The position numbers and the translations under genes were made by a program. Positions 1 through 41,353 of a DNA stretch of 41,353 nt are shown piece by piece. The stretch is taken from IMG/VR virus record IMGVR_UViG_3300046507_000422, positions 1 to 41,353 of that record, one strand, 5' to 3'. The notes beneath the pieces were generated by a model. The model was not told the DNA's origin and ran no database searches. It saw only the letters and a program-made list of their open reading frames with translations. Numbering within the stretch: position 1 is the stretch's first letter; every line of letters begins with the position of its first letter. This DNA is from a virus.

Positions 1-14
1 TGCAGTAAATCAGT

Positions 15-91
15 GGTGGCTGTAGCTCAGTTGGTAGAGTCCAGGATTGTGATTCCTGTTGTCGTGGGTTCGAGCCCCATCAGCCACCCCA
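15..91 (+). tRNA. tRNA-His (GTG anticodon)
   Basis: Cloverleaf reads directly: acceptor arm 16-22 pairs with 81-87, anticodon stem 42-46 pairs with 54-58, and the loop 47-53 carries GTG at 49-51, decoding His codons. The 3' CCA is encoded (89-91). The G at 15 can pair with discriminator C88, the extra G-1 that is diagnostic of tRNA-His. The gene is intact and serves as the prophage attachment site; its 3' half (from position 47) is the recombined, phage-borne part. Confidence 0.96.
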
Positions 92-99
92 CCGAATTC
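47..99 (+). repeat. attL, 53-bp attachment core
   Basis: Identical by eye to 41228-41280. It spans the anticodon loop, T arm, acceptor 3' strand and CCA of tRNA-His plus 8 bases beyond. Integration here keeps the tRNA functional. The repeat bounds a unit holding an integrase at its right end, so these are the prophage ends. Confidence 0.95.
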
Positions 100-111
100 A
101 TAGGGAAATCA

Positions 112-152
112 AAGGGTTACAAGTTTCGGCTTGTGACCCTTTTCCTTTTTTT
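112..152 (+). terminator. Rho-independent terminator after tRNA-His (phage-borne side)
   Basis: A 12-bp stem (112-123 with 130-141, one G-T pair) around the loop TTTCGG is followed by a T-rich run. It lies inside attL beyond the 53-bp core, so it entered with the phage. A similar but non-identical hairpin follows attR at 41291. It may also stop leftward lysis-gene transcripts, as the stem is preceded by A residues. Confidence 0.85.
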
Positions 153-182
153 GGAACATGATCTTCCAATCTTTGGAAGATG

Positions 183-458
183 CTATTTGGATATCGCGGA
201 TTTCTTGTCACACCCGGCCTGCGCCGCTTCCAAGCCGACCGCATAGCCCTCCCAGGCGGCGGCATCCACCAGGGCGGCACGAGCAGCCGCCGCGTCACCG
301 GGATACTCGCCGGCGCCATAGCTATTCACCGGCCGAGTCGGCACGTCACCCAGGCAGCCGACCGGCACCGGAATTTTCACTTCCTGCGGCGGCTCGCACT
401 TCGGCATGGCGCCGCAGCCGGTCAAGACCAGCAGGGCCCAGATCATCAGCAGCTTCAT
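183..458 (-). CDS. Rz1-like outer-membrane spanin lipoprotein
   Basis: A 91-residue protein beginning MKLLMIWALLVLTGCGAMPK: a short hydrophobic signal with lipobox LTGC, so it should be lipidated at that Cys and sent to the outer membrane. It is proline-containing near the N-terminus and has further Cys residues. The ATG at 458 is preceded by a GGGGGA ribosome site and overlaps the stop of the upstream Rz-like gene as ATGA, the usual Rz/Rz1 arrangement. Together with Rz it would fuse inner and outer membranes at the end of lysis. It is longer than lambda Rz1, and the family call rests on lipobox and position rather than a recognised domain. Confidence 0.7.
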   Translation of the reverse strand: MKLLMIWALLVLTGCGAMPKCEPPQEVKIPVPVGCLGDVPTRPVNSYGAGEYPGDAAAARAALVDAAAWEGYAVGLEAAQAGCDKKSAISK

Positions 459-844
459 CGCTTCCCCCATGATTCACGCAGCACGCCCTCGCAGGTCGTC
501 GCCTTGCCTGCCAGGATCTCGGCGATCCGCTGGTTCTTCGTCTGGATGATGCCGGCGGCATACTTCTCGGCCAGCGCGCGCCGCTGGTCGGCGGCATCGG
601 CCTTCACCGCCAACAGGTCGACCGCGCCGTTTTGCTTGGTCGTCGATATCGTCAGCGCATTGTGCTGAGCCAGCAGAACGGCGTAGGATGCCTTCTCGGT
701 GGCAATTGCGCGCTGCATGTCGCCATCCATGCGCCAATGCTCTACGACGACGGCGGCGGCCGCTGCTGCGGCCATAGCCACGGCTAGCGCGATCAGGGCG
801 GAAAGCACCCGATATTGGACCGGGATCAGGTCTGTGACGGACAT
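455..844 (-). CDS. Rz-like inner-membrane spanin
   Basis: 129 residues with one N-terminal membrane segment (about residues 13-35, Ala/Val rich) followed by a periplasmic helical region rich in Ala, Lys, Gln and Glu that looks coiled-coil. This is the layout of Rz i-spanins, which pair with an Rz1 lipoprotein to disrupt the outer membrane. It sits after the endolysin and directly before the lipobox protein at 183-458. Its start overlaps the end of the 826-1146 gene by 19 bp. Confidence 0.75.
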   Translation of the reverse strand: MSVTDLIPVQYRVLSALIALAVAMAAAAAAAVVVEHWRMDGDMQRAIATEKASYAVLLAQHNALTISTTKQNGAVDLLAVKADAADQRRALAEKYAAGIIQTKNQRIAEILAGKATTCEGVLRESWGKR

Positions 845-1146
845 GTCGACACCTCACCGTTGGTTACATAACCATGCCAGCAGCGGGCCGGCAGTTCACG
901 CTGAATCGATGGCGTCAGCGTCAAGTCGTCAAACGTCTCGCCGGTGCGCTGCCAACCAAGGCCGGAATAAACCGGGCCTTGGCCATCCTCAGGATTGGCA
1001 AAGGGAATGCAAACCCGATGATCGCAACCGCAGGGGCAATCGAATTCAATAGCCGTTCGCTCGCGTCGCGGAATGGGTTGCGAGTTCATCATCATGCCCT
1101 CGCCGCCGTAGCCGACCCAACTTGGGTTTAGGTCCGTCAGTTTCAT
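826..1146 (-). CDS. DUF6527-like phage protein in the lysis cassette
   Basis: 106 residues with a CPCGC motif (residues 37-41) and a C-terminal stretch with CWHGYVTNGEV, which I recall as typical of the DUF6527 family of small phage proteins. The Cys/His pattern suggests a metal site. It overlaps the endolysin stop as ATGA (1146-1143), so it is translated with the lysis genes. No function is known to me. The family assignment is from memory of the motif. Confidence 0.65.
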   Translation of the reverse strand: MKLTDLNPSWVGYGGEGMMMNSQPIPRRERTAIEFDCPCGCDHRVCIPFANPEDGQGPVYSGLGWQRTGETFDDLTLTPSIQRELPARCWHGYVTNGEVSTCPSQT

Positions 1147-1823
1147 AGCCGCCCCTCATATTTTGGCATGCGAGCGAACACGCGGCCGGGATACTTGCTG
1201 TTGATCTGGTCGAAGCTCTCGCCGTAGCCCTGCACGCGCACGGCCGGCTTCGCCTGGTGCTCAAGGTGCCCGAACCAACGGCGACCGTCGCAGCCGGCGG
1301 CCACGCGGCACCGGCGGATGCGGTTGGACACGCTGCCGCCGCCCCCGTTGTATTGCGCCGCGCTGCACGCCAGCACCTCGCGGCCGTCGGCCATCAGCGG
1401 CCCGCAACTTCGGGCGTTGGCGCGCAGCTTCAGCACCGCGCCGCGCATCTGGTACTCGGCATTGTAGGGATCGCGCCAGGACCACCCAGCCAGCGACGGA
1501 TCGAGCCGGCGGGTTTCCTCCAGCGCGTCGAAGCGCACCGAGCCATCGGCCGCGTAGGCCCGCGTGAACTGGCCCAGCCCAGCGCCCAGCTCGCGCGAGG
1601 TTTGCAGCTTGGCAGTCACCTTCCATCCGCTCTCCTGCTCGATCACCCCGGCCACGAACGAGCGCGGCGCCAATTCCGGCCAGAAACGACTGATCTCGCC
1701 GCCGAGCTGCGGCAGCAGGCGCGCTGCGTCGCCTGGCAGCGGGCCGGCCGCCCAGCAGGTGGCTGAGGCCAGCATCAGCAGCACCGCCAGCGCGCGATGC
1801 CAGGCGTAGCGGGCGGCCTTCAT
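1143..1823 (-). CDS. Phage endolysin, lytic transglycosylase fold, with signal segment
   Basis: 226 residues from the ATG at 1823, which overlaps the holin stop as ATGA; an upstream TTG at 1832 is less likely. An N-terminal hydrophobic segment ending CWAAG looks like a Sec signal or signal-arrest sequence. The SLT motifs are visible: catalytic Glu in EQESGW (about residue 64), GLGQF, and an AAQYNGGG motif near residue 158, as in lysozyme-like transglycosylases that cleave MurNAc-GlcNAc bonds. Four or more Cys in the C-terminal half may form disulfides in the periplasm. Position between holin and Rz supports the endolysin role. Confidence 0.85.
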   Translation of the reverse strand: MKAARYAWHRALAVLLMLASATCWAAGPLPGDAARLLPQLGGEISRFWPELAPRSFVAGVIEQESGWKVTAKLQTSRELGAGLGQFTRAYAADGSVRFDALEETRRLDPSLAGWSWRDPYNAEYQMRGAVLKLRANARSCGPLMADGREVLACSAAQYNGGGGSVSNRIRRCRVAAGCDGRRWFGHLEHQAKPAVRVQGYGESFDQINSKYPGRVFARMPKYEGRL

Positions 1824-2143
1824 AGCACCCAACCCAGGATGATGAAGGCGGCCAAGCGCACGGCCCAGGTGACTTGGTGCGCGGCGTACACGACGGCGGC
1901 GGCCATGGCATCGTTATTGGCCGCCAGCCGGGCCGACTGCTGCACGTCCAGCGACGGCGACATTGCGATGCGAATCCACATGATGGTGATCTCGGCCCAG
2001 GCCAGGATAGCAGCCGCCTTCATGCCCTGCATGACCTCGGGGAAGCCGGTCAGCACCGTCAGGCGCTCCATCAGGCCGAAGGCTGCCAGGGTGAGCAGCG
2101 CGAAAATGACGGTCCGCGCCGCCATGCGTTTCAGGGTTTTCAT
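1820..2143 (-). CDS. Holin-like membrane protein
   Basis: 107 residues with an N-terminal hydrophobic helix (about 10-32), a second hydrophobic stretch (about 44-62) and a C-terminal one (about 88-107). It precedes the endolysin with a 4-bp ATGA overlap, which is the usual holin place. Holins open the inner membrane at a set time. Assignment is by topology and neighbourhood; no specific holin family is recognised. The small membrane protein next to it could be a partner or antiholin. Confidence 0.65.
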   Translation of the reverse strand: MKTLKRMAARTVIFALLTLAAFGLMERLTVLTGFPEVMQGMKAAAILAWAEITIMWIRIAMSPSLDVQQSARLAANNDAMAAAVVYAAHQVTWAVRLAAFIILGWVL

Positions 2144-2326
2144 TTAGTGACCTTTCAGACTGCCATAGGCAGCAATACCTGCGACTGCGACAAGAACGGC
2201 TTTCCAGGCTAGACCCCACAGGCCGCGCCCGAGGTTTCCATAGAACCGGTTGGTTAATCTGTCTTCCAGCGCGGCGGCGAGCGCCTCCACATCTGCTTCG
2301 GTGAGGTTGCGTGCTTGATCTGGCAT
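2144..2326 (-). CDS. Small single-TM phage protein, possible holin partner
   Basis: 60 residues: a charged N-terminal helix (LTEADVEALAAALEDRL) then one hydrophobic segment (about 35-56) ending with Lys-Gly-His. This layout is common in phage lysis cassettes. It ends immediately before the holin-like start (stop then ATG at 2143). It could be an antiholin or a second holin; sequence alone does not decide. Confidence 0.6.
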   Translation of the reverse strand: MPDQARNLTEADVEALAAALEDRLTNRFYGNLGRGLWGLAWKAVLVAVAGIAAYGSLKGH

Positions 2327-2348
2327 GGTGCCCTTTCTTGAAGTTGGA

Positions 2349-2756
2349 CTAGGGGTTCAGGGCAGCGGCTGCGACGAAGAGTTCGTCGGCCTCCACATCG
2401 GTCTTGCCCAATGTGGCAATGCCGATGGCAACGAGCGGGTCATCTCTGCGTACGGTCAGAGCTGTTGCCCATTTGATGCGAGCGCGATCACCGTCCTCGC
2501 CGGACATAGCCGCCAGGGCGTTCTCCCATGGAGTCAGCCAGCCGGCGTCATACATGGCCATCCGAGCGTTCAGCATCGGGACTGCTTCGGGCACGGCGGG
2601 CTGGGCGGCGGGAGGTTCCGGCGCCCCCAGAACAACTTCATAGTTCCCCAGCACATCGAACTGGAAGTCGATTCCATCGGCACGAAAACGGTCCTGTAAT
2701 ACTTGGACGGCGCGGAACGGACCAAAGACGCCCGCGTCGGAAAGAATCGTTTTCAT
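2349..2756 (-). CDS. Tail-fibre-associated (assembly-like) protein
   Basis: 135 residues overlapping the end of the tail fibre gene by 4 bp (2753-2756). The middle has AMYDAGWLTPWENALAAMSG and an R-IKW stretch followed by PLVAIGIATLGKTDVEADELF, a pattern I associate with small proteins encoded after phage tail fibres. It may help fold or attach the fibre. Function is inferred from pattern and position. Confidence 0.6.
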   Translation of the reverse strand: MKTILSDAGVFGPFRAVQVLQDRFRADGIDFQFDVLGNYEVVLGAPEPPAAQPAVPEAVPMLNARMAMYDAGWLTPWENALAAMSGEDGDRARIKWATALTVRRDDPLVAIGIATLGKTDVEADELFVAAAALNP

Positions 2757-4774
2757 GCGGCCGCCTCCACGCGCTTAATAGTCCGGCCACCCGCGACGGC
2801 CGAGTTATCCAAACACCACGCTTCGTTAGCGGCGCCAGGTGCCCCAACCAAAAAATTGGTCGTCATCGGCACCTGCGCCTGGACGCTGTTTGGCGCAAAG
2901 CGGCTGTCATTAGCTTGCGTTCCACTCATCCCGTAGACCGCAGTGCCGACCGTGAGTTTTGTGAAACTGCGTGCGCCATCCGAGACACCAGAACCCAGTG
3001 GCACGTTCAACGCACGAGATACACTTTGAATAGCCAGCAAGCTAGGGGCGCTGCCAGAGCAGTCCACCGAAACCTGTACAAATCCGCTGCCCGCACTGTT
3101 CTTAAACACGAACCTCCCCGTGGTGCCGGTCAACGCCAGTGCCGCCACCGCCGACGGTCCTCCATTCCCGCCAATGCAGTTGTATGGGGCCCCAAGGCTC
3201 GGGACACCGGCTGTGTCGGTCAATATCGTCAGATACAGATAGGTGTTAGTGGTATCTGCATAACCCAGCAGCACTTTGCTGGCATTGATGGGCAGGTAGT
3301 CACTGACGCTCCCGGCGTTAATGCTGGTCACGTTCGCGGTACTCGCCGCTTCCACTGTCCCGCTCAGCTTGAAAATCGTTATGTACGCCGCAGCCGAATT
3401 GACGTGCTGCACCACGATATTGCCGTTGCCGTTCATCCAGGCTCGCGCGTCATTGCTTGTCGAAGTGCTTCCGGTGGTAGCGCGGGTGCCTGGGGTCAGG
3501 CCGGTGCCCGACACGGTGTAGGGCTGGGCGTACAGCGCGCTCCCATCTGTCCCTACTGCTCGAACAATGGAGCCAGCTGCGAACAACACCAAGGCGCCAT
3601 TGGAGCTGGCCGATGTTAACGTTGCAGAACCGCCGACGGCTGGCGTGACGCCAGTCACAGTCAAAGCACGCACCAGCATCCCCACTCCACTATCCCCATA
3701 GCCCTGAACCCAGCTCGCCCCCACCACCGTCAGATTGCTCCAGCTGGTGACGCTGCCGGACAACGTCCAGGTAGCTTTGTTTGCTGTGTTGACTGTCAGG
3801 CCGGCGCCGATAGTGACAGTAACTGCCTCGGCCGCACCACCAGAGCAAGTAGTAACGAGGATTTGATTAGCGCCAGAAAGGACTGCTGATACACGGCCGC
3901 CGGTACTGATGGAGCGGATCAAAACCGGCCCCAGCCAAGATTGCGTCGACGAGTCGTACAGTGCGCCGTAAAGAAGACCAAAGAGAACGAAGGTTCGGTT
4001 GGCATCGACTACGACGCGAAGAATGTTGGTGTCGTTCGTTGCGGTCGAGATGGATGGAGAAGCCAAGATGGCGGTTACGCCGATCTTTTGGATATCAGGC
4101 AGGAGCCAGGTACCGGCCGCCGTACTATTGTCCGATAGCCCGATTGTGACAGCTGCACCAGCCCGCACCCAGCCAAGGACGGCGCCTGTGTAGTCCTTGA
4201 CTCCATAATCGTAGTCTCCGTTATTCTGGATAGCGAACAAGGCCACGGCCTTCTGGCACGTCGTCGCGTCAGGCAGTGTTGCATAGAGTCCCGGCGAGGT
4301 GGGATTCGCGGTAATAGCGGATATCGAATTGCTTATCAGAGCGATATTGCCAGTGATATTCATGCCGCCGAGGCCTACGGCCAGCAACTGGATGGCCCAG
4401 TGTGCGGAGTCCAGCGAAGGGTTGGTATTGCGTACGCCAGCGCCGATGGAACGGTACGGGAGACGGTTTAAAGGGTCCCAGACAGCATCGCCGTCGGCGT
4501 ACGTGCCGGCCACCCATTTCACCGCATTACTCGAACTGGAAGCTGCGGCGGCACTTGAAGCGGCGTCAGCAGCGCTCACAGCCGCTGATAGCGCCCAACT
4601 GTAAACCTGTATCGCATTGGCGTACACATTGTCTGCCACGGCCTGGAACAATGCGACCGCTGCTGTCAGCCAAGTGATGAAGGCATCGACCCGGTCGCGG
4701 AAAGTGGCCCGGTCACCGCGCTGCGGAGCGGGCGTTGGCGCGGGGTCGATGAGTGGTGGTGGAGTAGCGGACAT
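2753..4774 (-). CDS. Tail fibre / receptor-interaction protein
   Basis: 673 residues. The N-terminal 60 are proline-rich then helical (RDRVDAFITWLTAAVALFQAVADNVYANA), followed by an Ala/Ser-rich segment and a KWVAGTYADGDAVWD module seen in phage fibres near the attachment region. The long remainder is rich in Gly, Ser, Thr, Val and Asn, as expected of beta-structured fibre shafts. The ATG overlaps the previous stop by one base. It contains no copy of the DGR variable repeat, so this fibre is not a DGR target. Confidence 0.8.
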   Translation of the reverse strand: MSATPPPLIDPAPTPAPQRGDRATFRDRVDAFITWLTAAVALFQAVADNVYANAIQVYSWALSAAVSAADAASSAAAASSSSNAVKWVAGTYADGDAVWDPLNRLPYRSIGAGVRNTNPSLDSAHWAIQLLAVGLGGMNITGNIALISNSISAITANPTSPGLYATLPDATTCQKAVALFAIQNNGDYDYGVKDYTGAVLGWVRAGAAVTIGLSDNSTAAGTWLLPDIQKIGVTAILASPSISTATNDTNILRVVVDANRTFVLFGLLYGALYDSSTQSWLGPVLIRSISTGGRVSAVLSGANQILVTTCSGGAAEAVTVTIGAGLTVNTANKATWTLSGSVTSWSNLTVVGASWVQGYGDSGVGMLVRALTVTGVTPAVGGSATLTSASSNGALVLFAAGSIVRAVGTDGSALYAQPYTVSGTGLTPGTRATTGSTSTSNDARAWMNGNGNIVVQHVNSAAAYITIFKLSGTVEAASTANVTSINAGSVSDYLPINASKVLLGYADTTNTYLYLTILTDTAGVPSLGAPYNCIGGNGGPSAVAALALTGTTGRFVFKNSAGSGFVQVSVDCSGSAPSLLAIQSVSRALNVPLGSGVSDGARSFTKLTVGTAVYGMSGTQANDSRFAPNSVQAQVPMTTNFLVGAPGAANEAWCLDNSAVAGGRTIKRVEAAA

Positions 4775-5697
4775 CAGATTAATCCTTGTACGTTGAGGGA
4801 AAGCAGGCAGCCCTGCGGATCATCGAATGACACTTCCCCGCTGCCGAGGCCAAAGCACTGCAGGCTGGAGAACTGGGGAAGGTTCGACGCGATCCACAGG
4901 CATGGAACGTCGAGCAGGTCCGCTATCGTGCGGTTCACGAAAGTGGCATCGGCCAGCTCCACATAGGCGGTCAAGCTCATGTCGGTAGCGGACTTGCGCC
5001 GTTTGATGGTCGTCACACCGAAGTCGTCGGTCTTGATATAGCTGTAGGTCTTCGGCTTGGCCTTTGCCCCGGCCAAGGTGCGGGCCAGCTCGCGCAAGTC
5101 GCCCACGGAGACCGCGCCGCACTTGACCATGCCGGTGGTCTTGGTGAGCGTGATCGTCATTTCCATCGCCTGGTACTGATCAATATTGGTTGCCAGGAAC
5201 TCGGTTTGCGGCCGGAAGGGATCGAAGAAATACTCGTCATAGTCGCCAGGCGTCGAACTCTCAAGCGAGCCGGTATAGCTGTAGATGACCGTTCCAGCCG
5301 GAGCATCCCGGACGGTGACCGTTAGCGAATCAGCGTCCAAGCCAAGCAAGCTGACTGCGTTGAAGCCCCCCACCTGTAACACGACGGTCAGCGGCGATGC
5401 CACGGCTGTCTGCGTGCTGACCTGATCGTCAAACATAGCCCACATGTTCGAAGGACCGATATCGAACCACCATGGGGGCGTGCCGGCCTGGTTGGTGAGG
5501 TCGGTTGGGTCCTTGCCGGTGTTGCTGGCCTTGCCGCTTTCGTAAATTCGATGGTTTGCGATGCAGCGGTCGCCCGCGGCAAAGGTGGCGCCCACCGTCC
5601 ATGCCGGGTATTCCGTCTCGGGGACCGTGCTGCTGATCAACATCGACGACGCGATGGTGATCGGCACCAGCACGCTCAGGATCGAGGCCCCGTTCAC
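4774..5697 (-). CDS. Tail tip / baseplate-region protein, family not recognised
   Basis: 307 residues starting at GTG 5697, overlapping the tape-measure stop as GTGA. The N-terminus has a hydrophobic stretch, then a WTVGATFAAGDRCIAN module and a PPWWFDIGPSNMWAMFDD segment common in phage proteins downstream of the tape measure; the rest is beta-rich. Position between tape measure and fibre implies a tail-tip role. I do not recognise a named domain. Confidence 0.65.
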   Translation of the reverse strand: MNGASILSVLVPITIASSMLISSTVPETEYPAWTVGATFAAGDRCIANHRIYESGKASNTGKDPTDLTNQAGTPPWWFDIGPSNMWAMFDDQVSTQTAVASPLTVVLQVGGFNAVSLLGLDADSLTVTVRDAPAGTVIYSYTGSLESSTPGDYDEYFFDPFRPQTEFLATNIDQYQAMEMTITLTKTTGMVKCGAVSVGDLRELARTLAGAKAKPKTYSYIKTDDFGVTTIKRRKSATDMSLTAYVELADATFVNRTIADLLDVPCLWIASNLPQFSSLQCFGLGSGEVSFDDPQGCLLSLNVQGLI

Positions 5698-8600
5698 GAT
5701 TCCACCTGCACCAGCATCGGGCCGCCACCACCGGTCGCGTTATCGAACAGGTCGACATGCTTTCCAGTGCTGACAGCGATTTGGCGCAACACGGCCTGCT
5801 GGTTGGTCACCACCTGCCGCAGGGCGCGCATTTCCATGGCAAGCGCGGCGGTGTCGACCTCCGGTGCCCGTAACCGCCGGATCAGCTCACGATTGTCGGC
5901 GGCCGGCACCACTCGCTCCCCTTCATGGATCAGTGCCGGCATCGTGGACGGAACAAAATTGGTGCCCACCGCGAAGCCGCGCAGCGATTTGATGTACTCG
6001 TCCGAGTTATAGAAGTCCTGTTTGATCTTGTCGATCGACACGCCCGCGTTCAGCGCCTTTGTCCAGAACTCAATGCCGGTCGCCTCGCCATGGCGTTTCA
6101 GAACGGTCTCGTACAAATTCTCGATCTGTGCCTCAGGCGAGCTTTTGATATAGCCCACCACGGTATCGAGTGATGTGCCATTCGCCACCAGATTTTTGTA
6201 GTAGTCGAGCCCGGCAGATTCCGGGTTGCGCCCCAGATACTGCTGGTAAGCGGACGTAATAGCCGATGGCGCCGCGGCCACAGGATTCGCCATCGCGGCC
6301 GAAATCGCCGACTGCAATCCAATGATCGCATCAGCCACCGATATGACGCCAGTATTGATGCCTTTAAGCACATCGATCTGCGACTGGCCATTCGCCAGGA
6401 TGTCGTCCAGGTGATGAATTTGCGCATCGTAGGCGGCCTGCTCCGCATCCTTGGCGGCCTTCGTGGCTTCGAGTATTTTTTCGTTAACCGTCAGCTGGTT
6501 GCCGGTGAGATCACCCAACTCTGCGATGTCGCGCGCGGTCGCGAAGAAGTTGCGCTGGTAATCGGCCTTCGAGGAAAACTGGCTAGACGACTCCTGCGTG
6601 GCCGCCCGCAATGCGGACTGAATCCCATCCGAATCCGGCAGCGGGCCGCCGGCGCGCGCGATGGCCAGCGCGGCGGCAATCTGCGCTTGCCCGGACAGGC
6701 GGTTGCTTTCTTCCTGTCCGGGCAAGCTGAGGCCGGACAAGGTTGATTGCAGCGAACCCGACAGGGACTGCAGTTTTCCAACGGACGTGTTGACCGCATC
6801 TATCTGCGCCTGGTAGGCGGTCATCGCGGCCTGATGCGCAGAATCGGCGCGCGCGCGGTCCGCGCTCACCGAACGCTGCAGGCCGGCATAGGCGGCGTCC
6901 ACATCCGTCAGCAGCGAGGTGGCGGCTTCCTGCTGAGCCTTGGCTGCGTCGGCGGCGGCCTTGTGCGCCTGGATCTGGTCGAACAACGCCCTGTTGCTGG
7001 CGTCGAGCGCGTCGCGCTGCTGGGCCAGCAACTGGTTCGACGTCAGCGTCAACTGGTCATACTGCTGCTGCAGTCCGGCCCGCTCATCGGCGATCTGCTG
7101 CTCCGATTTGGTGGCGGCGACGGTGACCGTATGCACCTGCGCGAAGGCGTCGGCCAGGGCCAGCAGCTGCGCCTCCTGCTTGCGCCCGGCCTCGGTGCTG
7201 AGATCGATGCTGCGCGCGACTTCTTTGAACTGGTCGCGCGAGGTGATGGCCCGAGCGCCGGAGTAGCCCAGCCCGGCCAGCGCCGCGTCGAGCGCCTTCT
7301 TCACCGGCGCCAGCTGCTCCTCGGGCGTCAGATAGTTTTGCGCGAAGCTGCTGGTCTGGCTGCTCAGCTTATCCAAGCCGCCAGCGAAGTTCACCAGTTC
7401 GTTGCGCGCCGCCTCCGATGCCAGCCCCACCGCACCGAAGGCGTCACTGCCCTTGCCCAGCGCCTGGGCCACCAGATTGGTGGTGGCGAATTCATTGGCA
7501 ACGCGCTGCAGCGCGGCGCTGGTGGCCTCGGTCGGCTGCTTCAGGGCGGCCACCTCCACCAGGGTCGTCTTGATGCCGAACAGCGCTTCCCCGGAATCCT
7601 TCAGCGCGGCGCGATATTGCAGCACGGCTGCCGCCTCGGTAGCCAGCTGCTGGGATGTGCCAGTAAAGCCGGCCTCCAGCGCGGACAGGCCGGGCTGCAC
7701 GCCGTCGAGGATGTTGTTGATGCGATCGGCGAAGATCTTGTCCAGCTGGCCGTTGGCGTTCGGGTTGGCGCCCTCCTCGCCGGTGTGCGCGGTCTCGGTC
7801 TTGCCGGTCAGGTAAGTGGCCACCGACGCCTTTTCGGTCGCGGTGAGGAACGTGGCCAGCGCGTCGTCGGTGGCGGATACCGTCTTGATGAAGTCCTGTA
7901 CTACCGGCTGGTCGGTGTTCATCCAGAAGCTGGAGTTCACGCCGAAGGTGCCGAAGGCGGAGGTCCCGTAACCGCCGATGTACGAATCCGACTGCCCTTG
8001 GTTGCCACGCTCGTTGATCGAGATATTCCCCGGCGTGTTGTTGCTGACGAACTGCAGTCGGGTGTCCTTCTCGGGGCCATCCTGCATGGAGCCGACAATC
8101 GCGAGCGCCGCCAGCGCGGCCCAGCCCCAGACCGGAATCGCGGCAAGCGCCGCGCTGGCGCCGGCGGCAATACCAGTGCCTGCTGCAGCACCGCTCAGGG
8201 CGCCGCCCGCCGCGATCGTGCCGGCACCGGCAGCGACACCAGCAACGGCGCCATGGTTCTGGCCCACGTTGTATGCAGCCAAACCACCGCCAGCAGCTGC
8301 CAGATATGGCGTGGCGGAGCTGGCGTAACTGCCAAACTGCGCGGACGTGGTCATCGGCGCGCCCAGGGCCTCGGACGCGGCACCGGCGGAGCCGCTGTAA
8401 CCGCTGGCGAACTGGCCGAGGTAGCTGGGCTGCGAGGACAGGCTGTAAGCGGAGTTCAGCGCGCTGGCGCTGCTGAAGGCGCTGGTGATGCCGCTGCCTG
8501 CGCCACCACCGCCAGCCAGCGCGGATTGTACCGCTGGGCCGGAGATCGAGCCGGCCAGGCTTTCAACCACGGAAAGCACGTATTTCTTGGCAAAGGTCTG

Positions 8601-11102
8601 GTACAGCGCGTCGGCCAACGAGGTCTTGAGCGTGTTGCCGATGGATTTGGAGAAGGACGACCACGCGCTCTGACCATGGGACAGCATGTCGCGGAAGCCT
8701 TCGCGGAAGTCGTTGTCCAGGTTGCCGACGATGCCCTTCCAGCGGTCCAGCACCGGCGCCAGCTGGCGGTTCGCGTACCAGGTGTCGAACTGCTCCTGCA
8801 GCAGCTTCTGGGCCTCGGTGCCCTCGCCTGCCATCCGGATGCGTTCCTGCCACAGCTTGGCGTCGATCTGCAGCTGCGCGTCCGCGCGGGACTGGTCGTC
8901 GGCGATGGCCTCGACCGCGAAACGCTGGTTCTCCAGCCGCAGTTGCTCGGCGCCGGCCAGCGCCTGCTGTTGCCCCATCAAGGTGGCGATGTTGGCCTTG
9001 CGGGCCTCGGCTTCTTTCTTCAGGTCGGAGATGGTCAGGGCCGAGAGCGGATGCTTGGCGGTTTCGGCGTCGGCGATCTTCTGCCGCACCTCAGCGTCCA
9101 CCTTCAGCTGTGCGGTCGCGATGGCGCGCGCGCTGGCGGACTGCCCGAACAGGCCGATTTCCTCGGTCAGGGCCTGCTTCTCGGAGGCGGTGGCGTTGAT
9201 CCAGGCGGCGACCTGGCTCTTGATCGCCTGGGACGATGCCGTGCCCAGCTCCTTGATCGCGTCGTCCGCGCCGGCGATGATGTTCTTGCGGCGCTGCTCC
9301 AGCACGGTCAGCGTGCCCAGGTAGGTCGCGCGCTGGGTGAGGTCCGCCTTGCCGCCGGCGAGGTCGGCCTGCTTCTTGACCAGGGCGGCCTCGCCGGCCA
9401 GGTCCTTGAGCTGCAGGTCGCGCTTGCGCTCGATGAACTCCTGGTCGGTGACCAGCTGCTGCTTGTGATTGCTTTCCAGATCGGCGAGCTGGCCCGCCAG
9501 CACTTCCTTGTCCAGATTGCGCGCGGCTTCCAGCTGGGCCAGGCCGACATTGTTCAGGTCGCCGAAGGAGCGCTTGATGCCCTTGATACGCTCCTGGATA
9601 TCAGCGTCCGATGCCCCTGAAGCGATACCGCTCGTGGTAGCCTGCTCGATCGCTCGCCTTAGCTGCTCTTCTTTGGTGAGGTATTGCAGGCCATCTTGCT
9701 TCCACTTGTTGTCGGCCTGGTCGAATCGCACCTTTTCGGCTGTGATAGCTGCTAGTCGCTTTTCAGCATCGATCTGCTGCTCGATCGCATTCTTCTTCTG
9801 AATATTGCTTTGAAGCTGGGCCCGCGCCTCAGCGTTCCCGCCGACCGATGGATCAAATGGCTTCTGGGCCTTTGCTATTTCCGCATTGACCTTTAGCAAC
9901 TTCTCACTCAGTGTATCCGCGCGGCCGACGCTCAGTGCGGCATCCGCCGCGCCCTTGGCAGCCGCCCATACAGCGTTCCAGCCGCGCTCCATGGAACCCT
10001 GGTTCGCTAAAACTTCCTTGGTTCGCTCATCCAGCGCCTTGGAAAATTCCTTTTGCGCGACAATTCCAGCTTCTTCCGCGCGGCCCTGTGCTTCCAGCGC
10101 ACGAATCTGCGCCACCGTCGCCGCCGTCAGGAAGTGGTACTTCTCGCCCAGGTCAATCGTGGCCTGCAGCGGTGCCTTGCCCAGCTTGGCGAATTCGTCC
10201 GCCGTCTCGCTGGCCGCCTTGCCCAACACGCGCTGCGCATCGGCGGATGTCTTCCCGAATTCCTTCAAATTCTCCGCGCCCACCCTGCCGGTGGCGACCA
10301 GCGCGGTCAGCGCCGCGGCGGCGGCAGACTGCGTGCCGCTCGACTTCGCGATGCTCTTGGCCATGTCCGCCAGTTGGCCGGACGTGGTGCCGGCGGCGTT
10401 GCCGGTCGAGATGAGCGCTGTGGTGTAGCCCTTCTGCTCCTGGCTGCCCTGGTAGTACGCATAGCCCAGCCCGGCGACGGCCGCAGCCGCCACGGTGTAG
10501 GGGTTGACCAGGCCGAGGATGTAGCCACCCAGGCCGCGCGCGGCGGCGCCGGCGCTGCCAAACATATCGCGCAGCTGGCCGCCCTGCTGCAGGAACACGG
10601 TCAGGGGCGCCTGGCCGCCTTGGATCGAGGTGACGATGTCGGTGAACTGCGCCGGCACGCCGCGCAGAGCGGCGGCCGTCTGCGCGGCGGAGATGCCAAC
10701 CCGGTTCATGGCTGGCGTGGTCGCGTCCAACTGCTGGCGGGCGGCCTGCTGCGCCGTCGTCACCGCGCGCAGCTGGTCCAGGTATGGCCGCAGCGCATCC
10801 ACGGGCACGCCGCGCTGGCCGGCCAGCGCCTCGTAGAAGTCGGCGCCGCTCTTGGCGCCGGCCTGTGCGGCGGCGGTGGCACGCTGGATGGAGCCGATCA
10901 GGTTGCGGGTGGACGACTCCACCTTGGCGGCGGAGGCGCCGGCGCCGGCGCCGATCGAATCGACCGCGGCGCCGGCTTTGCCACTGGAGCGCGCGACGCT
11001 TTCGCCCATGGCCTGCGCATCCGCGCGAATCTCATTGAACCCTGCCCGCGTCGGGGTCGTGTCGACCTCGGCGACGAGCTGGATCTTGCGCTCTTCTGTC
11101 AT
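5694..11102 (-). CDS. Tail tape measure protein with C-terminal DUF4214 domain
   Basis: 1802 residues, the longest gene in the window, with SD AGGAA before ATG 11102. The N-terminus is alpha-helical; residues about 130-330 match the tail length tape measure region (PF06791 type: ALRGVPAQFTDIVTSIQGG, LVNPYTVAAAAVAGLGYAYY). Several Ala/Gln-rich coiled coils follow, with a Gly/Ala hydrophobic zone in the middle. Residues about 1613-1710 contain two DUF4214-like units (YLGRNPESAGLDYY and LKRHGEATGIEFW). The C-terminus has the PALIHEGERVVPAADN motif common in these proteins. It sets tail length and passes through the membrane during DNA entry. Confidence 0.93.
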   Translation of the reverse strand: MTEERKIQLVAEVDTTPTRAGFNEIRADAQAMGESVARSSGKAGAAVDSIGAGAGASAAKVESSTRNLIGSIQRATAAAQAGAKSGADFYEALAGQRGVPVDALRPYLDQLRAVTTAQQAARQQLDATTPAMNRVGISAAQTAAALRGVPAQFTDIVTSIQGGQAPLTVFLQQGGQLRDMFGSAGAAARGLGGYILGLVNPYTVAAAAVAGLGYAYYQGSQEQKGYTTALISTGNAAGTTSGQLADMAKSIAKSSGTQSAAAAALTALVATGRVGAENLKEFGKTSADAQRVLGKAASETADEFAKLGKAPLQATIDLGEKYHFLTAATVAQIRALEAQGRAEEAGIVAQKEFSKALDERTKEVLANQGSMERGWNAVWAAAKGAADAALSVGRADTLSEKLLKVNAEIAKAQKPFDPSVGGNAEARAQLQSNIQKKNAIEQQIDAEKRLAAITAEKVRFDQADNKWKQDGLQYLTKEEQLRRAIEQATTSGIASGASDADIQERIKGIKRSFGDLNNVGLAQLEAARNLDKEVLAGQLADLESNHKQQLVTDQEFIERKRDLQLKDLAGEAALVKKQADLAGGKADLTQRATYLGTLTVLEQRRKNIIAGADDAIKELGTASSQAIKSQVAAWINATASEKQALTEEIGLFGQSASARAIATAQLKVDAEVRQKIADAETAKHPLSALTISDLKKEAEARKANIATLMGQQQALAGAEQLRLENQRFAVEAIADDQSRADAQLQIDAKLWQERIRMAGEGTEAQKLLQEQFDTWYANRQLAPVLDRWKGIVGNLDNDFREGFRDMLSHGQSAWSSFSKSIGNTLKTSLADALYQTFAKKYVLSVVESLAGSISGPAVQSALAGGGGAGSGITSAFSSASALNSAYSLSSQPSYLGQFASGYSGSAGAASEALGAPMTTSAQFGSYASSATPYLAAAGGGLAAYNVGQNHGAVAGVAAGAGTIAAGGALSGAAAGTGIAAGASAALAAIPVWGWAALAALAIVGSMQDGPEKDTRLQFVSNNTPGNISINERGNQGQSDSYIGGYGTSAFGTFGVNSSFWMNTDQPVVQDFIKTVSATDDALATFLTATEKASVATYLTGKTETAHTGEEGANPNANGQLDKIFADRINNILDGVQPGLSALEAGFTGTSQQLATEAAAVLQYRAALKDSGEALFGIKTTLVEVAALKQPTEATSAALQRVANEFATTNLVAQALGKGSDAFGAVGLASEAARNELVNFAGGLDKLSSQTSSFAQNYLTPEEQLAPVKKALDAALAGLGYSGARAITSRDQFKEVARSIDLSTEAGRKQEAQLLALADAFAQVHTVTVAATKSEQQIADERAGLQQQYDQLTLTSNQLLAQQRDALDASNRALFDQIQAHKAAADAAKAQQEAATSLLTDVDAAYAGLQRSVSADRARADSAHQAAMTAYQAQIDAVNTSVGKLQSLSGSLQSTLSGLSLPGQEESNRLSGQAQIAAALAIARAGGPLPDSDGIQSALRAATQESSSQFSSKADYQRNFFATARDIAELGDLTGNQLTVNEKILEATKAAKDAEQAAYDAQIHHLDDILANGQSQIDVLKGINTGVISVADAIIGLQSAISAAMANPVAAAPSAITSAYQQYLGRNPESAGLDYYKNLVANGTSLDTVVGYIKSSPEAQIENLYETVLKRHGEATGIEFWTKALNAGVSIDKIKQDFYNSDEYIKSLRGFAVGTNFVPSTMPALIHEGERVVPAADNRELIRRLRAPEVDTAALAMEMRALRQVVTNQQAVLRQIAVSTGKHVDLFDNATGGGGPMLVQVES

Positions 11103-11110
11103 GGGGATTC

Positions 11111-11407
11111 CTAATCAGGCTTGGTGCTCATGGCGGACAGGGCTTCAAACTCCATGGTCTGAATGTCCGCTTCCAGCTGGTCGTACTCGTCCGCATCCAG
11201 CTGCATGCGGTCGAGCTTTCGGTACAGGACGCCGTAATCGAGGCCTGTGGCCCCCATCGCGCCCATGCGCCATTGCGTTTGCATGTCCCGGAAGAGGCTG
11301 AATGCCTCCCAGTTCTCGGGCCAGACCTCGATCACGAATCGCTCGAAGTCGGCCCGGGTGAGCCCGAACGCGTCCGGCTTATCGCTGTCCGGCAGGGGCT
11401 CGTACAT
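11111..11407 (-). CDS. Tail assembly chaperone C-terminal part (DUF1799-like, gpT-like)
   Basis: 98 residues, acidic, with WPENWEAF and a MGATGLDYGVLY stretch typical of DUF1799 phage proteins. It sits between the chaperone (11425-11808) and the tape measure. The frame is open upstream of its ATG through the slippery heptamer at 11434-11428, so besides separate initiation at 11407 it can be made as a -1 frameshift fusion to the upstream chaperone, as with lambda gpG-T. The chaperone pair coats the tape measure during tail assembly. Confidence 0.8.
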   Translation of the reverse strand: MYEPLPDSDKPDAFGLTRADFERFVIEVWPENWEAFSLFRDMQTQWRMGAMGATGLDYGVLYRKLDRMQLDADEYDQLEADIQTMEFEALSAMSTKPD

Positions 11408-11424
11408 CGCAAAGGCGGCGCGCT

Positions 11425-11808
11425 TCAGTTTCCCAATCGCCCCTCGGTGCAGGCGATGCGGTAGCTGTCGATCACGGCGTTCATCGCGGCCGGCAGCTCG
11501 TCGCCCAGCTCGCGGACCGATTCACGGTCAAAGTCGACTTCCAGGTCCCAGCCGGTGACGGCGCGCATGATGTAGTCGACGTTGTTTTCCAGCGTGCGGG
11601 CGTGCATGACTTCCACGCTCTGCGCCTCGTCCAGGTCGACCGGCACGGCACCGGCCGCGGCGCGCAGCTCGTCGATGAAGGTGCCGAACTCGGTGCGGGT
11701 GCGGTACTTGTAGGTGATGCCGATGGTTCCGATGGAGCCGTCCAGCATGGGGAACGAGACGGTCTTGAAAAAGGATTCGGGGCGCTTGCCCAGGATGATC
11801 TTGGCCAT
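11425..11808 (-). CDS. Tail assembly chaperone (gpG-like)
   Basis: 127 residues from ATG 11808 (MAKIILGKRPESFF), with an AGAAAG ribosome site; an ATG 36 bases further upstream lies within the preceding terminator hairpin region and is not favoured. KTVSFPMLDGSIGTIGITYKYRTRTEFGTF resembles the phage tail assembly chaperone family. It precedes the tape measure gene, as expected. The last two sense codons GGA AAC with the preceding G form a slippery site directly before the TGA. Confidence 0.82.
   Translation of the reverse strand: MAKIILGKRPESFFKTVSFPMLDGSIGTIGITYKYRTRTEFGTFIDELRAAAGAVPVDLDEAQSVEVMHARTLENNVDYIMRAVTGWDLEVDFDRESVRELGDELPAAMNAVIDSYRIACTEGRLGN
11428..11434 (-). promoter_or_regulatory. 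Programmed -1 frameshift site GGGAAAC in the chaperone pair
   Basis: On the minus strand the chaperone ends TTG GGA AAC TGA, so the heptamer G GGA AAC is in the zero-frame phase needed for X XXY YYZ slippage and the stop follows at once. A -1 slip reads GGG AAA CTG AAG and then continues open into the 11111-11407 frame without a stop. Phase and frame are read directly from the sequence; use of the site is inferred from the lambda G/T paradigm. Confidence 0.85.
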
Positions 11809-11832
11809 GGTGTTGTCTTTCTGAGTGGATAT

Positions 11833-11862
11833 AAAAAAACCCACCGGTGATGACCCGGTGGG
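11833..11862 (-). terminator. Intrinsic terminator between tail tube and chaperone genes
   Basis: On the minus strand an 8-bp perfect stem (CCCACCGG / CCGGTGGG, 11855-11862 with 11840-11847) with a 7-base loop is followed by seven T. It lies 45 bp after the tail-tube stop and just upstream of the chaperone ATG. Confidence 0.85.
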
Positions 11863-11907
11863 CGGAAAAGGCCGTCGCCGCCGTAGCAGCGAAAGCCATG
11901 GCGACGC

Positions 11908-12555
11908 TTAGGAGGCGTAGCGGACCGGGCGGGACTGCAGCGAGATCGTCGCCTTGACCTGCATGACCTGGCCCTTGGTGACCGTCGGGGTTTCGTTGAA
12001 CGACACGTAGCCCTGGTACAGGATGAAAGAGCCATCCGGCAGCTGCAGCTTCAGCGCGCGGATGGCGCGCGAGGCGGCGGCGTTCTTCAGCGCCTGGTAG
12101 CCGGCCAGCGATGGATCGTCGGCGATGCCGATGGTGATGCTCATGGCGCTGGTGATGGTCGGGATCTGCGATTCGAAGTCCTGCTCCAGGAAGGAGAAGT
12201 TGGCGAACTGCTGGTCACCGCCCGAAGTGGTGAACTCCAGGATCTGGGCGATCTGGGTGAAGGCGGTAATCGGCTGGGCCGAGCCGACACCGGAGCCGGC
12301 CGGGAACAACGAGGTCAGCGTGGTGTCGATGCCGTCCAGGTCGTAGGAGTTGGTCAGCGAGTTGGCGACGCGCACCACGCGGTTGTTCAGGCGCGACCAG
12401 CCGGACACGACGGACAGGATGTCGCCGTTGCTGAAGCCGTGCGCGGCCGAGGTGGCATTGCCCGGGTTCGCGTTCGAGATCGCCGTGATGTTTTTCAGCG
12501 TGCCGTAGGTGGTGGCGAGGGAGACGGTCGCGCCGTCAGGCAGTCGAGCAGCCAT
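11908..12555 (-). CDS. Major tail tube protein
   Basis: 215 residues from ATG 12555, preceded by AAAGG; a longer reading from 12585 lacks a good ribosome site. The sequence MAARLPDGATVSLATTYGT, the beta-rich body with HGFSNGDILSVVSGW, and FSFLEQDFESQIPT match phage tail tube proteins of the gpV type. It forms the stacked hexamer rings of the tail. A terminator hairpin lies on each side of the gene, which would isolate its transcript unless antitermination occurs. Confidence 0.85.
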   Translation of the reverse strand: MAARLPDGATVSLATTYGTLKNITAISNANPGNATSAAHGFSNGDILSVVSGWSRLNNRVVRVANSLTNSYDLDGIDTTLTSLFPAGSGVGSAQPITAFTQIAQILEFTTSGGDQQFANFSFLEQDFESQIPTITSAMSITIGIADDPSLAGYQALKNAAASRAIRALKLQLPDGSFILYQGYVSFNETPTVTKGQVMQVKATISLQSRPVRYAS

Positions 12556-12607
12556 GGTAAATACCTTTCTTGCCCATTTGGGCACTGATTACGTCCGTAG
12601 CGGACAA

Positions 12608-12641
12608 GAAAAAAGCCGCCGGGATCGCTCCGCAGCGGCTT
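12608..12641 (-). terminator. Intrinsic terminator upstream of tail tube gene
   Basis: Minus-strand stem AAGCCGC / GCGGCTT (12635-12641 with 12613-12619) with an inner GC-rich part, followed by a T run (12614-12609). It sits in the 116-bp gap between the tail-completion gene and the tail tube gene. Confidence 0.8.
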
Positions 12642-12671
12642 GATGGGGTTGGCCGGGTGGCCTGAATTCTT

Positions 12672-13025
12672 CTATCGGTCTGACCAGATGCTGAAGTCCT
12701 GGCGGTAGCCGTGGACCGGGATGTCGCTGTCAAAATCGCCCACCTGGCCGCTCAGCGCGGTGGCCTGGAAGGCGGTGGATTGGATCAGGCCAGCCTCGAT
12801 CTGCTTGATCAACTGCTTGGCCTCTTTCGCGGTATCCGCCCAGACGTTGATCTGGTATTCGCCGTTCTCCTTGCTGGGCACCTCGCGGCCCAGGTAGGCC
12901 AGCGGCTGGCCGCCGATCTGCTGGTACGTCACGTACGGTCGCGGCGTGCTCACCTCGGCGAAATTCCTGAACACCCGGGGGCAGCTGGCCGTCAGGACGG
13001 TCGTGATGCTCGCTTCGACTGTCAT
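12672..13025 (-). CDS. Tail completion protein (DUF3168-like)
   Basis: 117 residues with PYVTYQQIGG and a YQINVWADTAKEAKQLIKQIEAGL segment typical of DUF3168 (tail terminator/completion) proteins. It is the last member of the connector series before the tail tube, in the usual HK97-like order, and overlaps the gp10-like gene by 4 bp. It would cap the tail or join it to the head. Confidence 0.82.
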   Translation of the reverse strand: MTVEASITTVLTASCPRVFRNFAEVSTPRPYVTYQQIGGQPLAYLGREVPSKENGEYQINVWADTAKEAKQLIKQIEAGLIQSTAFQATALSGQVGDFDSDIPVHGYRQDFSIWSDR

Positions 13026-13546
13026 ACGAGGGTCCTCAGCAGTGCGTCGGTTGCCGCCTGCAACGCCTGCGGTGTCCTGTCGAAGGCTTTGCGGGCAAAA
13101 GGCTGGGCGGCCACCTGCTTGGGTGATGGCAGCGGCACGTAGTACGCATCCTTGGCTGCCACGCTGGCGCGCCCTTTCGGCCGCGGCTTGCCCCGCATCT
13201 CCTGCCGGACAGCGGTGTACCAGTTGCCATCGCTCCCAACGTAGGCCACGTAGCGCTGAATGTGGCCAAATTCAACCAGGCCGCCATGGGGCGCGCGCCT
13301 GGCGTTCCAGCTGATGTGGTAGGTGGCCTTGCCTGGGCCGCTGCGCTCTACCGAGTAGGCCTGGTAGATCGCCGACTCCAGGTTACCGGTAACGCGCCCG
13401 ATAGCGGCGACGTTGCTGCGCATGCCGTCGTAGTACACCTGCGCCGCCGCCTGCGCCGCCGGCCGGGCCGCCAATTCGGAGCGCTCCTCGAGCTCGTCAA
13501 AGAGCCTATCCAGGCTGGCCGTATCAAGACGCAGCTGCATGCTCAC
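13022..13546 (-). CDS. HK97 gp10-like head-tail / tail component
   Basis: 174 residues from GTG 13546 (VSMQLRLDTASLDRLFDELE), which overlaps the adaptor stop as GTGA and is preceded by GAGGTGA; ATG 13540 is the alternative. Helical N-terminus, then a VEFGHIQRYVAYVGSDGNWY region and a repeat of basic residues as in HK97 gp10 proteins. The long upstream extension of this open frame (to 13753) is antisense noise within the adaptor gene. Confidence 0.78.
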   Translation of the reverse strand: MSMQLRLDTASLDRLFDELEERSELAARPAAQAAAQVYYDGMRSNVAAIGRVTGNLESAIYQAYSVERSGPGKATYHISWNARRAPHGGLVEFGHIQRYVAYVGSDGNWYTAVRQEMRGKPRPKGRASVAAKDAYYVPLPSPKQVAAQPFARKAFDRTPQALQAATDALLRTLV

Positions 13547-13863
13547 GTGATCACCTCGCAGACCAGGTCGATGAAGCGGCGGTTGATGGTCGGCATGACC
13601 GCCAGCACGTGATAGGTTGTCGCGCCATCGACGATGCGCTGGCCGGCCACCAGGTCGGTGCAGGCGCGCGTGCGCAGCGACGCCTGGACCACTGAGGCCA
13701 CGGCGCCGGCCTTGACCGCTTGCAGTCCGTTCTGGCCACGGACGTTCACCCATGCCTTGCGCAGCTCAGTCCATGCCACGCTGGCTTGGCCTTCATCGTC
13801 CCGGCCAGCAGCTTGGTACTGAACCGACACGCGGCGGTCCAGCGTGTGGGAAAACGCACTCAT
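13543..13863 (-). CDS. Head-tail adaptor (SPP1 gp16-like)
   Basis: 106 residues: LDRRVSVQYQAAGRDDEGQ at the start and AWVNVRGQNGLQ follow the pattern of the Phage_H_T_join family, ending INRRFIDLVCEV. It overlaps its neighbours by 4 bp on both sides. It would sit below the connector as the head-closure ring. Confidence 0.85.
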   Translation of the reverse strand: MSAFSHTLDRRVSVQYQAAGRDDEGQASVAWTELRKAWVNVRGQNGLQAVKAGAVASVVQASLRTRACTDLVAGQRIVDGATTYHVLAVMPTINRRFIDLVCEVIT

Positions 13864-14465
13864 TGATAGCTCCGGCAGGCGTCCAGCAAGGCATCAATGA
13901 ACGTCGACTGGACCGTGTTAACCTCGGTGCGCGTGGCGGGGTCGAACTGTTCCACCAGCTTGGCCAGGATATAGAGCTTGGCGTTCGGCGGCGTTGCAGC
14001 TGCCGTGTTGCCATAACCGCACTTGACGGTGACGGTAACCACGTTCGTTTCGTCGAGCGTTTCCGGCCAGCTGGTACCGGCGACCGGCGCCACCGATGAC
14101 TTGTACGCCTCCCGCTTGATCTTATAAGCGGCCGGGTCGAGCGTCTGCTCCACACCAGCCGGATCGATATATTTGATCGAAGTGATGCTGATGACCGGGT
14201 GCGGCAATTCGATCTTGTCGGTGACGGCCAGCGGGGTTCGCAAGCCGACCTGCCAGCATGGCAGCGTGGGGAAGGCGTCGAGACGAACCTCCCAAGTTTG
14301 CTCCATGATGCACTGGCCGATTTCATGCTCCAACTTGGCGATGATGCCCTGCAGCCAGATGGTGATCAAGCTGTCCAGATCGGTACCATCGACGCGCAGG
14401 TTTGTTTTGGCGTCGGCCAAGGTTACGGCGAGTACCGTCGGCGCGGCCACAAGGACTTTGGTCAT
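13860..14465 (-). CDS. Head-tail connector (gp6-like)
   Basis: 201 residues; LADAKTNLRVDGTDLDSLITIWLQGIIAKLEHEIGQ and the C-terminal helical part (YILAKLVEQFDPATRTE) fit the gp6/gp15-type connector family, which forms a ring under the portal. Gene order connector, adaptor, gp10, tail completion is standard for HK97-like phages. Separated from the portal by the head genes and the large beta-helix gene. Confidence 0.85.
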   Translation of the reverse strand: MTKVLVAAPTVLAVTLADAKTNLRVDGTDLDSLITIWLQGIIAKLEHEIGQCIMEQTWEVRLDAFPTLPCWQVGLRTPLAVTDKIELPHPVISITSIKYIDPAGVEQTLDPAAYKIKREAYKSSVAPVAGTSWPETLDETNVVTVTVKCGYGNTAAATPPNAKLYILAKLVEQFDPATRTEVNTVQSTFIDALLDACRSYQ

Positions 14466-14466
14466 G

Positions 14467-17400
14467 CTATGCCACCCGCTCAGCGCTGAGCGTACCGTAT
14501 GCCGCCACGGTCCCGGCGCTGAAGGTTGCCTGCGCCACCAGGTGCAGAGTCGTGTCGGCGGCGACCGAAAGGGTGGTCGTGGATGCCTGTGTCAGCGTGT
14601 CGGTCACCGTCGTCATGGCTAGTGGTAGCGATGCTAAGCCATCAGTGCCCAGGCCGCTGCCGCCTGCCTGCGTTGGCAGCGTGTTCAGGGTCACCGAAGG
14701 CCCGGATTTGAAGCTGGTTGCCGTCGCGCCGCCCAGAGCGTAGTCGACGTTGCCGGTCATGACCCAGTTGCCCTTCGTCACAGCCAGCGTCAGCACATCG
14801 GCGGCGGTCGCGGTGGTCAGCGACACAGCGGCGCCCGACGCTTTGGTGGCCGTCAGGATTTCGCCGACGTAGCCCACGGGGGCGAAGGCAGCGAGCGTCG
14901 AGCCGCGCTGGGTGTAGTAGGTTTTCCAACCCACCGGGGTGGCGAAGCTGACGCTGGAATTCGTTGATGTGACCTCGCCGATCCGGCAGGAACCGATATT
15001 GCCGCCGGTCAGCGCGCGAATATCGAAGGCATTGGCCGCGCTGAAGTTGTTGCCGGGATCGATCAGCTTGACCCGCTTCAGGTAGACGTTGGTCATTTCG
15101 CGGTTTGCGTCACTGAATGCCTTGCCGCCGCCGCTGTCGTCCGCAACGAGAATGACATCGACTTCGAGCTCTCCGGCGCCCGCCGCGTTGGTGGTGTCCT
15201 GGTCGATCTTGCACATGTAGCCGCCGCTCGGATTCTTGGCGGTGTGGATGTACGCCTTGATGCGGTTGCCCTGCGGGATGCGCTTGGTGCGGCAGACGCC
15301 CATGACGGGGGATAGCGTCGCGTTGACCAGTCCGGTGGCGTTGGCAAGGCTGATCGTCGGTGCCGTGGCATATTGACCTGGCTCGGTGATCTTCCAGTCG
15401 GTCAGCGCGCCATCTTCCACGAAGAAGTAGCCAGACGCATTGACGGTCGGGGTGCCGCCAGTGAAGATCATGTCATAGCGCGTACGGGTGGTGGCGCCGC
15501 CGCTGCCCCAGCCCAGGCCTGGGTGGTTCGCATCGTTCACGTTGGCGGTGCCGCCGGGCGTGACGCCCATAATTCCGTTGGTAGCGACCGAAGGGAACAG
15601 CGCGTTCGCCGCGTTGGTCTTGTTGTAGAACTGGAACGCTTCAGCCGTGCTGCCGCTCACCTTACCGTAACCAGCACAGGTTGCATTGACGTCGGTATCG
15701 AAGAAAGTCCCTTCAAGGTGCGGGCCACTGTGCCCGCCGACGCTGACCAGATCGAACTTGGTGCCCACTGTAGGGCCGGCGGTACCGCCCGGCGCCACAA
15801 TGGTGAACGACATCGCCTGGCTGCTGTAGATGGTCGGCGGCGCCACCACGGTACCGTCGCGCGAGTACACCTTGATGTCGCAATTGATGAACGGGCCCAG
15901 CGTGCAGACACCGAATACATCGGCACCCGCCGCGTAGTTGGACGAGCCGCCGACGCTTGACAGGTTCATCTTGCCGCCGAAGTTCATCGCGGTGCCACTG
16001 GCATCCTTGCGGCCGGACGCCGAACTGGAACCGGTCAGCGTGCCAGAATCGGTGTGGACGAAGCGGACATCGATGCTGCTGTCTTCCAGCTTGGTGAACG
16101 ACGCCATCGAGTCGTAGAAGTTCACTTTGGAGAAGTGCATGTTGCGGGCGTACGCGGCCACGGTGGTGGTGGTCGGGTCGCTGCCGATGTAGCTGGTGCC
16201 GCAGTTCCGGACATCGACGTTGGTCACATGGCAGTCGCTGGGCTCGGCCACTGCCGAGCCACCGTTGTACAGCTGGAACGCACCGCCCCAGCAGTCACGA
16301 ACGTAACCGTTGACGATCTTGGCGAAGGCGTTATCGCTGGAGTCCCAGGAACCGATGCCGAACAGGCGCGCCGCCCGCACATTGAAGCCGTCAACGATGG
16401 CGCGGTAGGTATTGTTGGACGCGATGATCGCGCCGTTTGCATGACCGACGCCGATATCGAGGTTGCAACCATCGATATCCAGCTGGGTCATGATGGTATT
16501 CTTGTTGTAGCCATTCAGGTGGATCGCGTTGCCACGGCAATTCGTCACCTTGAAATTGTTCAGCACCGCTTGATTGCCGTGCTGCATGTATACCTCGCCA
16601 GGCGCATTGATCGAGGTAAAGTTATCGACCGTACCACCGGTCGAGTAGCACATCAGCTCGATGGCCGATGCCCAGTAGTTGGCAGTTTGGTTCTGCGCCC
16701 AGTTGCCGTCGACGCTGGCATTCAGCAGGGTGAATGCGCTGCCGGCGATCTTCGACGTGGCGTCGATCATGACGCTCTTGACAACGAAGGTGGCACCAAC
16801 GTCCAGTAGTTCGTTCGAGTTGCCGCCCGAGCTATCGTCGATGACCAGAGACAGCGCAGCTTCGAAGGTCACCACTTTGGTATCGGGATTGATCGACAGG
16901 ACGCGAAGCGGGGTATCGCTGTTGGTGCCCTGCGTTCCGATCAGGGTATGGCCAGTCGTGTCACCAGGCCCCTTGACGATGACGCTCATACCGGCCTGCA
17001 GCCCGGTCACGCTGGACAACCCGACCGAAGTGCTCGTGTTGCCTACTTTCGTCGTGGTCGTGTAGACCAGTTCCGGGGCACGCTGAAGGACGGAGCCGTT
17101 CAGATCGACGATTTGCCCCGGCTTGAGCTGCACGGCGCCGGAGTAAATCGGATAGACCGCGTTGTGCGGGAAGACGATGTGTTGCGTATTCGCCGAGTTG
17201 GCGAAGAAGTCGCGGAGCGCAGCGAAATCCTTGGCCGAGTCACCGGTTGGCGAAGGAGCAGTCACGGTCGCAAGATACGATCTTTGCGCCACTACCGCAT
17301 CAACCACCATCGCATCAATCGTACCTGCGGTGCAGGCGATCAGCACGCGCTGTGATCCTTGGAACGGGCCGAACTGAGGCATGCTACCAGCCACAGCCGC

Positions 17401-17706
17401 AGCTGCTACGCCGATCACAGCACCGGATGCATCGACGCGGGACACGCTGCCAGTCACCCCGACCGAGCCTACCAAACTGAGCGCCTGCCCTTCCGGAAGC
17501 AGTATAGTCTCAGCCCGCCCCACCCTCACGGTGAATGCGGAGTACTTTTGCTGCAGCGCGTTCGATGCCGGGGCAAATACCGTACCACCCGTCAAATCTG
17601 ACGAAGCCTGCTTGGCCACAATCAGGCCGGCCTCGGTCCCAGCATCAAGCGTGACGATAGCGTTGGCCGGATAGCGGTCGTATGCGCAAAGCAAGCGGAT
17701 CGTCAT
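14467..17706 (-). CDS. Large right-handed beta-helix-like protein encoded inside the head cluster
   Basis: 1079 residues with SD AAGGA before ATG 17706. The N-terminal 60 residues (MTIRLLCAYDRYPANAIVTL, then AGLIVAKQASSDLTGG) look like small head-associated proteins. Residues about 160-560 have the repeated Asn/Gly/Val pattern of parallel beta-helices (IHLNGYNKNTIM, VDNFTSINAPG, NCRGNAIHLNG), as in tailspikes and pectate-lyase-like phage proteins. The C-terminal half is beta-rich. It lies between the small head protein and the connector, not with the fibre, so it may decorate the capsid or act as a head fibre. Enzyme activity on polysaccharide is possible but no catalytic set is evident to me. 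Confidence 0.7.
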   Translation of the reverse strand: MTIRLLCAYDRYPANAIVTLDAGTEAGLIVAKQASSDLTGGTVFAPASNALQQKYSAFTVRVGRAETILLPEGQALSLVGSVGVTGSVSRVDASGAVIGVAAAAVAGSMPQFGPFQGSQRVLIACTAGTIDAMVVDAVVAQRSYLATVTAPSPTGDSAKDFAALRDFFANSANTQHIVFPHNAVYPIYSGAVQLKPGQIVDLNGSVLQRAPELVYTTTTKVGNTSTSVGLSSVTGLQAGMSVIVKGPGDTTGHTLIGTQGTNSDTPLRVLSINPDTKVVTFEAALSLVIDDSSGGNSNELLDVGATFVVKSVMIDATSKIAGSAFTLLNASVDGNWAQNQTANYWASAIELMCYSTGGTVDNFTSINAPGEVYMQHGNQAVLNNFKVTNCRGNAIHLNGYNKNTIMTQLDIDGCNLDIGVGHANGAIIASNNTYRAIVDGFNVRAARLFGIGSWDSSDNAFAKIVNGYVRDCWGGAFQLYNGGSAVAEPSDCHVTNVDVRNCGTSYIGSDPTTTTVAAYARNMHFSKVNFYDSMASFTKLEDSSIDVRFVHTDSGTLTGSSSASGRKDASGTAMNFGGKMNLSSVGGSSNYAAGADVFGVCTLGPFINCDIKVYSRDGTVVAPPTIYSSQAMSFTIVAPGGTAGPTVGTKFDLVSVGGHSGPHLEGTFFDTDVNATCAGYGKVSGSTAEAFQFYNKTNAANALFPSVATNGIMGVTPGGTANVNDANHPGLGWGSGGATTRTRYDMIFTGGTPTVNASGYFFVEDGALTDWKITEPGQYATAPTISLANATGLVNATLSPVMGVCRTKRIPQGNRIKAYIHTAKNPSGGYMCKIDQDTTNAAGAGELEVDVILVADDSGGGKAFSDANREMTNVYLKRVKLIDPGNNFSAANAFDIRALTGGNIGSCRIGEVTSTNSSVSFATPVGWKTYYTQRGSTLAAFAPVGYVGEILTATKASGAAVSLTTATAADVLTLAVTKGNWVMTGNVDYALGGATATSFKSGPSVTLNTLPTQAGGSGLGTDGLASLPLAMTTVTDTLTQASTTTLSVAADTTLHLVAQATFSAGTVAAYGTLSAERVA

Positions 17707-17708
17707 AA

Positions 17709-17927
17709 TCAGTCCTTCTTCAGCGATTCAGCGTAGGCGACCGCGGCAGGGTCGGTGTCAACGACTCCGACCAGCGATTCGACCTGGTCTGCGTCAACAT
17801 CGACGACGTCATCCGGCTGGCCATATGCGCACTCGCGCAGCACGCGGCCACGCACGGTAGCCTGGCTACCCGACTTATCGAGTGCCGTCTTGGCGTCATC
17901 GACGCCATCGTTATTAATCTTGGCCAT
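17709..17927 (-). CDS. Small head-cluster protein
   Basis: 72 residues, acidic in the middle (DDVVDVDADQVESLV), with the pattern TVRGRVLRECAYGQPDDVV seen in small proteins after HK97-type capsid genes. SD GGAGAG is close to ATG 17927. It ends 2 bp before the start of the beta-helix gene. A decoration or connector accessory role is possible; family not recognised. Confidence 0.65.
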   Translation of the reverse strand: MAKINNDGVDDAKTALDKSGSQATVRGRVLRECAYGQPDDVVDVDADQVESLVGVVDTDPAAVAYAESLKKD

Positions 17928-17949
17928 GCTTTTCTCTCCTTGGATCCTC

Positions 17950-17971
17950 GCGGCCGGCGCAAACCGGCCGC
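17950..17971 (-). other. GC-rich hairpin after the major capsid gene
   Basis: Perfect 8-bp stem GCGGCCGG / CCGGCCGC with a 6-base loop in the 54-bp gap after the capsid gene. It has no T tract on the minus strand, so it is more likely a transcript-end stabiliser or processing signal than an intrinsic terminator. Confidence 0.6.
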
Positions 17972-17981
17972 TTTACGTGGG

Positions 17982-19184
17982 TTAGGTGGCGCTGTTGACG
18001 TAGACCTTGACGGCCGATGGCTCCAGCAGGTTGCCGCCGGAACGAGTCCAGCCACAGAAGCCGACCTGGTGCAGCAAGGCGAACGCCGAGTCATCGAAGC
18101 GACTCATCGTGGTGCTGTTCTTGACGTCGCGGATGGTGTACTGGGAGAAGTCGCCGAACGCGATCGATTTCGCGTTGGCGGCCATGACCGCCACGTCGTC
18201 GTTGATCGCGATCGGATGGCCGTTCAGCATATCCGGCGCCGCCTGGGTGATCGCTGGCGTCCAGATCGGGCGGCCAGTGGTGTCCTTGATCTTGGACACG
18301 ATGGCGACCGATGCGTCGTTCATCATGTACTGGGCGTTGCTACGGTAGGCGCGGTTGACCGCGTGCTTCAGGTCCACCAGGTCGTCGTAGATGACGGTGA
18401 CGGTCTGGCCGGTGGTACCGGTCTTGCCGACGCCAGCACGCGGGATCACGCCGTCCGGCAGTGTGGTGCCGCCGCCGATGGTGAAATCGGAGTTCTGCTT
18501 GCGGGCGATCCGCATTGCCAGGCGGTTGATCACCATGGCGATGATGTCGATGGCGCTGTCCTGCACAAGCTGCAGCGGCAGCGCGATCTTCTTGGACGAG
18601 TAGGTGAAGGTCGGCAGTGCCACGGTGCCGAAGGTCATATCCTGGCCGGCGACCGCGGTGTTTTCACCGACGATCTCGCCGACCTCGCCAGTACCGTCGC
18701 TGGTTGGGAAGTTCAACGAGGCACCGGAGTCGGTGGTGATGATGGTAGCGACTTCGCGCATGCCGCCGAAGGCCTTCAGTTTCTCGATCACCAACGCCGC
18801 GATTTCGGCCGGCACGGTGTAGCCGCCCTCGGAGCCGGTGCCGGTCGACATTGCATTGCGGATCGCAATCGCCTGTTCGTTCGTCACGTTGGCGCCGTGG
18901 CGCATCCACAGCGCCACCGCTACCAGCGCGTCGACCTCGACACCGCCGGCACCGGGTTTGGTTGCCTTGCCGGCCGCGCTGTTGAAGAACTGGTCAGCAT
19001 CCAGTTCGCGCATGCGCTCAGCCGACTGGATCTGGGCCTTGGTCAGCTCGATTTCGTTGGCCAGGTTATCGAATTTCGTCTGGTCGTCCTTGGTCCAGGC
19101 CTGGTCGCCTTTTTCGGCCAGCAGGTGGTTGGCTTGGGTAGCGAGGTTGGCAATCTTCTCGCGCAGGGCTTGGATATTGATCAT
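17982..19184 (-). CDS. HK97-type major capsid protein
   Basis: 400 residues. Residues 1-70 are helical and charged (the scaffold-like delta region), then the HK97 fold: NAMSTGTGSEGGYTVPAE, REVATIITTDSGASLNFP, ALPLQLVQDSAIDI, and the C-terminal GHPIAINDDVAVM and AFGDFSQYTIRDV. The delta region would be removed by the neighbouring ClpP-like protease after shell assembly. A terminator-type hairpin stands just before its ribosome site. Confidence 0.95.
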   Translation of the reverse strand: MINIQALREKIANLATQANHLLAEKGDQAWTKDDQTKFDNLANEIELTKAQIQSAERMRELDADQFFNSAAGKATKPGAGGVEVDALVAVALWMRHGANVTNEQAIAIRNAMSTGTGSEGGYTVPAEIAALVIEKLKAFGGMREVATIITTDSGASLNFPTSDGTGEVGEIVGENTAVAGQDMTFGTVALPTFTYSSKKIALPLQLVQDSAIDIIAMVINRLAMRIARKQNSDFTIGGGTTLPDGVIPRAGVGKTGTTGQTVTVIYDDLVDLKHAVNRAYRSNAQYMMNDASVAIVSKIKDTTGRPIWTPAITQAAPDMLNGHPIAINDDVAVMAANAKSIAFGDFSQYTIRDVKNSTTMSRFDDSAFALLHQVGFCGWTRSGGNLLEPSAVKVYVNSAT

Positions 19185-19198
19185 GTTGATCTTTCAAA

Positions 19199-19223
19199 TA
19201 AAAAAGGGAACCGAGTGGCTCCC
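19199..19223 (-). terminator. Terminator-type hairpin directly before the capsid gene
   Basis: Minus-strand GGGAGCC-ACTC-GGTTCCC (19223-19206, one G-T pair) followed by six T. The T run ends only about 15 bases before the capsid ATG at 19184, leaving no space for a promoter, so transcription from upstream must read through at some rate. Confidence 0.75.
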
Positions 19224-19267
19224 ATGGGGCGAGGTGACCGACCTCGGCGGGCGTAGCGCGAGAAGCG

Positions 19268-20008
19268 TTACAAAGCTTGAATCAGGGCAAGACGATTCCG
19301 GTTCGATTGGGTCATGCTGGGCACCGGCTCGGCAGGCGCCGGTGCTGGCGGTGATACGGGTGGCGCCGGTGGCGACTGCAACAGCGCCTTGGGCGTCTTG
19401 TCGAAAGCGGCCAGGTTCCAGGTATTGCTGGCCTTTGCGGTAGTCGCCATGCGATCCACGAAGCCAGCTTCGATCGCCTCCGCGGCGGTGAACCAGGTTT
19501 CCGCCTCCATCCACGCGACCACCTGCTCGACGCTCTGGCCGGACTCGGCCGCATACTCCGCCGAGATCACGCCTTCGACCTTTTCCAGCAGGTCCGCTAC
19601 CTCGCGCAGATCGGCCTTGTCGCCCCACGCCATGGCGCTGGCGTTGTGGATCATGAAAAAGCCGCCGTCCGAGATCTCGACCTCGCTGCAGGCCAGCGCG
19701 CAGCTGGTGGCAGCGCTGGCGGCCACGCTATCGATGTGGGCGATACTCTTGCCGGGGAAGCGCTTGATGGCCTCGATGATGGCGCGGCTCTCGAACACAT
19801 CGCCGCCCGGCGAGTTGATACGGACGTGCAGCGTCTCGGCGTCGCCGGCGGCTGCGATGTCGGCGATGACGCCCTTGGCGCTGACGCCCCAGTAGGCGTC
19901 GATGATGTCGTAGATGTAGATCGTCGCATCGGTGCCGTTGCGCACCATGCTGACGGTCTGCTTCTCGCGCTTGGCATTGTCGAGGTACAGCTGGAGGATC
20001 TTGTTCAT
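19268..20008 (-). CDS. ClpP-like prohead maturation protease (S14)
   Basis: 246 residues. HVRINSPGGDVFES (61-74), the serine motif VAASAA with Ser98, and FFMIHNAS with His121 match ClpP-type phage proteases. The C-terminus (about 200-246) is Pro/Ala-rich and may be a scaffold or binding tail. It lies between portal and capsid, overlaps the portal stop as ATGA, and would cleave the capsid delta domain. Confidence 0.92.
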   Translation of the reverse strand: MNKILQLYLDNAKREKQTVSMVRNGTDATIYIYDIIDAYWGVSAKGVIADIAAAGDAETLHVRINSPGGDVFESRAIIEAIKRFPGKSIAHIDSVAASAATSCALACSEVEISDGGFFMIHNASAMAWGDKADLREVADLLEKVEGVISAEYAAESGQSVEQVVAWMEAETWFTAAEAIEAGFVDRMATTAKASNTWNLAAFDKTPKALLQSPPAPPVSPPAPAPAEPVPSMTQSNRNRLALIQAL

Positions 20009-21321
20009 GGGGCTGGCGTACTTTCCTGGTTCGAATTGGCTGCGGGCTTGGTGCCATCGCGCGGTGCGCGGTAGAGCACGTCGCCGCCCTCGATGGGGGG
20101 CAGACGCTTGATGCGCCGTACTTCGTTGACCGTCATGTGGGCATCGCCACTTCCCGGACCGCCAAGCGCGGAGCGGAAGTAGTCACCCTGGGCCTTGATA
20201 TCGCCCTCATACAGGGCATCGCGGTAGAACTCCAGAAAGCGGCCGCTGTTACGCGGGTAGAGCTTCCGGTTCAATTCCTGCTCGATCTTGCGCAACCAGG
20301 TGTTGAGCGTATATTGCACAAAGGCTCGGCCAATACTCTCGATCCCGGAGCCCCAGGACGTGGCGCCCGTGGATTCGTTGATCATGAAGCCCGGTACGCC
20401 AAAAGCGCGCGCCACGTCGAGCACCTGGAACTTGCGCGCCTCCAGCAACTGCGCATCCTCGGCGCTCAGGCTCAGTTCCTTGGCGGTGATCCCCTCGGTC
20501 AGCACCAACGGTAGCTTGTGGGCGTTGGTCAGGCCGGCGTATTTGCGCACGAAAGCGTCTTGCAGGTCCTTTATCTGCTCGCTGTTCATCTTGTTCGCTG
20601 ACGACAGGATGATTGACGGATGCGCGCCGCCTTCGAAAAACTTGCCACTGTACTCGTCCATAGCCAGCGCGTTGCCAATCGCGTTGCGCGCGCCGTACTG
20701 GATCACACTCATCGAGCGCATGGTCGCGTCATCGAAGCCCAGGCCGGGGAAGTGCAAGATATCTGCCGGGTCGAACCAGGTGGAGATGCCGTGGGACGGC
20801 AGGTTCACGTAGTACCGCACGCCGCCGTTATTTGGATCGCGAATTGGCGAAACGCAGCCCCATGGCAGCGGCAGGAATTCACGGAAACTGCCGTTCAGGC
20901 TTCGCCGGATCAGCGTATAAGCATCGCCGCGCAGCAGCTGGGCCATGCTGACGCCCTCCCACCACGATGCAGCCGTGTATTGATCGCTGGGCTGCTCGTT
21001 CAGCTTGTACCAAAGGTCGCTGCGCGGCAGCCTGGCCGGGATATCCCCACCGTCTAGCCGATATTCGTGGATCGGCATGTTGACGATGGCGCCTGATATC
21101 TTCGCCACGCACGCGGCCACTGCCGACACGCGCATGGCGGTGGTCGCCGTCACCGTGGTGCCGGACTGCGAAACGCCGAACGCCTCCATGACGCTCTGAC
21201 TGTAGGTGACGTTCGATAAGCTACGCCCGGCTTGGCGCTCGGCCCGCCAGTTGGTGAGAATCGGCGATCCCTCCACCGCAGCACGGCGCTGCACGTCGTC
21301 CCACGATGTTTTATTGGTCAT
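20005..21321 (-). CDS. Portal protein, HK97 family
   Basis: 438 residues. Recognisable portal segments: TTAMRVSAVAACVAKISGAI, LNEQPSDQYTAASWWEGV, LPWGCVSPIRDPNNGGVRYY, and GKFFEGGAHPSIIL. It forms the 12-fold ring at the packaging vertex. Start ATG overlaps the large terminase stop, and its end overlaps the protease start, so the three are co-translated. Confidence 0.95.
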   Translation of the reverse strand: MTNKTSWDDVQRRAAVEGSPILTNWRAERQAGRSLSNVTYSQSVMEAFGVSQSGTTVTATTAMRVSAVAACVAKISGAIVNMPIHEYRLDGGDIPARLPRSDLWYKLNEQPSDQYTAASWWEGVSMAQLLRGDAYTLIRRSLNGSFREFLPLPWGCVSPIRDPNNGGVRYYVNLPSHGISTWFDPADILHFPGLGFDDATMRSMSVIQYGARNAIGNALAMDEYSGKFFEGGAHPSIILSSANKMNSEQIKDLQDAFVRKYAGLTNAHKLPLVLTEGITAKELSLSAEDAQLLEARKFQVLDVARAFGVPGFMINESTGATSWGSGIESIGRAFVQYTLNTWLRKIEQELNRKLYPRNSGRFLEFYRDALYEGDIKAQGDYFRSALGGPGSGDAHMTVNEVRRIKRLPPIEGGDVLYRAPRDGTKPAANSNQESTPAP

Positions 21322-23021
21322 AGTTCAACAAATCCCTGGGTAATCACGCCATCCAAATCGTGCGCCACGATGGCCCGGTTCAGACACATCAGCAAAGCAA
21401 CGACCCCATCTATCTTGTTTTCCTCACGCTCTTTGCGCGGGAAGATGTTCTCTTTCGCATCCCGGTGGCAGACCGTGTTGCTGACCATCCAGGTCAGCAA
21501 CTCGTCACCGTCGTGATGGAAACGCTTTTGCAGCACCAACGCTTCCAGCCATTTCATCGGCTCACTGAAGTTTTTGACCGTCGACCCAACTTCGATCATC
21601 GGCAGGCCGGCCGCGACCATGCGCTGGCTGAACTGCGTCGCCTGGAATGGGTCGTATGGCGCTTCCAGCACCGTGAACTGCTTCGCGTCGGAGAGGAAGT
21701 CCTCTTCCACGACGGCGAAGTCGGTCACGTTGCCCGGCGTGGCCACCAGCAGGCCGCGGCGCGACCAGCCGCTGTACTGCGAATTCGTGCCTTCCTCAAT
21801 CGCTTTCTCGTTCAGGAAGTAGCGGCCGAAGCCGTAGTAATGCCGCACGCCGCCGATATCACGCCAGAACAGGCGCATCTTGGCGGCGATATCCACCTTG
21901 CTGGCCAGGTCGTGAGAGACGAAGCACTCCTCACCAGCGAAGTCGTCTATCTTCAACGCCGGGTCGCCGCAGCTGTCCCAGGCGCGCATGTCCATCCAGG
22001 CGCTGTCGGCGTTGACCCAGATGTTTAGCCGCTTGGTCAGGAAGCCGTTCTGCGCCGATGCCATCGACATGGCCTTGCGGCATCCTTCCTCCATGTCGTC
22101 CGGCATCACACTGATGCCGTAGTTCGGGTTGGCCTTGGCCCATACCGCCGGGTCGGTCCAGTCGTCGCCCTCGTCGATCGTGTAGATGATCCCGAAGAAG
22201 CTCTCATCGGAGAAGCTGCCGTCAAGAATCTTCGTCACGTGGATGCGCTGCTCGTAACAGATCCCGCTGCGGTCACTCCCCGCCGTGGTGATCATCCACA
22301 GGATCGGCTGCGACCGGGCGCCGGTGCCGCTATCGAGCACGTCGTACAGGTCGCGCTTCTTGTGCGCATGCAGCTCATCGATCACGCCGCAGTGGATGTT
22401 CAGACCGTCCAGCGTACTGCCCTCCGCGTTCAGCGGCCGGAACACGCTGGCGGTCTCCGGTACCGACATGCTGTGCTTGCCGATATCGACACCGAACCGC
22501 GAAACGAACGAGGGCTCGCGCTGCGCCATCACCACCGAGTCGTTGAACACGATGCGCGCCTGCTCGCCGGTGGTGGCGGCGCTGTACACCTCGGCGCCAG
22601 GCTCGCCATCGGCGGTCAGCATGTAGTTCGCCACGCCTGACGACAGCGTGGACTTGGCGTTCTTGCGCGGTACCTCGATATACACCCGCTTGAAGCGCCG
22701 CTTGCCGGTCTCGGCTACCTTCCATCCGAAGACCACGCACAGGATGAAGCACTGCCAGTCCTCCAGGGCGATCTTCGGATACACCATCTGCCCGCCAACC
22801 AACACCGGCCGGGCCCACTCGCCCTTGATGTGCGGCAGCAGCTGCTGAAACTGGCATACCCGGTTGGCCGCCACCTCGTCAAACACATACCGCCAACCGC
22901 CAGCCGCACGCGCCAGGTCGTCCAGGTGGCGCCGACATGCGGCCTTGACCCATTTGCAGGCTACGACTTCCCCTCCGACCACCCGCTGGGCGTATCGATT
23001 GGCGCGCTCTACAAAGGTCAT
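21318..23021 (-). CDS. Terminase large subunit (ATPase/nuclease)
   Basis: 567 codons from ATG 23021 (MTFVERANRYAQRVVGG), four bases after the small-subunit stop; the open frame extends to 23147 but this start fits the family and spacing. Walker A variant PRKNAKST at about residues 118-125, Walker B GVIDELHAH, and a nuclease region with the acidic motif VSHDLASKVDI. It follows the HK97-type large terminase pattern. It translocates DNA into the prohead and cuts genome units. Confidence 0.94.
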   Translation of the reverse strand: MTFVERANRYAQRVVGGEVVACKWVKAACRRHLDDLARAAGGWRYVFDEVAANRVCQFQQLLPHIKGEWARPVLVGGQMVYPKIALEDWQCFILCVVFGWKVAETGKRRFKRVYIEVPRKNAKSTLSSGVANYMLTADGEPGAEVYSAATTGEQARIVFNDSVVMAQREPSFVSRFGVDIGKHSMSVPETASVFRPLNAEGSTLDGLNIHCGVIDELHAHKKRDLYDVLDSGTGARSQPILWMITTAGSDRSGICYEQRIHVTKILDGSFSDESFFGIIYTIDEGDDWTDPAVWAKANPNYGISVMPDDMEEGCRKAMSMASAQNGFLTKRLNIWVNADSAWMDMRAWDSCGDPALKIDDFAGEECFVSHDLASKVDIAAKMRLFWRDIGGVRHYYGFGRYFLNEKAIEEGTNSQYSGWSRRGLLVATPGNVTDFAVVEEDFLSDAKQFTVLEAPYDPFQATQFSQRMVAAGLPMIEVGSTVKNFSEPMKWLEALVLQKRFHHDGDELLTWMVSNTVCHRDAKENIFPRKEREENKIDGVVALLMCLNRAIVAHDLDGVITQGFVEL

Positions 23022-23025
23022 CGCA

Positions 23026-23556
23026 TCAGAAATTATCGAAGCTGGTCGGCGCGCCGCCAGCGCCGCCCTCAAACAGAGACAACTGCGCAGCGCGGGTGCC
23101 GGTGACGACCTTGGCGCGCAGCGCCGGCGACAGCCCGAACTCGCCAAGCAGCTTCATCAGAATCTCGCGCTCTCGGTTCAAGAGCTGGTACCGGGCCGAT
23201 TGCATTTCGTAGCCCTGCACCGTGCGCGAGATGTATGGCGTCTCGGGGTCCTGGTTCTTTTCCAGAGCCTGCACCGTCAGCCGCGACAACGCGGTCTCGA
23301 ACAGCACCACGCGCTCGACAGCCTGGCAAAGCATGCCCAACATGTGCTGGTCCAGCTTGGCGATGATGTTGTTGCGCACCAGTTCGGCGGTGATGCGCTT
23401 CCATTCCTTTCGCGCCTCCCGCCCCAGGTACTTTGGCGGATCCGGGATTTCGACCTGAGGGCGCAGTTGGCCGTCGGTGACGACAGGCCGGTGGCCGCGA
23501 TTCCCCTCCAGCAGCTTCAATTCCGCCGGTTTCGGCTTTGGTCCACGTGCACCCAT
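23026..23556 (-). CDS. Terminase small subunit (P27 family)
   Basis: 176 residues beginning MGARGPKPKPAELKLLEGN, the classic start of P27-type small terminases, with PKYLGREARKEWKRITAEL following. SD GAGGG lies near ATG 23556. It recognises the packaging site and is immediately upstream of the large subunit. Confidence 0.92.
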   Translation of the reverse strand: MGARGPKPKPAELKLLEGNRGHRPVVTDGQLRPQVEIPDPPKYLGREARKEWKRITAELVRNNIIAKLDQHMLGMLCQAVERVVLFETALSRLTVQALEKNQDPETPYISRTVQGYEMQSARYQLLNREREILMKLLGEFGLSPALRAKVVTGTRAAQLSLFEGGAGGAPTSFDNF

Positions 23557-23699
23557 GACACCCTCTCTCTATACCCCCCACCTAATAACCTGCGCGCACA
23601 AAAAAGAGGGGAACCAGACGGTCTAGACCGCACATGCGCCCGGACTTTTGACCCGCCCCTCCCCTCGTGCGATGCGCCAACAACCGACCACGCGGCCCG
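23557..23699. other. Gap between HNH and small terminase, candidate cos/packaging region
   Basis: 143 bp without a gene. It holds a perfect 12-bp palindrome CGGTCTAGACCG (23619-23630), a shorter one TGCGCGCA (23591-23598), a C/T-rich tract near 23565-23582 and purine runs. Cos sites of HK97-like phages often lie here, beside the HNH and small terminase genes. The site itself is not demonstrated. Confidence 0.4.
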
Positions 23700-24074
23700 C
23701 TATGGCCTCGGCACTTGACCGTAGCCACCATCCTCCCGCGCCGTCTTCCGGCTGTGGCAGGGCTTGCAAAGCGGCTGCCAGTTGCCGGTGTCCCAAAACA
23801 ATGCCTGGTCGCCCCGGTGTGGGATGATGTGGTCGACCTCGGTGGCAGGCGTCACCATGCCGCGCCTGTCGCAATGCCTGCACAGCGGGTTAGCGCGCAG
23901 GTAGGTGTCGCGCGCCTTCTGCCATCGGTAGTTGTAGCCGCGCTCGGATGACGACTCGCGCCGAGCATCCGCCTGCTGCTTGTGGACCTTGACGTGCGCG
24001 GGACAGTAGCCTGCCGCATCGATTACCTTGCCACACCCTGGGTGCCGGCAGATCGCCTTCGCCCCCAGTGCCAT
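23700..24074 (-). CDS. HNH endonuclease
   Basis: 124 residues with two zinc-ligand sets (CRHPGCGK with YCPAH; CRHCDRRG with CKPCH) and the HNH core VDHIIPHRGD, NWQPLCKPCHSRKT. In HK97-like phages HNH proteins beside the terminase assist cos cleavage. Start ATG 24074 follows GAGG. Position and domain agree. Confidence 0.92.
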   Translation of the reverse strand: MALGAKAICRHPGCGKVIDAAGYCPAHVKVHKQQADARRESSSERGYNYRWQKARDTYLRANPLCRHCDRRGMVTPATEVDHIIPHRGDQALFWDTGNWQPLCKPCHSRKTAREDGGYGQVPRP

Positions 24075-24083
24075 GTCACATCC

Positions 24084-24197
24084 TCAGTTGAACCGACCAG
24101 ATCCAGGTCCACGCACCTTCGTCAAGCGGATCGCCAACTGCATGCGCGCCAGCTCGATCGCCACCATCAACCAGATGCGTTCAGCGGCGACTGTCAT
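24084..24197 (-). CDS. Small hypothetical phage protein (37 aa)
   Basis: Reads M T V A A E R I W L and ends GSGRFN with TGA at 24086-24084. A GGAG ribosome site lies 8 bases before the ATG, and the stop is 10 bases before the HNH start. The middle is hydrophobic and helical (WLMVAIELARMQLAIRL). Small genes here are common in this phage type. Function unknown. Confidence 0.5.
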   Translation of the reverse strand: MTVAAERIWLMVAIELARMQLAIRLTKVRGPGSGRFN

Positions 24198-24213
24198 GGC
24201 GGCGACTCCAAAC

Positions 24214-24248
24214 GAAAAAGCCGCTGGCGCGGTGAGGCGGCAGCGGCT
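24214..24248 (-). terminator. Intrinsic terminator, second of a tandem pair
   Basis: Minus-strand stem CAGCGGCT / AGCCGCTG (24248-24241 with 24226-24219) and a T run. It stands before the packaging genes and 20 bp after the first terminator. Confidence 0.8.
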
Positions 24249-24268
24249 GGGTGTACCGGTCAGAATGC

Positions 24269-24299
24269 AAAAAGCCCGCGTCGGTCAGGAGGCGGGCTT
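24269..24299 (-). terminator. Intrinsic terminator, first of a tandem pair
   Basis: Minus-strand stem AAGCCCGC / GCGGGCTT (24299-24292 with 24279-24272) and a T run. It follows the 24343-24828 gene. Tandem terminators between early and late genes are the usual target of a Q-type antiterminator. Confidence 0.82.
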
Positions 24300-24342
24300 A
24301 CTTTTCTTCAGGCGAGCGGAGTCGGTCTGTGCACGAACTATA

Positions 24343-24828
24343 TCAAAAAAGAACGGCGGTGCAAACATTATTTTGAAGTCGCCGCCGTAATTCACCGCGC
24401 GCCTCCTGCGCCACATCGATGAACGAGGCGCGCGGGAAGCTCCATGGCGTGGCCTGGCTGCACATCTTGTAGATCGCCCAGATGTGGATGCGCTCCATGC
24501 TGTCGATCATCGCGTCCGTGGCCTGGGCGATGCGCACGTCGTTCGCGCGCTGCGCCTCATGCAGGTCCACACCATGGCCGTCACCGTCCGCGCTCAGGCC
24601 GCGCATAGTTTTGACCGCCAGCAGCCTGTCCGGCCCTTCCGCCATCCACGCCATCCAAAGCTCCAGGCACAGGTCCAACGGGTCGGCGGTGGCCGTCGGT
24701 TCCAGCATTACGGCCGGCGCCGCCGGCACGATCACCCGCACCACTGGCTTGCGCTCCTCCACGCACACGAAGTCCGGGACCGCGGCGCAGGTGCCGCGCC
24801 AGCCAAGTGTCAATTTTTCTCTTTTCAT
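24343..24828 (-). CDS. Unrecognised protein at the early/late boundary, possible late regulator
   Basis: 161 residues. The C-terminal half (ERIHIWAIYKMCSQATPWSFP, then EARGELRRRLQNNV) is helical and basic. I do not recognise a named family. It is the last gene before two tandem intrinsic terminators and the packaging genes, the place of antiterminator Q in lambdoid phages, so a late-transcription role is plausible. The start ATG 24828 has AGGGGA upstream. Confidence 0.6.
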   Translation of the reverse strand: MKREKLTLGWRGTCAAVPDFVCVEERKPVVRVIVPAAPAVMLEPTATADPLDLCLELWMAWMAEGPDRLLAVKTMRGLSADGDGHGVDLHEAQRANDVRIAQATDAMIDSMERIHIWAIYKMCSQATPWSFPRASFIDVAQEARGELRRRLQNNVCTAVLF

Positions 24829-24869
24829 TCCGATCCCCTATCGATCCCGCCTACTTGGCCTATTTCCAC

Positions 24870-25140
24870 TGAAATGCAGGGTGGTTCATACTTCAAATCA
24901 AACCCTGCATCGCTACAACCCGCACCAACACTCACTCGTAGCAGGGTATATACGGTATGCAGGGTATTTTCGTAATCACATACACGAAAAATACATGGCA
25001 CCACCATCACACAAAATTCCGCGCATACGCGGAACAACCCTGCAAACCCTATATACCCTGCTACACACCAGCATTCATGCGGCTTACAACGATGCAGGGT
25101 TTGCTTTCAACCCTGCTCCACCCTGCATCAACCCTGCTCA
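24870..25140. repeat. Iteron-like array of GCAGGGT / ACCCTGC, candidate replication origin
   Basis: About 300 bp between the 24828 and 25128 genes, AT-richer than its surroundings. Ten copies of the 7-mer GCAGGGT in either orientation begin at 24876, 24902, 24941, 24959, 25037, 25055, 25094, 25110, 25120 and 25131. Two pairs spaced 18 bp form a 28-bp inverted repeat (24939-24966 against about 25036-25063, three mismatches). Between them lie two further hairpins (TTTTCGT / ACGAAAA at 24967-24990; TTCCGCG / CGCGGAA at 25017-25034). Its place next to the primase/helicase suggests an origin. Confidence 0.7.
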
Positions 25141-27875
25141 TCCGAAACACCATCACCGCGAATATCGCCCAGGCGCCGGAAGCGTTCGATCTGCTTATCC
25201 ACCGACTCATCCTCGCCCTCGTTCTTGACCTCGAAGATCATCCTGAACATCTTGCCCTTGGCGCCGACGGCCACCTTCCGCTTGACCTTGTGCTCGCGGC
25301 TGGCGAGCAGGCCGGCGAACTTGCATAGCGTCAGCGGCTTCTCTCCCGTCCGGTCACACCAGCGCCGGTAGATCTTGAACAGGTCCTCGGAAAGACAGGA
25401 GCAGTACGGTGCCGCCAGGTAGCCGTCCTTCCAAGAGCGGTGGAAGGACATCCACCCGTTCAGCCCGAACTCGATCACGCGCTCCTTGGCCAGCGTCATC
25501 ATCGGCTTGGTGTGCTCGTTGAAGTCGTCCAACGGGAAGGTCAGAAGGAAGTGGTAGAAGGCCTCGACGCCCCCGGCCTTGATGGCGGCGCTGACGCGGT
25601 CGTAGAATTCCTGCGGCTGCTTGGCGCGCGCCTCGATCACCATGAAGCGCCGGTCCTCCAGCTCGATCGGGATCGGCTGCGGCTCGTTGGACAGGAACAC
25701 GCCGTTCAGGTGGTTGCGCTCGGTGCGCTCCGGCAGGTTCTTCTGGTTGATGCTCATCGACTTGCCGGTGATCATGTACTTCAGCGTGCCGTTGTGGCTG
25801 TATTTGTCGTCGCGCGACAGCACCTCCTCGAACAGCACGAACAGCTTGCGCGAGCGCCAGGCCGTGAAGGTCGAGTCCAGCTGGTGCTGACTGGCCACCG
25901 TGCCGTAGTCGCCGTAGATCGGCGCCACCACATCCTGGAAGAACAGGCTCTTGCCGGTGCCCTGCTTCTCGCCGAACATCAGCAGCGCGGTTTGCATCTT
26001 GGCGCCTGGGTTCTGCAGCGGGAAGGCCAACCAGCGCAGTATCCACGCCACGCACTCGTCGACGTTGTCCTCGGCACTGCAAAGCGATTCGAGGAGCGCG
26101 AGGATCGGCTCGACCAGGTCGATATTGGGCTTGGGCGCCACCGGCCAGCCCAGGAAAATGTTGACGGAGGTGACCGGGTCTGCCTGCTGCGTCGGGTCGA
26201 ACACCAGGTTCTTCGCCTCGATGGTCTTGCGCAGCGCATGCTCCTGCCATTTGCTGGTCAGGTCGGCCGTGTAGTCCGCCCGCACCGCCCCCAGCGTCAT
26301 GACCTGCTGGCCGATGCCATCCCACACCGTCTCAGTACCGCGCAGCAGGGTCAGGTTGTCGAGCATCTCGTCGAGCTTGCTGCCCCCCGCACCCCCGGCG
26401 ATGGCGCTGCCGCCGACGAGGGCCGGGAGCGAGTTGCGCATGATCGAGCGGCGCTTGGGATCTTTCTCCCAGGCCGAGGCGGCTGTCTTACCGATCCAGG
26501 CGACAAAGGCGGATCGCTTCATCTTCTGGCGCCGTAGGCCATCCCAGATATCCGTGGTCGGGTAGATCAAGGCGAAGTGTGCCAGCAGCTGCTCAGCCGT
26601 CGGCGGCGCTATGCCCACGACGTTATCCTGAGATGGGGGCGCGGGGGCAGCGGCGGGCTGGTCGTCGTAAGGCAGGGCTGGTGGCGGATCGTCGGAACCC
26701 ACTACTGGCTGCGGGCCTTGCTCGATCAGGCGGGCGACCAGTGGCGCCAGCTGCGCGCGGACATCATCCAGCGACTGCTCGACGTGCAGGTCATTGAAGT
26801 CGGTCCACTTGTTCTCACCACGGTCGACAAACACCGGCCAGATCACTTCAGCGTTGCCCACTTCGCGCGCCGCGGCGCGAGAGCGGGAAATGCCGGCGTT
26901 CTCGAACTTGAGCATCTTGACGCGGCGCCCGCAGCGGATGTCGGCCTCGATGTACGGCACGCCATTCGGATCGGTGCGCCGCCACGCGCGCACGACTACC
27001 TCGTCGCCGGAGGTGGAGATCACGGAATGCCCCTCACCATCGATCGGCACTGGACCGTCCACCTGGAACTGCTCCAGCAGCTCCTTGGCGAAACGCTGTT
27101 TCAGCTGCCAGTCGTCGTCGGCCACGAACAGCAGCACCGCATCAGGGAAGTCGGCACGCAGCTGGCGCGCCACCGCCGCCAGGTTGCCAGCATTGAAGGC
27201 CACCATCACGGGGAAGGCGCACCCGGTGGCGATGCGCGCCGACTGGCCGGTGGCGTAGCCTTCCGCGATGCCGATCAGCGCGGTGTCGCGCGAGACCGTG
27301 CCCAGCAGGCAGGCCGCGCCCACCATGTCGGCGCCGAAGTTGAAGCGCTTCTCGCCAGATGCCTCGATCTTCTGCACGCTGACCAACTGCGCCGGCTGCC
27401 CGGCCGCGTACTTCTTGGCCGGCACAAGCAGATCGCCATTGGGCGCCATGCGCGCGAACTCGCCGCCCACGCGCTTGCGCAGCAGGTACGGCAACAGCCC
27501 CGGCGCGGTGATGTCGGTGGCTTCGGCCCATTGCCGGCGCGCACGGCCGGCGGCCAGCTCGGCGGCATGCTGCCGGCGCGCCAGCTCCAGGCGCTCGTAA
27601 TCGGCCTGCTTGCGGTCGAACTCGGCGCGCTCCTCATCGGTGACACCGGACCAGTCGATGGTAACCGGCACCGTGTTGGGGTCCTGCCCCTGCCAGATGC
27701 CGAAGGCGCCGGTCACCACCAGCTTGCCGGAGCGCAGCGTCAGCTCGCGCAGGCGATACCACGCCTTCTTCCCCTTGCCGAAGCGCTTGATCTTCCCATC
27801 CATGACAGGATGGCCGGCCGGCAGCGACGGCAGGCCATGGGCCTGCATCTGATTCAGTACCTCGTCGAGATTCAT
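25128..27875 (-). CDS. Primase/helicase: TOPRIM-type N-terminal half with DUF5906-like helicase
   Basis: 915 residues. Residues about 190-270 hold a TOPRIM-like segment (IAEGYATGQSA with the Glu, then LLFVADDDW with the acidic cluster). The C-terminal half is a superfamily 3-like ATPase: Walker A GEKQGTGKS (about 635-643), LFVLFEEV as Walker B, and the arginine-rich part with IELEDRRFMVIEAR, as in phage/plasmid primase-helicases of the DUF5906 type. It would unwind and prime phage DNA, likely from the adjacent repeat array. It overlaps the upstream HTH gene as ATGA. Confidence 0.9.
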   Translation of the reverse strand: MNLDEVLNQMQAHGLPSLPAGHPVMDGKIKRFGKGKKAWYRLRELTLRSGKLVVTGAFGIWQGQDPNTVPVTIDWSGVTDEERAEFDRKQADYERLELARRQHAAELAAGRARRQWAEATDITAPGLLPYLLRKRVGGEFARMAPNGDLLVPAKKYAAGQPAQLVSVQKIEASGEKRFNFGADMVGAACLLGTVSRDTALIGIAEGYATGQSARIATGCAFPVMVAFNAGNLAAVARQLRADFPDAVLLFVADDDWQLKQRFAKELLEQFQVDGPVPIDGEGHSVISTSGDEVVVRAWRRTDPNGVPYIEADIRCGRRVKMLKFENAGISRSRAAAREVGNAEVIWPVFVDRGENKWTDFNDLHVEQSLDDVRAQLAPLVARLIEQGPQPVVGSDDPPPALPYDDQPAAAPAPPSQDNVVGIAPPTAEQLLAHFALIYPTTDIWDGLRRQKMKRSAFVAWIGKTAASAWEKDPKRRSIMRNSLPALVGGSAIAGGAGGSKLDEMLDNLTLLRGTETVWDGIGQQVMTLGAVRADYTADLTSKWQEHALRKTIEAKNLVFDPTQQADPVTSVNIFLGWPVAPKPNIDLVEPILALLESLCSAEDNVDECVAWILRWLAFPLQNPGAKMQTALLMFGEKQGTGKSLFFQDVVAPIYGDYGTVASQHQLDSTFTAWRSRKLFVLFEEVLSRDDKYSHNGTLKYMITGKSMSINQKNLPERTERNHLNGVFLSNEPQPIPIELEDRRFMVIEARAKQPQEFYDRVSAAIKAGGVEAFYHFLLTFPLDDFNEHTKPMMTLAKERVIEFGLNGWMSFHRSWKDGYLAAPYCSCLSEDLFKIYRRWCDRTGEKPLTLCKFAGLLASREHKVKRKVAVGAKGKMFRMIFEVKNEGEDESVDKQIERFRRLGDIRGDGVSDEQG

Positions 27876-28120
27876 TGCTGTGGCGCGCTCTCGGTGCCGG
27901 CCAGCATCGCCTTCATGTCGGCGATCGGCAAGTCCGACACGTCATGCATGCGCAGCAGCACGGCCGCGCCCAGCACACGTGCGCCGGAGCGCAGCTTGCT
28001 GACTGACGGCGGGCTGGTTTCCAGCAGGCGCGACAGCGCCGCGTCATTCTTCAGGCGCTTGAGGGTGACGATGGTGTCGAGCAGGCGATTTACGCCAGGG
28101 ACGGTTTGGGGAATGGACAT
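27872..28120 (-). CDS. Small helix-turn-helix protein
   Basis: 82 residues with a central HTH-like stretch (AALSRLLETSPPSVSKLRSG, about residues 28-47). It sits between the cII-like gene and the primase and overlaps the primase start by 4 bp. It may regulate early genes or help replication. Family not named. Confidence 0.7.
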   Translation of the reverse strand: MSIPQTVPGVNRLLDTIVTLKRLKNDAALSRLLETSPPSVSKLRSGARVLGAAVLLRMHDVSDLPIADMKAMLAGTESAPQQ

Positions 28121-28137
28121 GCTACCTCCTGTGTTTG

Positions 28138-28581
28138 TTATTTTTCAGCCATACCTTCGAAGCGGGCCACCAGCTCGTGCAGCGCGCGGTTGGCGCGGAA
28201 CACCAGGTCCTTGATCTTCTCGACCTCGTGTCGCTCGATGCGGCCATCGGCGAGCGCATCGTTGATGGCCGCGCCGACCTCGCCGTTGGCGGACCAGACC
28301 TTGGTGACCATCTCCAGCACCGCCATGTCCGACGGTGTTGCGCTCTCCCCCACCGCCACGCACACGTAGCCGAAGCGCTGGGCCAGCGCGTGCAGCACGG
28401 CGTGGTTGCCGGTCAGGCCCATCACGGCCTCGACGTCGCGCAGCGCCACCACGTTGCCGGCCGCGTTCGGATTCGCCTTGTTGCGCAGCACCGCGGCGGA
28501 CATGCCCATGCGGACAGCCAGCGCCTCATGGCCACCGGGGGCGCTGTGGACGGTTTCGTGAAATGCGTCGTGTGCGTTCAT
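28138..28581 (-). CDS. CII-like phage regulator
   Basis: 147 residues: an N-terminal part (HDAFHETVHSAPGGHEALAVRMGMSAAVLRNKANP) with the HTH, and VVALRDVEAVMGLTGNHAVLHALA, characteristic of the phage CII-type regulatory family (PF06892). It lies downstream of cro in the leftward early operon, as cII does in lambda. Likely acts in the lysis-lysogeny choice. Confidence 0.87.
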   Translation of the reverse strand: MNAHDAFHETVHSAPGGHEALAVRMGMSAAVLRNKANPNAAGNVVALRDVEAVMGLTGNHAVLHALAQRFGYVCVAVGESATPSDMAVLEMVTKVWSANGEVGAAINDALADGRIERHEVEKIKDLVFRANRALHELVARFEGMAEK

Positions 28582-28684
28582 GCGGACAGCCTTCGAGAAG
28601 TTGTGTTTCAGAATTTAGGGTGAGGATTCCAAGTGCGTTACAGTGTCAGTTCCACAACATCAACCGTCACAACAAGGAACCCTC

Positions 28685-28891
28685 ATGGAACTCGTATCAG
28701 CAAGCTATCAAATCAATATTGTTGAAGGAAAACCCGTCATTGCCCGCGCACTAGAATTCAAGAACGGTGACTTGATTTCTTTCTCGGTTCAGCTGAGTGA
28801 AGAATCGAAAAAGAGCTCACTCACTGAAATTCATCGCGAGTCAGCTCAGAAGGTCATCGATATGCTGCAGACTTGGCTAAATCCGAAATAA
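28685..28891 (+). CDS. Small unknown protein on the opposite strand
   Basis: 68 residues from ATG 28685 (MELVSASYQINIVEGKPVIA), preceded by AAGGAA. It lies on the plus strand inside the otherwise leftward early operon, is less GC-rich than its neighbours, and its last 38 bp overlap the end of the 28854-29231 gene convergently. It would need its own promoter in the roughly 100-bp gap before it. This independent-unit layout resembles a moron gene. Function unknown. Confidence 0.65.
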   Translation: MELVSASYQINIVEGKPVIARALEFKNGDLISFSVQLSEESKKSSLTEIHRESAQKVIDMLQTWLNPK

Positions 28892-29231
28892 CCTTTACTG
28901 ACGGCGCTGGCGGTACCATGCCGATCGACCGGGCGTCCGCCACGCTGGCCGCCCATTTACTTATGCCGACCCAGTCAATCTCAGCGACACCGAGCGCGAC
29001 CGGCCCGATCGCATCGTTCAGAAAGTGTTCGGTCGTGCGTCCTTCCTGGTTCGCCAGTCCCTCGACGCCCACCTCCGCGACCAGCGCCTGGAAGAACACC
29101 AGCAGGTCGAGCGAGGTCGCGCGCTCCAGCGCGAGGATCTGCGTGGGCACGCCGCTCGCGCTGTAGATCGCAACGTGGCGCCCTACCGGCGGCGATGCGA
29201 TGACGCCCTCTGCTGGCTTGTCTGCGCTCAT
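28854..29231 (-). CDS. Unrecognised early protein
   Basis: 125 residues from ATG 29231 (MSADKPAEGVIASPPVG), with GAGGGG upstream; a longer reading begins at 29279 without better support. Mixed composition with a helical LDLLVFFQALVAEVG segment. It sits between the terminator after cro and the cII-like gene. No family recognised. Confidence 0.6.
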   Translation of the reverse strand: MSADKPAEGVIASPPVGRHVAIYSASGVPTQILALERATSLDLLVFFQALVAEVGVEGLANQEGRTTEHFLNDAIGPVALGVAEIDWVGISKWAASVADARSIGMVPPAPSVKVISDLAKSAAYR

Positions 29232-29271
29232 ACGAAACCCCTCAAAAAGAATGATGTAAACGTCAATTTCT

Positions 29272-29375
29272 TGATGCACACTTGCATCATGAAAACGATG
29301 TTAAAAACACTTAATTTCCAGCGCGCAATAATTTGGGCAAAAAATAGCCGGCATACCTTTGCCGGCACTTTTTCG
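29272..29375 (-). terminator. tR1-like terminator after cro, plus a small hairpin
   Basis: GCCGGC (29347-29352) and GCCGGC (29361-29366) form a 6-bp GC stem with A-rich and T-rich flanks; on the minus strand six T follow soon after it. It lies 24 bp after the cro stop, matching tR1 of lambda between cro and cII. A second 7-bp hairpin TGATGCA-CACT-TGCATCA is at 29272-29289. A terminator here implies early antitermination or partial readthrough. Confidence 0.65.
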
Positions 29376-29389
29376 TCCACTTTCTCCAA

Positions 29390-29617
29390 TCAGGGGCTTG
29401 CTCCTCGCTGAGCGACTTGTATGGTTCCTGGCCGCGACGAATCGAGAGCAGCGAATACTTCAGGCCTCGCCAGGCGAAGGAACATCAAGCGCGACTTCGG
29501 AATGCCGGTGTGCCGCCAGTCCGATACGGATGGCGGGCGCACCTCACAAAGGCGAGCCACCTCGCAAGTACCGCCGAGGGCATCGATGATTTCGTCTGGG
29601 GAGTATTCGATGGTCAT
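29390..29617 (-). CDS. Cro-like repressor (YdaS-type HTH)
   Basis: 75 residues, MTIEYSPDEIIDALGGTCEV, then ARLCEVRPPSVSDWRHTGIP, the HTH of Cro/YdaS-like phage proteins. It is divergent from the CI gene across an 80-bp operator region. The -10-like TAAAAT at 29628-29623 ends five bases before the ATG, so the transcript may be leaderless. Confidence 0.85.
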   Translation of the reverse strand: MTIEYSPDEIIDALGGTCEVARLCEVRPPSVSDWRHTGIPKSRLMFLRLARPEVFAALDSSRPGTIQVAQRGASP

Positions 29618-29622
29618 GCCGC

Positions 29623-29698
29623 ATTTTAGGCATACCTAATCGATTTAGGCAAGACAATTTTAGGCATAGCAAAACCGCAACCTGTTAGGATTGCCTAA
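29623..29698. promoter_or_regulatory. cI/cro operator-promoter region with four operator-like sites
   Basis: Sites of the form TTAGGCATGCCTAA: TTAGGCATACCTAA (29626-29639), half-site TTAGGCAAGACAAT (29645-29658), half-site TTAGGCATAGCAAA (29660-29673) and TTAGGATTGCCTAA (29685-29698, touching the CI start). A leftward promoter TTGCCT-N18-TAAAAT overlaps the first two. CI and Cro presumably compete here. Confidence 0.8.
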
Positions 29699-30384
29699 TG
29701 AACTGGCATACAAGACTGACCGAGGCCCGAGAGGCCAAAAAAATAAACAAGTCCACTTTCGCTAAGATGGTAGGCGTCTCTGCGCCCACCGTCACGGACT
29801 GGGAAAATGGGAACACCAAGATGATCGAAGGTGCAAACCTGGTGAAAGTTTGCTCAGTCCTGGACATCTCCGCCGAGTGGTTACTCCATGGCGTAAAATC
29901 AATTACAGATTTGATTCCGGGAGCAATGCGCGTGGTGGTACGCGACGATACCGAAGACAACGCGAATATCTATAAAATACCGATGGTTCAACTCAGATTA
30001 CAGGCAGGGGTTACTGGATTTCAAACGGAGCCTGATCGACGCGATGGCGGGACAATGGGAATTCCAAAAAGCTGGGCGGATAGAAAAGAATACGATCCTG
30101 CTCAATTACTAGCTATAAGAGTCAAAGGCGAAAGCATGGAGCCCACCTTATATGAAGATGATATAGTCGTGATCAACCTCGCTCAACGCTCTCCAGTTGA
30201 CAACGCCATTTTTGCCGTAAACTATGATGGCGAAGCAGTCGTTAAAAGGATGTCACGCGACGCTGGCCAATGGTGGTTGATGTCCGATAACGCCGACCAA
30301 CGACGTTTTTATCGACGGGCTTGCAAAGAAACAGAATGCATTATTATCGGGCGAGTAGTACGCCGTGAAGGCGATCACTTTTAG
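29698..30384 (+). CDS. CI-like repressor with S24 self-cleavage domain
   Basis: 228 residues. N-terminal HTH (about 20-40: TFAKMVGVSAPTVTDWENGN). The C-terminal LexA-like domain has Ser146 in VKGESMEPTL and Lys183 in GEAVVKRM. An Ala-Gly pair (103-104, LQAGVTGF) fits the RecA-stimulated cleavage site. So it maintains lysogeny and should be cleaved on DNA damage. SD AGGA lies 7 bases before the ATG, and one operator overlaps the start, allowing autoregulation. The DNA from here to 30.9 kb is AT-richer than the late genes. Confidence 0.93.
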   Translation: MNWHTRLTEAREAKKINKSTFAKMVGVSAPTVTDWENGNTKMIEGANLVKVCSVLDISAEWLLHGVKSITDLIPGAMRVVVRDDTEDNANIYKIPMVQLRLQAGVTGFQTEPDRRDGGTMGIPKSWADRKEYDPAQLLAIRVKGESMEPTLYEDDIVVINLAQRSPVDNAIFAVNYDGEAVVKRMSRDAGQWWLMSDNADQRRFYRRACKETECIIIGRVVRREGDHF

Positions 30385-30391
30385 GAATACT

Positions 30392-30754
30392 ATGAGCTTA
30401 GTGGTATGTATAGACTGTGGAAAACAGCATAGCGATTCTGCCAAATGCTGCCCTAATTGTGGCGCGCGTCCACGACGCTCCAGGGTGCCGATATATGTCG
30501 GCATATTTTTACTGGCTGGTATATTTATTGGCGCTGCCATCTACAGACCACCCTCACCAATTCTCGATGCGGCATACGCCGACAAGAACTCAGATCACCA
30601 GTCACCCGACATGCAAAGGCTAATTGACCACTCCAAAGTGGATCAATGCTGGGAGGACGCATCCCATGTTTCGGCCGGCACTCTCGCAGATGCCAAGAAC
30701 ACCTGCACCTCACTTGAGCATGAATTTAATCGTAAATACGATTCCAAGTACTGA
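30392..30754 (+). CDS. Zinc-ribbon protein with one membrane segment
   Basis: 120 residues from ATG 30392, with TAGGAA overlapping the end of CI. CIDCGKQHSDSAKCCPNCG near the start is a four-Cys zinc ribbon; a basic stretch follows, then a hydrophobic helix (about 34-52) and a soluble C-terminal domain with two Cys (DQCWED, KNTCTSLEHEF). It is cotranscribed with CI and so probably expressed in the lysogen. Such genes can be superinfection-exclusion factors, but this is only suggested by position. Confidence 0.7.
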   Translation: MSLVVCIDCGKQHSDSAKCCPNCGARPRRSRVPIYVGIFLLAGIFIGAAIYRPPSPILDAAYADKNSDHQSPDMQRLIDHSKVDQCWEDASHVSAGTLADAKNTCTSLEHEFNRKYDSKY

Positions 30755-30795
30755 TCAGCGGCCCCTTCGAAATTCTCCAAATTACCCACAGCACA

Positions 30796-30855
30796 CCTAA
30801 AATTTAGGCATGTCTAAAAATTCTTGTTGACATTGTTTTTAGGCATGCCTAAGAT
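30796..30855 (+). promoter_or_regulatory. Operator-controlled rightward promoter upstream of the DGR operon
   Basis: A strong sigma-70 promoter TTGACA (30827-30832), 17-bp spacer, TAAGAT (30850-30855). The perfect palindrome TTAGGCATGCCTAA (30839-30852) lies in the spacer and covers the start of the -10. A second site TTAGGCATGTCTAA is at 30804-30817, overlapped by CCTAAAATTTAGG. These are the same operators as at cI/cro, so the promoter should be repressed in the lysogen and open on induction. Confidence 0.85.
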
Positions 30856-30874
30856 ACTCCATCGCCGCACCACT

Positions 30875-30906
30875 CACCGATGGAGAACAGCATGTCCCAG
30901 CAAACC
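30875..30906 (+). repeat. 32-bp direct repeat, left copy (pairs with 31687-31718)
   Basis: Identical over 32 bp to 31687-31718, beginning CACCGATGGAGAAC and ending AGCAAACC. In both places it holds the GGAG ribosome site and start ATG of a reading frame beginning MSQQT. The left copy leads into the inserted segment and makes no target protein; the right copy starts target gene 1. The two bracket the gene at 30964-31452. Confidence 0.9.
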
Positions 30907-30963
30907 TCAGCACGACAACGCCCCGCCAGCGCGAAGCTGGAAGAGCGCGCCGCTGCCGGTGCA

Positions 30964-31452
30964 TCACGCCACCAGGTTTGCCAAGCGCTCCCATCTGGTG
31001 AGGCCAAGCGCGTAGTCCGGCCGGCCGTTCGCGGTAACGTTGGTGTTGTAGGCGACCTTCGCCAAGGAACGAAAGCCCCCCGGAGCATCCGCCTGCAGCT
31101 GCTTGAGCTCCCGATCAATCTCGGCGAGCACGAGATCGTCCGCGCTGATGTTCAGCGCAGCGTATTTCTTCTTGGCGGCATCGTGTTCGACGGCCTTCTC
31201 TACCGGACGCACCAATCTCTCGATCACCGCCACGGCGGCCACCAGCGCACCGGCGACCACACCCGCCGCCTTGTATTCACCGAGCGCGGCGATCAACGCG
31301 CCGCTGCCGCCGAACAGTCCGACGAAACCAAACGCCAGGTCCAGGCGCCGATACAGCCGCGCGTTCAAGTCGTTATAGCACTGGCCATAGCGGATATCGA
31401 GGATCGCCTCGTACTTGGTCCGGTCATCGGTCCTCACATGAATATTGTCCAT
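30964..31452 (-). CDS. Two-TM membrane protein, SLATT-like, inserted in the operon leader
   Basis: 162 residues from ATG 31452 with GAGG upstream. N-terminal charged helix (KYEAILDIRYGQCYNDLN), two hydrophobic segments (LAFGFVGLFGGSGALIAAL and AAGVVAGALVAAVAVIERL), then a charged soluble region. This resembles the SLATT membrane proteins often found as phage or defence effectors; the family call is tentative. It runs opposite to the DGR operon and is bracketed by the 32-bp repeat, so it is probably a later acquisition (moron) with its own promoter. Confidence 0.6.
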   Translation of the reverse strand: MDNIHVRTDDRTKYEAILDIRYGQCYNDLNARLYRRLDLAFGFVGLFGGSGALIAALGEYKAAGVVAGALVAAVAVIERLVRPVEKAVEHDAAKKKYAALNISADDLVLAEIDRELKQLQADAPGGFRSLAKVAYNTNVTANGRPDYALGLTRWERLANLVA

Positions 31453-31686
31453 CCAACACCTCACAAAGTTGTTTCGCAGGAGGTGGCGGCGGTGGTGGAT
31501 TACGCACCGGCGGCACCTGGTTTCTCTTTCCGTCCGAGTCCATGGCAGCTCCTTTGTTCGGCTTGTTTTGTTGTTTGGAAACTCATTATAAGCACATGCA
31601 TTGGAGCTGCCACCCTTTTTCAGCGCTTCTCCGACGACCGTCTGGTGTCGCTGAACGCCTAACACCCCCCCCCTTCGCTCAACTAC
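31453..31686 (-). promoter_or_regulatory. Gap upstream of the membrane-protein gene with a candidate promoter
   Basis: No gene seen. On the minus strand a TATAAT (31590-31585) preceded by TGCT could be the promoter of the 30964-31452 gene; the -35 is weak. A 9-bp inverted repeat GGCAGCTCC (from 31544) / GGAGCTGCC (from 31603) surrounds it and a run of C occurs near 31665. The plus strand is not obviously coding. Confidence 0.45.
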
Positions 31687-31718
31687 CACCGATGGAGAAC
31701 AGCATGTCCCAGCAAACC
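31687..31718 (+). repeat. 32-bp direct repeat, right copy (start of target gene 1)
   Basis: Second copy of the 30875-30906 repeat. It supplies the ribosome site (GGAG at 31694-31697) and ATG 31704 of DGR target 1. Confidence 0.9.
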
Positions 31719-32132
31719 GCAACAGCCGCAGTCACCCTCCCCGAAGTCAGCATCACGCCCGGCATGATCCCGGCCGTAATTGGCGCCGCGTTCGCTGGCG
31801 GCATTTACGCCGGCATCCTGCGCGGACTGGACGGCCAGCCTGACTCGCACCTGATCGCGATCGATGGCGAGGCCGAGGACGTCACTTGGGACGAGGCCAT
31901 GGCCTTCGCCGCATCCGTCGGTGGCGATCTGGGCACGCGCCGCGAGCTGCGCCTGGCCTGCGTCAACCTGCAAGACAAGTTCTCGCATGACGACTGGTAC
32001 TGGTCCTGCGAGCAGTACGCCGCTAACCCGACCAGCGCATGGGGCCAGGGCTTTGGCAATGGCGGCCAGAGCTACGACCCCAAGGCTTCCTCCGGCCGGG
32101 CGCGCGCCTTCCGCAAATTGCCCATCCGCTAA
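31704..32132 (+). CDS. DGR target protein 1 (C-type-lectin-like), diverged variable region
   Basis: 142 residues from ATG 31704; the ATG at 31692 is upstream of the GGAG site. The N-terminal part has GGIYAGIL, then a DUF1566-like segment (TWDEAMAFAASVGGDLGTRRELRLAC), and the C-terminus WYWSCEQYAANPTSAWGQGF leads into the variable region ending SGRARAFRK. It has the same plan as targets 2-4. This fold displays variable residues on a ligand-binding face. Its variable repeat has non-adenine changes, so it may no longer be diversified. Confidence 0.85.
   Translation: MSQQTATAAVTLPEVSITPGMIPAVIGAAFAGGIYAGILRGLDGQPDSHLIAIDGEAEDVTWDEAMAFAASVGGDLGTRRELRLACVNLQDKFSHDDWYWSCEQYAANPTSAWGQGFGNGGQSYDPKASSGRARAFRKLPIR
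32010..32118 (+). repeat. Variable repeat VR1 (decayed) in target 1
   Basis: Aligned by eye with the template 38070-38178: 14 differences at template adenines and 7 at C, G or T (mostly silent or at the ends). The GC tract is kept, but the end reads CGCAAATT rather than CGCAGATT. The other three VRs have no non-adenine changes. Confidence 0.85.
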
Positions 32133-32150
32133 TTCGTCTATCTCGTAAGC

Positions 32151-32160
32151 CGGCGCGCCG
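32151..32160. other. GC palindrome after VR1
   Basis: CGGCGCGCCG, a perfect 10-bp palindrome starting 33 bp after the end of VR1, between the target 1 stop and target 2. It is the weakest of the three inverted repeats near VRs. Confidence 0.5.
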
Positions 32161-32194
32161 CGCCGATCCCCTCACCCAAGCAATGGAGCATGCC

Positions 32195-32815
32195 ATGAGC
32201 GCATCCGCAGTCGCAGCTGTACCTGAAGCAAATTCCTCCATGCCAGCCATCGGCACCTTCATCCATGGCGGCTATTTCGTCGGCCAGATCCGCGTCGAAG
32301 GCACGCTGTATGGCCTGGTGATGGCCGGCGCCGCTGGCGAGGTCAGCGGCCGCTGGCACAGCAGCGCCGGCAAGATCGAAGGCGTGCTCAGCCGCCGCGA
32401 CGGCCGCGAGAACACCATCGACATGGATGCCGCCGGCAGCAAACTGGCCGCGCGCGTCCTGGCGCTGAACATCAACGGCTTCTCCGACTGGTACATCCCA
32501 GCCGTGGACGAGCTGGAGATCGCGTATCGCAATTTCAAACCGTCCACTACTTCGAACTGGCCCGGCCACGGCGTCAACAAGAACAGCGTGCCGATGGGCG
32601 ATGCATACACCGACGATTCGCCGGCCCAGACCACCGTGACCGCCCTGGTGGAGGATGAGGCCGACGCGCTGGTCCCAGCCTGGTACTGGTCCAGCACGCA
32701 GTACGCCGCCTACCCGACCAACGCGTGGGGCCAGGTTTTCGACTTTGGCACCCAGGACGGCTACCACGAGTCTTCCTCCGGCCGGGCGCGCGCCTTCCGC
32801 AGATTCGCAATTTAG
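32195..32815 (+). CDS. DGR target protein 2 (C-type-lectin-like)
   Basis: 206 residues from ATG 32195 with GGAG at 32185-32188. N-terminal HGGYFVGQI, a central SDWYIPAVDELEIAYRN motif typical of DUF1566/FGE-like DGR targets, and C-terminal WYWSSTQYAAYPTNAWGQ then the variable stretch and SGRARAFRRFAI. The protein should carry about ten variable residues on the lectin face. No signal peptide or membrane segment is evident. Its ligand is unknown. Confidence 0.93.
   Translation: MSASAVAAVPEANSSMPAIGTFIHGGYFVGQIRVEGTLYGLVMAGAAGEVSGRWHSSAGKIEGVLSRRDGRENTIDMDAAGSKLAARVLALNINGFSDWYIPAVDELEIAYRNFKPSTTSNWPGHGVNKNSVPMGDAYTDDSPAQTTVTALVEDEADALVPAWYWSSTQYAAYPTNAWGQVFDFGTQDGYHESSSGRARAFRRFAI
32696..32804 (+). 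repeat. Variable repeat VR2 in target 2
   Basis: 109 bp aligned with the template without gaps: 14 substitutions, all at template adenines; every other position is identical. Most hit AAC/AAT codons, turning Asn into Tyr, Gly, Val, Phe, Thr or Asp. After CGCAGAT the VR has T where the template has C, marking the end of homology. Confidence 0.96.
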
Positions 32816-32832
32816 TCCTTCAGTAATTCGAT

Positions 32833-32853
32833 CCGGCGCGCGACGCGCGCCGG
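32833..32853. other. GC-rich inverted repeat after VR2
   Basis: Perfect 10-bp arms CCGGCGCGCG / CGCGCGCCGG around one A, beginning 29 bp after VR2 and beyond the target 2 stop. In the Bordetella phage DGR an inverted repeat downstream of VR aids target recognition; this may be the counterpart. Confidence 0.75.
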
Positions 32854-32873
32854 CTGCCCACCACCAGGCACGG

Positions 32874-33269
32874 ATGAATAACATGACCCAGCAAGCACCC
32901 AAGATCACCTTCGATCCCCTCAAGCTGACCAACGCGCAGCAGCATGCCGAACATCTGCGCGCGCACGCCGACTTCCTGACCGAGCGCCAGCGCGCCAGCG
33001 GTATCCGCGCGCGCCTGTGCTCGACTGGCTGCTATTCGCTGTACGACGCGGAGGGCCACTACATCGGCCGCACCGCGCCGCCTCTCAGTCTGTGCTGCTT
33101 GGGCGCCACGAAGCTGGCGACCGCAGCGGTGCGCATGGCCCACAGTGAGGAACTGGTAGGCGCTTGCCGTGATGCGGACGCCGACTACGAGGAAGCCGGC
33201 GCCGTGTCGCCGGCCACCATCGCCCGCATCCGCGCGCTGCTGTTGGTTCCCGGGATGATCGAAGCATGA
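32874..33269 (+). CDS. Hypothetical phage protein
   Basis: 131 residues from ATG 32874 (MNNMTQQAPKITFDPLKLTN); ATG 32883 is an alternative. Helical N-terminal half (NAQQHAEHLRAHADFLTERQRAS), then CSTGCYSLYDAEGHYIGR. It follows target 2 and overlaps the next gene as ATGA. No family recognised. Confidence 0.7.
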   Translation: MNNMTQQAPKITFDPLKLTNAQQHAEHLRAHADFLTERQRASGIRARLCSTGCYSLYDAEGHYIGRTAPPLSLCCLGATKLATAAVRMAHSEELVGACRDADADYEEAGAVSPATIARIRALLLVPGMIEA

Positions 33270-33517
33270 CCACGCCGAAGAGCCCGCGCGAATGGATCGA
33301 GCACTTGGTTGCCGAGGCATTCGACCAAACCCGCACCCCACGCAGCGAGGAGTACAAGGCCGGGCTGCGGATGTTGCTCACGCAACGCTTCACGCTCAAG
33401 CCCATGACCTGCCAGTACAAGGCTGGCACGGCGAGCTACGACGCGTTCTTCGCCGGCGTGCATGAGGGCTGCTCGATCTGGGCCGACCACATCCAGCAGC
33501 ACCGGAGGACCGCATGA
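33266..33517 (+). CDS. Small phage protein with C-terminal aromatic motif
   Basis: 83 residues: PRSEEYKAGLRMLL, then YKAGTASYDAFFAGVHEGCSIWADH, a pattern I have seen in small accessory proteins of betaproteobacterial phages. It overlaps both neighbours by 4 bp. Function unknown. Confidence 0.75.
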   Translation: MTTPKSPREWIEHLVAEAFDQTRTPRSEEYKAGLRMLLTQRFTLKPMTCQYKAGTASYDAFFAGVHEGCSIWADHIQQHRRTA

Positions 33518-33654
33518 GCAGCTTCACCGTCACGGTGCGCCTGCCAGGTTGCGCCCCGCTCAGCTACCCAGCCATCGGCACCGACAGCGGCGCCGTCCAC
33601 CTTGCGGCACTTGAACGTCATGGCGTTTGCGGCGTGACGGTCAAACCAATCTGA
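33514..33654 (+). CDS. Small hypothetical phage protein (46 aa)
   Basis: Reads MSSFTVTVRLPGCAPLSYPA at the start and ends GVCGVTVKPI. ATG 33514 overlaps the previous stop as ATGA and GGAGGA lies just upstream. Likely soluble and beta-structured; small proteins of this look are frequent in phage early regions. Function unknown. Confidence 0.75.
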   Translation: MSSFTVTVRLPGCAPLSYPAIGTDSGAVHLAALERHGVCGVTVKPI

Positions 33655-33663
33655 AGGATCGTC

Positions 33664-33765
33664 ATGCGCACTTTCTTCTACTGCTACCGGCACTTCCGCC
33701 GCTCCGGCCTGAACTGCAGCCAGGCAGCCAAGCGCGCCGCCTACGTCGCGCGAAACGGATTCTGA
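33664..33765 (+). CDS. Very small hypothetical protein (33 aa)
   Basis: MRTFFYCYRHFRRSGLNCSQ and then AAKRAAYVARNGF. AAGGA lies 6 bases before ATG 33664, and the stop is 2 bases before the next start. Basic and aromatic; function unknown. Confidence 0.6.
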   Translation: MRTFFYCYRHFRRSGLNCSQAAKRAAYVARNGF

Positions 33766-33767
33766 TC

Positions 33768-33959
33768 ATGGCGGCCGTCGACCCAGATCGTGCCGCACTC
33801 GAAATCGCTCATCGCCAGCTGCAGACGTCGATGACTCTGGACTACATGCTGGAACACCGAACACACGCGATGGTCCTGAAATTACTCGCGCGCCGGCACA
33901 TGCAGCGCCGTTCGCGGGTCGATGTAAAGAAGCTGCAAGCCAACGACAACGATTCCTGA
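33768..33959 (+). CDS. Small hypothetical protein (63 aa)
   Basis: MAAVDPDRAALEIAHRQLQT, then helical and basic to the end (LLARRHMQRRSRVDVKK). Weak ribosome site; it fits the packed operon. Function unknown. Confidence 0.6.
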   Translation: MAAVDPDRAALEIAHRQLQTSMTLDYMLEHRTHAMVLKLLARRHMQRRSRVDVKKLQANDNDS

Positions 33960-33969
33960 AAGGTTCGAC

Positions 33970-34359
33970 ATGAGCATCCAAATCAACAACCCGGCGCTGC
34001 AGGTGGCCGGGCAAATCCTGAGCCAGCAGTGCCACGCCGCGGCGTTGGACATGGGCTGGTGGTCCGATCCCCTGACCGGCAAGGCCATCGAGAAGAACCG
34101 CGCCGAGCTGCTGATGCTGGCCACCTCCCAACTGGCCAAGGCCATGGAAGGCCACCGTCGCAACCAGCAGGACACGCACCTGCCACAACGCAAGGCGTGC
34201 GAGGTGAAGCTGGCCGGCGCCGTCATGCGCATCTTTGACCTGGCTGGCGCCGAAGGCTTTGACCTGGGCACCACCATCGCCGAGCTGATCGCTTTCAACC
34301 AGACCCGCCCCGACCACCAGGCCGCCGCACGCCTGGCCGAAGGCGGCAAGAAATACTAA
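33970..34359 (+). CDS. MazG-like all-alpha NTP pyrophosphohydrolase fold, active site degenerate
   Basis: 129 residues. The layout RAELLMLATSQLAKAMEGHR, LPQRKACEVKLAGAVMRIFD and FNQTRPDH...GGKKY follows phage MazG-like proteins. In active members the metal ligands lie in SELSEA and EVELADA motifs; here these read SQLAKA and EVKLAGA, so two Glu and one Asp ligand appear lost. It may be inactive or have changed role. SD GAAAGG precedes ATG 33970. Confidence 0.78.
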   Translation: MSIQINNPALQVAGQILSQQCHAAALDMGWWSDPLTGKAIEKNRAELLMLATSQLAKAMEGHRRNQQDTHLPQRKACEVKLAGAVMRIFDLAGAEGFDLGTTIAELIAFNQTRPDHQAAARLAEGGKKY

Positions 34360-34387
34360 CCCCCACCACGTAGAAAGGCACCACGAC

Positions 34388-34738
34388 ATGGGCACCAAGG
34401 CATTTGCCATCCTCCTGCAGGAGCTGCGGGACGGCAAGACGCACATCGAGCTCACCAACGGCATGGACGAGCTGCTGGCGGCTGTCGCCGTCACAGGCAA
34501 GGCCGGCAGCATCACGCTGAAGATCGACGTGAAGCCGGCCAGCAAAGGCAGCGAAGTCGATAAGGTCATGATCCTCGACAAGATCACCACCACCCTGCCG
34601 AAGCCGGAACGCGGCTCCGATTTCTATTGGCTGACCGACGATAACGAGCTGTCGCGCAACCACCCGAAGCAATCCAGCCTGGACCTGCGTGAAGCACCAG
34701 GTTCCAAACCCGCCAACCTGAAGGAAGCCGCGCAATGA
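34388..34738 (+). CDS. Hypothetical protein paired with the DUF2303 gene
   Basis: 116 residues with a beta-rich centre (AGSITLKIDVKPASKG) and FYWLTDDNELSRNHP. AAAGG lies before ATG 34388 and its end overlaps the next gene as ATGA. Proteins like this often precede DUF2303 genes in phages. Function unknown. Confidence 0.75.
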   Translation: MGTKAFAILLQELRDGKTHIELTNGMDELLAAVAVTGKAGSITLKIDVKPASKGSEVDKVMILDKITTTLPKPERGSDFYWLTDDNELSRNHPKQSSLDLREAPGSKPANLKEAAQ

Positions 34739-35631
34739 GCACCGACGACAACACCACCGAACTGGCGGCCGCAGCGCTGCCTCCAGCCGCCGAGCACCTG
34801 CACCTGGACACAACTGCGATCGGCAAGATCGGCGCGCTGTCCCTGGCCGGCGCAGCCATCCGCGAGCATGGCGATGCGGTCTTCGCCGTCGTTCCGGCGG
34901 ACTACAAGCTGACCAACATCACCCCCGAGATCGAAGCAGCCGCGCTGGCGCCGCGCCGCAAGACTGGCACCGTCCAGCTGGCGGCGGTCGAAAGCTTCGC
35001 CACCTTCGTCACGCAGCAGGGCGACGTCGACAACACCTACATCTACGCCGACATCGACTCGCGCATGCTGGTGGCGGTCATGAACGACCACAGCATCGGT
35101 GACAATGCCGGCCGGCGCGACTTCCGCGCCGTCTACCAGGCCGAGTACAGCCGCGAGTTCGCCAACTGGATGAGCAACAACGGCAAGCACATGGACCAGG
35201 AGCAGTTTGCCATCTTCCTGGAAGACAACATCGCCGACATCGCTCCGCCGGCCGACGGCAGCAACGAGCCGTCCGGCGACACCCTGCTGGCCGTAGCCCT
35301 TACGCTACAGGCCAAGACCGAGGTGGACTTCAAGTCTCACAAGCGCCTGGACAACGGCCAGGTGCAGCTGACCTACAGCGAAGAAACCACCGCACGCGCC
35401 GGCGCCGACAGCTCGCTGGAGATCCCGCGCGAGTTCGCGATCGGCCTGCGCCTGTTCAAGCACGGCGAGGGCTTCAAGATCCGCGCCCGCCTGAAGTACC
35501 GCCTGGGCAGCGGCAAGCTGAAGTTCTGGTACGAGCTGGACCGTCCACAAAACGCGGTGGAGGCGGCGTTCCAGACCTACGTCGACGCCGCCAAGGGCAG
35601 CGGCTACACCGTCCTGATGGGCAAGCCATGA
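34735..35631 (+). CDS. DUF2303 family phage protein
   Basis: 298 residues matching the DUF2303 pattern: VESFATFVTQQGDVDNTYIY, AYQAEYSREFANWMSNNG-like segment, QEQFAIFLEDNIADI, and the C-terminal LKFWYELDRPQ. Common in temperate phages of proteobacteria; role not established, though it often travels with recombination and accessory genes. Confidence 0.88.
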   Translation: MSTDDNTTELAAAALPPAAEHLHLDTTAIGKIGALSLAGAAIREHGDAVFAVVPADYKLTNITPEIEAAALAPRRKTGTVQLAAVESFATFVTQQGDVDNTYIYADIDSRMLVAVMNDHSIGDNAGRRDFRAVYQAEYSREFANWMSNNGKHMDQEQFAIFLEDNIADIAPPADGSNEPSGDTLLAVALTLQAKTEVDFKSHKRLDNGQVQLTYSEETTARAGADSSLEIPREFAIGLRLFKHGEGFKIRARLKYRLGSGKLKFWYELDRPQNAVEAAFQTYVDAAKGSGYTVLMGKP

Positions 35632-35831
35632 TGCGCGCCGCAGCCAATCCGATCACTGTGGGCACACCCGTCAAGTTCGACAGCGAGCACGGCACGCAGC
35701 TCGGCAAGGTCAGCGCCATGAAGACCGACCTGAGCAACGGCTGCAGCGTCGCCGCGGTCGAGGTGCCCGGCACGCTGGATGGACAGCCCTGGCACGTTCC
35801 GGTAACCCAGCTGCAGCATGCCGGAGCCTAA
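35628..35831 (+). CDS. Small hypothetical protein
   Basis: 67 residues overlapping DUF2303 by 4 bp; short beta-rich protein (GTPVKFDSEHGTQLGKVSAM, EVPGTLDGQPWHVPVTQL). Function unknown. Confidence 0.7.
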   Translation: MMRAAANPITVGTPVKFDSEHGTQLGKVSAMKTDLSNGCSVAAVEVPGTLDGQPWHVPVTQLQHAGA

Positions 35832-35836
35832 TCGCC

Positions 35837-36217
35837 ATGCGCCGCCGCCAGCTCCCGAAGGGCAACGTGCCCATGGTCACCGAAACCCATCGGCGGTTGG
35901 CGCTCGAGCTGCGCATGTCCGTCGAGCTGCTGATCGAGCGGCCATCGCCCGACTCGTTCAACCAGCTGTCGAAGATGCTGGCCGCTCTCGTGCGCGCTGG
36001 CATGGCAAGCCAGGCGCTGGACGCCGCCAGCAACACCATGAACGGTATCTGCGATCACTACGAGCGCATCGGCAAGGTTGGCGTCAGCGCGGCGGAAGCG
36101 ACCGCCCTGCGCCAGGCTATCGCCGGTGTCGACGGACGGCTCGCCCTGGTACCGGTCAACAAGTTTGATGAGGCAGTAGCCGCAGTAGCAGTCTTTTGCG
36201 CCACCGTCGGCGCGTAA
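35837..36217 (+). CDS. Hypothetical helical protein
   Basis: 126 residues from ATG 35837; ATG 35873 (MVTETHRRLALELRMSVE) is an alternative start. Helical throughout. It lies directly before target 3. No family recognised. Confidence 0.7.
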   Translation: MRRRQLPKGNVPMVTETHRRLALELRMSVELLIERPSPDSFNQLSKMLAALVRAGMASQALDAASNTMNGICDHYERIGKVGVSAAEATALRQAIAGVDGRLALVPVNKFDEAVAAVAVFCATVGA

Positions 36218-36241
36218 CCGAATAGACAACGAAAGTCCAAA

Positions 36242-36850
36242 ATGAACCTCAACACGAATGCAATTCCCGCTTCCATCGGCGCCGCACTGGCCGGCGGTTT
36301 CTTCACCGGTCTGATCAACATCGGTCAGGACACTTACGCCCTGATCGCGGCTCCCAAGTCGGTCGGCGAGTACCGTGGCCCGTGGAATGAATCCGACAAA
36401 TCGGTCATTGGCGCGGAAAGCTACTGCGACGGCTTCGCCAACACCACGGCGATGGCGGATGCCGGCAGCGAAATGGCGCAGTGGGCGCGCAGCCTGAACA
36501 TCGACGGCTACAGCGACTGGTACATCCCGGCGCGGGACGAGCTGGAACTGGCCTACCGCAACCTGAAGCCTACCGCCGATGAAAACCTCGAATCGTTCCG
36601 CGATGGCGATAACCCCAGCAGCTCGCCGGTCGGCTACCCCTACACCGGCGCCCTGCCTGGCCAGACCACCGCGGAGGCCTTCCGCCAAGGCGGCGAGCAG
36701 GCGCTGGCGCCGAACTGGCACTGGTCCAGTACGCAGTACGCCGCCAACCCGGCCAACGCGTGGCTCCAGGTTTTCGACGATGGCAGCCAGGGCTACGACC
36801 ACAAGTCTTACTCCGGCCGGGCGCGCGCCTTCCGCAGATTGAAAATTTAG
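36242..36850 (+). CDS. DGR target protein 3 (C-type-lectin-like)
   Basis: 202 residues from ATG 36242. GGFFTGLI near the start, DGYSDWYIPARDELELAYRN in the middle, and C-terminal WHWSSTQYAANPANAWLQVF into the variable part, ending SGRARAFRRLKI. This is the DUF1566/FGE-like lectin plan of targets 1, 2 and 4. It is in the same module as avd, template and RT, so it is a proximal target. No secretion signal seen. Confidence 0.93.
   Translation: MNLNTNAIPASIGAALAGGFFTGLINIGQDTYALIAAPKSVGEYRGPWNESDKSVIGAESYCDGFANTTAMADAGSEMAQWARSLNIDGYSDWYIPARDELELAYRNLKPTADENLESFRDGDNPSSSPVGYPYTGALPGQTTAEAFRQGGEQALAPNWHWSSTQYAANPANAWLQVFDDGSQGYDHKSYSGRARAFRRLKI
36731..36839 (+). repeat. Variable repeat VR3 in target 3
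   Basis: 109 bp aligned without gaps to the template: 11 substitutions, all at template adenines, including AA to CT, AA to GT and AA to GG in Asn codons. No other differences before the CGCAGAT end. Confidence 0.96.
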
Positions 36851-36867
36851 TCCTTCAGTCATTCAAC

Positions 36868-36887
36868 GCTGGGCACAGCCGCCCAGC
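36868..36887. other. Inverted repeat after VR3
   Basis: GCTGGGC and GCCCAGC (7-bp perfect arms) around a 6-base loop, starting 29 bp after VR3, the same distance as the repeat after VR2, and beyond the target 3 stop. Confidence 0.7.
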
Positions 36888-36916
36888 ATTCATCACCCGC
36901 AACCGAGGAGCATGAA

Positions 36917-37528
36917 ATGCAACAAACAACCGAGAACGAGGTCATCATCCTGCAGCTGGGCGATGGCGCGCTGTCCGTACCGAAGGAGTCCCTGATGCTG
37001 GCCTGGCTCAACCAGGTGCTGCTGACCGCGCCGGCGACGACCCCACACCACTCCGTGCCGCGCATCGGTGCCGAGTGGCCCGGCGAGGGCGGCGTCTACG
37101 CCGGCATCATGCGCGGCGAGAATGGTAAGCCGGACTATCACGTAATCGTCCCGACTTGCGAGGACGCGTTCGTAAAGGAGATCACCTTCGGCCCAGCCAA
37201 GGATGTGCCGAGCGCCAGTAGCGAGTACGACGGCCGGGCAAACACCATCGCACTGGTCAATGAAGGCGGCCATCCTGCCGCCGACTGGGCGCACGGCCTC
37301 GATATCGGCCCGCACAGCGATTTCTACCTGCCGGCCCGCCACGAGTTGCGCCTTGCCTGGTTGAACGTTCCTGAGCTGTTTGAGAAAGCTTGGCACTGGT
37401 CCAGCACGCAGTTCGCCGCCACCCCGGCCAGCGCGTGGACCCAGAATTTCGGCAATGGCTTCCAGGGCGACACCCTCAAGTCTTCCTCCGGCCGGGCGCG
37501 CGCCTTCCGCAGATTGATCATTCAGTAA
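36917..37528 (+). CDS. DGR target protein 4 (C-type-lectin-like)
   Basis: 203 residues; GAGGAG at 36905-36910 precedes ATG 36917. GGVYAGIM, a shortened central domain (SDFYLPARHELRLAWLN), then WHWSSTQFAATPASAWTQNF and the variable part ending SGRARAFRRLIIQ. It is followed 13 bp later by avd. Its N-terminal 45 residues differ from the other targets, suggesting a different attachment. Confidence 0.93.
   Translation: MQQTTENEVIILQLGDGALSVPKESLMLAWLNQVLLTAPATTPHHSVPRIGAEWPGEGGVYAGIMRGENGKPDYHVIVPTCEDAFVKEITFGPAKDVPSASSEYDGRANTIALVNEGGHPAADWAHGLDIGPHSDFYLPARHELRLAWLNVPELFEKAWHWSSTQFAATPASAWTQNFGNGFQGDTLKSSSGRARAFRRLIIQ
37406..37514 (+). repeat. Variable repeat VR4 in target 4
   Basis: 109 bp aligned without gaps to the template: 14 substitutions, all at template adenines. 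VR2, VR3 and VR4 also share a 3' flank containing TTTAGTCCTTC shortly after the homology ends; VR1 lacks it. Confidence 0.96.
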
Positions 37529-37540
37529 TTTAGTCCTTCC

Positions 37541-37897
37541 ATGGCCATCCATTCCGAATTGCCGATCTACAAGCTGACCTACGAACTGATGTTGCTTGCG
37601 ATGGAGTTTATCAAGAACATGCGCCGCGACTTCAAAGGCACCGTCGGTAAGGAGATCAACACAGAGTGCCTGGGGCTGTCGCTGCTCGTCTACCGCGCGA
37701 ACTGCGCCAAGGACAAGACGCTCTACCTCGACCGGCTGATCGAACGGGTCCAGGTCACGGAGCTGCTATTCCGGCTCTCCGTCGACTTGAACCTGATCTC
37801 AAAAACGCAGTATGCCAAGGCAATCGGCCTGACCAGCAAGATCGGTCGCCAGGCCAATGGATGGCGCAAGCACTCCGCATCGTCGCCCGCCACCTGA
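37541..37897 (+). CDS. avd: DGR accessory variability determinant (Avd)
   Basis: 118 residues, MAIHSELPIYKLTYELMLLA, then KNMRRDFKGTVGKEIN, YRANCAKDK and ERVQVTELLFRLSVDLNLIS: the four-helix-bundle Avd family that binds the DGR reverse transcriptase and the template RNA. The order target, avd, TR, RT is the same as in the Bordetella phage BPP-1 DGR. No clear ribosome site; it starts just after the conserved flank of VR4. Confidence 0.92.
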   Translation: MAIHSELPIYKLTYELMLLAMEFIKNMRRDFKGTVGKEINTECLGLSLLVYRANCAKDKTLYLDRLIERVQVTELLFRLSVDLNLISKTQYAKAIGLTSKIGRQANGWRKHSASSPAT

Positions 37898-38069
37898 CCG
37901 TCAAGGCAGTCAGGTCTGAGCGATTTTTAATCTGGTCGTGCCGCTGGCTCACAAGGCCACCGCCAACGCGCACCACAGGAACCACCCAGGGCGTCTGGGC
38001 AGGCCTGGCGCAGTTTCCCTGCTGATCGGCCAAAGGCCTTCGGCGGGGTGATGTAGATAGCATGAATTG
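37898..38069 (+). ncRNA. Untranslated leader of the DGR template RNA
   Basis: 172 bp with no gene between avd and the template. It begins with a 7-bp stem ACCTGAC / GTCAGGT (37892-37915) and later has GGCC-AAA-GGCC (38025-38035). In BPP-1 the regions flanking TR form part of the structured template RNA that primes cDNA synthesis. This stretch, with the TR and the start of the RT gene, is the likely equivalent. Boundaries are inferred. Confidence 0.5.
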
Positions 38070-38178
38070 ACGCAGTACGCCGCCAACCCGACCAACGCGT
38101 GGAACCAGAATTTCGACAATGGCAACCAGAACAACAACCACAAGTCTTACTCCGGCCGGGCGCGCGCCTTCCGCAGAT
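38070..38178 (+). repeat. Template repeat (TR) of the DGR
   Basis: 109 bp, the invariant parent of VR1-VR4. In the VR frame it has nine AAC/AAT codons among about 36, the usual arrangement that lets adenine mutagenesis yield many amino acids without stop codons. A 17-base G/C-only tract lies at 38152-38168, like the GC element of the initiation-of-mutagenic-homology site. The last base after CGCAGAT is C, whereas the active VRs have T. The last 60 bp overlap the RT reading frame in a different frame. Confidence 0.95.
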
Positions 38179-39291
38179 CATTGCGATGCAGACTTCACTC
38201 TTGAAGATCTGGCGGTCGCATACTTCGACTGCCGGAAAAGCAAGCGCAACTCCCCCAACGCTCTCAAGTTCGAACTGAACTTGGAGCGTAACCTCATTCA
38301 GCTGCACGACGACCTGGTCGACGGCTGCTACCGGCCAGGCACTTCGGCGTGCTTCGTCGTGACCCGGCCCAAGCCGCGCGAAGTATGGGCCGCCGACTTC
38401 CGCGACCGTGTCGTGCACCACCTGCTCTACAACCGAGTGGCGCCGCGCTTCTACGCCTCGTTCATCGCCGACAGCTGCGCGTGCATCCCAGGGCGCGGCA
38501 CGCTTTATGCCGCTCAGCGCCTCGAAGCCAAGATCCGCAGCGCCACGCAAAACTGGTCCAAGCCAGTGTGGTACCTGAAATGCGACCTGGCGAACTTCTT
38601 TGTTGCGATCGACAAACACGTGCTGCACCAGCAGCTGGCCGCCCGCATCACCGAGCCATGGTGGCTGCGCCTGACTGAGACCATCCTGTTCCATGACCCG
38701 CGCGAGGATTTTGAGCTGCGCGGCGCGCCGGAACTGCTCGCCCTGGTACCGGCGCACAAGCGACTGGCGAACCACCCGGCCAGCCACGGGCTGCCCATCG
38801 GCAACCTGTCTTCGCAGTTCTTCGCCAACGTCTACCTCGACTCGCTGGACCAGTATGTCAAGCACCGTCTGCGCGCCCGGCACTACATCCGCTACGTGGA
38901 TGATTTCCTGCTGCTGCACGAATCGCCGCAATGGCTGAACGCCGCGCTGGCCGACATCAACCAGTTCCTGCCGACAGTGCTGCATGCCCACCTGAACCCG
39001 ACCAAGACCATCCTGCAGCCCGTGGCGCGCGGCGTCGACTTCGTTGGCCACGTTATCAAACCATGGCATACCCGCATCCGGCGCCGCACGGTGCACCAGG
39101 CGGTCAACAGGGTGGCCAGGATCGCGGATGAAGATGTGTTCGCCACGGCCAACAGCTATTTCGGCCTGCTTGGACAGTCCACCGCAAGCCACAGTGATCG
39201 CGCGGCGCTGGCCCGGGCAGTGATGCGCCGCGGCCACTGCGTCAACCAGGCATTCACCAAGACCTACCGGAAATTTGCGAGGGCGGCATGA
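38119..39291 (+). CDS. DGR reverse transcriptase
   Basis: 390 residues by the ATG 38119 reading. DGR hallmarks: LEDLAVAYFDCRKSKRN near the start, catalytic Asp156 in WYLKCDLANFF, the DGR-specific IGNLSSQFFAN (227-236), and YVDD at 259-262. It copies the TR RNA with adenine errors, and the cDNA replaces VR. ATG 38119 lies inside the TR, and no other ATG or GTG start exists between the upstream stop (38068-38070) and the conserved LEDL, so the first 20 residues are read from TR. A rarer start codon further in is possible. Confidence 0.95.
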   Translation: MATRTTTTSLTPAGRAPSADHCDADFTLEDLAVAYFDCRKSKRNSPNALKFELNLERNLIQLHDDLVDGCYRPGTSACFVVTRPKPREVWAADFRDRVVHHLLYNRVAPRFYASFIADSCACIPGRGTLYAAQRLEAKIRSATQNWSKPVWYLKCDLANFFVAIDKHVLHQQLAARITEPWWLRLTETILFHDPREDFELRGAPELLALVPAHKRLANHPASHGLPIGNLSSQFFANVYLDSLDQYVKHRLRARHYIRYVDDFLLLHESPQWLNAALADINQFLPTVLHAHLNPTKTILQPVARGVDFVGHVIKPWHTRIRRRTVHQAVNRVARIADEDVFATANSYFGLLGQSTASHSDRAALARAVMRRGHCVNQAFTKTYRKFARAA

Positions 39292-39518
39292 TGACACCTC
39301 ACCAAGCCGGCGCGGCGGCCGAGGCCGCACTGGTTGCCTATGTGACAGCATGCGGCGCGAACGAGCCGGATGAACTGCGGAAGGTGCTGGAGATGATGGT
39401 TTCGAAGGGAGCTCGCGGGATCGAGAAATACTGCGGCAATCAGGTTGCGGTCGATGTGTTGGTCCGCACGACAGAGCGACTGCTGGTCTCGCCGGCACCG
39501 CAAAAAAGGGAACAGTAG
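39288..39518 (+). CDS. Small helical hypothetical protein
   Basis: 76 residues, overlapping the RT stop as ATGA. Helical (ELRKVLEMMVSKGARGIEKYC). No family recognised. Translational coupling suggests it is made with RT. Confidence 0.65.
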   Translation: MMTPHQAGAAAEAALVAYVTACGANEPDELRKVLEMMVSKGARGIEKYCGNQVAVDVLVRTTERLLVSPAPQKREQ

Positions 39519-39520
39519 CC

Positions 39521-39778
39521 ATGGACATCGACATCAAAGCCATCCTGATCAGCTCGGAGGCCATTGGCAAGAAAGAGCGCACCCTGATCCTTGACCGCCT
39601 GCACCAGCTGGAGCGTGACATCGCATCGCTGCAGCACCAGGCATGCGTAGCCACGCGCGATCGCGACACACTGCAAGCGCTGATCGCCAACGACCTGCAC
39701 GCCATGACATTCCAGTCCCTGGGGCAGTATCGGGAAAATCTGAGAAAATTCAAATCGCAACATCTGGAGTCTGTATGA
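39521..39778 (+). CDS. Small coiled-coil hypothetical protein
   Basis: 85 residues: KERTLILDRLHQLERDIASL and following residues are heptad-like coiled coil. It overlaps the DUF4224 gene as ATGA. Function unknown. Confidence 0.65.
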   Translation: MDIDIKAILISSEAIGKKERTLILDRLHQLERDIASLQHQACVATRDRDTLQALIANDLHAMTFQSLGQYRENLRKFKSQHLESV

Positions 39779-40005
39779 GCAACTATCTCACCGCCGAAGA
39801 ACTGGCCAGCCTGATCGGCTGCGCACCCACGAGCTTCGCATGCATGCGCCGCTACCTGCAGCGCAACAGCTGGCCATTCGAGCCGAACCTCCGGGGCTTT
39901 CCTCGCGTCAGCCGGGCCTATCATGACGCACGGTTGTCGGGAACGCTGCAGCAGGCCGTCGTCACCGGCGACGCCGAGCCTGACTTCAGCATGTTCGCAG
40001 CATGA
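39775..40005 (+). CDS. DUF4224-type small protein before the integrase
   Basis: 76 residues from ATG 39775 with TGGAG upstream. It begins MSNYLTAEELASLIGCAP and has an N-terminal HTH-like part and a basic middle (RYLQRNSWPFEPNLRG), the DUF4224 pattern of small proteins encoded just before phage integrases. It overlaps the integrase start as ATGA. It could be an excisionase-like factor, not shown. Confidence 0.82.
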   Translation: MSNYLTAEELASLIGCAPTSFACMRRYLQRNSWPFEPNLRGFPRVSRAYHDARLSGTLQQAVVTGDAEPDFSMFAA

Positions 40006-41099
40006 TCGGCCGTCGCAAATCCCCGGACGGCCTGCCGTTCCGCCTATACGAGCGGAAAGGCAAGTTCAAGGTCAGCTACGGCTACAAGCTCCCGGATGGA
40101 TCGTGGGCTTTCCGGCTGAGCGCGGCGACGAACGATACCGAAGCGGTAAAGGCCATCAGAGCGGAAGCCATCGAGCGCGCGAATTCCCTAAACGGCGCGA
40201 CGCCGCTGCTTGGCTCGACCGAAAAGCTGTTCGACAAATACTTCGCCTGGCAAAGCTCGCTCCCGAAGGACAGCGAAGACCGCAAAGCGCCCGGCACATT
40301 GAAAGAGAACGCCTACGAGGCCAAGCGTCTGGTGCTGTCGTTCGGCAAAGTCAAGCCGGACCAGATCAAGCCGGTGCACGTGTACAAATACCTCGCCGGC
40401 CGCGCCGCCCAAGGCGCCCCAGCCAAGGCAAACAAGGAGGTGGCCCTGCTGTCGGCCGTGCTGGAGTACGGTCGCCGTCTGGGAGAGCTGGAGAAAAATC
40501 CTTGTCGCGGCATCAAATACAACAAGACCAAGCCGAGGGACAAGTATGTTGGCCAGGGCGACCTTGACATGCTGATGCGTGTCGCGCGCGAGCGTGGCGG
40601 AGCCTATGTCACGGTCGCATTGTGTCTGCACGTCGCGTACCTGACCGTCAGTAGGCCAGATGAGATGAGGTGGTTGGTGCGCCAGGGTGTCACGGAGGAA
40701 GGCATTCGTCTGCCGGTCGGGAAACGCAAGGGAGGCGAGGCGCAACGCCATAAGCTCATCAGGTGGTCGCCGGAACTGCGCGCCGCGATCACCGAAGCGC
40801 TGGCGGTACAACGGACAACCAGCATCTATGTTTTCGGCAATACCAGCGGCCAGCCATACACGGTGAGCGGCTTCAATACCAATCTTCGCCGGCTGATGGC
40901 GCACTGCGCCAGCCAGGCGGAGAAGGATGGCGTCACGTTCACCAGGTTCACGCTGGCGGACATGCGGCCGTCGGCGGTCACCGATAGGATGGAGGAAGGG
41001 GATGAAAAAATCACGGACGCCACCGGCCACAAGGATGGCAGGATGGTCGCGCAGGTCTACGACAGGCGCAGAACAAAGTCGGCAAGAGCGACAAAATAG
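40002..41099 (+). CDS. int: Tyrosine integrase with an altered box II
   Basis: 365 residues. Arm-type and core-binding N-terminal regions, then the catalytic domain: Arg in SRPDEM, Lys in GKRKGG, Arg322 in LADMRP, His343 in GHKDG, Tyr353 in VYDRR. The usual His of box II (HxLR) is Ala319. The gene ends 129 bp before attR. With attL in tRNA-His and a DUF4224 partner, it is the integrase of this prophage. Transcription from the DGR operon would run into it. Confidence 0.92.
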   Translation: MIGRRKSPDGLPFRLYERKGKFKVSYGYKLPDGSWAFRLSAATNDTEAVKAIRAEAIERANSLNGATPLLGSTEKLFDKYFAWQSSLPKDSEDRKAPGTLKENAYEAKRLVLSFGKVKPDQIKPVHVYKYLAGRAAQGAPAKANKEVALLSAVLEYGRRLGELEKNPCRGIKYNKTKPRDKYVGQGDLDMLMRVARERGGAYVTVALCLHVAYLTVSRPDEMRWLVRQGVTEEGIRLPVGKRKGGEAQRHKLIRWSPELRAAITEALAVQRTTSIYVFGNTSGQPYTVSGFNTNLRRLMAHCASQAEKDGVTFTRFTLADMRPSAVTDRMEEGDEKITDATGHKDGRMVAQVYDRRRTKSARATK

Positions 41100-41227
41100 G
41101 GGTGGATTTTGTTGGAAGATGCGAAAAATCGGCGAGCATTCATGCGGGTTTCAAGCATGTAGCATATTCCAAACAATTCAAATCAATTCGTTATAAATCA
41201 ATTACTTACACCATTTTGAAAACGGGC
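41100..41227. other. Non-coding DNA beside attR, possible integrase arm sites
   Basis: 128 bp without a gene, AT-rich. Two copies of AAATCAATT (41180-41188 and 41195-41203), 15 bp apart, may be integrase or host-factor arm sites. No other feature is seen. Confidence 0.45.
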
Positions 41228-41280
41228 TTGTGATTCCTGTTGTCGTGGGTTCGAGCCCCATCAGCCACCCCACCGAATTC
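41228..41280 (+). repeat. attR, 53-bp core, 3' half of tRNA-His
   Basis: Identical to 47-99 and thus the displaced original 3' half of tRNA-His. The bases on each side differ from attL. It fixes the right end of the prophage. Confidence 0.95.
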
Positions 41281-41290
41281 GCAGTAGAGA

Positions 41291-41327
41291 AAAGGGTTAC
41301 ACGCTCAGCGTTGTAACCCTTTTTTTT
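41291..41327 (+). terminator. Rho-independent terminator of the host tRNA locus
   Basis: Stem AAGGGTTACA / TGTAACCCTT with a small inner stem, then a run of T. This is the host original, replaced in use by the phage-borne one at 112-152. It also stops transcripts leaving the integrase. Confidence 0.85.
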
Positions 41328-41353
41328 ATGTTGCTTCCAGTTCCTGCTTCATG

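Follow-up and report, generated by a model that had tools for sequence, protein, structure and literature searches.

A diversity-generating retroelement with a structured RNA upstream of its template and a covarying duplex at the template's 3′ end

Introduction

How does a diversity-generating retroelement (DGR) initiate cDNA synthesis if no spacer separates its template repeat (TR) from its reverse transcriptase (RT)? In the literature searched, initiation has been worked out only for BPP-1, where it proceeds from a spacer that follows the template (PMC12875486), and a large lineage without such a spacer must therefore solve the problem differently. The window analysed here, 41,353 nt in length, is a whole prophage, an intact-looking temperate phage inserted in tRNA-His, and its host is probably a member of the Oxalobacteraceae. 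It carries a DGR of this spacerless kind (Table 1), which we think likely to be complete and recently active, with the upstream RT-15 RNA organising cDNA synthesis via a fold-back duplex at the 3′ end of the TR.

Table 1. Positions of the retroelement, its targets and the surrounding prophage features in the window
Feature	Position	Strand	Evidence or remark
attL	47-99	+	53-bp direct repeat, in and just past the tRNA-His gene (16-91)
CI-like S24 repressor	29698-30384	+	PF00717 2.6e-20; head of the DGR-bearing arm
Target 1	31695-32132	+	C-type-lectin-like, ~145 aa if the start is 31695; phrog_4245 9e-8; Lcl_C below cut-off
VR1	32010-32118	+	older/decayed; 21 differences from TR (14 at A, 7 non-A); CAGAT end now CAAAT
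Target 2	32189-32815	+	208 aa; Lcl_C domain, Pfam PF07603 above cut-off
VR2	32696-32804	+	14 differences, all at A
Inverted repeat after VR2	32833-32853	+	9 bp, GC, cruciform-like
Target 3	36242-36850	+	202 aa; AlphaFold model pLDDT 93
VR3	36731-36839	+	11 differences, all at A
Inverted repeat after VR3	36868-36887	+	7 bp
Target 4	36917-37528	+	203 aa; phrog_4245 1.4e-26
VR4	37406-37514	+	14 differences, all at A
avd	37541-37897	+	118 aa; phrog_3206 4e-28; NF033474 5.5e-14, below its cut-off
RT-15 RNA (RF03018)	37881-38072	+	between avd and TR; 169.6 bits, gathering score 82
Duplex, 5′ strand	37924-37934	+	AUCUG at 37930-37934 and the variable bases before it
TR	38070-38178	+	109 nt, 31 adenines
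RT ORF	38119-39291	+	conserved domain from about 38188
Duplex, 3′ strand	38174-38182	+	CAGAU at 38174-38178 (TR end) and the first post-TR bases
Tyrosine integrase	40002-41099	+	3′ of the DGR; phrog_1 2e-34
attR	41228-41280	+	second copy of the 53-bp repeat

Components and adenine-specific mutagenesis

An earlier note on this DNA had placed the entire element in one module at 36242-39291. Targets 3 and 4, avd, TR and RT do lie together there, but targets 1 and 2 are found 3.4-4.5 kb upstream. The RT carries the motifs read previously, IGNLSSQ at 38797 and YVDD at 38893, and matches the DGR RT family phrog_1423 (1.5e-119), its best solved-structure match being BPP-1 bRT (8ub7, 5e-37). No profile placed it outside the DGR clade, and in a tree without a non-DGR outgroup it is grouped with other DGR RTs. 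PADLOC matches that might have suggested a defence RT reflected generic RT similarity only. Avd remained below the cut-off with a Pfam model as well.

Ungapped comparison of the TR with the variable repeats (VRs) at fixed coordinates reproduced the 14, 11 and 14 differences reported for VR2, VR3 and VR4, and all 39 of them fall on template adenines (the chance of all-on-A being 1.7e-9, 2.2e-7 and 1.7e-9, respectively), with codon positions 1, 2 and 3 affected 19, 20 and 0 times. In 340 VRs from about 160 relatives, 4362 of 4447 mismatches are at template adenines, a proportion biased upward, since non-A mismatches are penalised by the scan. Parts and counts together support the note's reading of a complete DGR that mutates adenines specifically and has recently overwritten three of the VRs. 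The adenine-only pattern does not extend to VR1, in which 7 of the 21 differences are non-A; derivation of VR1 from the TR of another phage was ruled out, its closest match still being its own TR. The VRs end 4-5 codons before the target stop, and the inverted repeat is weak after VR1 and absent after VR4.

Targets and their location

The only significant PDB match of the target 3 model was the C-terminal domain of Legionella Lcl, followed by C-type lectins, and phage tail fibres were among its Foldseek relatives. The four targets may, as in BPP-1, bind receptors as part of the virion and merely be encoded at a distance from the tail genes; in several clades, tail proteins make up most of the viral DGR targets (PMC8144416). 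Nevertheless, the site of RT-15 DGRs is the repressor-integrase arm and not the tail operon: in 19 of 22 records the S24 repressor precedes the DGR on the same strand, and in 25 of 26 the terminase is encoded on the other strand. Moreover, the targets of these DGRs are short (median 172 aa), and PHROG and Pfam profile searches revealed no recognisable tail domain in the four encoded by the window. We regard the matter as evenly balanced, target function being an inference either way. The receptor-binding reading is compatible with the RNA mechanism proposed below.

A structured RNA upstream of the template

The RT-15 match spans the full Rfam model, its helices are backed by covariation, and all 18 relatives tested carry it between avd and TR. 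In a sample of 300 genomes from the order, six matches exceeded the cut-off, all inside such DGRs; matches of 25-29 bits (L186-L188), with no RT nearby, were discarded as chance. The RNA had previously been annotated in Pseudomonas phage Cruim01, and the family was reportedly defined by Weinberg in 2017; no mention of “RT-15 RNA” by name was found in the literature searched.

On the other side of the template, no Rfam RNA was detected 3′ of TR in the window, where TR overlaps RT and ends about 10 nt before the conserved RT start. The distance from the TR 3′ end to the first conserved RT residue is 0-23 nt in DGRs with the RNA on the 5′ side, compared with 126-311 nt in six 3′-spacer DGRs, while the avd-TR gap measures 158-174 nt in the former and 0-32 nt in the latter. 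The RT tree, constructed without a non-DGR outgroup, cleanly splits the two types into separate clades (support 0.997-1.0), with the window RT inside the 5′-RNA clade and outside the 3′-spacer clade at the same support, and the side on which the RNA lies tracks the RT clade exactly in the sample analysed.

A long-range duplex at the template end

In the window itself, the two strands listed in Table 1 form only 5 bp and, past an A-C mismatch, one further pair. When the window RNA was folded thermodynamically on its own, the result neither contained this duplex nor stood out from shuffles (z -1.29); single-sequence folding being uninformative, we relied on covariation. Since the 5-bp core is nearly invariant within the RT-15 clade, the covariation rests mainly on the pair 37928-38180, which is paired in 94-95% of cases, uses four Watson-Crick types (z = 29.8), and is the second strongest among all column pairs of the region. 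On the tree, its changes number 17 + 17 and, jointly, 20, and a signal of this size was reached in none of 400 independent-column simulations on the RT tree. The next two pairs outward were not significant on that tree. We also considered pairing of RT-15 with the target (VR) flanks rather than with TR, but this was weaker at the covarying positions, the fit at 37928-38180 being 62% for VR flanks and 92% for the TR flank.

In a Bacteroides-type lineage the duplex is kept with quite different sequences, averaging 7.1 bp as opposed to 4.7 after swapping and 4.2 after shuffling, and its position is always exactly the TR 3′ end, this distant lineage included. A lone complement of 6-8 nt in a single DGR was not counted, because 3′-spacer DGRs also give such matches. 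Scanning recovered no relatives of gut contig L222 and only two of L225.

Proposed mechanism and its alternatives

A complex of Avd and RT would reverse-transcribe the 109-nt TR, making errors opposite adenines, and the resulting cDNA would overwrite the 3′ ends of targets 2, 3 and 4, and that of target 1 rarely or no longer; such mutagenic retrohoming is inferred without experiment. The RNA organising this synthesis would be RT-15, 5′ of TR, unlike the 3′ RNA of BPP-1. Folding back, AUCUG and its neighbours may pair with CAGAU and the first post-TR bases, and such pairing would place the TR 3′ end next to the RT-15 domain. Binding of RT-Avd at this domain is likewise only inferred, as is priming of the cDNA by a nucleotide that closely follows the AUCUG strand on its 3′ side. 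That the duplex clamps the TR 3′ end for priming is suggested by analogy with BPP-1.

The duplex could instead govern RT translation, hiding or exposing the RT start and thereby toggling the transcript between mRNA and template, which is conceivable because the RT reading frame runs through TR and its flank. In the window, the sole canonical start codon in that frame, the ATG at 38119, is indeed inside TR, and the duplex's 3′ strand also belongs to the RT frame. We nevertheless find this unlikely: 55 nt separate the start codon from the duplex downstream of it, and this codon shifts between relatives, which have an ATG at -66 to -75, at -99 or only upstream of TR, whereas the duplex stays fixed at the template end even in the distant lineage; furthermore, the TR end seems to pair with the spacer in 3′-spacer DGRs too.

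It is highly improbable that this is an ordinary BPP-1-type DGR with its 3′ spacer RNA concealed in the RT coding sequence, RT-15 being an unrelated regulatory RNA. Such an arrangement would agree with the BPP-1 gene order and the homology of the RT to bRT, but the RT 5′ end displays no synonymous constraint (observed/expected of 0.82-0.95 in the first 60 codons, equal to the rest of the gene), the stretch linking TR to the conserved RT domain is variable both in sequence and in length, and there is covariation between RT-15 and the bases flanking TR at its 3′ end. A decaying DGR that has lost activity, to which only the non-A differences in VR1 would point, can hardly be reconciled with the intact RT, Avd and TR and with the lack of any change at 234 non-A positions of VR2-VR4, where such changes would have refuted the earlier note.

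Returning to cDNA organisation by the upstream RNA, a broader scheme may be put forward as a tentative one, about which we have more doubt than confidence: two DGR RNA topologies would track RT phylogeny, the 5′-RNA class being a permuted BPP-1 design in which the duplex at the TR 3′ end folds back and cDNA is primed inside the upstream RNA, and its RT-15 subclass would mutate lysogeny-arm proteins, not virion receptor-binding ones. From the duplex comes a prediction precise enough to be probed by mutation, and the RT-15 RNA family gains a likely role. Should RNA topology track RT phylogeny, DGR surveys and engineered DGR tools would need to combine every RT with its proper RNA. The location in the repressor-integrase arm makes one ask what else, besides tail fibres, is diversified by phages.

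Comparison with known systems

The window resembles the BPP-1 DGR (mtd-avd-TR-brt; RF03022 Phage_DGR) in gene order, Avd, a DGR RT, adenine mutagenesis, a lectin-like gene with a VR at its 3′ end, and phage attachment at tRNA-His; the inverted repeat that follows the VR is shared only in part, being present here after VR2 and VR3 but weak or absent after the other two. The BPP-1-like order claimed in the earlier note thus holds for the genes, but not for the RNA layout or the tail-operon site: in BPP-1 the structured RNA is 3′ of TR, avd abuts TR, and a single target belongs to the tail cassette, while in the window the RNA precedes a TR that overlaps RT without a spacer, and four targets are situated in the repressor-integrase arm. 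The Rfam model RF03018 reaches only as far as the TR start, leaving out the long-range duplex to the TR 3′ end.

DGRs with RT-14 (RF02921) and a 3′ spacer (BalMu-1, ACA1 and VHML among them) also have a structured RNA beside TR, and their own TR end is apparently held in a helix; however, their RNA is 3′ of TR and their RT is in the other clade. Overlap of TR with RT (DiGReF group 3, in which TR overlaps the RT ORF end) and up to four VRs were known already (PMC3521204). In the DiGReF study, the correlation of structure with RT phylogeny was not tight, and spatial arrangement was deemed irrelevant (PMC3521204), in contrast to the exact agreement between RNA side and RT clade in the present sample. 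The DGRs of Bacteroides phages F2/F4 share with the window a TR beside RT, an avd-TR gap (129 nt) and a complementary duplex (8 bp) at the TR 3′ end; they differ in having an RT only about 33% identical, no Rfam match, another duplex sequence and a location after the structural genes.

Template, targets and adenine mutagenesis

Profile searches bore out the RT, Avd and targets named in an earlier note, showing the targets to be of lectin type, and the note's substitution counts for VR2, VR3 and VR4 were exactly reproduced, with every change on a template adenine. As adenines make up only 31 of the 109 TR bases, the chance probability of this is low for each repeat (see table); by codon position (1/2/3), the 39 changes number 19/20/0. 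VR1, which departs from TR at 14 A and 7 non-A positions and has its end altered to CAAAT in place of CAGAT, looks like an older target, now seldom overwritten, and none of the relatives' TRs explains it better than its own TR. Directly after VR2 and VR3 lies a common sequence, AATTTAGTCCTTCAGT, partial after VR4, and AT-rich AGTAATT/AATTTA words follow VRs in many relatives; together these are possibly a target-side signal. The target 3 model (pLDDT 93) has its closest solved-structure match in the Legionella Lcl C-terminal domain (E 2.8e-4); C-type lectins come next, but with insignificant E-values. The targets are of lectin type and lie away from the tail operon, and their role is left open.

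Coordinates of DGR components and other features of the prophage
Feature	Position	Strand	Remark
Direct repeat	47-99; 41228-41280		53 bp
673-aa ORF	2753-4774	-	no family match
1079-aa ORF	14467-17706	-	weak right-handed beta-helix match only
S24 repressor	29698-30384		
Weakly 2TM-like protein	30964-31722	-	weak PADLOC 2TM effector model match, 9.3e-5
VR1	32010-32118	+	
VR2	32696-32804	+	14 substitutions, 14/14 on A, P 1.7e-9
VR3	36731-36839	+	11 substitutions, 11/11 on A, P 2.2e-7
VR4	37406-37514	+	14 substitutions, 14/14 on A, P 1.7e-9
Shared post-VR sequence	32800-32828; 36835-36863	+	
RT-15	37881-38072	+	Rfam, 169.6 bits
Covarying pair	37928-38180	+	partners 252 nt apart
TR	38070-38178	+	
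Integrase	40002-41099		

A structured RNA before the template

The BPP-1-like gene order noted earlier does not extend to the RNA. In BPP-1, avd abuts TR and the structured RNA RF03022 occupies the TR-RT gap, as does RT-14 RNA in BalMu-1 (matches in ACA1 and VHML are weaker), whereas here RT-15 fills the avd-TR gap and TR continues into the RT gene. The TR 3′ end is 0-23 nt from the first conserved RT residue in this clade, versus 126-311 nt in six DGRs with a 3′ spacer. RT-15 has the same location in 18/18 relatives, and when 300 genomes of the order were sampled, each of the six matches over the cut-off fell within a DGR of this clade, one of them in the Janthinobacterium genome on which the sample was centred. 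No extra synonymous constraint was detected in the RT 5′ coding region, so no spacer hidden there is indicated. A tree of 39 DGR RTs, without an outgroup and leaving out DGRs with TR downstream of RT, separated all 5′-RNA from all 3′-spacer elements (support 0.997-1.0). At the DGR loci L190 and L193-L195, the start of RT precedes TR by >1 kb.

A long-range duplex at the TR 3′ end

Within RT-15, the segment AAUCUGGU is almost invariant. Its AUCUG is the complement of the CAGAU that ends TR, and the bases preceding AUCUG co-vary with those following CAGAU, as in Cruim01 (UUGAAUCUG/CAGAUUCAA) and a Cupriavidus prophage (UUUCAAUCUG/CAGAUUGGAA). The covarying pair is standard in 95% of 115 distinct cases (U-A, G-C, C-G and A-U), as against 48% with partners re-dealt; of all pairs of columns in an alignment of 105 sequences, it ranks second (z 29.8), a covariation reached in 0/400 simulations of independent column evolution on the RT tree. 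At this pair, fit is 92% for TR flanks versus 62% for VR flanks, which would help to separate target mRNA from template RNA.

Bacteroides phages F2 and F4, with RTs ~33% identical, have the same layout and a complement at the TR end (GUUAUCUG/CAGAUAAC); an Rfam match was looked for in F2 and none was found. Their relatives retain the duplex in other sequences (UUCCGUAA/UUACGGAA, AUUUCCGU/ACGGAAAU, CUUCUUCC/GGAAGAAG, UUUCCAUU/AAUGGAAA, AAUGUUA/UAACAUU), and in this lineage the mean length of the longest complement is 7.1 bp inside single loci, 4.7 across different loci and 4.2 when shuffled. Judged from sequence, these duplexes are independent support for long-range pairing. Between avd and TR, the Bacteroides-phage-type DGR loci L230-L268 carry a conserved GTGCA-(duplex strand)-AAATGGG, which is a candidate for a new RNA family with a relationship to RT-15.

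Prophage setting

The record is a whole prophage, inserted in tRNA-His as marked by the direct repeat. Its host is probably within Oxalobacteraceae, an inference from the nearest relatives among named genomes (Herminiimonas, Janthinobacterium, Massilia and other Oxalobacteraceae). The structural genes are on the minus strand, and the DGR with all four targets is on the plus strand between repressor and integrase. This placement is systematic among relatives: the S24 repressor is upstream on the DGR strand in 19/22 records, and in 25/26 terminase occupies the other strand. The annotated phages Magia, Haboob, Cruim01 and phPA-G likewise place the DGR between repressor and integrase; in QDWS and LPPA56, integrase lies downstream of the DGR on the same strand.

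The weakly 2TM-like protein between repressor and target 1 may be a SLATT-like membrane protein. The 1079-aa ORF, without a match in PHROG or NCBIfam, lies between head and tail genes, unusual for a spike-like protein; the 673-aa ORF, located among the structural genes at their tape-measure end, is a possible tail fibre.

Proposed mechanism and comparison with known systems

Starting from the observed template, targets, adenine specificity, RNA position and covarying duplex, we propose that RT-Avd would bind the RT-15 domain, that the duplex would keep the TR 3′ end there, and that a nucleotide just 3′ of AUCUG would prime cDNA. The duplex may instead act in RT translation, since the sole canonical in-frame RT start here falls inside TR.

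Adenine mutagenesis, multi-VR DGRs and TR/RT overlap are already known (PMC3521204), and RT-15 is an existing Rfam family, annotated beside RT in one phage record. We found no account in the open literature that describes RT-15 as the 5′ RNA of a DGR template, reports the long-range duplex or links RNA side to RT clade; as subscription papers and the paper defining RT-15 were not covered, priority on all three is uncertain.

BPP-1 shares the tRNA-His attachment (6689-6715 in its record, L172), despite which the two DGRs belong to different RT clades. Unlike here, the DGRs of BPP-1, BalMu-1, VHML, Lagaffe, phiARM81mr and ACA1 lie inside the structural cassette, on its strand. Returning to priming at the duplex, in BPP-1 the cDNA primer in the TR 3′ junction is an internal spacer adenine (PMC12875486). 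By sequence, AGGUGGU at bases 48-54 of the BPP-1 spacer is able to pair with AUCACCU in TR, one of the pairs being G-U. The priming base, which we take to be spacer A56, is two bases beyond this segment. The last TR base is apparently paired with the spacer in 3′-spacer DGRs too and, by this analogy, the two layouts may be permuted forms of one design.
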